This document shows positions 1 to 57,699 of a stretch of DNA of 57,699 bases, piece after piece. Both the position numbers and the translations under genes were made by a program. The stretch's first letter is position 1, and every line of letters begins with the position of its first letter. The notes under the pieces were generated by a model that was not told the DNA's origin, did not search any database, and saw nothing but the letters and a program-made list of their open reading frames with translations. This DNA comes from an uncultured Bacteroidales bacterium (GTDB lineage Bacteria > Bacteroidota > Bacteroidia > Bacteroidales > WCHB1-69): assembly GCA_946413585.1 (NCBI GenBank), contig CAMKLG010000014.1:1-57699 (forward strand), given 5' to 3'.

Positions 1-1868
1 ATTCGGTAGTAACCCTTCACCTCACCGTGAACCATCCCACCTCATGGGACACCTCAGCCATCGCCTGCGACAGCTTTGCGTGGAAAGGGATAACATACAT
101 GCAATCAGGGGATTATACCTCCCTTCTGAACAATGCGGTGGGCTGCGATTCGGTAATAACCCTTCACCTCACCGTGAACCATCCCACCTCATGGGACACC
201 TCGGCCATCGCCTGCGACAGCTTTGCGTGGAAAGGGATAACATACATGGAATCAGGGGATTATACCTCACATCTGACCAATACGGTGGGATGCGACAGTG
301 TGGTCACCCTACACCTCACCGTGAACCATCCCACCTCATGGGACACCACGGCCATCGCCTGTGACAGCTTTATTTGGCTAGGCGAAACCATCACGCAATC
401 AGGGAATTATACCTCCCTTCTGACCAATGCGGCAGGTTGTGACAGTACGGTCACCCTCCATCTCACCGTGAATCGTCTTACCTCTTGGGACACCACGGCC
501 GTCGCCTGCGACAGCTTTATATGGCTAGGCGAAACCATCACGCAATCAGGGGATTACACGTCTCATCTGACCAATGCCAAAGGTTGTGACAGTGCGGTCA
601 CCCTCCATCTCATCGTAAACCATGCCACCGTCGGCGATACCACGGCCATCGCCTGCGACAGCTTTGCGTGGAAAGGCACAACATACGTACAATCAGGAAA
701 TTACACGTCCCATCTGACCAATGCCAAAGGTTGTGACAGTGCGGTCACCCTCCACCTCACTATAAACCATGCGGATATCACGGAAATCACGGAAATCGCC
801 TGCGATAGCTTTCCGTGGCAAGGTTTAATCTACACGCAATCAGGAAATTATACGTTCTCCGCAACCAATACTACAGGCTGTGATTCGGTGGTTGTCCTTC
901 ACCTCACCGTGAACCATGCGGACACCGTCGAAATCTCAGAAACCGCCTGCGAAAGCTACCTATGGCATGGCGGAACACACACGCAATCAGGGGATTACAC
1001 GTTACGTTTGACCAATGCTGCGGGTTGCGACAGTTTGGTGACGCTTCACTTGACCGTGAACTACCACACTTTTGGCGACACCACGGCCATTGCCTGCGAC
1101 AGCTTTGCGTGGAAGGATGTTACCTACACGGAATCAGGGGATTATACATCCTATGAGGTCAACGCGACGGGCTGTGACAGTGTTGTGACGCTGCACCTGA
1201 CCCTCCACCGTTCCGCCACCGCCGAAGAATCCTTGACCCTTTGCGAGAACGACCTCCCTTATACCTACGGCGACACCATCTTCCAACTCGGAACGTCTGG
1301 ACTCTCCACTCTTAGTTTCCGCCTTCTGACCGAGAATGGTTGCGACTCCATCGTCACCCTCCACCTCACCGTTATCGACACCTCCCTGCGCATCGAGCTG
1401 CTGACAGAGGATTTTTGCGAAAGCATGTCGGCGGAATTGTTCGCAGTAACGGAACTGACAGATTATCTGTGGAGTACGGGTGAGGAAGCCCCGAACATCA
1501 CGGTGACCCAACCGGGCGTTTATTCCCTGACGGCCTCCCAAGGCGCGTGCCGAGCCACGGCCTCCGTCAAAGTGGAGGCTTGCGAACTTAACATACTGTT
1601 GCCTAACGCCATAACCCCCTCTAAGAGTGACGGTCTGAACGATGTCTTCAGCTTTCCGCCGAGAATCCAAAACATGATCCATGATTTCGAAATCAGCATC
1701 TTCAACCGTTGGGGCGAACAAGTGTTTTACTCCACAGACAAAGGGTTCCGATGGAACGGTGAGATACAAGGTCGCATTTCCGTCAACGCAGTTTACAACT
1801 ACGTCATCCTCTTCCGCGACCAAAACGGCAAACCTCACCGCCTCATCGGCAGCATAACGGTGTTGTAG
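1..1868 (+). CDS. T9SS type B secreted repeat protein (3' part, truncated by window edge)
   Basis: The reading frame is open at the left edge, so the true start lies outside the window. The visible part is eight 49-residue units (33-1208), a longer degenerate ninth unit, and a C-terminal domain. Each unit carries an A-C-D-S-F motif and a G-C-D-S motif, giving two regularly placed cysteines. The last ~90 residues (LPNAITPSKSDGLNDVF, then FNRWGEQVF and a terminal beta strand) match the gliding-motility-associated C-terminal (CHU_C) domain, the type B signal for T9SS export. Role is inferred: a cell-surface or released stalk or adhesin. Units 1 and 2 are nearly identical at DNA level, pointing to recent tandem duplication. 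No catalytic domain is visible. Confidence 0.85.
   Translation, partial: SVVTLHLTVNHPTSWDTSAIACDSFAWKGITYMQSGDYTSLLNNAVGCDSVITLHLTVNHPTSWDTSAIACDSFAWKGITYMESGDYTSHLTNTVGCDSVVTLHLTVNHPTSWDTTAIACDSFIWLGETITQSGNYTSLLTNAAGCDSTVTLHLTVNRLTSWDTTAVACDSFIWLGETITQSGDYTSHLTNAKGCDSAVTLHLIVNHATVGDTTAIACDSFAWKGTTYVQSGNYTSHLTNAKGCDSAVTLHLTINHADITEITEIACDSFPWQGLIYTQSGNYTFSATNTTGCDSVVVLHLTVNHADTVEISETACESYLWHGGTHTQSGDYTLRLTNAAGCDSLVTLHLTVNYHTFGDTTAIACDSFAWKDVTYTESGDYTSYEVNATGCDSVVTLHLTLHRSATAEESLTLCENDLPYTYGDTIFQLGTSGLSTLSFRLLTENGCDSIVTLHLTVIDTSLRIELLTEDFCESMSAELFAVTELTDYLWSTGEEAPNITVTQPGVYSLTASQGACRATASVKVEACELNILLPNAITPSKSDGLNDVFSFPPRIQNMIHDFEISIFNRWGEQVFYSTDKGFRWNGEIQGRISVNAVYNYVILFRDQNGKPHRLIGSITVL
33..1208 (+). 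repeat. Eight tandem 147-bp coding repeats
   Basis: Unit starts are spaced exactly 147 bp (33, 180, 327, 474, 621, 768, 915, 1062), each coding 49 residues. Units 1-2 are almost identical; units 6-7 are the most diverged (I-T-E-I and V-E-I-S-E variants). A partial unit precedes position 33, so the array extends out of the window. Confidence 0.9.
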
Positions 1869-1872
1869 AACC

Positions 1873-1913
1873 AAAAGAGGCAGTCCCCCTTTCGAGAAAC
1901 CGCCTCTTCTTTT
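1873..1913 (+). terminator. Rho-independent terminator after the repeat protein
   Basis: A 7-bp stem AAGAGGC (1875-1881) / GCCTCTT (1902-1908) with a 20-nt loop is followed by CTTTT. It starts 7 nt after the stop codon. Confidence 0.6.
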
Positions 1914-1949
1914 ATGTATGGAAAAAATAGTCTAAGACGTTGTCAAAAG

Positions 1950-1980
1950 CTAACAGCCAAAAGCCAAAAGCCAACAGCTA
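1950..1980. repeat. Heptad array, CCAAAAG/CTAACAG family
   Basis: Units in phase: CTAACAG, CCAAAAG, CCAAAAG, CCAACAG, then CTA. The final CTA is the complement of the TAG stop codon of the minus-strand hydG gene. Related words recur at 11091 and 21207. Confidence 0.75.
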
Positions 1981-3432
1981 GAAATACAAATCCCTCTCCC
2001 CGGCTTTAATTCGCTCGATGCGCTTCAGCAGCTCATCGTGGAACTTTTCATCCACATTCACCATGTTGTTCTCAATCACTTTCCAACCTTTAGCAGCCAC
2101 TTCAGGGGTGGCGTAATCCACTAAGTACTCGCTCAAAGTGAGGATAGCGTTGGGTGTGCAATAACGTTTGATGAAACCCGGCACACTGAACTCCATGAAG
2201 TGCTCGCCGGTACGACCCAAACGATAACATGCCGTACAGAAGCTCGGAATAAAGTTGTTGTCCAAAAGTTCGTCGATGATTTCACCTAAAGTACGGTCAT
2301 CGCCGATCTTGAACTGCTCGCGGTGCAGGTTCTGGTCCTCCTGCTTGTCGCTGTTCTTCTCGGTCTCTTCGTGGTGGTATTTGTAGTCGCCAATCTGCAA
2401 GTTGGTACCACCGTCTATTTGCGAAATACCATACTGGATGGCTTTGGCACGGAACTCTGAGGTTTCACGAGCGGTGAGAATCATGCCAGTATAAGGCACG
2501 GCCAGACGGAAGATGGCGATGATTTTCTCGAAGGTATCGTCATCCACAAAGTATTTAGTATCAATGTTCAAACCGGAAGCATCCTTGATACGCGGGAAGG
2601 AGATGGTATGCGGTCCCACATTGAAGCAAGCCTCCAAATGGTTGGTGTGACGAATCATGGCCAACACCTCGAAACGCCAATCGTAAAGACCGAAGAGAAT
2701 GCCAAGACCGTTGTCGTCAATACCAGCTTGCTGAGCGCGATCCATGGAGGTAAGACGCCACTCGTAGTTGCCCTTGATGGTATTGGCGGGATGGTACCAA
2801 GAGTAAGCCTCTGGGTGATAAGTCTCCTGGAAAATCTGGTAAGTGCCTATGCCAGCCTCTTTTACAACGCGGAAACCTTCCACATCCAACGGCGCAGCAT
2901 TGATGTTGACGCGGCGGATAGAGCCGTTGCCCTTGTGCACAGAATAAGCCAACTTGGTGGTGTGTGCGATAAACTCGGGAGAGTATTTCGGGGATTCGCC
3001 ATAGACGAGGATCAGTCGTTTCTGACCGTCTTCTTCCAAAGCTTCAATATTGTGCACAAACTCTTCGTCTGTCAGGGTGGTACGCACCTGTTCGTGATTG
3101 GAGGAACGGAAACCGCAGTATTTGCAGTTGTTCACGCAATAGTTGCCCACGTAGAGCGGTGCGAACAGGACAATGCGGTTGCCATAGACGTTGCGCTTCA
3201 GCGTGCGGGCACCCTCCTTGATCTCCTCCACCAAAACAGGGTCGGTGGTGTTGATGAGAACAGCCGTCTCTTCCATCGTCAAACGATTCTTGTTCAACGA
3301 CTTAGCTATGATCTCACGCACCCGCTCGGGCGTGCTTTCGGTCTTGTTGATAAAATCCCAGATTTCTTCCGGGTCGATAAAAGGCTTCCCTATTTCATCG
3401 GGAATACGACATTTTTCGGGGTTAAATTGCAT
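1978..3432 (-). CDS. hydG: HydG, [FeFe]-hydrogenase H-cluster maturase (radical SAM tyrosine lyase)
   Basis: HydG cleaves tyrosine with SAM to supply the CO and cyanide ligands of the [FeFe]-hydrogenase active site. The radical-SAM cluster motif C-x3-C-x2-C is at residues 99-106 (YCVNNCKYC). The C-terminal second cluster motif C-x2-C-x22-C is also complete (CTAC...RYC), which separates HydG from ThiH. The length of 484 residues is normal for HydG. The gene lies downstream of a TM1266-type regulator on the same strand, separated by an 81-bp gap mostly filled by a heptad array. No hydE, hydF or hydrogenase subunit is in the window, so these must be elsewhere. Confidence 0.95.
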   Translation of the reverse strand: MQFNPEKCRIPDEIGKPFIDPEEIWDFINKTESTPERVREIIAKSLNKNRLTMEETAVLINTTDPVLVEEIKEGARTLKRNVYGNRIVLFAPLYVGNYCVNNCKYCGFRSSNHEQVRTTLTDEEFVHNIEALEEDGQKRLILVYGESPKYSPEFIAHTTKLAYSVHKGNGSIRRVNINAAPLDVEGFRVVKEAGIGTYQIFQETYHPEAYSWYHPANTIKGNYEWRLTSMDRAQQAGIDDNGLGILFGLYDWRFEVLAMIRHTNHLEACFNVGPHTISFPRIKDASGLNIDTKYFVDDDTFEKIIAIFRLAVPYTGMILTARETSEFRAKAIQYGISQIDGGTNLQIGDYKYHHEETEKNSDKQEDQNLHREQFKIGDDRTLGEIIDELLDNNFIPSFCTACYRLGRTGEHFMEFSVPGFIKRYCTPNAILTLSEYLVDYATPEVAAKGWKVIENNMVNVDEKFHDELLKRIERIKAGERDLYF

Positions 3433-3448
3433 ATTTATAAGAATTATT

Positions 3449-3518
3449 GGTTATCGGTTATGGGTTATTGAAGCTGGTTTATAGTTTATAGTTAATAGTT
3501 TATAGTTTAAGGGTTATG
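3449..3518. repeat. Heptad array, GGTTATN/GTTTATA family
   Basis: Ten 7-bp words run in unbroken phase: GGTTATC, GGTTATG, GGTTATT, GAAGCTG, GTTTATA twice, GTTAATA, GTTTATA, GTTTAAG, GGTTATG. The last word contains the stop codon (3514-3516) of the minus-strand regulator gene. Confidence 0.85.
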
Positions 3519-3759
3519 ATTTCGTCACTACAGCTTTGGCGGTTACGTTCATGATTTTTCCGAGTTGCCCGGAAAGGGAATTGATTTCGTTAACCTCGCC
3601 TTCGACGATGAGGGAGATGACGGCGACGGGGCGGTCGTGGAAGGGCAGACCCTGACGCGCTAATACAATACCAGAATGCGCAGAGATGACTTCGTTCACC
3701 TGCGCAGCGGCTGCTCTGTCTGACAATAATACCGTTATGGTGCCAATTCGCTTTTCCAT
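3514..3759 (-). CDS. TM1266-family putative iron-only hydrogenase system regulator
   Basis: An 81-residue ACT/NikR-C-like protein. The N-terminal strand (RIGTITVLLSDR), the helix with QVNEVISAHSGIVLARQG, and the VISLIVEGEVNEINSLSGQLG segment match the small TM1266 family that is usually encoded beside [FeFe]-hydrogenase maturation genes. Location upstream of hydG supports the same role here. There is no DNA-binding domain, so any regulation is probably by ligand sensing or protein contact (inference). A TAnnTTTG promoter box lies at 3830-3837, with a palindrome (3803-3819) between it and the gene. Confidence 0.85.
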   Translation of the reverse strand: MEKRIGTITVLLSDRAAAAQVNEVISAHSGIVLARQGLPFHDRPVAVISLIVEGEVNEINSLSGQLGKIMNVTAKAVVTKS

Positions 3760-3802
3760 CAGAACTTCTTTAGGATCAGGTTCTTAACTAAAGGGTGTCA
3801 CG

Positions 3803-3819
3803 CGGGTATTGTGTACCCG
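3803..3819. promoter_or_regulatory. Palindrome CGGGTA-N5-TACCCG in the regulator/hydG leader
   Basis: A perfect 6-bp inverted repeat with a 5-nt spacer lies between the minus-strand -7 box (3830-3837) and the start codon (3759). It could be an operator or a leader hairpin; there is no T run, so it does not look like a terminator. Confidence 0.45.
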
Positions 3820-3829
3820 AATGAGCGCG

Positions 3830-3837
3830 CAAAGGTA
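3830..3837 (-). promoter_or_regulatory. -7 box TACCTTTG for the TM1266 gene/hydG
   Basis: Matches the Bacteroidota sigma consensus TAnnTTTG on the minus strand, about 70 nt before the start codon. It stands back to back with the plus-strand box at 3851. Confidence 0.7.
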
Positions 3838-3850
3838 TCATTTTTTTCAT

Positions 3851-3858
3851 TATCTTTG
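3851..3858 (+). promoter_or_regulatory. -7 box TATCTTTG for the gene at 3900
   Basis: Matches TAnnTTTG, 41 nt upstream of the GTG start at 3900. Divergent from the box at 3830. Confidence 0.7.
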
Positions 3859-3899
3859 CCGCCTCATAAAAATTAACTGTTTTCTGTTAAATTTACACT

Positions 3900-5033
3900 G
3901 TGCAAAAAGTTATAAGATTTAGTATAATATTGATAATGACGAGTTTATGTTTGTCCCTTCGGGCTCAAGATAAACCCAAATCTTATAAGGAGCTTTATTA
4001 CGAAGCGGAAATTTTAGCGAAAAGTGCCATTTACGATGTCGCAAAATCCTATTATATTGATGCACTGAACGCTGCAGAAGCTTCAAATGCACACCGCGAC
4101 ACCCGAAAACAAATCAAACAGAAAATTTTGCTGATGGAATGCTACCAAAAGTACTACCATCTGATGCAACAAGCGCAGATCCTGGAATCCATGGAGGACT
4201 TTGAAAGTGCTCTTAAATTCTACGAAGATGCGCTGAACTTTGCCCAATTCGAAAATCTGACCATCACCGGTACGGATTCTTTGCGAATGCGCACTCAACT
4301 GATGGCACAAACGGCTGATTTGTGCAAAAACCTCTGCTCCATCGAACAACTGAATCTGGAAGGCCTCTACGCAGAAGCCCGAAACAAATACCATCAATGG
4401 GTCGAAGATGCCGAAAGCATGCAATATAAGTGGAAAAAATACAGCTTTCCAACGGAATTTGTCCAAAAAGTAGATTCCATTACCGATTTTCTCGAAGATG
4501 ACAGAAACACTATCCTACCCTATCGGATGATGTTCCCCAACGAGTATTTGGTGATGGACAACTACCTTTTCCAGCTTTTGGATAAAACTGCCTGTCAAAC
4601 CCCCCAAACCATTGAATCTGACATCACCTTTGTGTTTTCTTTGGATACAAATGGTATTATTGAACAATATATCACTGGAAATCAAATTGATAAACACTTC
4701 AACGATGTCCTATTTGCAGAATTGGCGAATATGGAGATGTCGCAACCTTATCGTTACGGATTCTCAATGCCAGTGAAAGAGGAGGTTCGCTACCACATCT
4801 CTTCTTCTAAAACCTCCGTATGGGTGGAAAAAACAAAAAAAGAGTATAAAATAAAGGATTCCAAGCTGAAAAAGCAATATCTGGATGAATTTCGCACACA
4901 TTTATCCGCCGCTCCCGAAGGGAAATACCTGTTCCTGATTCACCGAAACGTTATTGACGACAAAGTGATCTCTTCCGTCCGATTGACGAACGCCAAAGGC
5001 GGAAAAGCTAAAAAATGGCTGAAAAACCTGTAA
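3900..5033 (+). CDS. Exported helical-repeat (TPR-like) protein, function unknown
   Basis: A 377-residue protein read from GTG. The N-terminus is a signal peptide (IILIMTSLCLSLRAQ, cleavage probably after RAQ). Residues ~25-170 are amphipathic helices spaced like TPRs, with A/Y/L positions (ELYYEAEILAKSAIYD, AKSYYIDALNAAEAS). The C-terminal half is mixed alpha/beta and rich in lysine near the end, with a basic tail (KGGKAKKWLKNL). I recognise no family by name. The GTG start is preferred because the next methionine (residue 13) would cut the signal peptide. The stop codon abuts a heptad array that fills the whole gap to the next gene. Confidence 0.8.
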   Translation: MQKVIRFSIILIMTSLCLSLRAQDKPKSYKELYYEAEILAKSAIYDVAKSYYIDALNAAEASNAHRDTRKQIKQKILLMECYQKYYHLMQQAQILESMEDFESALKFYEDALNFAQFENLTITGTDSLRMRTQLMAQTADLCKNLCSIEQLNLEGLYAEARNKYHQWVEDAESMQYKWKKYSFPTEFVQKVDSITDFLEDDRNTILPYRMMFPNEYLVMDNYLFQLLDKTACQTPQTIESDITFVFSLDTNGIIEQYITGNQIDKHFNDVLFAELANMEMSQPYRYGFSMPVKEEVRYHISSSKTSVWVEKTKKEYKIKDSKLKKQYLDEFRTHLSAAPEGKYLFLIHRNVIDDKVISSVRLTNAKGGKAKKWLKNL

Positions 5034-5138
5034 GTAGTTATTAGTTAGCAGTTGGGCTATTGGCTATTGGCTGTTGGCTATTGGCTGTTGGCTATTGGCT
5101 GTTGGCTATTGGCTGTTGGCTGTTGGCTAAAAGCCAAT
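5034..5138. repeat. Heptad array filling an entire intergenic gap
   Basis: Fifteen 7-bp words in one phase: GTAGTTA, TTAGTTA, GCAGTTG, then GGCTATT and GGCTGTT in mixed order, GGCTAAA and AGCCAAT. The array starts at the base after the TAA of the plus-strand gene and ends on the first base of the stop (5138-5140) of the convergent minus-strand gene. The final TTGGCT-AAA-AGCCAA can form a short hairpin. Confidence 0.9.
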
Positions 5139-6010
5139 TACGTACACAGAACATACAAATCATCCCGCTGGTTGATACAGAGAACCGATAACGGGGTATG
5201 GCCAATGATTTTGCGCTCACGCGGACCAGTTAGTACATCGCCAAGAGTGTAGTAGCGAGTCATCATGATCACAGATGCGCCAGCGTGTGCGCCGACATGC
5301 TCTATCAGGGGAAACTCCAAAGCGTAAGCATCCAAATACTTCTGTGGCTGCGTTTCGTGCTTTTCGTAGGTGACTTCCAGATTCTCATACAGTTTCTCAA
5401 CAAAGGCAACATTGTCATAAACCAATTTGGATAAACCTTCGTCTTTGTATCTCGGGTAGAGAATGTGGATAACGGAACCGTAAAACCGACTGAAATAGCC
5501 CGCCCATAACGCCTTTTCTTTGTTCTGCCGCTCGATATCCAACGGCAACAAAATGTGCTTGTAGTAAGTGGCATCTGGGTAAGCGAATGTGACCGTCATC
5601 ACAGGAAAACGCGACTGACGGATAAACTTAATGGCTTTCTTGGCACTAAAGAAACAACCCCCATCGGAACCACGTCCATCAGGCACCCCGATGACGAACA
5701 TGGCAGTGTTGTGCTCTTCCGCATAACGGAACAATGTTTCAGGGAAAATATAATCGGTAATAATTTGACATTTAGCCACTTTTGAAACCGTTTTCCGAAT
5801 TTCCTGTAAATAGGGACTATCTTCGGGAATATGGTGATACTCCGCCGGTCCGAAACCAAACCCGAAGTTGGCCATAACGGTCAACGAAGCTTGGAACACC
5901 TCCGCCAATACCACCCCCTGCGATACCGCAGCCAATCCACGCTGGGAATCGTCAGCAATCACCGTGATATTCAGGTTTCGGTCTCGTTTTATCGGTTCGT
6001 GAACTTCCAT
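5138..6010 (-). CDS. Universal stress protein (tandem UspA-like domains)
   Basis: A 290-residue cytoplasmic protein with two Usp-like alpha/beta halves. The first starts at NITVIADDSQRGLAAVSQGV and the second at HILLPLDIERQNKEKALW. GASVIMMTRYY and GHTPLSVLCI near the end match the typical C-terminal Usp strand pattern. Usp proteins bind nucleotides or sense stress, but the partner here is unknown. The canonical G-x2-G-x9-G-S/T ATP loop is not clean in either half, so nucleotide binding is uncertain. It may be cotranscribed with tsaB, 46 bp upstream. Confidence 0.8.
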   Translation of the reverse strand: MEVHEPIKRDRNLNITVIADDSQRGLAAVSQGVVLAEVFQASLTVMANFGFGFGPAEYHHIPEDSPYLQEIRKTVSKVAKCQIITDYIFPETLFRYAEEHNTAMFVIGVPDGRGSDGGCFFSAKKAIKFIRQSRFPVMTVTFAYPDATYYKHILLPLDIERQNKEKALWAGYFSRFYGSVIHILYPRYKDEGLSKLVYDNVAFVEKLYENLEVTYEKHETQPQKYLDAYALEFPLIEHVGAHAGASVIMMTRYYTLGDVLTGPRERKIIGHTPLSVLCINQRDDLYVLCT

Positions 6011-6037
6011 ATTTGATTAGATAATAGGGGCAAGGAC

Positions 6038-6062
6038 CATCATTCATCATTTATCATTATCT
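6038..6062. repeat. Short heptad array CATTCAT/CATTTAT/CATTATC
   Basis: Three to four 7-bp words between the usp start and the tsaB end. The last word carries the tsaB stop codon (6057-6059, minus strand). Confidence 0.55.
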
Positions 6063-6755
6063 CAGCCCCTTCACCACCGGTTTCGCCGCCACATACTCTT
6101 TCAAGTAAAACGGTTCGAAGTAGGCAACATTCTCAAATTCTTGGTTTTGCCACTTTCTTAAGGCGGCAGGGAGCATGTTTTGAGCAGAGATAGGGGCTTC
6201 TACAAAACAGGCATTGGGGAAGGCGGAGAGCAACTCGCAACATTTGGGCATGCCGTTGCCGCAGAACAGCACTTTCTGCTCGGAAAGCAACTCCGCAAAG
6301 GTGCTTTCATCCACAATCTTCGAGGAAATCTCCTCCAATGGCTGCATATTGAAGTCGAAGCGTGTGGTGAAAACCTCCATGCGACGCGCGTCAATCATGG
6401 GCACAATCTGTACATTTTCAGCTGATGATTGTATCCATAACTGCCTAGCACCCTGTGCGATACTCTCTAATGTGCTGACAGCTATCACAGGTACCCCGGC
6501 AGTGTAGGCAATACCTTTTGCGGTAGAAACCCCGATGCGCAGACCCGTGTACGAGCCAGGTCCGATGCTCACCGCCACGCCGTTAATCTCCGACATGATC
6601 ACTTCCGCCTGCTTCAACACCTCATCCACAAACGGCAACAGATTCTTGGCATGGTTGTTACCCCCTGCTTCTTCTTTCAGACCTACAATCTGGTCGCCCT
6701 TCGATAACGCCACGGAACAAACATCCGTCGCAGTCTCAATATACAAAATATTCAT
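6057..6755 (-). CDS. tsaB: TsaB, tRNA t6A37 biosynthesis subunit
   Basis: TsaB is the non-catalytic ASKHA-fold partner of TsaD in forming threonylcarbamoyladenosine at tRNA position 37. The start NILYIETATDVCSVAL, the motif SIGPGSYTGLRIGVSTAKG and VSTLESIAQG are diagnostic, and the length (~233) is typical. I place the start at the methionine before NILYIE. An in-frame ATG four codons upstream (6765-6767) lies inside a decamer array and would add MNNM-like residues absent from the family. Confidence 0.92.
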   Translation of the reverse strand: MNILYIETATDVCSVALSKGDQIVGLKEEAGGNNHAKNLLPFVDEVLKQAEVIMSEINGVAVSIGPGSYTGLRIGVSTAKGIAYTAGVPVIAVSTLESIAQGARQLWIQSSAENVQIVPMIDARRMEVFTTRFDFNMQPLEEISSKIVDESTFAELLSEQKVLFCGNGMPKCCELLSAFPNACFVEAPISAQNMLPAALRKWQNQEFENVAYFEPFYLKEYVAAKPVVKGLR

Positions 6756-6812
6756 ATTATTCATCATTCATCGTCATTCATCATCATTCATCGTCCCTTC
6801 ATCGCCCTTCTT
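6751..6812. repeat. Decamer array TCATCATTCA/TCGTCATTCA
   Basis: About five 10-bp words based on TTCATCG/TTCATCA between the tsaB start and the stop of the upstream gene (6815-6817). This is the same word family (CGATGAA) as at 15784 and 28815. Confidence 0.75.
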
Positions 6813-6814
6813 CC

Positions 6815-9697
6815 CTACTCCTTTATCCCCTGATAAATCATCTCATGTGCCAACAACCGAATTCTACTCTTTGACAGTTTGTTGGGTTCGGCATCTGGGC
6901 AGACACGGTTGGAGAGGAACACGAAAATCAGCTCTTCCTTTGGGTCGCACCACACAACCGTACCTGTAAAGCCTTGGTGTCCAAATGTTTGTGGGCATGC
7001 AGCGGCGGGAATAATGGAGGAGGTTCCAGAAGCTTTGGGCGTGTGGAAACCCAAACCGCGCACTTCGCAACCATGCATGGAGTGCATTTTGATGAACTCC
7101 TCCACAGTGGCTTCCGTCAAGTAGCGTTGGGCATTATAGACCCCGTCATTTTGCAACATCAAGAAGATAGCGGCGAGTTCCTCCGCCGTGGTGAACAACC
7201 CTGCATTGCCCGCGTTACCGTTCATCAAAGCAGATGTCTGGTCGTGTACATACCCGTGAACCAGCTGCTTACGAAACAGCTTGTCCTGCTCCGTCGGAGC
7301 GATGTCATTCTTGGAAAACCCATGATCCAACGGACAGAACGTGGTATGCGACAACCCCATCGGCTGGTAGAAATTTTCAGCCAAAAACTGCTCTATGGGC
7401 TGCATCGTGACAGTTTCCACCATATCTTTCAACAAGAAGAAGTTCAGGTCGCTATATTCGTATTTCTTCTCTTTCAACTTACAATGCGCAATTTTGTAAC
7501 GAATCGTATCGGGATAATCCTTGCGCAAATAGAGGTTGTCGGCCACTTTCCATGGGTATAGATCCGTTTTTTGGGCACGTAAATAGCGTTCGTTGCCCAT
7601 GATGGACTTGTAGAACGGGATAAACGCCGGCATTCCGGAAGTGTGCGTCAGCAGCTCCTCCAATGTCAGGTTTGCTTTATCGGTACCCGTCAAATAAGGC
7701 AAATATTTTCCAATTCTATCCGTTAACCGAATCTCGTGATTGTCATATAACTTCATGACTGCCAATGTAGTAGCAGCTACTTTTGTCAAAGAAGCAACGT
7801 CATACATCGTATTGGGTGTCACTTTCGCTTGTCCATTATAGTCCAAATTGCCAAAAACTTTGTGATAGACAGGCTGCCCATGGTGCAACGCTATCACCGC
7901 ACAACCTGGATAAATATGATCCGTAACCCCACCCTGAAGGAGTTTGTCGAGTTCCCGAGTAATATCATCAGGTAATGCAGACAGCTGATTATCACTCATT
8001 TGCGGGAGGATACCACTACCTACAGCGTAGAAATCCGTACTCACAGGCAAAGTACCTTCGCAGGCGATCTGTCCAAAACAGGCTTTCATCGCTGCCGCCA
8101 ATGTCGTAGGAGAAAACTGATAAGCACAGATAACGGCTTTATAGTCATTCAACGATTCGAAAGCATTGAGAGCGTATGGATTCCCTAAATGTATGAGAAT
8201 CACAGACTTCTCTTTGGCAAGACGGTTGAGCAAATGCACAGACGACATATCGATGCCATAGCCAGAGCCGCCCAACTGGTTGGAACCACCGAAAGCCACA
8301 ATGATTTGGTTATACGAAGCCAATTTCGACAAAATGGCGGTCTGTTCTTTGGTGGAAACCTTCTTGTTGATGTAATAAAACGGCAGGTGGCACTCACCCG
8401 CAATTTGTTCATACTCGTCTTGGAAATTCTTGCGATCTACGCATAAAAACGCCGTGTTATTTGCAGTTTTGGAAGTCAAAGGCAAAATATTGTTCTCATT
8501 TTTCAACAAAGTGAGGGCTTTTTCCTCCAATTGTCGGTTGAGCCAAATCGCCTCTGAACTGTTCAGCTTCCCCTTGATTGCAGCACAATCAACAGGTTTA
8601 TAGTCCAATAGACCGTGTTTTTGTTTGAATTGAATCACGCGCAAACAACGATCATTAATAAGTTCTTCCGAAATAACACCCTCTTCCACAGCTCTTTTGA
8701 TAGATGCAATCACAGAATCCGTTTCGCCAGGCAGCAGGAGGATATCCACACCTGCCAATAAAGCCCGAATCTCGACATCCCCCTCAAAACGATTCTGGTT
8801 TCGCACGCCTTTCATCTCCATACCATCGGTGATTATCAATCCTTTATACCTCAATTCTTTCTTCAAGAGGTCAGTGACGATGGCATACGACATGGAAGAG
8901 ACTGATTTAGCCGTTGTATCCAATGCAGGAATGTTCAAATGTCCCACCATTACCATATCAGGGCTATCTGCAATAAGCTTGCGAAAAGGATATAACTCCA
9001 TCTCATCCAGCTCAATACGACTCTTTTTGATTGTTGGCAGCCCATAATGGGAATCTGTTTCCGTATCGCCGTGGCCTGGGTAATGCTTGATGGAAGTGAC
9101 GATACCGCCGTCTTGCATTCCGTGCATGTAGAGAATAGCTTTTTGGCTGACTTTATCACGGTCTTCCCCGAAAGAGCGACTGTTAATCACGGGGTTACGG
9201 CTGTTATTGTTAATGTCTATACAGGGTGCAAAGTTAAGGTTGATGCCCACAGCCTTGCATTGTTCGGCAATTTCGCGACCCATTTGGTAAATCAGCGAAT
9301 CGTTGGCTTCCGAAAGAGCGCCGAGAGTCATCTGTCGCGGGAAAGCCACACAACTGTCGAGGCGCATAGCAGGTCCCCACTCGCCATCGATGGATATAAA
9401 CATCGGGATTTTGCTGACTGCCTGTATTCTGTTGGTAAGCAAAGCTTCTTTCGTCGGCGAACCTTTGAAGAAACAAACGCCGCCAGGCTGGATGCGGGAG
9501 ATTTTCTCCACCAACGCCTTATTATAATGTTCATCTTCCGTGGAGCTAACTCGAATAATCAGCAGTTGAGCAATTTTTTCTTCCAGTGTCATCTGTTGCA
9601 GAATAAGAAGACTCCGGTCGAGCCTCTGCACTCCTGACGAGAGAATCATCAGCAACATAACGAAAAATAGAATGTTATATCTAATCAACTTTTTCAT
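6815..9697 (-). CDS. GH3 (NagZ-like) glycosidase fused to a class C beta-lactamase-type serine hydrolase
   Basis: A ~960-residue envelope protein. After a hydrophobic N-terminal segment comes a GH3 catalytic barrel with KHYPGHGDTETDSH (the NagZ-type His general acid/base loop) and ITDGMEMKG (nucleophile Asp), then a GH3 C-terminal domain. The last ~370 residues are a serine hydrolase with S-x-x-K (SLTK), YSD in place of Y-x-N, and GHQGFTGT in place of KTG. Likely role is cleavage of N-acetylglucosaminyl peptidoglycan fragments plus a peptide or ester hydrolase step (inferred). The start at 9697 is chosen over the longer frame at 9754 because a terminator and the -7 box TACTTTTG lie inside that extension. 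Confidence 0.9.
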   Translation of the reverse strand: MKKLIRYNILFFVMLLMILSSGVQRLDRSLLILQQMTLEEKIAQLLIIRVSSTEDEHYNKALVEKISRIQPGGVCFFKGSPTKEALLTNRIQAVSKIPMFISIDGEWGPAMRLDSCVAFPRQMTLGALSEANDSLIYQMGREIAEQCKAVGINLNFAPCIDINNNSRNPVINSRSFGEDRDKVSQKAILYMHGMQDGGIVTSIKHYPGHGDTETDSHYGLPTIKKSRIELDEMELYPFRKLIADSPDMVMVGHLNIPALDTTAKSVSSMSYAIVTDLLKKELRYKGLIITDGMEMKGVRNQNRFEGDVEIRALLAGVDILLLPGETDSVIASIKRAVEEGVISEELINDRCLRVIQFKQKHGLLDYKPVDCAAIKGKLNSSEAIWLNRQLEEKALTLLKNENNILPLTSKTANNTAFLCVDRKNFQDEYEQIAGECHLPFYYINKKVSTKEQTAILSKLASYNQIIVAFGGSNQLGGSGYGIDMSSVHLLNRLAKEKSVILIHLGNPYALNAFESLNDYKAVICAYQFSPTTLAAAMKACFGQIACEGTLPVSTDFYAVGSGILPQMSDNQLSALPDDITRELDKLLQGGVTDHIYPGCAVIALHHGQPVYHKVFGNLDYNGQAKVTPNTMYDVASLTKVAATTLAVMKLYDNHEIRLTDRIGKYLPYLTGTDKANLTLEELLTHTSGMPAFIPFYKSIMGNERYLRAQKTDLYPWKVADNLYLRKDYPDTIRYKIAHCKLKEKKYEYSDLNFFLLKDMVETVTMQPIEQFLAENFYQPMGLSHTTFCPLDHGFSKNDIAPTEQDKLFRKQLVHGYVHDQTSALMNGNAGNAGLFTTAEELAAIFLMLQNDGVYNAQRYLTEATVEEFIKMHSMHGCEVRGLGFHTPKASGTSSIIPAAACPQTFGHQGFTGTVVWCDPKEELIFVFLSNRVCPDAEPNKLSKSRIRLLAHEMIYQGIKE

Positions 9698-9720
9698 ACA
9701 CAGGTAAAAATGGACAGCGG

Positions 9721-9728
9721 CAAAAGTA
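9721..9728 (-). promoter_or_regulatory. -7 box TACTTTTG for the GH3/serine hydrolase gene
   Basis: Matches TAnnTTTG on the minus strand, 24 nt before the ATG at 9697. It directly follows the T run of the upstream operon's terminator. Confidence 0.7.
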
Positions 9729-9729
9729 C

Positions 9730-9764
9730 AAAAAAAAACGGCAATATCCATCAAGATACTGCCG
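9730..9764 (-). terminator. Terminator of the rpsF-rpsR-rplI operon
   Basis: On the minus strand, CGGCAGTATC (9764-9755) pairs with GATATTGCCG (9748-9739), including one G-U, and is followed by a run of nine T. Confidence 0.75.
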
Positions 9765-9791
9765 CTTTCAAATATTCAATAATTATGGGAA

Positions 9792-10250
9792 TTATTCTGC
9801 AGTTTCAGGAACCACGTTGAGCTTGAGTTCCACTTTGAACTCGCGGTGCAAGTTCACTTGAGCGGTATATTGACCCAACTCTTTGATTCTGTCCTCATTG
9901 ATAGAGATTTTGTGACGATCAATGTCGATATCATGTTGAGCTTTGAGAGCTTCAGCAACCATGATATTGTTGACAGAACCGAACAATGTGCCGTTTTCAG
10001 AAGCTTTTGCGGGAATGTTAACCTCGAGGCCTTCGATTTTGCCAGCCAAGAATTCAGCTTCTTTGCGAATTTTTTCAGCTTTGAAAGCACGTTGTTTGAT
10101 AGTTTCCGCTAACATTTTCTTCTTTGCCGGGGTAGCGAGTTCGGCGTAACCCTGCGGAATGAGGTAATTGCGGGCATAACCGTCCTTCACCTTTACGAGA
10201 TCATCGGCATAACCCAGATTTGCTACGTCTTTCTTTAATATGATTTCCAT
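9792..10250 (-). CDS. rplI: Ribosomal protein bL9
   Basis: A 152-residue protein of the 50S subunit. It starts MEIILKKDVANLGYADDLV and continues with VKDGYARNYLIPQGYA, the conserved rRNA-binding N-domain of L9. A long connecting helix and the C-terminal domain (LGQYTAQVNLHREFKVELKL) follow. It is the last gene of the rpsF-rpsR-rplI operon, 14 nt after rpsR. Confidence 0.97.
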   Translation of the reverse strand: MEIILKKDVANLGYADDLVKVKDGYARNYLIPQGYAELATPAKKKMLAETIKQRAFKAEKIRKEAEFLAGKIEGLEVNIPAKASENGTLFGSVNNIMVAEALKAQHDIDIDRHKISINEDRIKELGQYTAQVNLHREFKVELKLNVVPETAE

Positions 10251-10264
10251 GACAATGTTCTTTT

Positions 10265-10537
10265 TTAGTTAGATTTTAAATTATCGGTGACGAACGGCAG
10301 GAGAGCCAGATGGCGAGCGCGCTTCACGGCCTGAGCCACTTTCTTTTGATACTTCAAAGAGGTACCAGTCAGACGGCGAGGCAGAATCTTACCCTGCTCA
10401 TTCACGAATTTTTTCAAAAATTCAGCATCCTTGTAATCAATGTACTTGATGCCGCTCTTTTTGAAACGACAATATTTTTTCTTCTTAATGTCAACTGCTA
10501 CAGGAGCAATATATTTAATATCGTTTTGCTGTGCCAT
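10265..10537 (-). CDS. rpsR: Ribosomal protein bS18
   Basis: A 90-residue 30S protein. [19 protein letters not shown] and the C-terminal [20 protein letters not shown] are the conserved S18 core; [10 protein letters not shown] is near invariant. S18 binds S6 on the platform of the small subunit, and the genes are adjacent here with a 4-nt gap. It lacks a zinc-type CxxC, so it is the C-minus form. Confidence 0.97.
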
Positions 10538-10541
10538 AATC

Positions 10542-10949
10542 TTAAGCTTCTACGGGGTTAGACTCTTCTTTAACTACTTCTTCAGCAACAGGTTGCTGTT
10601 CTGCCTGAGCGGCTTTCTCCTTGCGGTTGTTGCGTCTCTTCTCTGCGAAAGCGATAGCGTATTTGTCCATCGTCACGGTCAAGAAGCGAATGATGCGCTC
10701 GTCGCGGCGGAATTGCAGTTCCAACTCGCCAACCACGTTGCCGTCAGCTTTGAATTCAAATAAATGATAGAATCCGGAGGACTTCTTTTGGATGGGATAC
10801 TCCAGCTTGCGGAGGCCCCAGTTCTCCTGGTGAACGATTTCTGCACCTTGATCGGTGAGAATCTTCTCAAATTTTTGTACCGTTTCCTTCATCTGTTCAT
10901 CAGACAAAACGGGCGTCATAATGAAAACGGTTTCGTAATGATTTGCCAT
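10542..10949 (-). CDS. rpsF: Ribosomal protein bS6
   Basis: A 135-residue 30S protein. [40 protein letters not shown] and [13 protein letters not shown] are the classical S6 ferredoxin-like fold elements. The last ~30 residues form a Glu/Gln/Ala-rich tail ([19 protein letters not shown]) longer than in E. coli before processing. First gene of its operon, with a promoter box at 10992-10999 and a ~40-nt leader. Confidence 0.97.
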
Positions 10950-10991
10950 ACTGTTTTTTAATTTGATTTATTATACTAAAATTTTGGGCGG

Positions 10992-10999
10992 CAAAAATA
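10992..10999 (-). promoter_or_regulatory. -7 box TATTTTTG for rpsF-rpsR-rplI
   Basis: TAnnTTTG on the minus strand with a TTG (complement of 11019-11021) 19 nt upstream, the spacing known for Bacteroidota housekeeping promoters. Confidence 0.8.
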
Positions 11000-11090
11000 C
11001 ACTTTTTTTATTATCGCACAACGGGTTGCGAAAATATTTTTTTGCAGTTGTCCTTTGGCTATTTGCCGTGATGAATCATCGTGCCTAAAT

Positions 11091-11111
11091 CTAACAGCCA
11101 AAAGCCAACAT
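11091..11111. repeat. Short heptad array CTAACAG/CCAAAAG/CCAACAT
   Basis: Three words of the same family and order as the array at 1950, in the gap between the rpsF promoter and the tRNA-Arg terminator. Confidence 0.6.
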
Positions 11112-11139
11112 CGGTTAGAACTTGAAGCTTTAGAATGAA

Positions 11140-11173
11140 AAAAGCACCCGATTGCAATAATCGGGTGCTTTTC
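11140..11173. terminator. Strong hairpin terminator after tRNA-Arg(ACG)
   Basis: A 14-bp perfect stem AAAAGCACCCGATT / AATCGGGTGCTTTT with loop GCAAT, flanked by A and T runs. It would terminate the minus-strand tRNA and could act in both directions. Confidence 0.85.
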
Positions 11174-11180
11174 TTCTGAG

Positions 11181-11254
11181 TGACTCCTGCAGGATTCAAA
11201 CCTGCAACCTTTTGATCCGTAGTCAAATGCTCTATTCAGTTGAGCTAAGGGGCC
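11181..11254 (-). tRNA. tRNA-Arg (anticodon ACG)
   Basis: Cloverleaf on the minus strand. Acceptor is GGCCCCT / AGGAGTC, D arm GCTC...GAGC, anticodon stem TTTGA / TCAAA with loop CTACGGA (anticodon ACG, reads CGN after inosine modification), T arm GCAGG / CCTGC with loop TTTGAAT. No encoded CCA. The acceptor has a C4-A69 mismatch and a G2-U71 wobble. Confidence 0.93.
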
Positions 11255-11273
11255 GTTGCTTCAAAAAAGCGTG

Positions 11274-11281
11274 CAAAAATA
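11274..11281 (-). promoter_or_regulatory. -7 box TATTTTTG for tRNA-Arg(ACG)
   Basis: TAnnTTTG on the minus strand, 19 nt before the mature tRNA 5' end. Confidence 0.7.
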
Positions 11282-11351
11282 CACTTTTTTTGATATCACA
11301 GCACCATCGAAAAAAAATTTTTTTCATAAACGGATATATTAAAAAAAAGTG

Positions 11352-11359
11352 TATTTTTG
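11352..11359 (+). promoter_or_regulatory. -7 box TATTTTTG for tRNA-Gln
   Basis: TAnnTTTG followed by GCCGCC, 22 nt before the mature tRNA. No clear -33 TTTG. Confidence 0.7.
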
Positions 11360-11381
11360 CCGCCGAATTGATGATAAAGAA

Positions 11382-11452
11382 TGAGCTATGGTGTAATGGT
11401 AGCACTACAGATTTTGGTTCTGCCTGTGTAGGTTCGAGTCCTGCTAGCTCAA
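11382..11452 (+). tRNA. tRNA-Gln (anticodon TTG)
   Basis: Acceptor TGAGCTA / TAGCTCA pairs fully. The D loop contains AATGGTA, the anticodon loop is TTTTGGT (anticodon TTG), and the T arm is AGGTTCGAGTCCT-like. No encoded CCA. A U1-A72 first pair is typical of glutamine tRNAs. Confidence 0.93.
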
Positions 11453-11457
11453 CAAGA

Positions 11458-11488
11458 AACTCTCACCGATTTGGTGGGAGTTTTTTTT
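11458..11488 (+). terminator. Terminator after tRNA-Gln
   Basis: Stem AACTCTCACC / GGTGGGAGTT (one mismatch) with loop GATTT, followed by eight T. nusA, 52 nt beyond, would need read-through or its own promoter, which I could not place. Confidence 0.8.
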
Positions 11489-11540
11489 GCGAAATTCGTG
11501 CCACATATATAAGGAATAATTTTATACAAATAATAAAAAG

Positions 11541-12785
11541 ATGGAAGAACAAATCAATCTTATCAGCACTTTTGCCGATTTCAAAGAGTCTAAAAGCATC
11601 GACCGCGAAACGCTTATGAACATTTTGAAGGAGGTCTTTGTGAGCGCTCTCACCAAAAAATACGGCCAAGAACCCGAAAGATTCAACGTGATTGTCAACG
11701 TTGACCGCGGCGACTTGGAAATCCAACACTCCTTGGTGGTGGTGGAAGACGGCATGGTGGAAGACCCGGACAGTGAAATCGCTCTGTCTGACGCTATCAA
11801 AATCGAACCCGACTTCGAAGTGGGCGAAGAAGTAATCGAACAAATTCAGCTGTCTGATTTCCAAAGACGCGAGATTCTGGCCCTGCGCCAAAACCTCAGC
11901 AACAAAATCCTCGAACACGAAAAAGATGTCATCTTCCGCAAATACGAACCGCGCCAAGGCGAACTCGTGACAGGTGAGGTGAGCCAAGTGTGGAAAAAGG
12001 AGATTTTGGTGGTTGATGACGACCGCGTGGAGATGGTACTGCCCAAAACCGAACAGATTCCCACCGACTACTACAAAAAAGGCGACAGCATCATCGCTGT
12101 CATCACCTCCGTCGATGTGGTGAACGGTTCGCCGCGCATCCTCCTCTCCCGTACCTCCCCACGCTTCCTCGAATGCCTCATGGAACGCGCCATCCCGGAA
12201 ATCGAAGAAGGCGTCATCATGATCAGAGGCATCGTGCGCGTACCTGGTGAAAGAGCCAAAGTGCTGGTGGAAACCTATGACGACCGCATCGACCCCGTCG
12301 GCGCCTGCGTCGGCGTGAAAGGTAGCCGTATCCATGACACCGTCCGCGAACTGCGCAACGAAAACATCGACATCATCAACTACACCGCCAAGAAAGACCT
12401 CCTTATCGCCCGCGCCCTCAATCCCGCCAAAATTTCTTCCATCGAGCTGGATGAGGAAAACAAAACGGCTAACGTCTATATGAAATCCGACCAAGTCTCA
12501 TTGGCTATCGGTAAAGGCGGTTATAACATCAAACTGGCCAGTAAGTTGTCTGGATATGAAATCGATGTCTTCAGAGATGATATCAAAGAAGAATACGTCA
12601 TCCCGTTGTCTGAATTCAACGATGTTTTCGACCAATGGGTCATCGATACTTTCATCGGCATCGGCTGCGACACCGCTGAAAGCATCCTCCAACTGAGCCG
12701 CGAAGAACTCATCCGCCGTACCGACCTCGAAGAGGAAACCGTAGATGCCATGATCGCCGCTGTGAAGGAAGAACTTGAGAAATAA
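11541..12785 (+). CDS. nusA: Transcription termination/antitermination factor NusA
   Basis: NusA binds RNA polymerase and nascent RNA and modulates pausing, termination and rRNA antitermination. The N-terminal RNAP-binding domain runs to ~residue 125, an S1 domain follows (GELVTGEVSQVWKKEILVVD), then KH1 (VGACVGVKGSRIHDTVREL) and KH2 (VSLAIGKGGYNIKLASKLSGYEID). The 414-residue length means a single short helical C-terminus rather than the duplicated AR repeats of enterobacteria. infB follows, the usual partner, but rimP, normally just upstream, is replaced by tRNA-Gln. Confidence 0.97.
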   Translation: MEEQINLISTFADFKESKSIDRETLMNILKEVFVSALTKKYGQEPERFNVIVNVDRGDLEIQHSLVVVEDGMVEDPDSEIALSDAIKIEPDFEVGEEVIEQIQLSDFQRREILALRQNLSNKILEHEKDVIFRKYEPRQGELVTGEVSQVWKKEILVVDDDRVEMVLPKTEQIPTDYYKKGDSIIAVITSVDVVNGSPRILLSRTSPRFLECLMERAIPEIEEGVIMIRGIVRVPGERAKVLVETYDDRIDPVGACVGVKGSRIHDTVRELRNENIDIINYTAKKDLLIARALNPAKISSIELDEENKTANVYMKSDQVSLAIGKGGYNIKLASKLSGYEIDVFRDDIKEEYVIPLSEFNDVFDQWVIDTFIGIGCDTAESILQLSREELIRRTDLEEETVDAMIAAVKEELEK

Positions 12786-12836
12786 TCGATTCTCCTCATC
12801 ATTAATTAACATATTAACAAACCAAATTCAACCATA

Positions 12837-15716
12837 ATGCCGGAAGAAAAAGCAACAGCGCTGCGAATACCCAAAGCAGCCATAGAATTTAACGTTTCTC
12901 AGGATAGAATCATTGACATCCTGACCAAAAACGGGTTTGAAATCAAGTCCCCGTCCGCAAAAGTGACGGCGGAAATGTATGAATGCCTTCAGAAAGAACT
13001 GGCCAAGGATAAATTGGTGAAGGAGAAATCTGGCCAAATTCAACCTACCAAAAACAAAAAAGAGGAAACTAAAACCACTGCTAAAACTTCTGAAGAAGAG
13101 CAAGTGATCATTCGTACCCCCAATCTCCCTGGAATCAAAGAGGTGGGTAAGATGGATCCTGAAGATCTTAAGCCTAACAAACAGAAAAACAACAAGAAAG
13201 AAGAACCCACTCCCACTCCGCAGCCTGAAAAAGTGGAAGAGACTCCGACGGACACTCCGGCAGACCCTCAAGAGACTCCCTCCACGGATACTCCGGCTGA
13301 AACAACTATTACCCAAGAACCCGTTCAAGAGGAAAAACCCAAACCTGAACATATTGAGACTGTGACACATATCACCGGTCCCAAGCCCATCGGTTATATC
13401 GACCCTGAAGCACTGAAACCGAAGAAAAAAACCTCTTCTAAAGAGAAAAAATCTCAGAAAAAGGAGAAACAACCCGCTAAACCTCAACCTGTTGAAACAA
13501 CACCTGTTGAAACTCCGAAAGAACCGAAAAAAGAAGAAGTTCAACAACCTAAACAACCGGAACCCGAACATATTCAAACCGTGGTGAACCCTATCAAGGG
13601 ACCAACCATCCTCGGTTCTATCGACTTGTCTCTCCTGAAAAGTAACAAGAGCAGCGGTAAAAAAGACGACCATCGCGGCGGAGAAGCACAAGAAAAGAAG
13701 AAAAAGAAAAGAAAACGCGTCGCTAAACCGGTGAAAGCCGCCAATATCCCGAACGGAAAAGAAGAAAAGGATAAGAAACAAAAACAAGAACCCGAAAAAG
13801 TGGAAATTTCTGCGGAGGATATCCACCGCCGTATCAAAGAGACTAAAATGCGTCTCGAAAACAATACGAAAAAGACTTCCACTGCAGCGAAGAGAAGAAA
13901 AGAGAAACGTCAACTTATCCACGAACGCATTGAAGAACAAGAACTTCAAGCTATTGAAGACCAGAAGACCTTGCGCGTGACCGAATTCATCACCGCCAAC
14001 GAATTGGCTACTTTGATGAACGTGGATGTCACCAAAATCATCTCCACCTGCATGAGCATAGGCCTCTTCGTCTCCATCAACCAACGTTTGGATGCCGAAA
14101 ACATCGCCATGTTGGCCGAAGAGTTCGGTTTCAAGGTGGAATTCATCGATGCTGAAGACGACGGCGAAGTCGATGATGCTAATAAAGACAAAGAAGAGGA
14201 TCTGCAACCGCGCAACCCGATTATCACCGTCATGGGTCACGTTGACCATGGTAAAACTTCCCTGTTGGACTACATCCGCAAAACCAACGTCATCGCAGGT
14301 GAGGCGGGCGGTATCACACAGCACATCGGTGCTTATGAAGTGAGCCTCCCTGACGGCCGAAAGATTACCTTCCTCGATACGCCTGGTCACGAAGCATTCA
14401 CCGCTATGCGTGCCCGCGGTGCGAAAATCACTGACTTGTGTATCATCGTGGTGGCAGCTGACGATGCCGTGATGCCCCAGACAGTGGAGGCTATCAACCA
14501 CGCACAAGCCGCTGGTGTCCCGATGGTCTTTGCCATCACCAAAATCGATAAACCTAACGCCAACCCCGACAAAATCCGCGAAGAACTAGCTAACATGAAC
14601 CTCTTGGTGGAAGAATGGGGCGGTAAATACCAATGTCAAGAAATTGACGCTAAACACGGTGTCAATGTCAACGAATTACTCGAAAAGGTGTTGTTGGAAG
14701 CAGAAATGCTTGACTTGAAGGCCAATCCGAACCGTCCTGGCGTGGGCGCGGTCATCGAATCTGCTTTGGATAAAGGCCGTGGCTACGTTGCGAAAGTGCT
14801 GGTACAAAACGGTACACTCAAAGTTGGAGACCCAATCTTAGCTGGTAGCTGCTTCGGCAAGGTAAAAGCTATGTTCAACGAACGTAACCAAGCAGTGAAA
14901 TCCGCCGGTCCGGCACAACCTGTGCTGTTGCTCGGTTTGAACGGCGCTCCGCAGGCTGGTGACACCTTCAAGGTATGCGAATCTGAACAAGAGGCACGCA
15001 GCATCGCTACAAAGCGCGCACGCCTCGCCCGTGAAATGGGTCTGCGCACACAAAAACATGTCACCCTCGAAGAAATTGGCCGCCGTATCGCTATTGGCGA
15101 CTTCAAGGAACTCAATATCATCGTCAAAGGTGATGTCGATGGTTCCGTGGAAGCTTTGGCAGGTGAATTGCTGAAACTCAGCACCGAACAAGTACAGGTC
15201 AACGTCATCCACAAATCAGTGGGCCAGGTGACTGAAACCGATGTGATGCTGGCCACCGCATCCAACGCCCTTATCGTGGCATTCCAAGTGCGCCCGTCCG
15301 CCAACGCCCGTAAAATGGCCGAGGCTGAACAAATCGACATCCGTACCTATTCTATTATATATACCGCTATCAACGAGATTAAGGACGCTATTGCAGGTAT
15401 GCACTCGCCCGAAATCCGCGAAAAGGTGGTCTGCAACATCGAAATCCGCGAAGTGTTCCACATCTCCAAAGTCGGCAATGTGGCTGGCTGTATGGTGTTG
15501 GACGGCAAATTGCAGCGTAGTACCAAGATTCGCCTTATCCGCGACGGTATCGTCATCTACACCGGCAAACTCGGCTCCCTGCGTCGTTTCAAAGACGATG
15601 TCAAAGAGGTGGCCGCTGGCCAAGATTGCGGTCTGAACATCGACGGCTGCAATGATATCAAAGTCGGCGATATCATCGAAGGATACGAGGAATTTGAGGT
15701 GGCGTACGGAAAATAA
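12837..15716 (+). CDS. infB: Translation initiation factor IF-2
   Basis: IF-2 is the GTPase that brings fMet-tRNA to the 30S subunit. Residues 1-50 are an IF2_N domain ([20 protein letters not shown]). A ~300-residue Lys/Pro/Glu-rich linker follows, with three repeats of an HI-x-T-V motif followed by GPK/GPT..IGYID/LGSID. A second IF2_N ([18 protein letters not shown]) precedes the G domain: G1 GHVDHGKTS (~residue 467), DTPGHE, and NKID-equivalent TKID. IF2 C1/C2 domains complete the 959 residues. A 51-nt gap to nusA suggests one operon. Confidence 0.97.
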
Positions 15717-15751
15717 CCGGCGAATTTAACGAATTTATTTATGACAAAATC

Positions 15752-15782
15752 GTAGGGGCGTATGCGATACGCCCCTATTTTT
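15752..15782 (+). terminator. Palindrome TAGGGGCGTAT / ATACGCCCCTA, acts as infB terminator
   Basis: An 11-bp perfect stem with loop GCG followed by TTTTT. The sequence type (TAGGGGCGTA...TACGCCCCTA) resembles REP-like palindromes widespread in Bacteroidota and cyanobacterial genomes, so it may be a repeat copy reused as a terminator. Confidence 0.75.
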
Positions 15783-15783
15783 G

Positions 15784-15822
15784 TAATGAATGACGATGAA
15801 GTCCGATGAATGACGATGAAAA
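15784..15822. repeat. Decamer array TGACGATGAA/GTCCGATGAA
   Basis: Three to four 10-bp words with the core CGATGAA, same family as the arrays at 6751 and 28815. Confidence 0.65.
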
Positions 15823-15961
15823 ACAAACACGTTTTTGTGTCATTAATCCCGATTTTCTGCGAAAAAATTACCCGTTTTTGAAACAAAAAATGGATTGTTT
15901 ATCATAATATATTGAATATCAACAAGAAAAAATTTTTATAAAAATGTTCATCGTATGTGAT

Positions 15962-16001
15962 ACTGTATTACTTTTGCGGTGTCTTAGTTCACTAATACAG
16001 T
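15962..16001. promoter_or_regulatory. Candidate YtrA/GntR operator
   Basis: GTGTCTTAGT-TC-ACTAATACAG (15979-16000) is a palindrome with 8 of 10 paired positions, just downstream of the -7 box. A third half-site, ACTGTATTA (15962-15970), is the exact reverse complement of TAATACAGT (15993-16001) and overlaps the -7 box. Position fits autorepression by the GntR protein encoded at 17878 (inference). Confidence 0.6.
15969..15976 (+). promoter_or_regulatory. -7 box TACTTTTG for the ABC/GntR operon
   Basis: TAnnTTTG, 46 nt upstream of the ATPase start. It overlaps the left outer half-site of the operator described next. Confidence 0.7.
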
Positions 16002-16022
16002 AACAATTAAAATATAAACGGT

Positions 16023-16859
16023 ATGATACAATTGAAAAATGTAGAATTCGGGTACGACAAAAACCGCAAGTTATTCAACGGGGTGAACTGGCAGTTGGAG
16101 CCTGGCCACCTGTACGGGCTGCTCGGCCGCAACGGCGCCGGCAAAACCACCCTGCTGAAAATCATGACGGGTTTGTTATTCCCGCAGGCGGGCGAAGCCC
16201 TCATCGACGGCGAACCTGCGCATAAACGCACCGCACAACAATTGAGCGACATCTATTTCCTCCAAGAGGAGATTTACGTTCCTCATCTGAAAATCAAACA
16301 GTTCGAGGCCGCTTTCGCGCCGTTTTATCCTAACTTCAGCCACGAACAGTTCGTGGAATACCTGAGAGAGATGGAAATGGACAACATGCTGGGCTTCATC
16401 GACAAGTTCTCGCACGGACAGAAGAAGAAGGTGATGATTGCCTTCGCGCTGGCCACCAACGTGCCGCTGCTCATCATGGACGAGCCCACCAACGGTCTCG
16501 ACATCCCCACCAAGAGCATCTTCCGCAAGATCATGGCCGCTTACGCCGACAAGCAAAAGACGGTGATTATCTCCACCCACCAGGTGCGCGACCTTCACAG
16601 TCTCATCGATGCGGTCTCCATCCTCGACAACGGTCGCATGATTCTCAACGCCTCCAGCGATCTTATCACCGACAAGTTGCTTTTCGATGTTGATGATCAG
16701 AAGACGCAGGATGGCAAGGTGTTCTATACCGAGGAGACTCCGCGTGGCATCTATCAGGTAAAGGAAAATGTCAACCATATTGATTCCGCCCTTGATTTGG
16801 AACTGCTCTTCAATGCCGCTGTTCAAAACAAGCAGGAATTTACAGAATTATTCAAATAA
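16023..16859 (+). CDS. ABC transporter ATP-binding protein (YtrB-like)
   Basis: A 278-residue nucleotide-binding subunit. Walker A GRNGAGKTT (~residue 38), an ABC signature degenerated to FSHGQKKK, Walker B LLIMDEPTNGLD, and the switch histidine in ISTHQVRD are present. The first gene of a four-gene operon with a small membrane protein, a multi-pass permease and a YtrA-like GntR regulator. The arrangement matches Ytr-type exporters of cell-wall-active compounds, but the substrate is not shown by the sequence. GC content is higher than in the flanks. Confidence 0.88.
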   Translation: MIQLKNVEFGYDKNRKLFNGVNWQLEPGHLYGLLGRNGAGKTTLLKIMTGLLFPQAGEALIDGEPAHKRTAQQLSDIYFLQEEIYVPHLKIKQFEAAFAPFYPNFSHEQFVEYLREMEMDNMLGFIDKFSHGQKKKVMIAFALATNVPLLIMDEPTNGLDIPTKSIFRKIMAAYADKQKTVIISTHQVRDLHSLIDAVSILDNGRMILNASSDLITDKLLFDVDDQKTQDGKVFYTEETPRGIYQVKENVNHIDSALDLELLFNAAVQNKQEFTELFK

Positions 16860-16877
16860 CCTTAAAATCAGAGCATT

Positions 16878-17135
16878 ATGAAAAAATACACGAATAAGAT
16901 CTTAATCATCACCGCAATTGTTCTGGTGCTGGCCATGGTCATCGGTCGCACCGTCGATTTCCAGACGGGCTACCGCAGCGGCAGAATCAAATATGAGAAA
17001 ATCGAAAAGGATTCGACACAGGTAATCACCTTGGATGACTTGGATGCGTACGTCGATTCTGTAGAGACGCGCCATGGCACGTCTCTACAAGACGAAAAAT
17101 CCTCCGAAAATCAACCCGAAACGTCTCACCAATAA
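16878..17135 (+). CDS. Small single-pass membrane protein in the ABC operon
   Basis: An 85-residue protein of unknown function with one N-terminal membrane helix (ILIITAIVLVLAMVIGRTV) and a charged tail. Residues ~61-71 (SVETRHGTSLQ) are encoded by a REP-like palindrome (17060-17089) that appears to have inserted near the 3' end of the gene, so the C-terminal tail is probably not under strong selection. Located 18 nt after the ATPase gene and 12 nt before the permease. Confidence 0.7.
   Translation: MKKYTNKILIITAIVLVLAMVIGRTVDFQTGYRSGRIKYEKIEKDSTQVITLDDLDAYVDSVETRHGTSLQDEKSSENQPETSHQ
17060..17089. repeat. REP-like palindrome inside a coding sequence
   Basis: TGTAGAGACG and CGTCTCTACA enclose C-GCCATGGC-A; 30 bp with a single mismatched position. 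A shorter relative occurs at 51163-51183. Confidence 0.8.
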
Positions 17136-17147
17136 AATCGTAAAATT

Positions 17148-17876
17148 ATGAATATCAACAATATAAAAAACCTGATAAGAGCCTATTTCTATGAAAATTG
17201 GCAGAAAGACCTCTATAATTTTGGTTTGGCCGCAGCCTTCGCATTTTTGTGTATGGCATTCAGAATCTTTGATCATGTTGTTGCCTATTCGGCCATAGTG
17301 GCGTTGATGGTCATTTACCCTCTCCGACTGTTTGGCAATCTGCATCAACCGTCCAGCCGAATCCATTATCTGATGGTTCCCGCCACAAATGGAGAAAAGG
17401 TGCTTACCGGTATATTATTGACAAATATCTATTTTTTGTCTCTTATTTTTATTTCGGCGACTATCGGCGTACTGGCAGGATACGGCGTTTTGAAACTTAT
17501 CACACCTGAATTAAGCCATAGCTGCAAAGAGATGGTAGCGCTTTTGTGGCCTTCGAGCGGCTCGTCATACATGGTACTCGTCATGCTTATTTCCGTCGTT
17601 TTCTTCGGGGCCATTTACTTCAAAAAGAGTCCGGCTTGGAAAATCATATTAGTGAGTTTTGTGATTTTCTTGGGTATAGAAGCCATCATCTCCGCTACAG
17701 AATTTCTGAATGTATGGATGACGGTTCCTGCGGAAATACGCCACGGTAACTACATCATGACGGAAAGTTACGTCACATCTCCTTCATCGAAATGGTTCCG
17801 GTACGCTGTCTTGTGCGCGATTACCGTCTATTTTTACGCGATGAGTTTTTTGAGAATGAGAGAAACGGAGGCATAG
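17148..17876 (+). CDS. ABC transporter permease-like membrane protein
   Basis: A 242-residue protein with about six predicted membrane helices: FGLAAAFAFLCMAF, HVVAYSAIVALMVIYPL, GILLTNIYFLSLIFISATIG, YMVLVMLISVVFFGAIYF, IILVSFVIFLGIEAII and YAVLCAITVYFYAMSF. SSRIHYLMVPATNGEKVLTG resembles the cytoplasmic loop found in ABC-2-type permeases of Bacteroidota. Its position between the ATPase and the GntR gene makes it the membrane subunit. The substrate is unknown. Confidence 0.75.
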   Translation: MNINNIKNLIRAYFYENWQKDLYNFGLAAAFAFLCMAFRIFDHVVAYSAIVALMVIYPLRLFGNLHQPSSRIHYLMVPATNGEKVLTGILLTNIYFLSLIFISATIGVLAGYGVLKLITPELSHSCKEMVALLWPSSGSSYMVLVMLISVVFFGAIYFKKSPAWKIILVSFVIFLGIEAIISATEFLNVWMTVPAEIRHGNYIMTESYVTSPSSKWFRYAVLCAITVYFYAMSFLRMRETEA

Positions 17877-17877
17877 T

Positions 17878-18222
17878 ATGGATTTCAAGAACACACAAAC
17901 CATCTATCGGCAGATCGAGCATTGGGTTTACGAGCAGATTCTGTCGGGTGTGTGGAAGCCGGGCGAGCGGGCCAAGTCGGTGCGCGAGCTGGCTGTCGCC
18001 TTCGAGGTGAACCCCAACACCGTCATGCGCTCCTACGAACGTCTTCAAAACCAAGAGATTATCACCAACAAGCGCGGCATCGGCTTCTTCGTCAACGAGG
18101 ACGCCCCCGAGAAAATCCATGCCATCCGGAAGAAGGAGTTCATGGAGGAGGAGGTGCCGGAGTTCCTGAAAAACATGAGGTTGTTGGGGATTGATTTTAA
18201 TGAAATTGTTAATTGTGAATAG
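17878..18222 (+). CDS. GntR-family (YtrA subfamily) transcriptional regulator
   Basis: A 114-residue regulator. Residues ~5-70 are a GntR winged helix (QIEHWVYEQILSG, GERAKSVRELAVAFEVNPNT, MRSYERLQNQEIITNKRGIG). The short C-terminal helical region, instead of a ligand-binding domain, defines the YtrA subfamily, whose members repress the linked ABC transporter operon until cell-envelope stress. It starts one base after the permease stop. The last codons (C-E-stop) lie at the start of a heptad array. Confidence 0.92.
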   Translation: MDFKNTQTIYRQIEHWVYEQILSGVWKPGERAKSVRELAVAFEVNPNTVMRSYERLQNQEIITNKRGIGFFVNEDAPEKIHAIRKKEFMEEEVPEFLKNMRLLGIDFNEIVNCE

Positions 18223-18271
18223 TGATTGGTGAATAGTGAATAGTGAATAGTGATTGGTGAATAGTGAATTA
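18216..18271. repeat. Heptad array TGAATAG/TGATTGG (left flank of the four-helix gene)
   Basis: Eight words in perfect phase: TGAATAG, TGATTGG, TGAATAG x3, TGATTGG, TGAATAG, TGAATTA. The first word contains the GntR stop codon. Words such as TAGTGATTGG are the reverse complement of words in the right-hand array at 18679. Confidence 0.9.
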
Positions 18272-18300
18272 TGTTTTGTTAATAGTTAATTATAATTAGA

Positions 18301-18306
18301 AAGGAG
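18301..18306 (+). promoter_or_regulatory. Shine-Dalgarno AAGGAG for the four-helix-bundle gene
   Basis: AAGGAG sits 8 nt before the ATG at 18315. Such a clear site is unusual among the other genes of this window. Confidence 0.65.
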
Positions 18307-18314
18307 CAGAAAAA

Positions 18315-18677
18315 ATGAACCATAAAGACTTAAATGTTTGGAAAGAGAGTATGAAACTTGTAAAAGATCTATATGTTGTACTTAAAAAGTTTCCTTCTGA
18401 TGAGCTATTTGGACTATGTTCTCAAATGAAGAGGTCTTCTGTATCTATACCATCAAATATTGCAGAAGGAGCAGGTCGTAATAATGACAAAGAAAACTTG
18501 CGGTTTTGTTTTATAGCGCAAGGTTCTTTATCAGAATTAGAAACACAGTTGCTTTTATCTGCAGATTTAAACTATCTCAAGCCAGATCATCCTCTCTTTA
18601 AACAAATCACCACAGTTCAAAAACTACTATCCGGTTATATCCGTCACCTTCAATTAAAAATCAGATCCCCAAAATAA
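18315..18677 (+). CDS. Four-helix-bundle protein (23S rRNA intervening-sequence protein family)
   Basis: A 120-residue protein. LNVWKESMKLVKDLY, FPSDELFGLCSQMKRSSVS, IPSNIAEGAGR and the helix with LSELETQLLLSADL are diagnostic of the four-helix-bundle family first found in 23S rRNA intervening sequences. Here the gene stands free, far from rRNA. It is more AT-rich than the genes on both sides, has a strong Shine-Dalgarno site, and is bracketed by heptad arrays whose words are partly inverted copies of each other. Biochemical function is unknown. The setting suggests an acquired cassette (inference). Confidence 0.92.
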   Translation: MNHKDLNVWKESMKLVKDLYVVLKKFPSDELFGLCSQMKRSSVSIPSNIAEGAGRNNDKENLRFCFIAQGSLSELETQLLLSADLNYLKPDHPLFKQITTVQKLLSGYIRHLQLKIRSPK

Positions 18678-18678
18678 A

Positions 18679-18748
18679 TCTCCAATCTCCAATCTCCAAT
18701 CTCCAATCACTAATTACAATTCACTAATCACTAGTCACTAGTCACTAA
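18679..18748. repeat. Heptad array TCTCCAA/TCACTAA (right flank of the four-helix gene)
   Basis: Ten words in perfect phase: TCTCCAA x4, TCACTAA, TTACAAT, TCACTAA, TCACTAG x2, TCACTAA. It shares CCAATCACTA and AATTCACTA with the reverse complement of the left array. Confidence 0.9.
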
Positions 18749-18760
18749 AAAATCAAAAAT

Positions 18761-21022
18761 ATGAAAAAAGTAACAATCATTACCATCCTCTTCTGCGCAT
18801 TGGCAAGTCAGCTAATCGCGCAGAACAGCTACTGGGTGTTCTTCACGGACAAACAGAACACCACATTTGATCCGTATCAGTACTTTGATGCGAAGGCCAT
18901 CGAGCGTTACGCCCTGAACGGCGCGGACCTCTATGACATCACCAACTATCCCGTGAACAGCCACTATGCCGCGCAGGTGGAGACCGCCTGTGAGGAGCTG
19001 GTGGGCACGTCGCGGTGGCTCAACGCGGCCGGCGTGATGGCCACGGAGGAGCAGATCGCCGTGATCCAGCAGTTCCCCTTTGTGGCGGGCATCCAGCTGA
19101 TTGCCAGCGATATGGAAGTCGCTGAAGAGCAAATCACCGAAGACAGGATCCCTCTCTCCACGGAGCAGGTCAGTATCCACCACGGGGAGTTGTTCCAGCA
19201 ACACAACATCAGCGGCAAGGGCGTGCGTGTGGCGGTGTTTGACGCCGGTTTCCCGGATGTGGACACCCACCCCGCGTTCCAACATCTGCGCGACAACAAG
19301 CAGATTGTCAAGACCTGGAACTTCGTGAAGAAGAAAGAGAACGTGTATGAAGCCAACTCGCATGGCCGCATGGTGCTGAGCTGCATAGCGGGGAAATACG
19401 GAAACCAGCTGCTCGGCATGGCTCCCGACGCGCAGTTCCTGTTGGCTCGCACCGAGGTGGCTTCCGAGCCGAAGAAGGAGGAGGTCTGGTGGGTGCAGGC
19501 TCTCGAATGGGCCGATCAGAACGGCGCCGACATCGTGAACAGCTCCCTTGGATACGGCAAACAGCGCTATATGCTCAAACACATGGACGGCAAGACTTCG
19601 ATGGTGGCTAAGGCCGCAAACACCGCCGCCCGCAAGGGCATTTTGGTGTGCAACTCCATGGGCAACGAGGGTGCCGATAACGAATGGAAGATGCTCATCA
19701 CCCCTGCCGATGCCGACAGCATCTTGTCGGTGGGTGCCGTGAAAAGTTTGGATGTCATCGCCAACTTCAGTTCCTTCGGTCCCACGGCAGACGGTCGCAT
19801 GAAGCCCAACGTGGTGGCCTTGGGCGAAAATAACTTGGTGGCCGGCAGCAAAGGCAACTTCACGAGGGCATCCGGCACCTCCTTCTCCTCCCCGATGATG
19901 GCCGGTTTCGCCGCGTGCGTCAAGCAGTTGCACCCCGAATACACCGCCTGGCAGCTGAAAACCGAGATTGAGAAGTCCGGCAACCACTATCCCTATTTCG
20001 ACTATGCGTACGGTTATGGTGTGCCGCAAGCCGGCTACTTCTTCGGTGAAAAGCCCGAAGTCAAAAACAACATCTCTTTTTCGGAAGATAACTATGCGGT
20101 GTATGTCACAGGTAAAGAACCTGCCACCGTTTTCTACAAAATCACCAATGGCGACGGTTCGATTGACTTTTACAATCAGAAGGAGATTAATGAGAACAGC
20201 GGTGCTATCCGTTTCTCCAAAGACCGTCTGCAAAGCGGGCAAACGCTAGAGATATGGAGCAACGGACAGATTCTGAAATATCTCGTGGGACAGAAAACGT
20301 TACCGAAAGTAGATAGCCTCACCGCAGAAAATGCCAACTACTACAGTTGTGCGAAGACAATCTCCATTCCCGCCAACGACATCTACACCCGTAAATTCAA
20401 GACCACATACAAATTCAGCACAGTGCTGAATTTCTCCTTTATGCTTCCTTCTATGTGGAGTCCGAACGGTAACATCTGGACTTGTAACAGGATTTCCCAC
20501 GGTCTTACGTTTGCCTTGGACAACAGCTGGCGTGTGGCGAGACCTTACGCCATCGGTTTCCGATTAGGTTTTGGTTCTTCGTGGTATGCCGTTGCCCCCT
20601 ATGACAACATCACTTATTACAACATAGACAACAATATGGTTCTCATCTCCAACGAAGATGTTGTTTATAAAAAGAACATCAAAGTCACGAAATTCGATTT
20701 GGAACTTGTCAACCGTTTCATTTTGGGCTATGCAGGATCTGAATGGTGGTACTTGGATGCTGGCATTTTCGGGGAGTGGAATACAGGAAATCGCTACAAG
20801 CTCGTGTTAAAAGACAATCAGAACCAGATGTTAACTTACGTGAAGAAACATTATATGAGTTACGATGTTTTGAATCCTGTCGATTACGGTGTCCGCTTGC
20901 GCGTAGGTATCACCCGCCGCTTCGCCATTTATGGACAGTATCGCATCTCCAACCTCCTGAAGGTGAAAGGCACCAACACCTCCGACCTCCCGAAATGGGA
21001 AATCGGCATACAGCTGTTCTAA
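18761..21022 (+). CDS. Subtilisin-like S8 protease with a beta-barrel-like C-terminal region
   Basis: A 753-residue exported protein with signal peptide (ending SQLIAQ). The S8 catalytic triad is complete: Asp161 (VAVFDAGFP), His201 (SHGRMV) and Ser374 (GTSFSSPMMAG), with the oxyanion Asn near NSMGNEG. Residues ~540-753 lack a T9SS sorting motif. They instead show alternating aromatic/hydrophobic strands (TTYKFSTVLNFSFML, AIGFRLGFGSSWYAV, YGVRLRVGITRRFAIYGQYR) and end in GIQLF with a terminal Phe, as outer-membrane barrels do. Protease anchored by its own barrel-like domain is my inference. Strong codon shift to GC-rich relative to the preceding gene. Confidence 0.88.
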   Translation: MKKVTIITILFCALASQLIAQNSYWVFFTDKQNTTFDPYQYFDAKAIERYALNGADLYDITNYPVNSHYAAQVETACEELVGTSRWLNAAGVMATEEQIAVIQQFPFVAGIQLIASDMEVAEEQITEDRIPLSTEQVSIHHGELFQQHNISGKGVRVAVFDAGFPDVDTHPAFQHLRDNKQIVKTWNFVKKKENVYEANSHGRMVLSCIAGKYGNQLLGMAPDAQFLLARTEVASEPKKEEVWWVQALEWADQNGADIVNSSLGYGKQRYMLKHMDGKTSMVAKAANTAARKGILVCNSMGNEGADNEWKMLITPADADSILSVGAVKSLDVIANFSSFGPTADGRMKPNVVALGENNLVAGSKGNFTRASGTSFSSPMMAGFAACVKQLHPEYTAWQLKTEIEKSGNHYPYFDYAYGYGVPQAGYFFGEKPEVKNNISFSEDNYAVYVTGKEPATVFYKITNGDGSIDFYNQKEINENSGAIRFSKDRLQSGQTLEIWSNGQILKYLVGQKTLPKVDSLTAENANYYSCAKTISIPANDIYTRKFKTTYKFSTVLNFSFMLPSMWSPNGNIWTCNRISHGLTFALDNSWRVARPYAIGFRLGFGSSWYAVAPYDNITYYNIDNNMVLISNEDVVYKKNIKVTKFDLELVNRFILGYAGSEWWYLDAGIFGEWNTGNRYKLVLKDNQNQMLTYVKKHYMSYDVLNPVDYGVRLRVGITRRFAIYGQYRISNLLKVKGTNTSDLPKWEIGIQLF

Positions 21023-21086
21023 AGAAGTAAGCTGTAAAATATACGATTCCGCGCCCCAATCATAGCCATTAACTCCAACGGCGCAG

Positions 21087-21132
21087 AACAACATAAACCG
21101 CAAAGATTGTCTTTGCGGTTTATGTTGTTTTC
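21087..21132. terminator. Twenty-bp perfect hairpin between convergent genes
   Basis: A 20-bp stem (21087-21106 with 21110-21129) and a 3-nt loop TTG, followed by TTTC. Core pairs are AAACCGCAAAGA / TCTTTGCGGTTT. Likely terminator for the subtilase gene. Confidence 0.75.
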
Positions 21133-21149
21133 GATAGGGAGTAGTGAGC

Positions 21150-21227
21150 AGTTTAAAGTTCAAAAGTCGTATATTAAAAGTCAAAGTTCTAAGTTCAAAG
21201 CCTATACCAGCAGCCAACAGCTAACAA
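21150..21227. repeat. Heptad array AGTTCAA/AGTTTAA then CCAACAG/CTAACAA
   Basis: In-phase words AGTTTAA, AGTTCAA, AAGTCGT, ATATTAA, AAGTCAA, AGTTCTA, AGTTCAA run to ~21198. CCAGCAG, CCAACAG and CTAACAA follow. CTA of the last word is the complement of the miaA stop codon (21221-21223), exactly as for hydG at 1978. Confidence 0.75.
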
Positions 21228-22156
21228 CCGATCCCCTCTTCCTTCAGCCAATGATAAATCTTGTGGAACTTTTCCTCCTCCGGTAATTCAGCATTGACCC
21301 AGTGGATGTTGAATCCCATGCGTTCCATGCGGCGGAACCAGGTCATCTGCCGTTTCGAAAACTGATGGATAGCTGTGTTGAGCAAACTCACCATATCACC
21401 ATAGTGAAGTTCACCTGTAAGATACTGTGTCACAAACTTATACTCCAAACCGTAACGGATAAGACGTTCGGCGGGGATGCCCTCATCAAGTAAAGCTTTT
21501 ACCTCATCTACCATACCCTCTTGCAAACGCGCCTGCAAACGTCGCGTGATGCGCTCGCGGATGTGGTTGCGTTCGCCGCACATCCCTATAATAGCTGAAT
21601 CCAACGGTTTCACACGCTCGCTTAATTCAGGATGATTAGCGTAATAGTCTTCGATTTCAATGGCACGGATCAGTCGTGGACGCTCAGAAGTGTCGGTATC
21701 GTTGTGCAAAGATTTATAGGAAGCTAAAAGTTTTGTAAGTTTCTCATCTGTACGGGTTTCCAGTTCTTTTCGCAAAGGTTCGTTTTCAGGTACGGGGAAG
21801 AGCCTGTAACCGCGTAACACTGCCTCCACGTACATACCGCTACCGCCGCATAAAACAATGCGCTTGCCACGAGCTCTGATTCCCTCCATCGCCTCGTATG
21901 CCGCCTGCTGGTAACGGAAAACGTTATATTCTACCCCAGGTTCCTCAATATCAATGAGATGATAGGAAATTTGAATGCCATTATATTGATACTCAGATAG
22001 ATCCTTACCAGAACCAATGTCCATGCGGCGGAAAACTTGTCGAGAGTCGGCACTGACCACTTCGCCGTTCAATTCCGCAGCAATCCGCACCGCTACGCCA
22101 GTTTTTCCCGTAGCCGTCGGACCTAACACTGTGATTATCGGTTCTTTATCTTTCAT
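21221..22156 (-). CDS. miaA: tRNA dimethylallyltransferase MiaA
   Basis: MiaA transfers an isopentenyl group to A37 of tRNAs reading UNN codons. The P-loop GPTATGKT, SADSRQVFRRMDIGSGK, the YHLIDI motif and GGSGMYVEAVLRG are all present, and RYGLEYKFV near the C-terminus is conserved. Length 311 is normal. It overlaps the upstream phosphoesterase gene by 4 bp, so the three genes rlmB, phosphoesterase and miaA form an operon. Confidence 0.97.
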   Translation of the reverse strand: MKDKEPIITVLGPTATGKTGVAVRIAAELNGEVVSADSRQVFRRMDIGSGKDLSEYQYNGIQISYHLIDIEEPGVEYNVFRYQQAAYEAMEGIRARGKRIVLCGGSGMYVEAVLRGYRLFPVPENEPLRKELETRTDEKLTKLLASYKSLHNDTDTSERPRLIRAIEIEDYYANHPELSERVKPLDSAIIGMCGERNHIRERITRRLQARLQEGMVDEVKALLDEGIPAERLIRYGLEYKFVTQYLTGELHYGDMVSLLNTAIHQFSKRQMTWFRRMERMGFNIHWVNAELPEEEKFHKIYHWLKEEGIGC

Positions 22157-22659
22157 TTCACCTGAGCTTGTTTGGGAATATCGTAGATTTCCATGTTTTT
22201 GATTTCTTCGCCCTCAATTTCGAAACGCAACATGGTCAGGCGCGTGTGAATGCCGTATTTTCCCGCTGCACCTGGGTTGATAAACAGGAGGTTATGGTAT
22301 TTGTCGAACATGATTTTCAATATATGGGAATGTCCAGCCACGAAAATGGTCGGCTTCTCTTCGCGAATAATTTCCAAAGCTTTGGGCTGATAACGTCCAG
22401 GCGAACCCACAATGTGCATCAGCGCGACTTTGTGTTTTTCGCAAGTAAAAACCTCATATTCACCTACTTCACGGCGAATATCCCAGTCATCGCAGTTACC
22501 ATAGACCGCACGCACTGTGGGAGCAATGGCCCGCAACTCATCCAGGATGAAGTCGTCCATGATGTCGCCAGCGTGCCAAATCTCGTCGCAACCCTCAAAA
22601 AAAGTGTAGGCATCGGGATGCAGATAGCCGTGAGTGTCAGAAAGTACACCTATTTTCAT
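22153..22659 (-). CDS. YfcE/MJ0936-family metallophosphoesterase
   Basis: A 168-residue cytoplasmic phosphodiesterase. Metal-binding motifs in order: SDTHGY, HAGDIMDD, VYGNCDDW (GNCD variant of GNHD), and AGHSHILK. The family hydrolyses phosphodiester bonds in vitro, but the cellular substrate is unknown. It overlaps rlmB and miaA by 4 bp on each side, pointing to translational coupling. Confidence 0.92.
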   Translation of the reverse strand: MKIGVLSDTHGYLHPDAYTFFEGCDEIWHAGDIMDDFILDELRAIAPTVRAVYGNCDDWDIRREVGEYEVFTCEKHKVALMHIVGSPGRYQPKALEIIREEKPTIFVAGHSHILKIMFDKYHNLLFINPGAAGKYGIHTRLTMLRFEIEGEEIKNMEIYDIPKQAQVK

Positions 22660-23405
22660 TCTTTCACGGGATTACGTTGTTTAACCACTTCAAATAGCGC
22701 AATACCAGTAGCCACAGAAACGTTGAGCGAGCGAATAGTACCCACCATCGGAATGGTCACTGTATCGTTACAATGTTTCAGATAGTCCCACGCAATACCT
22801 TCATATTCGTTGCCCATAATCAAGCAAATGGGTCCGGTGAGATCTTTGTTGTAGTGCGCATGATTGGCCTTCTCTGTCACGCCGATGACTTCAATGCCGC
22901 TATCTTTCAGGTACTGAATTACTTCCACAAGATTGGAATGGCGGCAGACAGGTACTTTATGCAATGCACCCGCTGAACTTTTCACGGCATCTTCGTTGAG
23001 CTGAGCACCTCCATTAAGCGGCAGGATGATGGCATCCACACCCGCACATTCGGCCGACCGGGCAATCGCGCCCACATTACGCACATCTGTGATTTTGTCG
23101 AGCAACAGCAAAAATGGCACCCTACCCTCTTCAAAAATCGTAGGCACGATGTTATAAATGTCGCAGTATTCGATAGCCGAAAGGAACGCAATCACACCCT
23201 GGTGATTTTGGCGCGTAAGTCGATTCAACTTCTCTACTGGCACATATTGGAACGGAATCTTACGCTGCCGAACCTCGTAAAAGAGCTGTTTAAACAATTC
23301 GCCTTGCAAACCTTTCTGAAACAGCACTTTATCGATAGTTTTACCGCTTTCGATAGCCTCCATTACGGGGCGCATGCCATAGGTTATTTCAGTGTCGTTT
23401 TTCAT
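22656..23405 (-). CDS. rlmB: 23S rRNA (guanosine-2'-O-)-methyltransferase RlmB (SpoU/TrmH family)
   Basis: A 249-residue SPOUT methyltransferase with an N-terminal L30e-like substrate-binding domain (YGMRPVMEAIESGKTIDKVL). Motif 1 is DVRNVGAIARSAECAGVDAI, motif 2 LIMGNEYEGI and motif 3 IPMVGTIRSLNVSVATGIALFE. RlmB modifies G2251 in E. coli; other TrmH-family targets cannot be excluded. First gene of the operon; a heptad array starts 9 bp upstream of the start codon, and no TAnnTTTG box is obvious. Confidence 0.9.
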   Translation of the reverse strand: MKNDTEITYGMRPVMEAIESGKTIDKVLFQKGLQGELFKQLFYEVRQRKIPFQYVPVEKLNRLTRQNHQGVIAFLSAIEYCDIYNIVPTIFEEGRVPFLLLLDKITDVRNVGAIARSAECAGVDAIILPLNGGAQLNEDAVKSSAGALHKVPVCRHSNLVEVIQYLKDSGIEVIGVTEKANHAHYNKDLTGPICLIMGNEYEGIAWDYLKHCNDTVTIPMVGTIRSLNVSVATGIALFEVVKQRNPVKE

Positions 23406-23413
23406 CTTATAAT

Positions 23414-23475
23414 GGTTATTGGTTATAGGTTATTAGTTATTGTAGCAGGTTATAGGTTATTGAAACGGGTTGTTG
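23414..23475. repeat. Heptad array GGTTATT/GGTTATA
   Basis: Words GGTTATT, GGTTATA, GGTTATT, AGTTATT, a 6-bp slip, then GGTTATA, GGTTATT, GAAACGG. Inverted partner at 23536. Confidence 0.8.
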
Positions 23476-23535
23476 AAAATTATTACTGATTGTTGTCTCC
23501 GAACAGTTGCTATTAACTATTCAACATTTAACATC

Positions 23536-23570
23536 AATAACCTATAACCCGTAACCCATAACCATTACAA
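23536..23570. repeat. Heptad array AATAACC/TATAACC (inverted partner)
   Basis: Words AATAACC, TATAACC, CGTAACC, CATAACC, ATTACAA. These are the reverse complement of the GGTTATT/GGTTATA array 60 bp to the left, so the pair can fold into a stem. The last word holds the stop codon of the PAS gene (23565-23567). Confidence 0.8.
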
Positions 23571-23903
23571 CTTCGGTTGTCGCACAAAATGCGGCATCTC
23601 CGCTGGCAGCTCCATTGACAGTTCGATGTAGCCTGCGAACTCTCCATTTTCGAACCACGGAGATTGGTAAACCAGCTTTTTCACGCCATTTTTCTCGATA
23701 GTATAAGCGTTGAGGTTGTGATTTTTCAGCATTTCCATCAATTTGGTACGTGCTGGTTCGGGATGGCAATCTAGCAGATTTTGTCCAATGATATGTTTGC
23801 CATGACTGAGTACGCGCTCGGCGGTCTCGTTCATTTCCAGTATTTTACCGTCTTTATCGCAAACCGTGACGGAAAACGGGACATTGTTAAAATATTCCAA
23901 CAT
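23565..23903 (-). CDS. Stand-alone PAS-domain protein
   Basis: A 112-residue cytoplasmic protein consisting of one PAS domain. FSVTVCDKDGKILEMNETAERVL is the PAS core, followed by IIGQNLLDCHPEPARTKL and a C-terminal strand pair (KLVYQSPWF, GYIELSMEL). There is no output domain, so it probably works by binding a partner, a cofactor or a small molecule (inference). The start at 23903 is chosen because the -7 box TACCTTTG (23929-23936) lies inside the longer frame. Confidence 0.85.
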   Translation of the reverse strand: MLEYFNNVPFSVTVCDKDGKILEMNETAERVLSHGKHIIGQNLLDCHPEPARTKLMEMLKNHNLNAYTIEKNGVKKLVYQSPWFENGEFAGYIELSMELPAEMPHFVRQPKL

Positions 23904-23928
23904 AATTTTATCTGTTAAAAATCGGCAG

Positions 23929-23936
23929 CAAAGGTA
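23929..23936 (-). promoter_or_regulatory. -7 box TACCTTTG for the PAS gene
   Basis: TAnnTTTG on the minus strand, 26 nt before the ATG. Confidence 0.7.
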
Positions 23937-23977
23937 CACAATTTCAAAATATGTACAAAAAATGCCATATCCTTCTG

Positions 23978-25999
23978 TTAATATTCTCTAATACGGTTTT
24001 CAATGTCTATGATGGCATCACGGAACTGTGCGGCCTTCTCGAAATCCAACTCCTTCACCGCCTTATCCATCTCCTTTCGATATTGTTTCTTCTTTTTTTC
24101 GAGCTGCTCCACATTATATAAAGTCAAATCTTCCGCTACAGCTGACATTTTTTTCTCTTTCGCAACATATTGACCCACTTTTTGTTGTTTGCCGTTATCT
24201 CCTGACATTCCCGTCAGCAACATCTCCTCCGACTTCACCACTCCTTTTGGTGTAATGTGATGTAACTCATTGTAAGCTATCTGTTTAGAACGTCGTCGAT
24301 TTGTTTCGTCAATAGTGGCCTGCATCGATTTGGTTATCTTATTGGCGTAGAAGATCACGCGACCGTTCACGTGACGCGCGGCACGCCCGGCAGTTTGTGT
24401 AAGTGAGCGCACATTACGCAAGAAACCCTCCTTGTCGGCATCCATGATAGCCACCAAGGAGACCTCAGGCAAGTCCAAACCCTCACGCAAAAGGTTCACA
24501 CCCACCAACACGTCAATGGCACCAGCACGAAGATTTTGCAGAATCTCCACTCTATCAAGTGTTTCCACATCCGAATGAATGTAACAAGCTCTTATTCCGA
24601 TATTTATGAGATAAGTATTCAGCTCTTCAGCCATGCGTTTGGTTAACGTGGTTACCAATACACGCTCGCCTTTATCGACCGTATCTTCAATTTCGTTCAG
24701 TAAATCATCAACTTGGTTCGTGGCAGGACGAACCTCGATGGGTGGATCCAACAGTCCCGTGGGGCGCACAACTTGTTCCACCACCACCCCACCCGACTGC
24801 TCCAATTCGTAGTCGGCGGGCGTTGCACTCATATAGATAGTTTGTCCCACTAACGCTTCAAATTCATCGAACTTCAGCGGACGGTTGTCCAATGCGGCTG
24901 GTAGCCGAAAACCGTATTCTACCAAGTTTATTTTGCGGGAACGATCACCGCCGTACATAGCTCCGATTTGCGGCACCGTCACGTGACTTTCGTCAATAAC
25001 CATCACAAAATCGTCTGGAAAGAAGTCAAGAATACAGAAAGGACGCATTCCTGGTTCGCGCTTGTCGAAATAGCGCGAATAGTTCTCAATGCCCGAGCAG
25101 TAGCCCAACTCCTTCATCATCTCGATATCATACGTCACACGGTCTTCCAACCGTTTGGCTTCCAAATGTTTACCGATAGACTTAAAGTAGTCGCGCTGCT
25201 CGCCCAAATCCAACGTGATTTGGTTAATAGCCTCATTCATGGTCTGTTGTGTCGTGACAAAAATGCTGGCTGGATAGATGACAATGTTCTCTTCTTTGGT
25301 AATGACCCCGCCATTGGCCGCTTCTATAATCGCCAGTGACTCAATCTCATCGTCCCAAAAGATAATGCGATAGGCATGTTCGCTATAGGGCGGGAAAATA
25401 TCGACCGTGTCACCTTTCACACGAAATTGTCCACCCTGCAAATCGAGTTCTGTGCGGGAGTAAAGACTGGATACGAACTTGAGCAACAGCGCATTACGGT
25501 CAATTTTCATCCCTGTATGCAGGTGAATCACGTTTTTGGAAAAATCCTCAGGGTTTCCGATACCGTAAATACATGATACTGAAGCTACTACAATCACATC
25601 TCTCCTACCCGACATCAAAGCTGCGGTGGTGTGCAAACGTAGTTTCTCAATTTCGTCGTTAATGGAGAGATCTTTTTCAATGTAAGTATTGGTAGTAGGA
25701 ATATAAGCCTCGGGCTGATAATAATCGTAGTAAGAAACGTAGTATTCCACCGCGTTTTCGGGGAAAAATTGCTTGAACTCACTGTAAAGTTGGGCGGCGA
25801 GAGTCTTATTGTGACTCAAGATGAGCGCTGGGCGGTTCACCTGATTGAGTACGTTGGCAATGGTGAAGGTCTTGCCGGAACCTGTCACCCCGAGCAATGT
25901 CTGCGCTTTTTCACCACGGTTCAGCCCCGCCACCAACTGCTTGATGGCTTCCGGCTGGTCCCCAGAGGGTTCATAAGAAGATGTGAGTTTAAAATTCAT
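23978..25999 (-). CDS. uvrB: Excinuclease ABC subunit B
   Basis: UvrB is the damage-verifying helicase of nucleotide excision repair. Walker A GVTGSGKTFT, the beta-hairpin YYVSYYDYYQPEAYIP, Walker B-type VMVIDESHVT, and the helicase motif with QTAGRAARH are all present. The C-terminal UVR motif that binds UvrC is complete (EMDKAVKELDFEKAAQFRD). Length 673 is normal. The start at 25999 is chosen because a six-codon upstream extension would be encoded by the promoter box at 26007-26014. Confidence 0.97.
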   Translation of the reverse strand: MNFKLTSSYEPSGDQPEAIKQLVAGLNRGEKAQTLLGVTGSGKTFTIANVLNQVNRPALILSHNKTLAAQLYSEFKQFFPENAVEYYVSYYDYYQPEAYIPTTNTYIEKDLSINDEIEKLRLHTTAALMSGRRDVIVVASVSCIYGIGNPEDFSKNVIHLHTGMKIDRNALLLKFVSSLYSRTELDLQGGQFRVKGDTVDIFPPYSEHAYRIIFWDDEIESLAIIEAANGGVITKEENIVIYPASIFVTTQQTMNEAINQITLDLGEQRDYFKSIGKHLEAKRLEDRVTYDIEMMKELGYCSGIENYSRYFDKREPGMRPFCILDFFPDDFVMVIDESHVTVPQIGAMYGGDRSRKINLVEYGFRLPAALDNRPLKFDEFEALVGQTIYMSATPADYELEQSGGVVVEQVVRPTGLLDPPIEVRPATNQVDDLLNEIEDTVDKGERVLVTTLTKRMAEELNTYLINIGIRACYIHSDVETLDRVEILQNLRAGAIDVLVGVNLLREGLDLPEVSLVAIMDADKEGFLRNVRSLTQTAGRAARHVNGRVIFYANKITKSMQATIDETNRRRSKQIAYNELHHITPKGVVKSEEMLLTGMSGDNGKQQKVGQYVAKEKKMSAVAEDLTLYNVEQLEKKKKQYRKEMDKAVKELDFEKAAQFRDAIIDIENRIREY

Positions 26000-26006
26000 A
26001 ATGGTG

Positions 26007-26014
26007 CAAAAATA
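26007..26014 (-). promoter_or_regulatory. -7 box TATTTTTG for uvrB
   Basis: TAnnTTTG on the minus strand, only 7 nt upstream of the uvrB ATG. This would give a very short or absent leader. Confidence 0.6.
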
Positions 26015-26070
26015 CAAAAAAACGCCGATTTTGAAAACCGGCGTTTCTAAAAATCTTCAAAATTCAACTA

Positions 26071-26556
26071 TTAATGGAATCTGTAACGAAGACCCACACC
26101 GAAGTTAAATAAACCACTCCAAGGAGCATACAAATTATTGTTAAATCCCATAACATTAAACATAGGACGCCAGTCAACAGTAAGGTTCAACGGAATACCA
26201 AATTCCCATTCGAAACCGATCTGACCACCAACATTAACACGTAAAGGCATTATATTATTTTCATTATAAGCACGACCATAACCGATACCAATACCTGCAG
26301 CAGGACCTACAAACCAATTCCAAATACCTTTGATATTGAAAACCCAATCGAAAGAAGCAGTAGCATCTGCATATCCCCAATAAGACCAAGCGTTACCGAG
26401 ACCAGCAGTTAAGTCCACATACATACCATCCGTAATGGAATGTTGATAAGAAAATTCCGTATTGTAACCAATACGACCACCAATTGCGCGCGGTTGTGCG
26501 AACGCAACACTTGCAACTGCAAGCATAACAATCATTGTTGTAATAATCTTTTTCAT
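26071..26556 (-). CDS. Small outer-membrane beta-barrel protein
   Basis: A 161-residue protein with a clear signal peptide (MLAVASVAFAQ). The mature part is alternating beta strands rich in Gly, Tyr and Trp (AIGGRIGYNTEFSYQH, GPAAGIGIGYG, NVGGQIGFEWEFGIPLNLT) ending in VGLRYRFH. This is the pattern of small eight-stranded barrels common in Bacteroidota. No specific function is indicated. Confidence 0.85.
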   Translation of the reverse strand: MKKIITTMIVMLAVASVAFAQPRAIGGRIGYNTEFSYQHSITDGMYVDLTAGLGNAWSYWGYADATASFDWVFNIKGIWNWFVGPAAGIGIGYGRAYNENNIMPLRVNVGGQIGFEWEFGIPLNLTVDWRPMFNVMGFNNNLYAPWSGLFNFGVGLRYRFH

Positions 26557-26591
26557 ACTTTTGGTATTTTAAGTTATTAGTTTTGAAAGCG

Positions 26592-26599
26592 CAAAATTA
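26592..26599 (-). promoter_or_regulatory. -7 box TAATTTTG for the small outer-membrane protein
   Basis: TAnnTTTG on the minus strand, 36 nt before the ATG at 26556. Confidence 0.7.
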
Positions 26600-26713
26600 G
26601 CTTTTTTTAACATTTTCAATTTTCGAAAAATGAAATAGTTATAAACAGAAACATATTAATAACCTACAACCTTTTAGCCGCTTAATCCACTAACTGTGTA
26701 CCCAAAAATTTCC

Positions 26714-26721
26714 TATATTTG
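26714..26721 (+). promoter_or_regulatory. -7 box TATATTTG for metG
   Basis: TAnnTTTG, 45 nt upstream of the metG ATG. Confidence 0.7.
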
Positions 26722-26766
26722 CAAGTTTTATAAAAAAGATAAAATAATCACTAAATATCTGATAAT

Positions 26767-28815
26767 ATGAAAGATATAAAACGTTACACTATTACTTCCG
26801 CGCTGCCGTATGCCAACGGTCCCGTACATATCGGACATCTTGCCGGCGTGTATGTACCCGCCGATATCTACGTTCGTTATCTGCGTAACAACGGCAAGGA
26901 TGTCCTTTTCATTGGAGGTTCCGATGAACACGGCGTGCCCATTACCATAAAAGCCCGCAAAGAGGGAGTGACACCACAAGATATTGTGGATCGTTACCAT
27001 AATATAATAAAGAAATCGTTTGAAGAACTCGGCATCTCTTTCGATATCTATTCGCGCACGTCAAACCCAACCCATCATGAAACGGCGGCAGACTTTTTCA
27101 AATATCTGTATAATAACGGAAAACTGATTGAAAAGGTTTCCCAACAATATTATGATGAAGAGGCGCACGAGTTTTTAGCCGATCGTTATATCACTGGAAC
27201 TTGCCCGCACTGCAACAATGAACACGCATACGGTGATCAGTGCGAAGCTTGCGGTACCTCCCTCAGTGCTACGGATTTGATTAATCCTAAATCCGCACTC
27301 AGTGGTAACACTCCCGTTTTAAAAGAGACCAAACACTGGTATCTTCCTTTGAATGAATATGATACATGGTTAAGAGAGTGGATTTTACAAGGTCATAAAG
27401 CCGACTGGCGTTCTACCGTTTACGGTCAGTGCAAATCTTGGATTGAGCAAGGTTTGCAACCCCGCGCTGTCACCCGCGACCTCTCCTGGGGTGTGAAAGT
27501 TCCGCTAAAAGAGGCCGAAGGTAAAGTACTATACGTCTGGTTTGACGCACCAATCGGTTATATTTCAGCCACTAAAGAGTGGGCCGAAGCCCACAATACG
27601 GATTGGAAACCTTGGTGGCAAGATGAAAGTTCAAAACTTGTTCATTTCATCGGCAAAGACAACATCGTGTTTCACTGTATCATATTTCCATGCATGTTGA
27701 AAGCACATGGTGGATATATTCTTCCCGAAAATGTACCCGCGAATGAATTTTTGAACCTTGAAGGTGACAAAATTTCCACTTCCCGCAACTGGGCAGTTTG
27801 GGCACACGAATATATTGAGGATTTTCCAGGCAAACAGGACGTTCTGCGTTATACGTTGACCTCTATCGCACCTGAAACCAAGGATGCCGACTTCACTTGG
27901 GCGGATTTCCAAGCCAAAAACAACAACGAATTATTGGCCATCTTCGGCAACTTTGTGAACAGAACAGTGGTATTATCCCATAAATACTACGGCGGAAATA
28001 TTCCAGAATGTGGTGAACTCACTGATTATGAGAAGGAAATCATCGAAAAGTTGGCCCAATATCCAAGCATTATCGCAGATTCCATTGAACATTATAAGTT
28101 CCGCGAAGCACAAGCCGAACTGATGAATTTGGCTCGTTTGGGTAACAAATATCTCACCGATACCGAACCTTGGAAAAAACAGAAAGAAAATCCTGAATAT
28201 GTAAAAACTATTTTGCATATTTCTCTGCAAATTTGTGCTTCCTTATCCATTTTGTGCGAACCTTTCTTGCCATTTACGTCTAAAAAGCTACAGAAAATGC
28301 TCAATATAGACAACAAAAAATGGTCGGACGGCGGTCGCCATGATCTTCTGAAAGCTGGTAATCCTCTCAATCCTGCTGAATATCTGTTCGAAAAAATTGA
28401 GGACGATGTCATTGCTAAACAAGTGCAGAAGCTAGAGGAAAGCAAAAAACAAAATGAAGCCGCTAATGCAGAGGCCTTTCCAGCTAAAGAAGATGTCACT
28501 TTCGACGACTTCCAAAATATGGATCTCCGCGTGGTGACCGTTTTGGCAGCTGAAAAGGTGGCTAAGACAAAAAAACTGTTGAAACTCAAAGTTAATACAG
28601 GCGTAGATACTCGCGAAATTATCTCAGGTATTGCTGAATATTATCAACCTGAAGATCTGGTCGGCAAACAAGTTTTGATGCTCATCAACCTTACTCCTAA
28701 AAACATCAAAGGCGTGGATTCCCACGGTATGGTACTCATGGCTGAAGATGCCGACGGTTCACTTTCTATCATGCAACCGCAAAAGAAGGTGAAAGAGGGT
28801 AGTACGGTGAAATAA
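26767..28815 (+). CDS. metG: Methionyl-tRNA synthetase
   Basis: A 682-residue class I synthetase that charges tRNA-Met. The HIGH motif is PVHIGHLAG (~residue 20). A single zinc knuckle is CPHC..CEAC, and the KMSKS loop reads KISTS, a variant common in the MetG1 clade. Residues ~575-682 form the OB-fold tRNA-binding domain ([20 protein letters not shown]), which dimerises the enzyme. The stop codon abuts a decamer array whose words also build the terminator. Confidence 0.97.
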
Positions 28816-28912
28816 CGATGAAAGACGATGAATAAAGATGAAAGGCGATGAACATTCATCGCCTTTTTTCATCGTTTTTCATCGTCTAGTTCATCACCCT
28901 TTCATCGTAAAT
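28815..28912. repeat. Decamer array CGATGAA, direct then inverted
   Basis: Direct words (ACGATGAAAG, ACGATGAATA, AAGATGAAAG, GCGATGAA) are followed by inverted words (TTCATCGCC, TTCATCG, TTCATCG, TTCATC, TTCATCG). The whole 98 bp is a large imperfect palindrome directly after the metG stop codon. Confidence 0.85.
28841..28869 (+). terminator. metG terminator built from array words
   Basis: AAAGGCGATGAA pairs perfectly with TTCATCGCCTTT across a 2-nt loop and is followed by TTT. It is the centre of the decamer palindrome. Confidence 0.75.
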
Positions 28913-29429
28913 CTCGCAACAATTTTATAAGCAGACAATTACATCAAAATACCAGTAAAATAAGGAGTTTTCAAAGATATAAACAAAAAAATGAGTATGA
29001 GAAAATTACGAGGTTACCAACATCAAAATGTTTATAAATCGACGAGTTTTCCAAATAATGCAAGTTACGGTTTGAAATCGTTGTGAATAAAAATTGGATA
29101 AATAAAAACTCCACAAATCTGACTCTTTTTGAACATCTTTTTTCAACTTTTTAAAGCCGTTGAAAAAACCTCTTTTATCCACTAAAAAAAAAACGAAAGA
29201 AAATGTGTTTTGTATATCCCTCTTAGAAATCTGACAGTTAGATTTAACATTATTCACTTTCAATTGTTGATTAAATTTAATAACTCACTTTTCCAAATTT
29301 TTCGACGATTTTATTTCAACTATTTCAACAGCCATAATAATCATAGAAAATCATTTTATAGATTCTTTTAAAGAGAATAACCTGCAAAAAAATGAAAGAA
29401 GGAGGTGTCTTCAACATTTATCTTTTTTG
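28913..29429. other. AT-rich gene-free stretch with DnaA-box-like sites (possible origin, weak)
   Basis: No convincing coding sequence on either strand. TGTGAATAA (29082-29090) is a perfect inverse TTATNCACA DnaA box; TTATCCACT (29075+100 region, 29175-29183) and TTATTCACT (29250-29258) each differ in the last base. Other structure: a 10-bp inverted repeat TTTTTTCAAC / GTTGAAAAAA (~29139-29168) and two copies of TTTTCCAAAT. Consistent with an origin-like region but not proof of one. Confidence 0.3.
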
Positions 29430-29437
29430 TATTTTTG
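29430..29437 (+). promoter_or_regulatory. -7 box TATTTTTG for the rpiB operon
   Basis: TAnnTTTG followed by CAGCC, 24 nt before the rpiB ATG. Confidence 0.75.
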
Positions 29438-29461
29438 CAGCCATTAAGTATAACTGTAAAA

Positions 29462-29887
29462 ATGAAGATATATATTGGATCCGATCATGCGGGTGTTGAT
29501 TTGAAAGAGCTTGTAAAACAACACTTTGCAAATCAATTTGAGTTCATGGATGTTGGAACATTCACGAATGAAAGTGTTGATTATCCTGATTTTGCTCATC
29601 AGGTTGCTGAAAATGTGTTGAAAGATGAAAAGGGTAGGGGAATACTGATTTGCGGAACAGGTAATGGTATGGCCATCACGGCCAACAAACATGCGGGCAT
29701 TCGTGCCGCACTCTGCTGGTCTCCTGAAATCGCAGCCTTGGCCAAACAGCATAACAATGCCAATATTATTGTGTTGCCAGCTCGTTTCATCTCATCGCAG
29801 CTCGCTATGGATACTTTAGAAGCTTACTTCAACGCTGAATTCGAAGGAGGCAGACACCAAAGAAGAATTGACAAAATCAATTTATAA
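29462..29887 (+). CDS. rpiB: Ribose-5-phosphate isomerase B
   Basis: RpiB interconverts ribose-5-phosphate and ribulose-5-phosphate in the pentose phosphate pathway. KIYIGSDHAGVDLKE is the phosphate-binding start, the active-site Cys is in GILICGTGNGMAITANK, and GIRAALCWSPEIAALAKQHNNANI completes the LacAB/RpiB signature. The start is placed at 29462, not the longer GTG frame at 29405, because the promoter box lies between them. First gene of a compact operon reaching to mnmG; the next ATG follows the stop with no gap. Confidence 0.96.
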   Translation: MKIYIGSDHAGVDLKELVKQHFANQFEFMDVGTFTNESVDYPDFAHQVAENVLKDEKGRGILICGTGNGMAITANKHAGIRAALCWSPEIAALAKQHNNANIIVLPARFISSQLAMDTLEAYFNAEFEGGRHQRRIDKINL

Positions 29888-31015
29888 ATGCAAAAATCAA
29901 TTATTTTAGACCAAAATTTTGACATCGTTCGCAAGAAAGCGTACGCCATTCGTCATAATTATTTTGACGATATGGACAAGTATTTGCTTAATCTTGAGGG
30001 CTCACTGTTAAAAAAAGGTCTGAATGTGGTGTGGACGAAGGATATAAACTCCTTGACTCAAACCATTGACTCCCTTATTAACGATCTTTCTGTTCGTAGA
30101 ATAAGCTTCGATTCTGTCTTCCCTTTCGATAATTATTTGCAAAATAGGGTAGATGTCATTCCTTTTGATTTGCTTGAAAGTTCTTCAGATGATCTTGATT
30201 TATTGGTTGTAGATGCTGATTTTGCAGTTTGTGAGAACGGTTCATTGGTATTTTTGGACAAACAATCGCAATGTTGTTTCAATAAAACCAAAAATATAGC
30301 TGTTATTGTCAATATTGACCAAGCTATAGCTAATCAACATGATTTGTCCTTCTTTATAGCTCTGAAATATCTGTCACAGGAACACAATATGCCTCATGAT
30401 GTCAAAATCATCCAAGATAGGCTTCAATATGTGCTTCCTTCCCAGTTGTCTTATCTCTCCGAACAAATGATTACCCAGGAACAGATGAACATTACGGTCA
30501 TTCTTCATCTCAATGATATAGAAGAGATTCTGTCATCTGAGCTCCTTAAGGAATCCCTTTACTGCATACAATGCGGTCGCTGTTTGGAAGTATGTCCTGT
30601 GGCTGCTGCTAATGACAATCTCTCTCCCATACAGTTGATTAAAATGAACGGTCTTGATAAATACAACCAGACGCAACATCTCTTTTCTCATACTACATTA
30701 TGCGGAGCGTGCGAGTCGGTTTGTCCTGTGAATATTCCTCTTGTTAATCTGATGCTCAATGAGATGCAAGCTTCTAACATGTCTTCTTCCCCTTCCAGAA
30801 CTAAACAACTTTACTCGTTGTTCTCAAAACGAAGCAAAATAAATAAAGCAAATAAATCTTTCTTCCGATTCTTTTTTGTGAAACGATTTTTTGGGCAAAA
30901 TAAGCAATTAAGTCGCTATTTTGCTAACCAAAATACTGATTTTTTCAATATTTCCTTCCAACCACCTCACGAAGATAACCCCAATGAACTCATCAAAGAT
31001 TCAGATTTTGAATGA
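29888..31015 (+). CDS. LutB-like LUD/[4Fe-4S] protein, shortened
   Basis: A 375-residue protein. The N-terminal ~200 residues resemble the LUD (DUF162) domain (DFAVCENGSLVFLDKQSQ corresponds to its conserved glycine region). Then come two [4Fe-4S] motifs, CIQCGRCLEVCPV and CGACESVCPV. LutB of the lactate-oxidation complex has this order but is ~100 residues longer, and no lutA or lutC is adjacent. A role in electron transfer is likely; the substrate is not known. The 3' end overlaps the next gene by 32 bp in another frame. Confidence 0.75.
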   Translation: MQKSIILDQNFDIVRKKAYAIRHNYFDDMDKYLLNLEGSLLKKGLNVVWTKDINSLTQTIDSLINDLSVRRISFDSVFPFDNYLQNRVDVIPFDLLESSSDDLDLLVVDADFAVCENGSLVFLDKQSQCCFNKTKNIAVIVNIDQAIANQHDLSFFIALKYLSQEHNMPHDVKIIQDRLQYVLPSQLSYLSEQMITQEQMNITVILHLNDIEEILSSELLKESLYCIQCGRCLEVCPVAAANDNLSPIQLIKMNGLDKYNQTQHLFSHTTLCGACESVCPVNIPLVNLMLNEMQASNMSSSPSRTKQLYSLFSKRSKINKANKSFFRFFFVKRFFGQNKQLSRYFANQNTDFFNISFQPPHEDNPNELIKDSDFE

Positions 31016-34000
31016 TAAAATCAGGCATTTTCTCAAGAAATATTACCTGAATACGTTATACAAAGGGATAGTTTTCTTTGTCATTATCCTTTTGGTCACC
31101 TTTATTGCCTTTTCTCTTTTCGAATATTTTTCGTATTCGAACACTGTTGTTCGTTCCGTGCTCTTCTATTCATTCATTGCACTTGCAGTGGGAACGGCAA
31201 TCGGCTACATTATCGTTCCTATATTGAAAATTGCAGGTCTCGGAAAACAGCTTTCAGAAGAGGAAATAGCCAGTATTATAGGTAAACATTTTTCTCAAAT
31301 TGATGATAAGTTATTGAATCTTTTTGAGTTAAGAAGACAAATGGAACGTGGTGATTATATTAGCTATGATCTTTTGTCTGCAGCTATCGATAGCAAAGTT
31401 GACTCTTTCAAAGCTTACTCATTCGTTCAGGCGATTCCCGTTCAGAAAACAAAACGTTTCGCCCTTTGGATGTTGCTTCCTATTGCCATCTTTTTATTGC
31501 TTTTTTCCATTAAGAAAGAGCTATTTACGGAACCCACCAAGCGAATTGTGCACTATTCTGAAGTTTATGAAAAACCTGCTCCATACGCGTTTGCTATCAC
31601 CAATCCTTCTTTGACAACATTTCAATATGAGGACTTTACTGTTAATATCAAGGTTGATGGTAGTGAAGTTCCAGACGAGGTATATGTGAATTATAAGAAT
31701 CGAAATTATAAGTGTCAGAAAAATGCTAATTCGGAGTTTTCTTATACCTTCACAAATTTAAAGGAAAGTACAGATTTTCAGATTGTTACAGATGAAGTTA
31801 CCTCTACTGTTTATCAGATTGAAGTATTACCCAAGCCGGTAATGCTTGGTTTCAATATTTCTCTCCATTATCCGGCTTATCTGAATAAACCTGACGAGGT
31901 ATTGGAGAATGTTAGTAATTTGACTGTGCCAGAAGGAACTCACATCACTTGGAATTTCATTACCCGTAATTCTGAGAATCTTATTTTGATTGTTGATGAT
32001 CATGAAAAGGTCATCTCTTCAGATAAAGATAACTATTTGGTCGATGTTACGGCTAGAAATTCATTTACTTACTCCATTCTAAATAAAAATCAGTATATGA
32101 TAGGTAAAGATACATTGTCTGATGAAGTAACTGTTATAAAGGATATGTATCCTGATATTTACGTTCAGTCTCAACAAGACTCCACCTATCATGATCGTGT
32201 TTATTTCAAAGGAAATATAAAGGATGATTATGGTTTCACCAAACTCCAATTTGTATATAACAAGTTGGATAAAGATGGTAAAGTCATGACTTCAAGTACT
32301 ATTGTACCTATAAAGATTCAAAATAATGTTACCATCCAAGATTTTTATTACTATTTTGATCAAAGTATGCTCAATTTGCAACCTGGCGAACAAATTGAGT
32401 ATTATTTCCAAGTGTTTGATAATGATGGCGTAAATGGTGCTAAATCTACAAAATCTTCAGTTCAATCTTATAGAGTACGTTCTATTGATGAGATTGAGGA
32501 AGATTTGCAGCGCACGGAAGAAGAAACTAAGTCTGATTTTTCCGATTTACTTAAAGAATCTAAGAATTTGGCTAAAGAAATAGAGAAAATGCAGCAGAAA
32601 ATGATGCAGGAAAAAGAACTTTCTTGGCAAGATAAGAAGAACTTGGAAAAATTGATGAAAGATTATCAAAAATTGCAAGATCAAATTAATGAACTGAAGC
32701 AAAAACAAGAGAACCATCAGCAGGTGGAGAACCAATATAAACAAGTGGATGAAGACATTTTGCGCAAGCAGCAAGAGTTGCAAAAGCGAATGGACGAGAT
32801 TCTTTCTGATGAAATGAAACAGATGTTGCAGGAGTTGGAAGCAATGATGCAGAATATGAATAAGAATCAGATCCAAGAACAGATGGAGAAAATGAAATTA
32901 TCCACTGAAGATATCAATGAGTCGTTGGATCAACAATTGCAACTCTATAAGCAATTAGAGGTTGAGAAGAAATTGAATGAGGCTGTTCAAAATATGCGTA
33001 ATTTAGCTGATGATTTGCGTAAAAATGCTCAAAAAACGGAGAATAAACAAATTTCTAAAGAGACTTTGCAAAAGAATCAGCAAGAATTACAAAATCAGTA
33101 CAATGAGTTGAAAAAAGATATAGAGGCACTCAAAAAACTGAATAATGAATTAGAAGATCCTACTAAATTCAAAGATAATCAATCTTTACAGAAAGATGCT
33201 GATCAGAATATGCAGCAAAGTGCTCAGAATCTTGAACGTAATAACCGTTCAAAATCAGCTGATAACCAAAAGAAAGCAGCGGATGATATAGAGCAAATGG
33301 CTGACCAAATGGAACAGGATTTCAATGAGAGCGAATTAGAAAATATAACTGAAGATATTGCCACATTACGTCAAATTTTGGATAATTTGGTTAAAATTTC
33401 TTTTGATCAGGAGGATATTTTGAAAAAAGCTCAAAAGACCTCAAATTATTCTACTTCTGTTACAGATATAATGAAGAAGCAGTTTGAAGTCCGTCAAACA
33501 ATGAATCATATTGAAGATTCTTTAAATGCACTAGCTCGTCGTCAAACAGCTGTTAAGCCTTTCATTCACCAAGAATTGTCAAAAATTCAGAATAATATTG
33601 AAACTGCTCAAACTGAAATGCAGAATCGCAGATTGTCAGTAGCTGCAAAAAATCAACAATTTTCGTTGACCTCCATGAACAATTTGGCATTGATGCTGAT
33701 GGAATCCATGAAGGATATGCAAGAGCAACAAAAGCAGAGTCAACAGAAATGTAATAAGGCAGGAAATGGTTCCTGCAATAAACCGGGTGGAAAGGGTAAA
33801 CCTAAAAAGGCTTCTGCTCGTGAGTTGCAACAACAGTTGAATCGTCAGATGGAGGCTATGAAGAAATCTATGGAGCAGCAGGCTAAACAAGGCCAGAGCG
33901 GGAAGCCTCAGCAGAATATGAGTGAACAATTTGCCAAGATGGCTGCTCAGCAGGAAGCAATTCGCAAGATGTTGCAGGATTATCAATCTGAATTAAAGTC

Positions 34001-34340
34001 ACAAAATGGGGTAGGGGACAAGTCTTTGGATAAGATCATTGAAGATATGCAAAAGACGGAAAAGGAGTTGGTAAACCGTCAAATTACTCAGCAAACCATA
34101 AATCGTCAAAAAGATATAACTACTCGTCTTTTGCAGAGTGAACGAGCGGATATGGAACGTGAAAAAGACAAAGAACGTAAATCCAATGAAGCGCGTCAAA
34201 TTCCTAATATGAATCCGCCAAAAGATTGGAATTTAGATAGGCAACAAAATCAACAGAATGAAATGTTACGTTCTGTACCTGCCAGCTTGAATTATTATTA
34301 TAAATCGAAAGCAAACAACTATTTTTATAATATCGATTAA
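30984..34340 (+). CDS. Large membrane-anchored coiled-coil protein (DUF4175-like)
   Basis: An 1118-residue protein. Three membrane helices lie near residues 27-50, 58-80 and 155-175. A ~300-residue beta-rich region follows (repeated strands such as YQIEVLPKPVMLGFNISLHY). From ~residue 500 onwards it is almost uninterrupted Gln/Glu/Lys/Met-rich coiled coil with a short glycine/lysine break (NGSCNKPGGKGKPKK). The architecture fits the Bacteroidota DUF4175 family; function unknown. I take the ATG at 30984, which overlaps the previous gene, because it directly precedes the amphipathic segment before helix 1; an upstream frame opening (30921) is less likely. Confidence 0.8.
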   Translation: MNSSKIQILNDKIRHFLKKYYLNTLYKGIVFFVIILLVTFIAFSLFEYFSYSNTVVRSVLFYSFIALAVGTAIGYIIVPILKIAGLGKQLSEEEIASIIGKHFSQIDDKLLNLFELRRQMERGDYISYDLLSAAIDSKVDSFKAYSFVQAIPVQKTKRFALWMLLPIAIFLLLFSIKKELFTEPTKRIVHYSEVYEKPAPYAFAITNPSLTTFQYEDFTVNIKVDGSEVPDEVYVNYKNRNYKCQKNANSEFSYTFTNLKESTDFQIVTDEVTSTVYQIEVLPKPVMLGFNISLHYPAYLNKPDEVLENVSNLTVPEGTHITWNFITRNSENLILIVDDHEKVISSDKDNYLVDVTARNSFTYSILNKNQYMIGKDTLSDEVTVIKDMYPDIYVQSQQDSTYHDRVYFKGNIKDDYGFTKLQFVYNKLDKDGKVMTSSTIVPIKIQNNVTIQDFYYYFDQSMLNLQPGEQIEYYFQVFDNDGVNGAKSTKSSVQSYRVRSIDEIEEDLQRTEEETKSDFSDLLKESKNLAKEIEKMQQKMMQEKELSWQDKKNLEKLMKDYQKLQDQINELKQKQENHQQVENQYKQVDEDILRKQQELQKRMDEILSDEMKQMLQELEAMMQNMNKNQIQEQMEKMKLSTEDINESLDQQLQLYKQLEVEKKLNEAVQNMRNLADDLRKNAQKTENKQISKETLQKNQQELQNQYNELKKDIEALKKLNNELEDPTKFKDNQSLQKDADQNMQQSAQNLERNNRSKSADNQKKAADDIEQMADQMEQDFNESELENITEDIATLRQILDNLVKISFDQEDILKKAQKTSNYSTSVTDIMKKQFEVRQTMNHIEDSLNALARRQTAVKPFIHQELSKIQNNIETAQTEMQNRRLSVAAKNQQFSLTSMNNLALMLMESMKDMQEQQKQSQQKCNKAGNGSCNKPGGKGKPKKASARELQQQLNRQMEAMKKSMEQQAKQGQSGKPQQNMSEQFAKMAAQQEAIRKMLQDYQSELKSQNGVGDKSLDKIIEDMQKTEKELVNRQITQQTINRQKDITTRLLQSERADMEREKDKERKSNEARQIPNMNPPKDWNLDRQQNQQNEMLRSVPASLNYYYKSKANNYFYNID

Positions 34341-34350
34341 AACTAAGGAT

Positions 34351-34779
34351 ATGATTGAAATTTCACTTTCTGAATTGAATAGAAGCAATTTTTATGAAAA
34401 AACGCTTCAAACAATTGAGCAAATCTGTGAAGATTTTGCCATTGAAAAGGACTTTGGCTCTATCTCTATGTCCAATCAAATGATATGCGATTATTTGGAT
34501 AGTATGCAAAGTGATTTTAATGCCGATGTGTATTTCCAAATAGAAAGTGATGGTATTACTGTTCAATATTCCTTGCAGAATGGAAATTTCAATTCTTTTG
34601 CATCTAACGAAGACGGACAAAACACTGCGTTGTTCGTCCTTCAGTCATTAGCTGATGAAATTTCTTTTTCTCCTGATTTTGTTACACTTATATCCACTTT
34701 TCACGTGAAAACTAAAATGAGTATTCAGCGTCATGTGCAAAATCAAGGTGTCAGGAAAAACATTTTCAAGTATTCATGA
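34351..34779 (+). CDS. Hypothetical protein in the rpiB-mnmG operon
   Basis: A 142-residue cytoplasmic protein with no family I can name. It has no signal peptide or membrane segment. The pattern of an N-terminal helix (YEKTLQTIEQICEDFAI), strands (VYFQIESDGITVQYSL) and NTALFVLQSLADEISFS is loosely like small ATP-binding GHKL/anti-sigma-type folds, but key ATP-binding residues are not evident, so this is a guess only. A parS-like palindrome (34698-34711) lies inside its 3' part. Its stop overlaps the next start (ATGA). Confidence 0.75.
   Translation: MIEISLSELNRSNFYEKTLQTIEQICEDFAIEKDFGSISMSNQMICDYLDSMQSDFNADVYFQIESDGITVQYSLQNGNFNSFASNEDGQNTALFVLQSLADEISFSPDFVTLISTFHVKTKMSIQRHVQNQGVRKNIFKYS
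34698..34711. promoter_or_regulatory. parS-like palindrome TTTTCACGTGAAAA (copy 1)
   Basis: A 14-bp perfect palindrome with the 12-bp core TTTCACGTGAAA of bacterial parS sites. It matches 12 of 16 positions of TGTTTCACGTGAAACA. Confidence 0.45.
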
Positions 34780-35822
34780 GAAAGCTTATTTCAGTTTTAA
34801 TCGTTTTTGTTTGCTCTTTTGGGATTTACGCCCAATCTTCACGCTTTTTATTTATTGGCAATAGCTATACTTATTACAATAATCTTCCAGAATTAGTTCA
34901 GCGTATCTATGAATCCGCTGGAGAATCTATTGAAGTTACCATGTTGGCACCTGGTGGTTATACTTTCCAACAACATTGTTTGTCTTCTATAAGTACGATT
35001 CAATCTGGAGAATTCGATTATGTGATACTCCAAGAACAGAGTCAATTGCCTTCTTTTCCAGAAGGACAATTCATGCAACAATCTTATCCATACGCGCAGC
35101 AGTTATGCGAAGCTGTTAATCTTTATAATCCTGATGCACAGATTGCGTTTTACATGACTTGGGGGCGTAAGAATGGGGATCATGATAATTGTCAAAATTA
35201 TCCTCCACTTTGTACTTACGAAGGTATGGATAGCTTGCTTTATGCCCGTTACATGATGATGGCTGAAGATAACCATACTTGTGTTTCACCTGTCGGAGCT
35301 GTGTGGCATTATGTGCGTGACCATTATCCAGAAATTGAACTTTATCAATCCGATGAAAGTCATCCATCTTATGTTGGTTCTTATATAGCAGCGTGTTGTT
35401 TCTATTCGCTCTTTACAAGCCGTAATCCGATGGATATTTCTTGGAATGGAACCATAAATGATGAAATGGCCTTTAAGGCTAAATTGGCCGTAAAAAACGT
35501 TGTTTATGATTCTTTATCAAAATGGTGTTTTGTGGTTGATACTGTTTCTCACGATTCCACATCCATTTCTGATTATGGGATTACGAAAGCATCACTTTCT
35601 GTTTTTCCAAATCCTGCACAATATAATATCTCTTGGTCGTTGTCTCCTTATGCGGATGTGCAAACGTTGACTGTTTTCGATTTAACAGGACGGCCTGTTT
35701 CTGTGTTATTTTCTCCTGAAACAAATATGATAGATGTTTCCTCATTAAATAGTGGCATTTATTTTTTGGAGTTGTTTGATGGTAAAAGACGTTATCAAAC
35801 CAAGTTTTCAATTGTCCGTTAA
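34776..35822 (+). CDS. Secreted SGNH-type hydrolase with T9SS type A sorting domain
   Basis: A 348-residue exported enzyme. Signal peptide ends at FGIYAQ. Block I is FLFIGNSYTYYNN (catalytic Ser in GNS), block III-like ILQEQSQ, and block V is SDESHPSYVG with the Asp-x-x-His pair, as in DUF4886/SGNH proteins. The last ~75 residues (LSVFPNPAQYNISW, then LTVFDLTGRPV and SGIYFLELFDG) are a Por-type C-terminal sorting domain. Likely an esterase or acylhydrolase acting on surface or dietary glycans (inference). Start overlaps the previous stop by 4 bp. Confidence 0.88.
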   Translation: MRKLISVLIVFVCSFGIYAQSSRFLFIGNSYTYYNNLPELVQRIYESAGESIEVTMLAPGGYTFQQHCLSSISTIQSGEFDYVILQEQSQLPSFPEGQFMQQSYPYAQQLCEAVNLYNPDAQIAFYMTWGRKNGDHDNCQNYPPLCTYEGMDSLLYARYMMMAEDNHTCVSPVGAVWHYVRDHYPEIELYQSDESHPSYVGSYIAACCFYSLFTSRNPMDISWNGTINDEMAFKAKLAVKNVVYDSLSKWCFVVDTVSHDSTSISDYGITKASLSVFPNPAQYNISWSLSPYADVQTLTVFDLTGRPVSVLFSPETNMIDVSSLNSGIYFLELFDGKRRYQTKFSIVR

Positions 35823-35824
35823 TT

Positions 35825-36247
35825 ATGATTACCTTTGATTACATTGCCGACAGTGCATTCAAACCTGCATTACAACATAAGATATGGTTACAGCAGGTTA
35901 TACGCAAAGAGGGTAAAGTTCCTGGTGACATTTCGTACATATTTTGCGATGATGAGTACATGCTCGAACGTAACAATACCTTTCTCAACCACGATACTTA
36001 TACTGATATTATCACCTTCGATGAGTGTGTGGGTGATGTGGTATCAGGTAGTATTTTAATCAGTCTTGATAGAGTAAATGAGAATGCCAAATTATTTGAA
36101 AAGACTTATGATAACGAATTATTGAGAGTCGTTGTACATGGTACTTTACATCTCTGCGGATATAAAGACAAGTCGGAAGAAGAGGCTCAAATGATGAGAC
36201 AAAAAGAAAACGAATCACTGGCATTACTAATCAATTCAAACTTGTAA
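35825..36247 (+). CDS. ybeY: Endoribonuclease YbeY (16S rRNA maturation)
   Basis: A 140-residue metalloribonuclease for rRNA processing and ribosome quality control. The zinc motif is HGTLHLCGYKD: the first two His of the family motif are present, while the third ligand position holds Asp, a substitution I recall as usual in Bacteroidota. The upstream strands TYTDIITFDECVGDVVSGSILIS match the family TDVLSFP region. It starts 2 nt after the SGNH gene. Confidence 0.92.
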   Translation: MITFDYIADSAFKPALQHKIWLQQVIRKEGKVPGDISYIFCDDEYMLERNNTFLNHDTYTDIITFDECVGDVVSGSILISLDRVNENAKLFEKTYDNELLRVVVHGTLHLCGYKDKSEEEAQMMRQKENESLALLINSNL

Positions 36248-36276
36248 TCAACTTTAAATCAGAATATTGCATTAGG

Positions 36277-36290
36277 TTTTCACGTGAAAA
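36277..36290. promoter_or_regulatory. parS-like palindrome TTTTCACGTGAAAA (copy 2)
   Basis: Identical to the copy at 34698 and located 1-15 nt before the mnmG start codon. It could be a ParB site or an operator. Confidence 0.45.
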
Positions 36291-36291
36291 G

Positions 36292-38172
36292 ATGGAGAAT
36301 CATTACGATATTATAGTGGTAGGTGCAGGTCATGCTGGATGTGAAGCAGCAGTTGCTTCGGCGCGTCTGGGACATCAGGTTTTGCTCGTTACGATGAATC
36401 TTGCATTGGTTGCCCAGATGTCTTGTAACCCTGCAATTGGTGGTATCGCCAAAGGACAAATCGTGAGAGAAATAGACGCGCTCGGTGGCATGACAGGCAT
36501 CGTGACGGATCATACCATGATACAGTTCAGAATGCTCAATCGTTCCAAAGGACCAGCCATGTGGAGTCCGCGTGCACAATGCGACAAAACAGCCTTTTCC
36601 CTCTATTGGCGACGCGTACTTGAAAATACTCCGAATCTACATCTACGTCAAGATACCGTTACTGAACTCCTTCTTGAGGACTACACTGCGAAAGGGATAA
36701 AAACCCAATTGGGTAAAACGTTATTTGCTCAAAGGGTCATCCTTACAAATGGTACTTTTCTCAACGGCAAAATACATGTGGGCGAGGTTAATTTTTCTGG
36801 AGGTAGGATAGGGGAGAGTGCCTCTTTTATTCTTTCCGACCAATTGAAAGATTCCGGTATTCGTACCCAGAAATTGAAGACTGGCACACCCGTGAGAATT
36901 GATGGACGAACAGTGGATTTCACTAAAATGGAAGAACAACCTGGGGAAGAAAATCCTGGCAGATTTTCATTTTCCAATACCCCGCAGCTTCATCGTCAGC
37001 TTAGTTGCTGGATTACCTATACGAATGAGGAAGTCCACAAAGTCCTGCAAAAAGGTTTTGAAAAATCTCCGATGTTTCAAGGACGCATTCAAGGTGTGGG
37101 TCCTCGTTACTGTCCCTCTATAGAGGATAAGATTGTCCGCTTTGCTGAACGTACCCGCCACCAACTTTTTTTGGAACCTGAAGGTCGTGGCACTCATGAA
37201 TATTATCTGAATGGCTTTTCCTCTTCTCTTCCGGAAGATATCCAGGTCGAAGCGATGCATTTAATTCCTGGATTGGAAAGTGCAGAAATCTTCCGCCCAG
37301 GATATGCTATCGAGTATGACTATTTCGACCCAACACAACTGCATTATACGTTAGAATCAAAAATCATCAAAAATCTCTATCTTGCTGGTCAGGTGAACGG
37401 AACAACAGGATATGAGGAGGCTGCTTGCCAAGGATTGATGGCTGGTATCAATGCGCACCTCTCCATTGCACAAAAAGAGCCTCTTATCCTTACACGCTCA
37501 CAAGCCTATATCGGAGTTCTCATCGACGACTTAGTCACAAAAGGCGTCCAAGATCCGTATCGTATGTTTACTTCACGTGCTGAATATCGTATCCTTCTGC
37601 GGCAGGATAATGCTGACTATCGTCTAACACCAATAGGTCATCAACTCGGTTTAATTGATGAAGATCGTTACCTGGAATATTTTCATAAATACGATATTCA
37701 GCAACAAATCATCGGGTATCTTCGTCGGCACACTACACAGTTGCAAACGCTCAATGCTTTGCTGGAGAAGCGCGGAACTCCGCCGTTGACTCAGAATGTA
37801 AAGCTGGAAAATGTGTTGCTCCGTCCGCAGATCTCCATACAAGATATTATTGATTACGACTTTGATTTTGCTAAATATTTATCGCAAATAGGAGCGGATG
37901 CGGAGCAAATTGTCAATGCTGAAACTTACATCAAGTATAATAGTTATATCCAAAAAGAGGAAGAATTAGTGCAGCATCTTTCTAATTTGGACAATATCAA
38001 ATTACCTGCTGACTTGGATTACGCAAGCATTCAATCTTTGTCTAAGGAAGCTCGTGAAAAGCTGACAAAACTTCAACCTGCCAATTTGGGTCAAGCCTCC
38101 CGTGTGAGTGGTGTAAGTCCTGCTGATATTACTGCGTTGATGATTTTTTTGAAGGGAGTGAGTAGTGAATAG
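36292..38172 (+). CDS. mnmG: tRNA uridine-5-carboxymethylaminomethyl modification enzyme MnmG
   Basis: MnmG (GidA) works with MnmE to modify U34 of tRNAs. The FAD-binding motif VVGAGHAGCEAAVASARLG is at residue ~8. QMSCNPAIGGIAKGQIVREI and GRGTHEYYLNGFSSSLP are family signatures, and the C-terminal helical domain ends with RVSGVSPADITALMIF. Length 626 is typical. The last residues (V-S-S-E-stop) are encoded by a heptad array. Final gene of the rpiB operon. Confidence 0.97.
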   Translation: MENHYDIIVVGAGHAGCEAAVASARLGHQVLLVTMNLALVAQMSCNPAIGGIAKGQIVREIDALGGMTGIVTDHTMIQFRMLNRSKGPAMWSPRAQCDKTAFSLYWRRVLENTPNLHLRQDTVTELLLEDYTAKGIKTQLGKTLFAQRVILTNGTFLNGKIHVGEVNFSGGRIGESASFILSDQLKDSGIRTQKLKTGTPVRIDGRTVDFTKMEEQPGEENPGRFSFSNTPQLHRQLSCWITYTNEEVHKVLQKGFEKSPMFQGRIQGVGPRYCPSIEDKIVRFAERTRHQLFLEPEGRGTHEYYLNGFSSSLPEDIQVEAMHLIPGLESAEIFRPGYAIEYDYFDPTQLHYTLESKIIKNLYLAGQVNGTTGYEEAACQGLMAGINAHLSIAQKEPLILTRSQAYIGVLIDDLVTKGVQDPYRMFTSRAEYRILLRQDNADYRLTPIGHQLGLIDEDRYLEYFHKYDIQQQIIGYLRRHTTQLQTLNALLEKRGTPPLTQNVKLENVLLRPQISIQDIIDYDFDFAKYLSQIGADAEQIVNAETYIKYNSYIQKEEELVQHLSNLDNIKLPADLDYASIQSLSKEAREKLTKLQPANLGQASRVSGVSPADITALMIFLKGVSSE

Positions 38173-38198
38173 TGAGTAGTGAATATGGGATAGGGGGT
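38157..38198. repeat. Heptad array AGTGAGT/AGTGAAT overlapping the mnmG 3' end
   Basis: Six in-phase words: AGTGAGT, AGTGAAT, AGTGAGT, AGTGAAT, ATGGGAT, AGGGGGT. The array starts 16 bp before the mnmG stop codon, and the TAG is formed across two words. Confidence 0.85.
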
Positions 38199-38468
38199 AG
38201 AAGTGTGGGTGGTGGCGGAGAGTCAACGGATAATAGCTAAACCTTAGTCATTTGTTATATTTTAAGTTATTGATTTTCAGTTAATTATTTTAATATCCTC
38301 GATTTTTTCGATTTATTTCGTTTTGACATCTTTTGGTATCAAAAATTTTTTTTTTCGAATTATACTCTGTATTTTTCATTTGTATATTGATTATTAGTGT
38401 GTTACGTTAATAATTTTTTCTTTCAACATTTTTTTTCCGATAGAAGGGGAGAATAAAAGAAAAATGAG
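38199..38468. other. Gene-free gap before the rubrerythrin genes
   Basis: Very AT-rich with long T tracts. Apart from the heptad array at its left end and the promoter at its right end I see nothing I can support here. Confidence 0.6.
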
Positions 38469-38476
38469 TAATTTTG
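38469..38476 (+). promoter_or_regulatory. -7 box TAATTTTG for the rubrerythrin operon
   Basis: TAnnTTTG followed by CAG, 59 nt upstream of the first rubrerythrin ATG. Confidence 0.7.
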
Positions 38477-38535
38477 CAGTTCTTCTTTTGAAAAGGAGAT
38501 GAGATAAAATATCAACAAATATCAATAGAATAATT

Positions 38536-39075
38536 ATGGAATTAAAAGGATCCCAAACTGAAAAAAATCTGCAGACCGCTTTCGCTGGCGAGTCTCAAGC
38601 ACGTAACAAATATTCATACTATGCTTCCAAGGCCAAAAAGGATGGCTATAATCAAATTGCTGCTATTTTTGAGGAGACGGCTGCCAATGAGAAAGAACAT
38701 GCCAAAATTTGGTTCAAATTGCTTCACGATGGCAAGGTTCCTGATACGGTTACCAATCTGAAGGATGCTGCTGCTGGCGAAAACTACGAGTGGACAGATA
38801 TGTATGCCGGTTTTGCTAAAACTGCCAAGGAAGAGGGTTTCGATCATATTGCTCAACTTTTCACCATGGTAGGCGAAATCGAGAAGCACCACGAGGAGCG
38901 TTACAAAAAGCTGTTGGCCAACATTGAGGGGGGTCTTGTTTTCTCTCGCGACAATGACATGATTTGGCAATGCAGCAACTGTGGTCACATTGTGGTTGGT
39001 AAGAAGGCTCCGGATGTGTGTCCTGTTTGCGACCATCCGCAATCCTATTTCCAAATTCTGCCTGATAATTTTTAA
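38536..39075 (+). CDS. rbr: Rubrerythrin
   Basis: A 179-residue peroxide reductase of anaerobes. The ferritin-like diiron domain has E-x-x-A-x-x-Y ([11 protein letters not shown]), [10 protein letters not shown] and [14 protein letters not shown]. The C-terminal rubredoxin domain has CSNCGHI and CPVCDHPQ. It reduces H2O2 with electrons from rubredoxin or NAD(P)H systems. Followed at 36 nt by a second, domain-swapped rubrerythrin; the pair is probably one operon for oxidative-stress defence. Confidence 0.97.
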
Positions 39076-39111
39076 TCAACAATAATCAAATAACTTAAAA
39101 ATCAGAAATTT

Positions 39112-39663
39112 ATGAAAAAAAAATTCGTTTGCACCGTGTGCGGTTATGTACACGAAGGAGATACTCCCCCAGAAAGATGTCCTCAATGTAAGCAACCTGC
39201 TGAAAAGTTCAAAGAATTGGTAGAAGATGGTGCTTTGTCATTTGTCACGGAGCACGTTATCGGCGTTGCCAAAGACAGCGATGAAGAGATGATTAAGGAT
39301 CTCAATGCGCATTTCATGGGTGAAGCTACGGAAGTGGGCATGTATTTGGCTATGAGCCGTCAGGCCGACCGCGAAGGTTATCCTGAAGTGGCTGAGGCTT
39401 TCAAACGCTATGCCTTCGAGGAAGCCGAGCATTGCGCCAAATTTGCCGAATTACTCGGTGAGGTGGTCTGGGATACCAAAACCAACCTGGAAAAGCGTAT
39501 GATGGCCGAAAGCGGGGCTTGTGCGGACAAAATGCGTATCGCTAAGCGTGCGAAAGAGATGAATTGGGATGCTATCCATGATACCGTTCATGAGATGGCT
39601 AAAGATGAAGCTCGTCACGGACAAGGTTTCGAAGGTCTCTTTAATCGCTATTTCAAGAAATAA
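39112..39663 (+). CDS. Reverse rubrerythrin (N-terminal rubredoxin domain)
   Basis: A 183-residue protein with the rubredoxin-like domain first ([22 protein letters not shown]) and the ferritin-like diiron domain second ([48 protein letters not shown]). This swapped order defines reverse rubrerythrins, which in clostridia act in NADH-linked peroxide and O2 reduction. The same operon as the classical rubrerythrin and followed by a terminator. Confidence 0.95.
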
Positions 39664-39685
39664 AAATCTGTAAATCAATAATTTG

Positions 39686-39717
39686 AAGCCTCATACCAAT
39701 AAGGTGTGGGGCTTTTT
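39686..39717 (+). terminator. Terminator after the rubrerythrin genes
   Basis: AAGCCTCATACC pairs with GGTGTGGGGCTT (G-U and one mismatch) across loop AATAA, followed by TTT. Confidence 0.75.
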
Positions 39718-39778
39718 AGTTAGCAGTTGCTTTGAACTTTGCTTATTCCATTAAATCTATCGAGAAATGTATTTAAAA

Positions 39779-39804
39779 CAAAAAACCCCGAATTATTCGG
39801 GGTT
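39779..39804 (-). terminator. Terminator after tRNA-Phe
   Basis: On the minus strand AACCCCGAA / TTCGGGGTT with a 3-nt loop is followed by a T run (the A run at 39778-39785). Confidence 0.8.
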
Positions 39805-39806
39805 CG

Positions 39807-39879
<73 letters not shown>

Positions 39880-39897
39880 ATCGTTGGTTTGAGGCTG

Positions 39898-39905
39898 CAA
39901 ATATA
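39898..39905 (-). promoter_or_regulatory. -7 box TATATTTG (with -33 TTTG) for tRNA-Phe
   Basis: TAnnTTTG on the minus strand with TTTG (complement of 39927-39930) 21 nt upstream: the full two-box Bacteroidota promoter, 18 nt before the tRNA. Confidence 0.8.
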
Positions 39906-39992
39906 CACTTTTTTTTAATTCTCAGTCAAATCACTGAAATTTTTTATAAATCATTATTAATCAACTGTTTACATATAAAAAAATAGTTAATT

Positions 39993-40757
39993 TTACCAAA
40001 ATTTTGATATTGGAAACTGCTCTCTTAGCGATTTTACGGCATCAAAGTCGCAAGAATGGATTAAAATCTCTTCTTTTTGCGTTCTGGTTTGCGCTTCAAT
40101 TTCTCCATGCGGATTGATAATGGCGCAACCGCCATTATATTTTCGTTGGTATCCGTCGGTGCCAACTCGGTTCACAACCAGTGCGTAGGCTTGGTTTTCA
40201 ATAGCGCGTGCACGTGCCAAAGCTATCAGCTCTTGTTCGCGGGGTGCTGGAAAATTGGCTGTATAGACTAAACAATCATAATCAAATTTATTGTCAATCA
40301 ATCGGTTGCGACTCCATTCGGGGAAGCGCACATCAAAACAAATCAGCGGCAGGAATTTATATCCTAAAGATTGTATGATGGTTTTCTGATTGCCTGGGCT
40401 GAAGAATTCTTCTTCTCCTAAAAATAGATGGTGTTTGTCATAGCTCCCTAAGATGCGGTCGCGGGAAAGCCATACTAATCTATTGTAAATCAACCCGTTT
40501 TGTTTAACAGGAATCGTGGCCACTACATCACATTCGAATTTGCAGGCCATTAAGTAGAGAAAATAGACTCCTTCACCATTATGTTGTTCCGCATCTGATT
40601 GAATATCAGGAGAAAAACCACAATGAAACATTTCAGGGAATATCAGCAAATGCACGGGTTCCTGAATCGCGCTTTCCAGCCATTCCGAATAGTGCGCCAA
40701 GTTTCCTTTTTTGTTATAAGCCTTAATGTCGGCTTGAACCAATCCTACATTAATCAT
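39993..40757 (-). CDS. Carbon-nitrogen hydrolase, YafV-type omega-amidase
   Basis: A 254-residue cytoplasmic nitrilase-superfamily enzyme. The Glu-Lys-Cys triad is visible in LLIFPEMF, SYDKHHLF and PLICFDVRFPEW. Overall length and the FPAPREQELIALARARAIENQAY region fit the omega-amidase branch that deaminates alpha-ketoglutaramate or alpha-ketosuccinamate (metabolite repair). Two nt downstream of the SAM hydroxide adenosyltransferase gene, so the two are cotranscribed. Confidence 0.9.
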   Translation of the reverse strand: MINVGLVQADIKAYNKKGNLAHYSEWLESAIQEPVHLLIFPEMFHCGFSPDIQSDAEQHNGEGVYFLYLMACKFECDVVATIPVKQNGLIYNRLVWLSRDRILGSYDKHHLFLGEEEFFSPGNQKTIIQSLGYKFLPLICFDVRFPEWSRNRLIDNKFDYDCLVYTANFPAPREQELIALARARAIENQAYALVVNRVGTDGYQRKYNGGCAIINPHGEIEAQTRTQKEEILIHSCDFDAVKSLREQFPISKFW

Positions 40758-40759
40758 GA

Positions 40760-41530
40760 TTATTCGTATTTAATGGTGATGGTATCGTCGGGTTCCAAAT
40801 CTGCTAAAATTGCCACATCAGATTGATACGCAGCAATTTCCAAATAACCTAAAGCATTATTGCAAAGGTACATCTCATCATCAGTTGCCGTGTAATGATC
40901 AAAGTGTTTGCGAATAATCCAACTACCTTTCGATTGTATGCTTGCCGTAAATTCATGTCCGTTAACTGCTTTTTCAAACATACTTACGGGAATATTGGTA
41001 ACGGCATTGTAGAATGCATCAATATAGACAATTTGTCCCTCTATACGCCTTTCTGAAACAGAATGATCGGGCATTTCGGTAAACAAACGTTTGAATTTGG
41101 AATATTCCACTGTGTTTTGGGCCAAATTGCCCTCTTTGATTAATTGGATAAATTTAATAATTTGGTCTAACGTATTTGCTTTATTATCTGAAAGTTGTAA
41201 TCCTTTCAAAGGCGTTTCCATTCCAAACATAAGATGAAAAACGCCGTTGTCTTCGCCGATGAAGTAATGTCCGTTGTGTTGCAGCAGCACAGGTGAGAAG
41301 GTGGAATTCAGAGACATGTTTGTCAAAATCAAGTGTATGGAACCTTCTGGAAATGAGCGATATCCGCTTTTCATCAGCAAGGCAGTTTGTGGCAGATTGA
41401 ACTTGTCCACATAATGGGTCATATCAATGATTTGAACTTCAGGGAAGACGCTCAAGAGGCTGCCTTTGAACATCGACACGTAGGGGTCGCGCAAACGCCA
41501 ATCACTTAATAGGGTAACAATCAGATTCAT
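40760..41530 (-). CDS. S-adenosyl-L-methionine hydroxide adenosyltransferase (DUF62)
   Basis: A 256-residue protein of the fluorinase/chlorinase-related DUF62 family, which hydrolyses SAM to adenosine and methionine. TLLSDWRLRDPYVSMFKGSL corresponds to the conserved N-terminal SAM-binding loop, HYFIGEDNGVFHLMFG to the family YVGPDNG region, and IEGQIVYIDAFYNAVTNIP to the VxxIDxFGNxxTN motif (here FYNAVTNI). Start ATG at 41530 follows promoter box 41560-41567. Confidence 0.9.
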   Translation of the reverse strand: MNLIVTLLSDWRLRDPYVSMFKGSLLSVFPEVQIIDMTHYVDKFNLPQTALLMKSGYRSFPEGSIHLILTNMSLNSTFSPVLLQHNGHYFIGEDNGVFHLMFGMETPLKGLQLSDNKANTLDQIIKFIQLIKEGNLAQNTVEYSKFKRLFTEMPDHSVSERRIEGQIVYIDAFYNAVTNIPVSMFEKAVNGHEFTASIQSKGSWIIRKHFDHYTATDDEMYLCNNALGYLEIAAYQSDVAILADLEPDDTITIKYE

Positions 41531-41559
41531 AAATATTTAAGCAATCAAAAACAAAGTTG

Positions 41560-41567
41560 CAAATGTA
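41560..41567 (-). promoter_or_regulatory. -7 box TACATTTG for the DUF62/nitrilase operon
   Basis: TAnnTTTG on the minus strand, 29 nt before the ATG. Confidence 0.7.
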
Positions 41568-41640
41568 TATAAAATACACATACGCGCTAACAAACGAAAT
41601 GGGGTACCTTGGAGATTCAATGAATAGCGTCCCTACAAGA

Positions 41641-44600
41641 TTATCGGACATTCTCCTGTAATGTCTTGTTAATAAGCGTTTTAAGTTCCAAGATATTGGT
41701 TTCTACCACTTTTCGCTTTTCGGGTTGGAACAGGGTCGCGTATTTGGCTTTGCCGACTTTGAACTTCAGTTTATCTTCTAAACCAATGATATCCAAACCT
41801 ATGCGTATGGGTTTGAGTAAGGAAATGTTATAGTCGTAAGTCATGTCGAGATTGTGCCGTCCGGAGATGATGGCCTGGTACTTGTCGATGGAAAGCAAGA
41901 ACGGATAGACATCCACTTCGTTGCGGAAGATGGTGATTTCCGTTGATAAACTGTCGATTTTGTTCTGCGTTTTCTTGTTGAACATCAGTTTCTTAGCGAT
42001 GGTTTTGTAGGTTTCATTATCCAAAACCACCAAGTCGTGACCGTTGATGGCGGCGGCGCCTCGCAGGGTAGAATATTTGATATCGTAATTGGATTTCAGG
42101 TAGGTTTCCGCTGCGAAGTGGAATTCAGCGTTGCCGCTGAAAGCTTTTAACATAGGGATAATGGTATCGACTTCCGGAATCATAGCAATGAGCTTATCTA
42201 TCTTGATGTCAAGTAGATGGAAGTCGAAGCCGAGGAAGAGATGGTTCATGCGCGGGGTGCGGTACATGGCCGTGAGTTGCATCCGTGCAGCATCGTTGGT
42301 GAGACCCATTTCCTCCAATACTAATACGCCGTCCTTCACATACACGCGCCCGGCGATGTTGCGGAATTCCGATTCCTCATACAAGGCTTTCTTGATGGTT
42401 GTGTTCATGTTGACATCCACGCCAAATGGTACGATAAAGGGTGTAGTTTCTTTATTATCAGCTAATTGTTCAGCTTGCTCCAATAATGTGTCGGGAGCAC
42501 CGAAACCATCTACAAATGCCATCAATTCATTCAAATTCAAATAGTTGGCCACTAATTCTAAATTGCCTTTAAGTAATCCTTTGTTTTGGAGGTAAGGTTC
42601 TATACCCGTAATGGTGCCAGTGAGATTAATGTCAGACTGTCCGAACTTCAAATTTGCTTTTTTTAACACACATTTCTGCGGGTTGAAGTCAATATTTAGT
42701 GTCGGAAATTCTATGGCGTGCGCCACATCGCGGATTTCTGCTTTGGCATTTGTGGTCTGTAGTTTCACCACCGGCGACCACTTCACCAGCGGGTGTTCTT
42801 CATAATCCTTATAATCAATCTCTGCTTGCAGATTTATTTTATCTGTAGTGAAGTTGATGAAATTGCCCATGTTGGAACTCGTGGGTTGTCCTGAGTTGCT
42901 GACGTAAACGTTAACATTATTTCCGTTGTAATCCAAACGCATTTGATTCATGTTTTTCAACACGAAAATGCCTTGAGGATGTGAGAGTTCCGCAGTAATC
43001 GTGTCTGCCTGCATACCGAGATGAGACAGCTTATAGGAAGTGGCAAATTTGAGTTCTACCGTGCTGTCTAACAGATTGTTGGTATAAGCATCCAACTCAA
43101 TAATAGAGCCATTGATCTCCTTTTTTGCATTAGAGCGTATATTTTGGATTAGCAGTTCACTCGTTTTCACCTTAGCATTGAGCCATTCGTCGATTTTGTA
43201 CGGTTTCTCAGTGATAGGGAATGTCAAGTCAACCTGTAAATCAGGTGAATAGACGGACATAGTATCATCGTATAGCAGTTTCAAGTCCTTAAACTGTCCG
43301 TTGACGATGGCTTTGGAGATATTGTCAACAGAAAACCCGGTTTCGGGGTCGTATGCGAGCTGCGTTTGAACTTTAACATCCGCTTTGCCCTCGTATTGAG
43401 TAAAAATTTCCGGCAAGAAATCTTTGAAGTCATTAATGTGCAGGTTCCCGTTGGCGACAATATCGCATAACATCTTGCCAAACAGATTCTTAATGGTACC
43501 CGAAGCGGTCAATTTATTGTGTTTTCGCGTGGTTGCGGACAATGATTTGACGGTCAAATCGCTTTGGTTGTTGAGATTCAAGTCGAGATCGAAAAGAGCG
43601 TTAATTTTTTCAAAATCAAGCGGCAGGTCTTTCATCGCAAACGAACCGTTTTTCCAAGCAATGTCGGAGGTGACGACAGGTAAATGAGTAGGAGAATATA
43701 GTCCTTTCACCGTTCCTTGGATTTGCATTTTTCCTTCTATCGTTATGTCATCCAGTGCGTTACCGATCACTGCATCAGGAATAATGGGGAGGATATCCAG
43801 AATGTTCCATTCGTCGGTTTCGTATTGCAGGTCGGTATAAAGTCCGTGGCGGGTAGAATCTTGTTGTACCAAACCGTTCACCAAAAGGGAATGACCATCG
43901 ATTTTAACGACCGTTTCTTTCAAATTGTACTGTTGTGCATCAAAATCTGCAAGCAATTTTGAATAGATTGAAACATCTAACTCATTGACATATAAGGAAG
44001 TGTCAAGAAGAAGGCGGGCTTTTTGCAAGCGTACATTTGCTTCGCCGTTTATTAAGTTAAAATTTGTGAAAGAACCGTCGTAGGTGGCTTCGAGATTTTG
44101 TCCGGAAAGGTTGATTTTGGTGCTGTCGTCCATGATGAAAAAGAGCGTTTTGGCATTCGCTTTCAACTTTCCATCCATGTTTTGTTCCGCAAAGGCACCT
44201 TTTACCGTTAAATCCACCTGTTCAAGGTTCGCTTTCAGCTTCGATTGCTCATTTTGAAAGCGAATATCTAATTTTTTAGTCTTAACTTTTTGTAAATCAA
44301 CAGTATAATCAAAAGAGGAAGTGTCGTTGGGATTGGAGCGGAACACATTGAAATTGCCGTTTCCTGCTTCATCGATATAGAGGTTGGCCAGGCCTTCTTT
44401 CAGTGAAAAATCGTTAATTTCTACGTGTTTGTTTTTGATGAGTTCACGAATGTTGAGCGCGGCCACACAGTCTTTTACGTACAGCAAAGTATCTGAAACG
44501 TTAGCGTTTTGCGGATTTTTCAGTACGACATTTTCCAAATCCAATCCGATTTTTGGGAAAGTTTTGAAAAAAGTGAGTCCAACATTGTCGATATGGAATT

Positions 44601-44751
44601 CGCAAGTAAGAAATTTGTCGGCTTGATTATTGACAATTTTTGCCAATTTGGAAGGTGAAAAAATGCTAAAAAGAGCAATAGAAACCATAATGGCAATCAC
44701 TAGAATGAGGGATGCCAAGGAAATGAGTCCTATTTTTAGTGCTTTTTTCAT
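41641..44751 (-). CDS. AsmA-family envelope protein
   Basis: A 1036-residue protein with one N-terminal membrane helix (LISLASLILVIAIMVSIALF), followed by long beta-rich repeats. The N-terminal AsmA region (FFKTFPKIGLDLENVVLKNP, VKDCVAALNIRELIKNKHVEI) and the C-terminal AsmA_2-like region (AFSGNAEFHFAAETYLKSNYD) are recognisable. AsmA-like proteins are bridge-type factors linked to outer-membrane lipid transport and assembly. It begins directly after the lipoprotein stop, in an operon with murB and an Omp85-like barrel, consistent with envelope work. Confidence 0.88.
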   Translation of the reverse strand: MKKALKIGLISLASLILVIAIMVSIALFSIFSPSKLAKIVNNQADKFLTCEFHIDNVGLTFFKTFPKIGLDLENVVLKNPQNANVSDTLLYVKDCVAALNIRELIKNKHVEINDFSLKEGLANLYIDEAGNGNFNVFRSNPNDTSSFDYTVDLQKVKTKKLDIRFQNEQSKLKANLEQVDLTVKGAFAEQNMDGKLKANAKTLFFIMDDSTKINLSGQNLEATYDGSFTNFNLINGEANVRLQKARLLLDTSLYVNELDVSIYSKLLADFDAQQYNLKETVVKIDGHSLLVNGLVQQDSTRHGLYTDLQYETDEWNILDILPIIPDAVIGNALDDITIEGKMQIQGTVKGLYSPTHLPVVTSDIAWKNGSFAMKDLPLDFEKINALFDLDLNLNNQSDLTVKSLSATTRKHNKLTASGTIKNLFGKMLCDIVANGNLHINDFKDFLPEIFTQYEGKADVKVQTQLAYDPETGFSVDNISKAIVNGQFKDLKLLYDDTMSVYSPDLQVDLTFPITEKPYKIDEWLNAKVKTSELLIQNIRSNAKKEINGSIIELDAYTNNLLDSTVELKFATSYKLSHLGMQADTITAELSHPQGIFVLKNMNQMRLDYNGNNVNVYVSNSGQPTSSNMGNFINFTTDKINLQAEIDYKDYEEHPLVKWSPVVKLQTTNAKAEIRDVAHAIEFPTLNIDFNPQKCVLKKANLKFGQSDINLTGTITGIEPYLQNKGLLKGNLELVANYLNLNELMAFVDGFGAPDTLLEQAEQLADNKETTPFIVPFGVDVNMNTTIKKALYEESEFRNIAGRVYVKDGVLVLEEMGLTNDAARMQLTAMYRTPRMNHLFLGFDFHLLDIKIDKLIAMIPEVDTIIPMLKAFSGNAEFHFAAETYLKSNYDIKYSTLRGAAAINGHDLVVLDNETYKTIAKKLMFNKKTQNKIDSLSTEITIFRNEVDVYPFLLSIDKYQAIISGRHNLDMTYDYNISLLKPIRIGLDIIGLEDKLKFKVGKAKYATLFQPEKRKVVETNILELKTLINKTLQENVR

Positions 44752-45147
44752 CTATTGTTTGGTAAAGGTGTAATATTTTCCGAAGTCATCGTGGTAGGAG
44801 AGGGTAGTGGCGTTTAATTTCGTAACCGTATAGGTTTTTGGCACGTTACCGCCCATTTCCATTTTGTGAATTTGAGTCAAGGTGGAGCCTTCCAACGTCC
44901 AGGTGAAGGGTTGTGCTTCCTCTTCAGTCACGTCGTCGGCGGTGTCCCATGTGTAGCCAGTGCCTACCTCGTTGTAATGTTCATGCAAAGTGCCTGCCGC
45001 CCATGTTCCAGTGAGCAGCGTTTTGTCGAATTTTTGGCCGCCCCCAAATATATCGCAACTGTTCATCAAAAACAGTAAACAACAGAATGTCAGTCCGATA
45101 TATAGACTTTTCTGAAGATTATTGGCGATATGGGTGTTCTTTTTCAT
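44752..45147 (-). CDS. Lipocalin-like lipoprotein
   Basis: A ~131-residue lipoprotein. The N-terminal hydrophobic segment ends in a lipobox (FLMNSC), so the mature protein begins at Cys. The rest looks like a small lipocalin-like beta barrel: LLTGTWAAGTLHEHYNEVG, FTWTLEGSTLTQIHKM, VTKLNATTLSYHDD. The start at 45147 (MKKNTHIANN) is preferred over an upstream ATG seven codons earlier because it gives a normal lipoprotein signal. Function unknown. Confidence 0.82.
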   Translation of the reverse strand: MKKNTHIANNLQKSLYIGLTFCCLLFLMNSCDIFGGGQKFDKTLLTGTWAAGTLHEHYNEVGTGYTWDTADDVTEEEAQPFTWTLEGSTLTQIHKMEMGGNVPKTYTVTKLNATTLSYHDDFGKYYTFTKQ

Positions 45148-45179
45148 TGTTATTTTAGATAATTTCAAGATGATAAAGA

Positions 45180-46190
45180 TTAAATTCGGTTTATTTCCAT
45201 TTCTAACGTTATGTTAAACAGCGAGTTAACATCTTTGACAATCGTTTCAGCTGTATCCAGTACCTCTTTTGGAGTGGCATTGCCGTAGTTGACTAGAACC
45301 AGAGCTTGGTTTTTCCACGTACCGGCATTGCCCATTCGTTTACCTTTCCATCCAGCCTTCTCAATTAGTTGACCAGCAGATAGTTTCTTTTGTCCATCAG
45401 GAGCATCGTAGGCTATCAAATCGGGATATTGGCTTTTTAAATCTTCGTATTCTTCAGAGGAAATCACAGGATTTTTGAAGAAGCTGCCGCCATTACCGAC
45501 TATTTTTGGGTCAGGTAGCTTAGCATCGCGGATTTTGCGCACGCATTCGGAGACATAGCGCAATTTCATTGGCAACTCTCGTTCAGCCATTGCATTGGCC
45601 AACCCTTGGTACGATAACGTAAAATGCTCTTTAATTGATAATTGGAACCAAACGTAAGTAATGATGCAGTCGTTTTTCAATGCCTGCTTGAAGATAGAAT
45701 TCCGGTAAGAAAATTGGCAGTCGGCGTTCATCAGTTCAAACGGTTCGCCAGTGGAGATGCGGAAACCTTCAACTTTGTAGAGGGTGTCTTTTACTTCCAC
45801 ACCGTATGCGCCGATATTCTGTACGGGTGCACTTCCGACCAATCCAGGAATAGCCGTAAGATTCTCAATGCCAAAGTATTCGTGTCTAATACAGTATTGA
45901 ATCAGGTTGTCCCAAGGTTCGCCGGCTGCTACGCGTAGCAGCACGTTATCATAGGTTCGTTCCTTCACCTCAATTCCTCCAAAGGCGGGGTGCGCCACAA
46001 TGCCATCGAAGTCTTTGGTAAACAAGGTATTACTACCACCTCCAAGGATGTAGTAGGGCTCTCTTTTCAAATAATCGTTGATGATAGTAGGTATCTCGTC
46101 AGCATTTTCCATTTGGATAAATTGACGAGCAAACACCTCCATCCCGAAGGTGTTATAGGCTTTAAGATTTTGGTTTTCAAATAGTTGCAT
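45180..46190 (-). CDS. murB: UDP-N-acetylenolpyruvoylglucosamine reductase
   Basis: MurB makes UDP-MurNAc, the second committed step of peptidoglycan synthesis, using FAD and NADPH. YILGGGSNTLFTKDFDG binds FAD, GIENLTAIPGLVGSAPVQNIGAYG is the signature, FSYRNSIFK and KIVGNGGSFFKNP contain the catalytic Tyr/Ser region, and AGQLIEKAGWKGKRMG completes a type I enzyme. Length 336 is normal. It starts 3 nt after the stop of the barrel protein gene. Confidence 0.97.
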   Translation of the reverse strand: MQLFENQNLKAYNTFGMEVFARQFIQMENADEIPTIINDYLKREPYYILGGGSNTLFTKDFDGIVAHPAFGGIEVKERTYDNVLLRVAAGEPWDNLIQYCIRHEYFGIENLTAIPGLVGSAPVQNIGAYGVEVKDTLYKVEGFRISTGEPFELMNADCQFSYRNSIFKQALKNDCIITYVWFQLSIKEHFTLSYQGLANAMAERELPMKLRYVSECVRKIRDAKLPDPKIVGNGGSFFKNPVISSEEYEDLKSQYPDLIAYDAPDGQKKLSAGQLIEKAGWKGKRMGNAGTWKNQALVLVNYGNATPKEVLDTAETIVKDVNSLFNITLEMEINRI

Positions 46191-46193
46191 AGA

Positions 46194-47630
46194 TTAAAAC
46201 ATATAACCCATTTTGACATAAATGTTAGCCAAGCTGCCGTTGTCGCGTTTGTCGAACGGTGCGGCCCAATCCACAGAAAGCACGAAATTGTCATTCATCA
46301 TCAGCTTTAGACCTATACCTGCGGAAAAGTGTGGACGGTAGATATTCTTGCTTTCGTCAAAGATGATGTAGTCGGATAGTTCATCCAGATTGAAGTCGGG
46401 ATCGTTTTGTATAATGTTGTTCGTGATGATTTTTTCATCTAGGCGATAGGGTTGCAGGATAAGTCCCATGTCCAAAAACGGATTCAAACCAATGGCAAAG
46501 TGTTCTTTGCCGATGTCAAATTTATAGACGTTGAAGCGGAATTCGATGTTAGCAAAGGCGTAGCTTTTAGCAGTAATACGGTTTCTCAGGATACCGCGGT
46601 TGGTGTTTCCGCCGCCGAGACCTTCATATAACACTCTCTGGATAAACAAGTTATTATAGTAATTGTTGATATAGAAGGGAGCTTCGCCAGCTACATTCAG
46701 TTGGGCAGCCAAACGATAGGCAAAAATGATCCAATCTTTATAAACGGGTACAAAATGGCGGAAACTGGCATTGAAAAACAAACTATTCGCATATTTATCT
46801 TCTCCAAAACCAGCATAATAGGTCAAAAAGAAGTCTGCATTCATACCTTTGTTGGTGTTTTGCAGTCGGTCGCGGTTATCGTAGGAGATACCGCCGCGAA
46901 GGTAAGGATGCCAACCGCCGTTAGCCTCTGCTTGCGAAAGGATGCCCCATTTCACGTATTTGTCATACATGCCGTCCACGTATGGTAGCATGTTTTCCGG
47001 TTTCTTGCCCTTGTTGATCATGTCGATGTTCACTGGCGCGATATTGTACCACAAAAGTCCGAGACCGGCATTCCAGTACCAATCTTCCCCGATGCTTCCG
47101 TTGATATCACCAGCGATGCGGAGGAGGTCACGCTGAGATTTGTAGAAAGCGCGGGAGATATAATTCTCGCTTTTCTTATTCGCCCAGTCGTGGTTATAAA
47201 CGGTCTGGTAACCATTGTAACCGTAGAAGTCGCACAGTGCGTCAGGTAGATAAGAAATATCGAGTTTCACCCGATGTCCAGGAAGCAGATGCTTGGAATC
47301 GTAGCTGAAACGGAAAAGGCCGGAACGTTTGGTGGTATAAGCCGCTTCGAAATAGAGGGAATGGAGGTATTCGGGATAGGTGGATCCGTCGCCGAAATAA
47401 TAGACATTCGACAGCAAACCGTATTGGAAACCTTTGTCGGCATCGTATCCCACACTGGGGAGCATGCCGAAGGTCCAGCCAGTACGCACCACGTTTTTAT
47501 CTTTCTTGGGTTTCTCCTTTTTTGGTTTTTTGTCACCTAAATAGGCCGTGGTGTCAGCATCATTCGCAAATGCGGAGAAAATACCCGCCATCAGAACGGC
47601 TATTAGCAGAAGGAAGATTTTTTTATTCAT
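46194..47630 (-). CDS. Omp85-superfamily-like outer-membrane barrel protein without POTRA domains
   Basis: A 478-residue protein with a signal peptide (LLIAVLMAGIFSAFA) and a short Lys/Pro linker (GDKKPKKEKPKKDKN). About 400 residues of barrel strands follow. Repeats of aromatic strands (YGLLSNVYYFG, SGLFRFSYDSKHLLPGHRVKLDISYLP, AFANIEFRFNVYKF) and the C-terminal YVKMGYMF fit the surface-antigen/Omp85 barrel. No POTRA repeats precede the barrel. First gene of the operon with murB, lipoprotein and AsmA protein. Substrate unknown. Confidence 0.75.
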   Translation of the reverse strand: MNKKIFLLLIAVLMAGIFSAFANDADTTAYLGDKKPKKEKPKKDKNVVRTGWTFGMLPSVGYDADKGFQYGLLSNVYYFGDGSTYPEYLHSLYFEAAYTTKRSGLFRFSYDSKHLLPGHRVKLDISYLPDALCDFYGYNGYQTVYNHDWANKKSENYISRAFYKSQRDLLRIAGDINGSIGEDWYWNAGLGLLWYNIAPVNIDMINKGKKPENMLPYVDGMYDKYVKWGILSQAEANGGWHPYLRGGISYDNRDRLQNTNKGMNADFFLTYYAGFGEDKYANSLFFNASFRHFVPVYKDWIIFAYRLAAQLNVAGEAPFYINNYYNNLFIQRVLYEGLGGGNTNRGILRNRITAKSYAFANIEFRFNVYKFDIGKEHFAIGLNPFLDMGLILQPYRLDEKIITNNIIQNDPDFNLDELSDYIIFDESKNIYRPHFSAGIGLKLMMNDNFVLSVDWAAPFDKRDNGSLANIYVKMGYMF

Positions 47631-47648
47631 AAAGGTTAGGGGGGGATT

Positions 47649-47690
47649 AGTTTAGGGTTTAGGGTTTAGAGTTTAGGGTTTAATAGTCTA
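47649..47690. repeat. Heptad array TTTAGGG family
   Basis: Words based on TTTAGGG, TTTAGGG, TTTAGAG, TTTAGGG, TTTAATA in 7-bp phase, followed by two copies of TCTAAGT (to ~47706). It lies between the yggS stop and the Omp85-like start, directly upstream of that start. Confidence 0.8.
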
Positions 47691-47717
47691 AGTCATTTGT
47701 CTAAGTCAATAATAAAG

Positions 47718-48389
47718 TCAAACATTATAATTTCTTGGTCCGAAGATGGCACTGCCGATGCGAATCAAGGTGCTACCTTCAGCGACGGCAATGGGATAAT
47801 CATCCGTCATTCCCATGGAAAGTTCCTTGAAATCAGTGTTTTGTGAGAAAAATTGCGCTTTGAGATCTTTGAAAATCTGATGCAGATGTTGGAATTCGCC
47901 ACGCACTTGCTCTTGGTTATCGGTGAAGGTAGCCATACCCATGACACCGTGGATTTTAACATTTTTTAGCTGTTGAAATTCGGGATTTTGCAACATTTCC
48001 ACACATTCTTCCCAGGAGAAGCCGAACTTGGTTTCCTCGTCAGCAATGTGGAACTGCAGCAGGCAAGGGATGACACGCTCATTTTTCACAGCAAATTTGT
48101 TGACCTCTTTCAGCAGTGAAAAGCTGTCAATACTGTGAATGAGCGCCACATACGGAGCAATGTATTTGATTTTGTTCGTTTGCAAGTGGCCGATAAAATG
48201 CCATTCGATGTCTTTGGGAAGCACTTCGTGCTTGGCTTTCATTTCCTGCGCGTGGTTTTCGCCGAAAGCCCGCTGACCGTGTTGGTATAACTGGGCGATG
48301 TCTTCCGCAGGTTTGAATTTGGAAACGGCAATCAAACGCACGCCCTCGGGCAGGGAAGCCCGAATTTCGTCGTATTTTTCGATATTCAT
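47718..48389 (-). CDS. YggS-family pyridoxal-phosphate-binding protein
   Basis: A 223-residue cytoplasmic PLP-homeostasis protein (PLPBP). LIAVSKFKPAEDIAQLYQ contains the PLP lysine, and FGENHAQEMKAKHEVLPKDIEWHFIGHLQTNKIKYI is the conserved start of the alanine-racemase-like barrel. LSMGMTDDYPIAVAEGSTLIRIGSAIFG is the C-terminal signature. Cotranscription with the Omp85-like gene is possible but an array intervenes. Confidence 0.95.
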   Translation of the reverse strand: MNIEKYDEIRASLPEGVRLIAVSKFKPAEDIAQLYQHGQRAFGENHAQEMKAKHEVLPKDIEWHFIGHLQTNKIKYIAPYVALIHSIDSFSLLKEVNKFAVKNERVIPCLLQFHIADEETKFGFSWEECVEMLQNPEFQQLKNVKIHGVMGMATFTDNQEQVRGEFQHLHQIFKDLKAQFFSQNTDFKELSMGMTDDYPIAVAEGSTLIRIGSAIFGPRNYNV

Positions 48390-48405
48390 ACGGACTAAAT
48401 TTTAG

Positions 48406-48479
48406 TGACCCCGGCGGGATTCAAACCCACGACTTTCAGAACCGGAATCTGACGTTCTATTCAGCTGAACTACGGGGCC
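48406..48479 (-). tRNA. tRNA-Arg (anticodon CCG)
   Basis: Acceptor GGCCCCG / CGGGGTC with one G-U, D arm GTTC...GAAC, anticodon stem TCAGA / TCTGA with loop TTCCGGT (CCG, reads CGG), T arm GTGGG...CCCGC-type with loop TTTGAAT. No encoded CCA. Confidence 0.94.
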
Positions 48480-48491
48480 AAGTTTCGGCGG

Positions 48492-48499
48492 CAAAGGTA
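48492..48499 (-). promoter_or_regulatory. -7 box TACCTTTG for tRNA-Arg(CCG)
   Basis: TAnnTTTG on the minus strand, 12 nt before the tRNA 5' end. Confidence 0.7.
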
Positions 48500-48560
48500 C
48501 AATTTTTTTTGATAGTCGGAAATGAGTGAGAAGTGAAATTTCAGCAACTCCAAAAAATTG

Positions 48561-48568
48561 TATTTTTG
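48561..48568 (+). promoter_or_regulatory. -7 box TATTTTTG for the ABC-F gene
   Basis: TAnnTTTG followed by CCGC, 17 nt upstream of the ATG at 48586. Confidence 0.75.
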
Positions 48569-48585
48569 CCGCTTTGAAAAATAAT

Positions 48586-50469
48586 ATGAACTATTTAACG
48601 GTTGATAAAGTTTCCAAGTCGGTGGGCGAAAAAGAGTTATTCCACCAGATTACGTTTGGTCTGGAAAAGGGACAGAAAAGCGCGCTCATCGCTCGGAATG
48701 GCACAGGAAAAAGTACGCTTCTCAACATTATTGCAGGGTTCGATACGCCAGACGAAGGTCAGGTGATCATCCGTAATGATATTGTGGTTTCGTATTTGCC
48801 GCAACGCGATGATTTTCAGGAGGATAACTCTGTATTAGATGCGCTTTTTGATGCAGATACGCCAGTTCTGAAAGCCATCAAGGAGTACGAAACCTGCGTG
48901 ACACTGATGGAGAACGGGCATGAGGTTCCACAGGAACGCATGGAGAAAGCCATCTCTGACCTTGACAGGCTGCAAGCTTGGGATTATGAGTCGAAGGTGA
49001 AAGAGATTCTTTCCAAATTCGGGATTAATGATGTGTTGAAAAATGTGGGCGAACTCTCTGGTGGTCAGCGAAAAAAAGCGGCGTTAGCCAAAACCCTCAT
49101 CGCCGACACTGACCTGCTCATCCTTGACGAGCCGACCAACCATCTCGACATTGAGATGACCGAATGGTTGGAAAATTACCTTTCTTCTGCCAACATCACC
49201 CTGCTGATGGTCACCCACGACCGTTCCTTCCTCGATCGCGTCTGCAACGACATTTTCGAGCTTTCCAACGGCAACCTGTATCATTATCGAGGCAAATACG
49301 ACTATTTTTTGGAGAAAAAGGCCGAAAGGTTGGCCAACGCTGCTGCCGAACAGGAGAAGTTGAGGCAACTTTATCGCAAGGAGCTCGCGTGGGTGCACAC
49401 CTCCCCGCAGGCCCGCACCTCCAAAGCCCGCGCCCGCATCAACAACTTCGAAAAACTGCAGGAAGCGGTGAGCGTGCGCAGTGAGGCCGCCCCCGAAGGC
49501 TTCAAAGTGCAGGCCGAGCGAATTGGACACAAAATATTGGAAATCAGCCATCTGGATTTCGCCTACCCCGACCAGACCATCGTCAAGGACTTCTCCTACA
49601 TCTTCAAGAAAGGGGAAAAGTGCGGCATCGTGGGCAAGAACGGCTCCGGCAAGAGCACCTTCCTGAAGATGATCATGGGCGAGGTGATTCCCGACGGCGG
49701 CAAAATCACCCCCGGACAGACCATCAAATTCGGCTACTTCTCGCAAAACGGGATGGAATACGCCGGCAACAAAATCGTGCTGGAGTTGGTGAAAGAGCAC
49801 GCCGAAGTCATCCGGATGGACAACGGCAACTACATGAGTGCCAGTAATTTCCTAAACCATTTCGGATTCCCGTACAGTCTGCAGTACACCTACTACGACG
49901 ACCTCAGCGGCGGCGAGAAACGGAAGCTCCACCTGCTCATCACGCTGCTCAAAAACCCCAACTTCCTCATCCTCGACGAGCCCACCAACGACTTCGACAT
50001 CGACACGCTGAACCTGTTGGAGGACTTCCTCGGCAACTTCGAGGGCTGTCTGCTCATCGTCTCCCACGACCGCTGGCTGATGAACAAGTTAGTCGATCAC
50101 CTCTTCGTGTTCGAGGGCGACGGCATCATCCGCGACTGTTGGGGTAATTACGAAGATTACCGGCAGCAGCGTGAGAAGGAACGGCGCATCCAAAAACGGA
50201 TTGAAAAGGCCGCCCGTCCCGAGCCGGTGAAACCGCAACGCACACCGCAACCCAACAAGCTGACTTACAAGGAAAAACGCGAGTTAGAATCCTTGGAGAC
50301 CGACATCGCCAACATGGAAATCGAGAAGAAGATTCTCGAAGAAAAGATGGCAATGGGCAAAGGCACGCCCGAAGATTTCGCCGAGTGGGGAAAGCGTTAC
50401 AATGAGCTCAACCAGCTGCTGGACGAGAAGACCGAACGTTGGATGGAGTTGTCTGAAAAAGAATCATAA
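48586..50469 (+). CDS. uup: ABC-F family ATPase, Uup-like
   Basis: A 627-residue soluble ATPase acting on the ribosome (Uup/EttA class). Two ABC cassettes: Walker A ARNGTGKST and GKNGSGKST, signatures LSGGQRKKAALAK and LSGGEKRKLHLL, Walker B LLILDEPTNHLD and FLILDEPTNDFD. The linker (P-site interaction motif region) carries ARTSKARARINNFEKL. The C-terminal ~70-residue coiled coil (KLTYKEKRELESLETDIANM) is the Uup type DNA/RNA-binding tail. Start at 48586 is used because the promoter lies inside the longer frame. Codon use becomes clearly GC-richer from ~49.1 kb. Confidence 0.92.
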   Translation: MNYLTVDKVSKSVGEKELFHQITFGLEKGQKSALIARNGTGKSTLLNIIAGFDTPDEGQVIIRNDIVVSYLPQRDDFQEDNSVLDALFDADTPVLKAIKEYETCVTLMENGHEVPQERMEKAISDLDRLQAWDYESKVKEILSKFGINDVLKNVGELSGGQRKKAALAKTLIADTDLLILDEPTNHLDIEMTEWLENYLSSANITLLMVTHDRSFLDRVCNDIFELSNGNLYHYRGKYDYFLEKKAERLANAAAEQEKLRQLYRKELAWVHTSPQARTSKARARINNFEKLQEAVSVRSEAAPEGFKVQAERIGHKILEISHLDFAYPDQTIVKDFSYIFKKGEKCGIVGKNGSGKSTFLKMIMGEVIPDGGKITPGQTIKFGYFSQNGMEYAGNKIVLELVKEHAEVIRMDNGNYMSASNFLNHFGFPYSLQYTYYDDLSGGEKRKLHLLITLLKNPNFLILDEPTNDFDIDTLNLLEDFLGNFEGCLLIVSHDRWLMNKLVDHLFVFEGDGIIRDCWGNYEDYRQQREKERRIQKRIEKAARPEPVKPQRTPQPNKLTYKEKRELESLETDIANMEIEKKILEEKMAMGKGTPEDFAEWGKRYNELNQLLDEKTERWMELSEKES

Positions 50470-50471
50470 TC

Positions 50472-51167
50472 ATGCATTACTTCTACTCCCCCGATATATC
50501 CCAACCCTTCGTCACCTTAAGCAACGAAGAATCAGAACATTGCGTACGCGTGATGCGCCATCGCGAGGGCGATGCGGTGTGCATCACTGACGGCTGCGGA
50601 CATTTAGCGGAAGCTGTTATTGCCGAAGCACATCCAAAAAAGTGTCTGCTGGAGATTCGTCAGCATATTACCGACAACCTCCTAACCCACAATGGATTGC
50701 ACCTTGCCGTGGCACCCACCAAGAACGCCGACCGCATGGAGTGGCTGTTGGAGAAGGCTATCGAGATCGGCATCTGCTCGCTCACCTTCCTGCAATGCGA
50801 CCATTCCGAGCGCACGCACCTCAACCTCGAACGTCTGCAACGGTTGGCCATCGCGGCATTGAAACAGTCGCAAACCACGTGGTTGCCGCCGCTCAAGATG
50901 ACGAAATTCACGGACTTTATCCACCAAAACGCAGATACTCAAGCGGATAAGTTTATCGCATGGTGCGATGAAAACAACCAGCGACAGCTGGTCAGCGCAC
51001 CGCGTAACCATTCCGAAATGATTTTGTTAATCGGTCCCGAAGGCGATTTCAGTTCGGAAGAGATTGCCGTTGCTCGCGAAGCCGGATATGTGGAGGTCAA
51101 ATTAGGGGACCGCCGGTTGCGCACAGAAACGGCAGGACTGTATGGTTGTTTGGTTGCCAGTCTGTAG
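50472..51167 (+). CDS. rsmE: 16S rRNA m3U1498 methyltransferase RsmE
   Basis: A 231-residue SPOUT enzyme. N-terminal PUA-like domain (EESEHCVRVMRHREGDAVCITDG), then CxxEQ-like sequence LTFLQCDHSERTHLNLERLQRLAIAALKQS, and the knot motifs LLIGPEGDFSSEEIAVAREAG and LGDRRLRTETAGLYG. Two nt after the ABC-F stop, so cotranscribed with another ribosome-associated factor. Confidence 0.95.
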   Translation: MHYFYSPDISQPFVTLSNEESEHCVRVMRHREGDAVCITDGCGHLAEAVIAEAHPKKCLLEIRQHITDNLLTHNGLHLAVAPTKNADRMEWLLEKAIEIGICSLTFLQCDHSERTHLNLERLQRLAIAALKQSQTTWLPPLKMTKFTDFIHQNADTQADKFIAWCDENNQRQLVSAPRNHSEMILLIGPEGDFSSEEIAVAREAGYVEVKLGDRRLRTETAGLYGCLVASL

Positions 51168-51183
51168 AGATACCATCTCTACA
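51163..51183. repeat. REP-like palindrome TGTAGAGAT-ACC-ATCTCTACA at the rsmE end
   Basis: A 9-bp perfect inverted repeat with a 3-nt loop. It contains the rsmE stop codon, has no T run, and is a short form of the palindrome at 17060. Confidence 0.7.
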
Positions 51184-51196
51184 TGGAACATTAAAA

Positions 51197-53476
51197 TTAT
51201 TTGTTCGTATTTCGAAGATATTCGTCAATGGCTTTTGCGGCACTTTTACCCGCGCCCATGGCGAGGATTACCGTAGCTGCGCCGGAAACGATGTCACCAC
51301 CGGCAAAGATCCCTGGGCGGGAGGTGGTTCCTTCTTCGTCAGCTACGATGCAACCATGACGGTTGACATCCAAACCTTGGGTAGTGGTGTAAATCAGCGG
51401 GTTAGGGGAAGTACCAATGGCCATGATGACCATATCAGTATCTAGGATAAATTCGGAGCCTGGAATGGGAATAGGGCGGCGGCGGCCCGATTCATCGGGT
51501 TCGGAAAGCTCCATACGGATGCATTCCATACCGCTCACCCAGCCTTTATCGTCTCCGATAATTCTCAAAGGATTAGTAAGCAATTGGAAATCAATGCCTT
51601 CCTCCTTAGCATGGTGTACTTCTTCGCGACGAGCAGGTAACTCCTGTTCAGAGCGGCGATAGACGATGTGCACTTCCGCGCCTAAACGGATTGCTGTGCG
51701 TGCCGCATCCATAGCCACATTACCGCCACCCACCACGGTCACCTTCTTGCCGACGAAATTAGGGGTTTCATAATGCTCCTTGTAAGAGAACAACAGGTTG
51801 TTTCTCGTCAAAAACTCGTTTGCGGAGACCACACCACACAGATTTTCACCTTCAATGTTCATGAAGTTAGGGAATCCGGCACCCGAGGCGATGAAAACGG
51901 CATCATAGCACCATTTGTTCATCAAATCGTCCACCGACATGGTGCGACCAATCACCACATCGCTTTCGAAACGCACACCGAGATTCTTGATAGTTTCGAT
52001 TTCGGGCTTCACAATGTCTTTCTTTGGCAGACGGAATTCAGGAATACCATAAACAAGTACGCCGCCAAATTCGTGAAGTGCCTCATACACAGTGACATCA
52101 TAACCCATACAGCGTAGCTCCTTGGCGCAAGTCAAGCCGGCGGGTCCGCTGCCTACCACTGCCACTTTTTGTCCTTTTCGTACGATAGGTTTCTGTGCCA
52201 CGATTTTGTTTTTCATGGACCAGTCGCCGATGAAACGTTCCAGTTTGCCGATAGCAACGGGATCTCCTTTGCGTCCGAGCACGCATTTGCCTTCGCATTG
52301 GCTTTCTTGCGGGCATACGCGACCGCAAACGGACGGCAATGCCGTGTCTTCGCGAATCAGTGTGGCAGCTTTGTCAAATTGTCCGTCTTTGATCAAGGAG
52401 ATGAAATTCGGGATGCGGATGTGTACGGGGCAGCCGTTCACACATTGTGGGTTTTTGCAGTTCAGGCATCGGCGCGCCTCTTCCACCGCCTCCTCGGCAT
52501 TATATCCGAAACAAACCTCCCTAAAGTTCGTACGGCGCACCTCGGGCGACTGCTCGCGCACTGGTACGCGGGATTTAGGCGGAAGTGGCTCATGTGTAAT
52601 ACCGCCGATATGACATTGGTGATTTTCTTTTAACTCCTCTTCTTCCAATAACTTACGACCATCAACATGGTCATACATGGCTTGACGATGCATGCATTCG
52701 TCGAAGTTGATGAGTGAGCCATCAAATTCGGGACCATCGACGCAGGTGAACTTGGTTTGGCCGCCGATTTGCACGCGGCACGCGCCGCACATGCCCGTGC
52801 CATCTACCATCAGCGAGTTGAGGCTCACCACGCAAGGAATGCCTAACTCTTTGGCTTTCAATGACACGAACTTCATCATGATCATCGGACCGATAGCGGT
52901 AATTTCATCGTAGCGACGGCCTTCGTGGTGCACGAGGTAATCCAGCATATCATTCACGTTACCTTTGAATCCCATGGAGCCATCGTCTGTGGCAATGTAT
53001 AAGTTGTTGGTAATCTTGCGGAACTGTTCAATGTAGAAGAGCAATGACGCATTGCGGGCCCCGATGATGACATCGCACTCCAATCCGTGCTGTGACATCC
53101 ACTTTACCAATGGAAAGACTGGCGCGATGCCAACACCTCCCGCTATGAAACAGTACCGCGACCGGCGCAACATGCCGATCGGGCGATGGATAAACGCAGA
53201 TGGGTTTCCCAACGGTCCTACCACATCATGGAAAAAACCGCCAACTGGGTAAGAGACAATTTTTCGTGTTGAAACTCCTATCGCTTTGATAACCAAAGTG
53301 ATAGTTCCGTCAGGCAAAAAAGTGTCGCTGACGGTTAATGGAATACGTTCGGCGGTTTCATTCGCTTTCACGATAACAAATTGTCCAGGCAGTACGGATT
53401 GCGCGATTTTCGGCGCTTCCACTTCCATCAGGTAAGTGTCCTGACCTAATTCTTCTTTTTTGACGATTTTATACAT
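51197..53476 (-). CDS. Fused NfnAB: NADH-dependent reduced ferredoxin:NADP+ oxidoreductase
   Basis: A 759-residue fusion. Residues 1-~285 match NfnA: FAD/NAD-binding region and a [2Fe-2S] site (MCGACRVQIGG...FTCVDGPEF). Residues ~300-759 match NfnB/GltD: cluster motifs CLNCKNPQCVNGCPVHI and CGRVCPQESQCEGKC, FAD motif VAVVGSGPAGLTCAKEL, NADPH motif VTVVGGGNVAMDAAR, and the end FAGGDIVSGAATVILAMGAG. The enzyme couples NADH, ferredoxin and NADP by flavin-based bifurcation. A dihydroorotate-dehydrogenase electron subunit plus glutamate-synthase small subunit reading is the usual database label but less likely in function. Confidence 0.92.
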   Translation of the reverse strand: MYKIVKKEELGQDTYLMEVEAPKIAQSVLPGQFVIVKANETAERIPLTVSDTFLPDGTITLVIKAIGVSTRKIVSYPVGGFFHDVVGPLGNPSAFIHRPIGMLRRSRYCFIAGGVGIAPVFPLVKWMSQHGLECDVIIGARNASLLFYIEQFRKITNNLYIATDDGSMGFKGNVNDMLDYLVHHEGRRYDEITAIGPMIMMKFVSLKAKELGIPCVVSLNSLMVDGTGMCGACRVQIGGQTKFTCVDGPEFDGSLINFDECMHRQAMYDHVDGRKLLEEEELKENHQCHIGGITHEPLPPKSRVPVREQSPEVRRTNFREVCFGYNAEEAVEEARRCLNCKNPQCVNGCPVHIRIPNFISLIKDGQFDKAATLIREDTALPSVCGRVCPQESQCEGKCVLGRKGDPVAIGKLERFIGDWSMKNKIVAQKPIVRKGQKVAVVGSGPAGLTCAKELRCMGYDVTVYEALHEFGGVLVYGIPEFRLPKKDIVKPEIETIKNLGVRFESDVVIGRTMSVDDLMNKWCYDAVFIASGAGFPNFMNIEGENLCGVVSANEFLTRNNLLFSYKEHYETPNFVGKKVTVVGGGNVAMDAARTAIRLGAEVHIVYRRSEQELPARREEVHHAKEEGIDFQLLTNPLRIIGDDKGWVSGMECIRMELSEPDESGRRRPIPIPGSEFILDTDMVIMAIGTSPNPLIYTTTQGLDVNRHGCIVADEEGTTSRPGIFAGGDIVSGAATVILAMGAGKSAAKAIDEYLRNTNK

Positions 53477-53482
53477 AATTAT

Positions 53483-53514
53483 GGGTTAGAAGGCTAAAGG
53501 GTTAGAGGGTTAGC
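53483..53514. repeat. Octamer array GGGTTAGA/AGGCTAAA/GGGTTAGC
   Basis: Four 8-bp words in phase between the fprA stop (53510-53512, inside the last word) and the nfnAB start. Confidence 0.75.
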
Positions 53515-54712
53515 GTAATGATTCGACAATTGCATTTGCAAGAGCCTCCAATTCGGTACGTTGCGTCTCTTTCATCGCGGATTTGAAGGTGATGGCAGGT
53601 TCGAGGACGGTGGTGTTCTTCATTTCGCCGAGGATGGATTTCACGGCGTTGCCGGAAACGGGTGCCCATGAGCCGTTTTCGATGATAGTGAAGGTGCGGT
53701 TCTGCAGCAAGTGTGCCTTGATGTCGAGCAGATAGTTCTCCATCGGCGGATAGAGGCCACCGTTGTAGGTCGGGGCGACGAGTACGATGTGACTGCAGCG
53801 GAAAGATTCTGATACCAAGTACGATACGTGTGTTGCGGCCACGTCGTACATGCGCACGTTGCGGCATCCTTTGTCAGCCAACATGCCGGCCAGGACCGTT
53901 GCCACGGATTCTGTATGTCCGTACATTGAACCATAGATAACGAGAACTTCCTTGTCTTCCGGCTCATAACGGCTCCATTTGTCGTATTTTTCAATGAATT
54001 TGCCAAAATCTTTACGCCAAATCGGACCGTGAAGCGGACAAATCATGGCAATATCAAGATTTGCGGCTTTTTTCAGAAGGTTCTGCACTTGAATCCCATA
54101 TTTTCCGACAATGTTGGTATAGTAACGGCGGGCTTCATACATCCATTCGCGGTCGAAGTTGACCTCATCAGCGTATAAATTGCCGTTAAGTGCGCCGAAA
54201 GTACCGAAAGCGTCGGCGGAGAAGAGGATTTTCTCTGTGGATTCGTAAGAAACCAGCACTTCTGGCCAGTGTACCATTTGCGCACCCACAAAATTGAACG
54301 TATGTTTTCCGGCATTGAACGTGTCGCCTTCTTTCATCACTTGAATCTGAACATTTTCAGGAAGATTCATGAACTGTTGCAGCATTCTGGATGCCTGTAA
54401 GCTACAGATAATGACAGCATTAGGCCAACGAACCAACACTTCTTGCAAAGAAGCGAGATGGTCGGGTTCCACGTGATGGATGACGATGTAATCTAAAGCA
54501 CGACCAGCCAATACTGCGGTCAGATTTTCGAGGAATTGCGCACTAACAGCCTGATCTACAGTATCTAGCAGAACAGTCTTTTCATCCAGCAACACGTAGG
54601 AGTTGTAAGATGTGCCGTTCGGAATGGGCATCATGTTTTCAAAAAGAGCCAAACGTCTGTCGGAAGCTCCGACATACCATAAGTCATTCGTGATTTTTCT
54701 TGATGTATTCAT
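53510..54712 (-). CDS. fprA: FprA-type flavodiiron protein (O2/NO reductase)
   Basis: A 400-residue cytoplasmic enzyme that reduces O2 (or NO) to water. The metallo-beta-lactamase domain has the diiron motif HHVEPDHLASL and downstream ligands in GAQMVHWPEVL, ADAFGTFG and CPLHGPIWR. The C-terminal flavodoxin domain binds FMN (IYGSMYGHTESVATVLAG, APTYNGGLYPPMENYLLDI). Start at 54712 because the promoter lies upstream of it and the longer frame adds an unrelated N-terminus. Probably cotranscribed with nfnAB, which could supply electrons. Confidence 0.95.
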   Translation of the reverse strand: MNTSRKITNDLWYVGASDRRLALFENMMPIPNGTSYNSYVLLDEKTVLLDTVDQAVSAQFLENLTAVLAGRALDYIVIHHVEPDHLASLQEVLVRWPNAVIICSLQASRMLQQFMNLPENVQIQVMKEGDTFNAGKHTFNFVGAQMVHWPEVLVSYESTEKILFSADAFGTFGALNGNLYADEVNFDREWMYEARRYYTNIVGKYGIQVQNLLKKAANLDIAMICPLHGPIWRKDFGKFIEKYDKWSRYEPEDKEVLVIYGSMYGHTESVATVLAGMLADKGCRNVRMYDVAATHVSYLVSESFRCSHIVLVAPTYNGGLYPPMENYLLDIKAHLLQNRTFTIIENGSWAPVSGNAVKSILGEMKNTTVLEPAITFKSAMKETQRTELEALANAIVESLR

Positions 54713-54759
54713 ATTTTTTGAATTATTTCTGTCAAAAATACTTGCCAAAAAGCAACCTG

Positions 54760-54767
54760 CAAAAATA
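54760..54767 (-). promoter_or_regulatory. -7 box TATTTTTG for fprA-nfnAB
   Basis: TAnnTTTG on the minus strand, 47 nt before the ATG. A second copy of the same box stands closer, at 54733-54740. Confidence 0.65.
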
Positions 54768-54837
54768 CAAAAAACTCCCGAAAAAGAAGAAATTTTAAAA
54801 TGTATTCCTAATCATATATTTTGTTTTGTTTTTTTTG

Positions 54838-54845
54838 TATTTTTG
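54838..54845 (+). promoter_or_regulatory. -7 box TATTTTTG for the C10 protease gene
   Basis: TAnnTTTG followed by CGGC, 47 nt upstream of the ATG. TTTTG repeats lie upstream in the -33 region. Confidence 0.7.
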
Positions 54846-54892
54846 CGGCAATAATATTAAATGGAATAATTATAAATAAAATTCAATAAAAT

Positions 54893-57181
54893 ATGAAGAA
54901 ATTTACAATTTTAGCAACGTTACTGATGTTCGTAATGTTGAGCTACGCGGCGAATGTAATCCCCGTAGAGACTGCTATGAGAGCGTCAAAGAACTTCCTC
55001 GCTGAACGCGTGGGTGCCACCAAGGCTGGTCAAATGGAATTAGTGTTGGAGAAAACCGAATATTCCACCGACGGAGTCCCTGTTACTTATCGTTTCCGTG
55101 TTGGTGAAAAAGGTTTTATTATTGTTTCAGCTACCGAATTAGCCAATCCTGTTTTGGCATTTTCTTTGGAAAGCGACTACAATGCTAAATCTGGCGCTGA
55201 AATTTACAACGAAATGTACACCAAATCGTTGTCACATTTGATCAACAATCCTTCAGCTGCACTTAAAACCCGTAACCCTTGGAATCATTATTTGGCAAGC
55301 GACTTCCGGCCGTATGCTCACAGAGGTAACCCCTGTGTGGAACCTTTGGTTACTACCACTTGGACGCAAGAGAGATTTTACAATACCATGTGCCCTACCA
55401 ATCCTAGAGCATTTTACACTGAAGATGGACGTGCTGTTGTGGGTTGTGTGGCTTTGACCATGGCTAACATCCTCTTCTACTATCGTTATCCGGAACACGG
55501 TACAGGTGTTGTGTCCTATATTCCTCGCGAGTATGATCATGAAACTCATGATTTAATTTATACGTATCCTGCTCAAGTGGTCAATTATGCTGATGCTACC
55601 TACGATTACAACGCCATTGCAAACTCTTTGGGTGATTATGATGGTGAATTGGCTAAATTGATCTATCATTGTGGTGTTTCTGTTCGTATGAGTTATGGTA
55701 CTGTTGCTAACGAAGGTTCTGGCTCACAATCTGAATATGCTTTAAATGCTTTACAGACAAACTATTTTTATTCTGATCAGGGTCAATTCCAACTCATGAG
55801 CGAAGAGGTTTTCGCAGATAGCTTAGTTTATCTTTGGGTGAACAAAGCCAAAGCTGAACTGGACGCTCATCGCCCGCTTTTCTATTCTGGTCATAGTACA
55901 TCTGGCGGTCACGCTTGGATTGTGGATGGCTATACCACCATTGGCAATGCCACCTATTTCCACGTGAACTGGGGTTGGGCTGGTAGCGGTAATGGCTACT
56001 TCCTCATCAACAACCAAAATTCAAACCAAGGTGCTTTCACTCTTGAAAACTCTATGATGGTGAAACTTATGCCGGATAGCGCAGCCATTGAAAAACCTGC
56101 TGAAAGCTTCGCTCGCGTCACTTCCAGCTTCGGTACCATCAGCGATGGTGCTGGTAATATGAAATACGCTCCGAACTCCAATCGTCGTTGGGTGATTGCT
56201 TGTCCTGATGCAACCGCTTATAGATTTAAATTCTCTAAACTGAAAGTTAAGAGTGGTGACGAAGTTATCATTTACAAGGGTGCTACTGAAGCATCTGGCG
56301 TTAAAGAACGTTATTCTGGTGATTACTTGATGGCTGCTTGTAACGACTACTCGGGTGTTCCTGGTGGTGAACAAGCTGATTACGTAGGTCAAGCCCTTCC
56401 TGGTGCTGTGACAGTGAATGCAGATAGCGTGTTGGTCGTTTTCACTTCCAATGCCGACAACAATGTTGATTATGGTTTCGTGTTGGATTATGAAGTGACC
56501 AACTTCACCAAACAAACTTGTCAAACCGATGAATATACGGACCAAACAGCTGTCCTCACAGACAAACCGGGCAATTCTACCAGTGATGAGGAATATCGCG
56601 CCTCTTCCATTTGCGAATACAATTTGAAATTGCAATTCTGTGACAAGCTTGTCTATGCTTTCCAGAAATTCGATTTGAAAGATGGTGATTTCGTTGACAT
56701 TTATAATCAAACTACTGCTGATCCAAACAGTAGAGTTCTTATCGCTCATTATGATGCTAATAATCAACCTACCGTTGGTGAAGTAATGGAATTCGAGGCT
56801 CCTCTTGTTAGCGCAGGTGGTAGAGTTCGTGCTTTGTACACGATCCGTTTCGCTTCTGACAATAAACTCCAAGGTAATGGTTTCCAAATGACTTATTATG
56901 GTATCCAAACAGGTCTCAACAATTATGAGAATGTTGAGGTCAATGTTTATCCTAACCCGGCTTCTTCTTACGTCAACGTTCAAGTGTCAACAGAAGATGC
57001 ACAACAATTCAGTGCTAAAGTGGTTGATATGATGGGTAAAACCGTTTATATGGATCAGTTTAACCATAATGGAGGCGAAGAAATTTACCAAATTCCGGTG
57101 AACAATTTGTCAAAAGGTGTTTACTTCCTCCATTTGAACAGCAGCAATGGAAGCACAGTTCAAAAATTCATTGTTCAATAA
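54893..57181 (+). CDS. Secreted C10 (streptopain-type) cysteine protease with T9SS type A domain
   Basis: A 762-residue exported zymogen. Signal peptide ends at LSYAA. An inhibitory propeptide (AMRASKNFLAERVG, YRFRVGEKGFIIVSATE) is followed by the papain-like domain: catalytic Cys185 (VVGCVALTMANIL), His340 (GGHAWIVDGY) and the Trp region NWGWAGSGNGYF. Two CUB-like beta domains follow (~residues 410-530 and ~545-670). The last ~80 residues (VNVYPNPASSYVNVQV, SKGVYFLHL) are a Por sorting domain. Relative of Porphyromonas periodontain and Prevotella interpain. Its targets are unknown. Confidence 0.94.
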   Translation: MKKFTILATLLMFVMLSYAANVIPVETAMRASKNFLAERVGATKAGQMELVLEKTEYSTDGVPVTYRFRVGEKGFIIVSATELANPVLAFSLESDYNAKSGAEIYNEMYTKSLSHLINNPSAALKTRNPWNHYLASDFRPYAHRGNPCVEPLVTTTWTQERFYNTMCPTNPRAFYTEDGRAVVGCVALTMANILFYYRYPEHGTGVVSYIPREYDHETHDLIYTYPAQVVNYADATYDYNAIANSLGDYDGELAKLIYHCGVSVRMSYGTVANEGSGSQSEYALNALQTNYFYSDQGQFQLMSEEVFADSLVYLWVNKAKAELDAHRPLFYSGHSTSGGHAWIVDGYTTIGNATYFHVNWGWAGSGNGYFLINNQNSNQGAFTLENSMMVKLMPDSAAIEKPAESFARVTSSFGTISDGAGNMKYAPNSNRRWVIACPDATAYRFKFSKLKVKSGDEVIIYKGATEASGVKERYSGDYLMAACNDYSGVPGGEQADYVGQALPGAVTVNADSVLVVFTSNADNNVDYGFVLDYEVTNFTKQTCQTDEYTDQTAVLTDKPGNSTSDEEYRASSICEYNLKLQFCDKLVYAFQKFDLKDGDFVDIYNQTTADPNSRVLIAHYDANNQPTVGEVMEFEAPLVSAGGRVRALYTIRFASDNKLQGNGFQMTYYGIQTGLNNYENVEVNVYPNPASSYVNVQVSTEDAQQFSAKVVDMMGKTVYMDQFNHNGGEEIYQIPVNNLSKGVYFLHLNSSNGSTVQKFIVQ

Positions 57182-57202
57182 TATACCATATTATATACAT
57201 CG

Positions 57203-57232
57203 AAGGCGGTCTATCCAGGCCGCCTTTTTTTC
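57203..57232 (+). terminator. Terminator after the C10 protease gene
   Basis: AAGGCGG / CCGCCTT with a 10-nt loop followed by a run of T. Confidence 0.8.
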
Positions 57233-57253
57233 TGTGCGTATTTGGAATTTATG

Positions 57254-57261
57254 TACATTTG
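57254..57261 (+). promoter_or_regulatory. -7 box TACATTTG for the formimidoyltransferase gene
   Basis: TAnnTTTG, 50 nt upstream of the ATG. Confidence 0.7.
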
Positions 57262-57311
57262 CAGACGATTTCAAGATAATATCAAAATATTAATAATCAA
57301 TACTTTATAAA

Positions 57312-57699
57312 ATGAAACAGTTAATAGAATGCGTTCCTAATTTCAGTGAAGGCAGAAATCAAGACATCATCAACCAAGTGGCCGACGTGATTCGTCAGGC
57401 GGAAGGCGTGACTTTGTTGGATGTGGATCCCGGTGCCACCACCAACCGCACGGTCGTCACCTTCGTGGGCGAACCGCACTATGTAGTCAATGCCGCCGTG
57501 AAACTCATCGCCAAGTGCCAGGAGTTAATCGATATGCGCAACCATCACGGCGACCACCCGCGTTTCGGCGCCACCGACGTGTGCCCGCTCGTGCCTATTG
57601 CCAACATCACGATGGAAGAGACCGTGGAATATGCGCGTCAGCTGGCCGAAAGAGTCGGCAAGGAGCTGAACATCCCCGTCTATTGCTACGAGAACGCCG
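57312..57699 (+). CDS. ftcD: Glutamate formimidoyltransferase (5' part, truncated by window edge)
   Basis: The first 129 residues are visible and the frame is open at the right edge. KQLIECVPNFSEGRNQDII, LDVDPGATTNRTVVTFVG and MRNHHGDHPRFGATDVCPLVP (containing the catalytic His of the family) identify the formiminotransferase N-terminal subdomain. The enzyme moves the formimino group from formiminoglutamate to tetrahydrofolate in histidine breakdown. Whether a cyclodeaminase domain is fused cannot be seen. Confidence 0.95.
   Translation, partial: MKQLIECVPNFSEGRNQDIINQVADVIRQAEGVTLLDVDPGATTNRTVVTFVGEPHYVVNAAVKLIAKCQELIDMRNHHGDHPRFGATDVCPLVPIANITMEETVEYARQLAERVGKELNIPVYCYENA

Follow-up and report, generated by a model that had tools for sequence, protein, structure and literature searches.

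Period-7 repeat arrays in register with stop codons at gene borders of an uncultured Bacteroidales bacterium

The gap between two convergent stop codons at positions 5034-5137 of the window (the whole 57,699-nucleotide contig stretch of an uncultured Bacteroidales bacterium that was analysed here) is nearly filled with 7-base words in tandem, which raises the question of what such arrays are, why they lie at the borders of genes and how they are made. Short tandem heptads in intergenic DNA are known from cyanobacteria as STRRs, and the present arrays resemble them in both respects, as far as the description of STRRs goes. To our knowledge, heptad repeats have been reported from unrelated groups of bacteria with no agreed function.

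The gap is 104 bases long. It holds a single in-phase period-7 segment at 5035-5128, found with a segment detector and composed of several words (TAGTTAT, GGCTATT, GGCTGTT), and Tandem Repeats Finder reports GGCTATT in 10.7 copies at 5055-5129. The first-pass annotation had counted fifteen heptads exactly filling the gap. The period-7 array is real and in phase, but the first 20 bases are other words and the last nine lie outside the segment.

Among the further arrays that had been listed in the window, those at 1950, 3449 (also 3477), 18216, 18679, 23414, 23536, 38157 and 47649 are clear. The array AAAAGCC/AACAGCC (1945-1977) abuts the stop codon of the minus-strand gene 1978-3432 and has the same word in the relative. 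GTGAATA (18223-18290) extends upstream into the final codons of 17878-18222, and AATCTCC followed by AATCACT (18677-18760) stretches between the stop of ORF 18315-18677 and the start at 18761. The gap 23406-23564 has an array of GGTTATT at its left edge (23410-23441), with other words in the relative, and one with AACC words at its right edge (23510-23563) that is roughly complementary to the left one. AGTGAAT (38157-38185) straddles the stop codon of 36292-38172 and is again represented by other words in the relative; GTTTAGG (47650-47682) has the same words there, in a gap 14 bases longer. The listed heptads at 6038 (3 copies) and 21150 (3.6 copies at 21177) are weak, as is the octamer GGGTTAGA at 53483-53513, which is present with 73% matches and corresponds to a heptad array in the relative. 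The tandem-repeat search of the window did not recover the array reported at 11091; the equivalent gap of a close relative does have a heptad array. Decamer arrays were recovered at 6764-6804, 15786-15820 and 28811-28885. The last of these consists of ACGATGAAAG followed by its complement; the one at 6764-6804, TCATTCATCG, lies near the start of the minus-strand gene 6057-6767, a position at which relatives have no array or one with units of 7, 10 or 11 bases. Anchoring of such 10- and 11-base arrays to start codons, striking at one gene in the relatives, was dropped as a general rule, as 2 of 205 starts here show it at lag 10 and none at lag 11.

The wider sample comprised the window and 400 kb of the same genome (G000), 458 kb in total. 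The assembly has a size of 2.98 Mb in 125 contigs and is 87.8% complete and 5.6% contaminated. Genes were taken from a simple ORF/hexamer caller that missed at least the ORF 18315-18677, merging two gaps. A second set consisted of 462 kb from relatives, being 28 of 34 loci after two that are mostly N and four overlapping ones had been removed (L016 lies inside L050; L004/L005 and L011/L014/L015 share DNA). Contigs C89 and C114 of the window's own assembly carry second copies of parts of 38500-57699 at 78% and 91% identity; together with the contamination these suggest that the bin may mix related species. The organism appears to be a Bacteroidales of the rumen or gut, relatives of a neighbouring gene coming from metagenome bins of this kind.

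In the 458 kb, 54 period-7 arrays were detected in 44 kb of intergenic DNA, where 0.8 were expected, and seven in the 409 kb of coding DNA. The excess of period 7 over a null model that the first-pass annotation had implied thus extends across the genome, and tandem 7-base units far above chance are what characterises heptanucleotide simple-sequence repeats (LSSRs). Every other period from 4 to 15 has 0-10 arrays, and the ten of period 14 may also be heptads. Lag-7 identity in the gaps of the window is 8.0 SD above 200 Markov shuffles, and the pattern GGCTATTGGCTATTGGCT, with up to 3 mismatches, occurs at 225 places genome-wide, compared with 30 for the reversed pattern.

The arrays are almost confined to intergenic DNA and are unevenly distributed within it. 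Their density is 2.61 per kb in convergent gaps (11 arrays), about 1.35 in co-directional gaps (39) and 0.35 in divergent gaps (4). The excess of lag-7 identity over shuffles follows the same order (0.093, 0.050 and 0.023), coding DNA being below its shuffles. In the relatives the contrast between convergent and divergent gaps is weaker, 1.29 (7) against 0.50 (5) arrays per kb. Of the 3' ends, 219 are followed by 40 or more intergenic bases, and 58 of these have a heptad array within 70 bases; seven other lags give 0-6. The nearest gene border is a stop for 32 arrays and a start for 21, one with a tie in base content being unplaced. The proposed targeting of 3' ends therefore stands as far as the arrays are densest in convergent gaps and rare in coding DNA, but arrays also occur at start codons, where their polarity is opposite.

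At the 3' side, arrays often start in the register of the stop codon and contain copies of it. This register and the polarity at starts were first noticed in the relatives and tested afterwards. An array runs from the stop at lag 7 in 40 of the 219 ends, compared with 0-2 for nine other lags, and some of these 40 extend into the last codons of the gene. The gene's own stop triplet occurs again at +7, +14, +21 and +28 in 9.6, 8.7, 7.3 and 7.3% of the ends, other offsets from 3 to 29 giving 0-4.6%. Lag-7 identity is about 0.25 deep in the gene, about 0.3 in the last codons and about 0.40 at the stop, after which there is a plateau and no ramp. Among the relatives the array runs from the stop in 26 of 245 ends (other lags 0-5), with stop copies at +7, +14 and +21 in 6.5, 7.3 and 6.9% and no excess at +28. 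Only 5 of 205 start codons have an array at lag 7. In the gap 3433-3513 the arrays GGTTATN and GTTTATA (3444-3509) correspond to ATTATGA in the relative, where the array supplies the stop codon: the protein encoded in the window ends VVTKS and that of the relative, five residues longer, ends VLTKFIIQNS within the different word.

Before starts the arrays have nearly only one orientation. Of the 21 nearest a start, 19 have a C-rich sense strand, as do 13 of 15 in the relatives (p 0.007), whereas 5' regions free of arrays are unbiased (C exceeds G in 46% and G exceeds C in 45% of 208). After stops no significant preference is found, with 19 G-rich against 13 C-rich in sense (p 0.38) and 19 against 12 in the relatives. 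Translation initiation in Bacteroidota has been described as proceeding without Shine-Dalgarno sites and as being tuned by mRNA structure and several upstream bases (PMC6847099). This context is a possible reason for the C-rich sense strand before starts, its link to the arrays being our suggestion.

The words fall into 79 classes, the ten commonest each occurring in 5-11 of the 54 arrays. Within one array they change in phase and grade into each other. The first-pass annotation had described them as unrelated; consensus words do differ while the period is kept, but expectation-maximisation largely aligns the arrays in one shared register, whose core, T[A/G]G..T, resembles TTAG. This core is loose, having 4.10 bits compared with 2.99 +- 0.13 when columns are shuffled within arrays, and only slightly exceeds tandem random intergenic heptads (3.88 +- 0.18). 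Pairs of TTAG in the gaps number 70, 57, 41 and 29 at lags 7, 14, 21 and 28, and no other lag between 4 and 30 has more than 5; genes lack the pattern. The arrays are nearly CpG-free and enriched in TAG and TAA, and TGA is not enriched. Half of the arrays (27 of 54) have stops in all six frames; tandem random heptads give 8.4 such cases and intergenic DNA of matched length 3.2. Several loci have a mosaic word order in common (50 shared 21-mers compared with 17.2 +- 6.5 after shuffling the order of units), to which alternating arrays of two words contribute much; judged from sequence, this common order would fit copying between arrays.

Comparison with G060, which is the genome of locus L012, the nearest relative that was found and about 90% identical over aligned stretches, shows how the arrays change. 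Four stretches contain 66 gaps, of which 47 with both flanks were used and 19 dropped because a flank was missing. Arrays are present in both genomes in 22 of the 47 gaps, in the window's genome only in 1, in the relative only in 4 and in neither in 20 (Fisher p 2e-8). Hence 22 of the 23 gaps with an array in the window's genome also have one in G060. Ten of these 22 have no word in common between the genomes and 8 share at least half, so that the period is kept while the word changes, as had been claimed. Among 20 gaps aligned at 93% identity or more, indels inside arrays are multiples of 7 in 11 cases out of 13, compared with 1 of 22 outside; when all gaps above 75% identity are tabulated, the picture is noisy and many array indels are not multiples of 7, the clean count being that of the 20 gaps. 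Length changes by whole units, which also characterise LSSRs, support the earlier suggestion of a copying or slippage process. Between species, lengths shift in sevens, the site is conserved and the word is replaceable. The gene 5138-6010 next to the array at 5034 is only 73% identical to its L012 counterpart, the neighbouring genes being 91-100% identical, and this drop suggests local recombination.

Similar repeats occur more widely in the phylum. The GGTTTAG pattern was found in 28 of 60 genomes (the window's own included) and 5 of 25 genera, ranging within the genus from 0 to 941 places per genome. Four TTAG units at spacing 7, with one mismatch allowed, were found in 180 of 394 Bacteroidota genomes and at spacing 8 in 76; the reversed patterns used for comparison in this survey exceed the query in several genomes of one genus and are not neutral controls, because reversed words can themselves be heptads. 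At spacing 8 the genus g34 (family f31) reaches 155 places, with CTTAG plus a variable triplet in many among the matches listed; such period-8 arrays occupy 60-155 places in several of its genomes (G376, G305, G234 and others). G352 has period 7 with other words (GTGAGAC, GGATGAC), G376 and G230 have period 7 or 8, and G362 (80 kb) and G240 (15 kb) provide too little sequence to judge. A stop register at lag 8 was seen in the period-8 genus in 1 of 105 ends of G376 and 2 of 117 of G230, similar to other lags. In G352 an array runs from the stop in 4 of 89 ends, against 0 at lags 6, 8 and 9; the stop triplet is raised at +7 and +14 (7.9% and 5.6% of 89) and not at +21, offsets +25, +30 and +31 being as high as +14. 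One contig labelled Lachnospiraceae (L020) has the same Bacteroidales gene order with 75-79% protein identity and is probably mis-binned.

The first-pass annotation knew of no described equivalent in Bacteroidota, a statement that does not hold as worded: TAACTGA direct repeats, partly mixed with other heptamers, have been reported from Beggiatoaceae, Cyanobacteria and five Bacteroidetes, with indel steps of 7 nt between close Cyanothece strains (PMC4679880, in its sections on these repeats). The present arrays resemble them in being intergenic, in mixing heptamers and in their 7-nt steps, and the reverse complement GTTATCA is one base off the word GTTAGCA found here. TAACTGA itself is not among the 45 commonest of the 79 word classes, the nearest class being AACTGCT. 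As the same sections of PMC4679880 describe it, the Beggiatoa genome has mostly the one word TAACTGA just upstream of start codons, unlike the many words found here, which reach their highest density between convergent genes and keep step with stops. Nor is the two-sided placement at gene borders without precedent. The GGGNATC heptads of Xanthomonas and Nostoc are described in the relevant parts of PMC4692102 as quadruplex-forming and near gene borders, under-represented in divergent gaps, with the G-rich strand antisense before starts, a preference for sense after stops and some overlap with stops; in two related species most of them are flanked by the same genes, their length and sequence being variable. 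The G-rich strand is antisense before starts here too (the same 19 of 21 and 13 of 15 arrays), but the sense preference after stops is not significant and only 3 of 54 arrays have a quadruplex motif. The resemblance in start-side placement to Xanthomonas and Nostoc, found here with few quadruplex motifs, speaks against quadruplexes as the general reason for that placement. Mrazek et al. 2007, as cited in PMC4679880 and PMC4692102, found that in many genomes rich in repeats the long repeats most often have heptad units, and proposed a polymerase slippage step of 7 nt; compared with their LSSRs as cited there, the present arrays differ in having several words per array, the stop-codon register, the polarity at starts and conserved sites with swapped words. 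The arrays are heptanucleotide simple-sequence repeats, a known kind, and what is new in them is the stop-codon register and the conserved sites with swapped words. Titles and abstract openings of the open-access literature, with subscription literature mostly outside, yielded no description of stop-codon-registered heptad arrays in Bacteroidales.

The explanation we consider fairly probable, on comparative sequence grounds, is that a mutational step of 7 bases makes the arrays, words are copied between them and selection filters their location, with no word-specific function needed. Slippage or unequal exchange with a preferred 7-base step, perhaps belonging to replication or repair, would make and resize the arrays, and new words would enter an existing array from others by way of the shared core. 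The filter would keep arrays out of genes and mostly out of divergent gaps, favour a C-rich sense strand before starts and leave stop-bearing words at gene ends. An array would abut or sometimes supply the stop codon because a stop-bearing heptad lets no incoming frame run on for more than about 21 bases, so that nearly any junction with a reading frame would be tolerated; sense repeats rich in G immediately upstream of a start may be removed because they harm initiation. If so, a large proportion of the gene borders in this genome seem to owe their shape to a slippage step and not to one element passed on by descent, and the register, the conserved sites with swapped words and the start polarity make the question of passive versus selected origin testable for bacterial heptads. 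Several observations go against this account. Pure slippage leaves the small shared dictionary and the CpG-free composition unaccounted for, slippage plus exchange does not explain the choice of 7, and the exchange step rests on the shared mosaic order, which comes partly from alternating two-word arrays. The near-complete conservation of sites and the excess of six-frame stops exceed what a passive process must give and leave room for a selected role.

Such a role could be that of translation barriers, TTAG-core heptads catching readthrough and frameshifted ribosomes at gene ends. The core reads TAG on one strand and TAA on the complementary one and, 7 not being a multiple of 3, a few units stop all six frames; the six-frame excess, the enrichment of TAG and TAA, the stop-codon register and the persistence of sites despite word change all agree with this. 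We nevertheless hold it to be unlikely, as TGA is not enriched, stops are about equally frequent antisense and sense (68% and 73% of heptads in the 39 co-directional arrays), arrays of the same words also precede starts and occupy divergent gaps, and an array entering a reading frame must bring a stop, which yields part of the pattern without any function. A G-rich array might instead pair with a complementary one across the gap as a terminator or to protect the transcript. In three genomes of two other families the halves of gaps are complementary above swapped gaps (G352, z 6.9, 20 gaps; G376, 5.9, 21; G230, 3.9, 21), the left half is G-rich and the right C-rich in 4 of 4 genomes tested, and the single gaps 23406-23564 and 28811-28885 of the window show complementarity. 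The window's genome has a z of -1.7 (53 gaps), however, and only 0-10% of gaps in those three genomes exceed the 99th percentile of swapped gaps. Hairpin-plus-T terminators stand at 6 of 48 ends with arrays and 31 of 156 without (p 0.29), so that the arrays have no significant relation to them as substitutes or companions, and pairing arms seem to us improbable. Spread by a template-writing or array-inserting enzyme would suit the restricted set of words that recurs across loci and species and the whole-array replacement in 10 of 22 gaps; it is very improbable in view of the in-phase gradation of words and the 7-base length steps, and an unsystematic look beside the arrays noticed no element or target duplication. 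Scarcely credible is a role as Rho-utilisation sites or G-quadruplexes, for which the position at gene ends and the GGGTTTA words, in principle able to form quadruplexes, might speak: C is not in excess after co-directional stops (C exceeds G in 54% of 37 ends with arrays and 48% of 121 without), and the quadruplex motif is as rare as given above. Rut sites, quadruplexes and terminators are unsupported as a general explanation in the window's genome. Going beyond the repeat-step explanation that we prefer, one may imagine in Bacteroidota a class of gene-border elements that do not depend on the exact word, whose period (7 or 8) is specific to the lineage and which are stop-registered, start-polarised and selected for period and core; they would act as six-frame barriers or insulators and be rewritten by array-to-array exchange while their sites persist. 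We regard this as speculative and rather doubtful.

Some other repeats and hairpins were seen in the course of the work. Matches to Rfam at the gathering score within the window are four tRNAs only, no array matching a known RNA family. A tandem repeat of period 147 (21 x 7) lies within a long ORF at 4-1151. The palindromic element TGTAGAGACG...CGTCTCTACA at 17058-17091 is situated within a small called ORF and has about 20 near-identical places in G060; in some relatives, hairpins like it are found downstream of a 290-aa gene. Dispersed hairpin elements (CCTTGAGCAGCCCCGTAGGGGCAAGAGC and longer) occur in the middle of gaps around the counterparts of gene 6057-6767 in many of the loci L003-L016.
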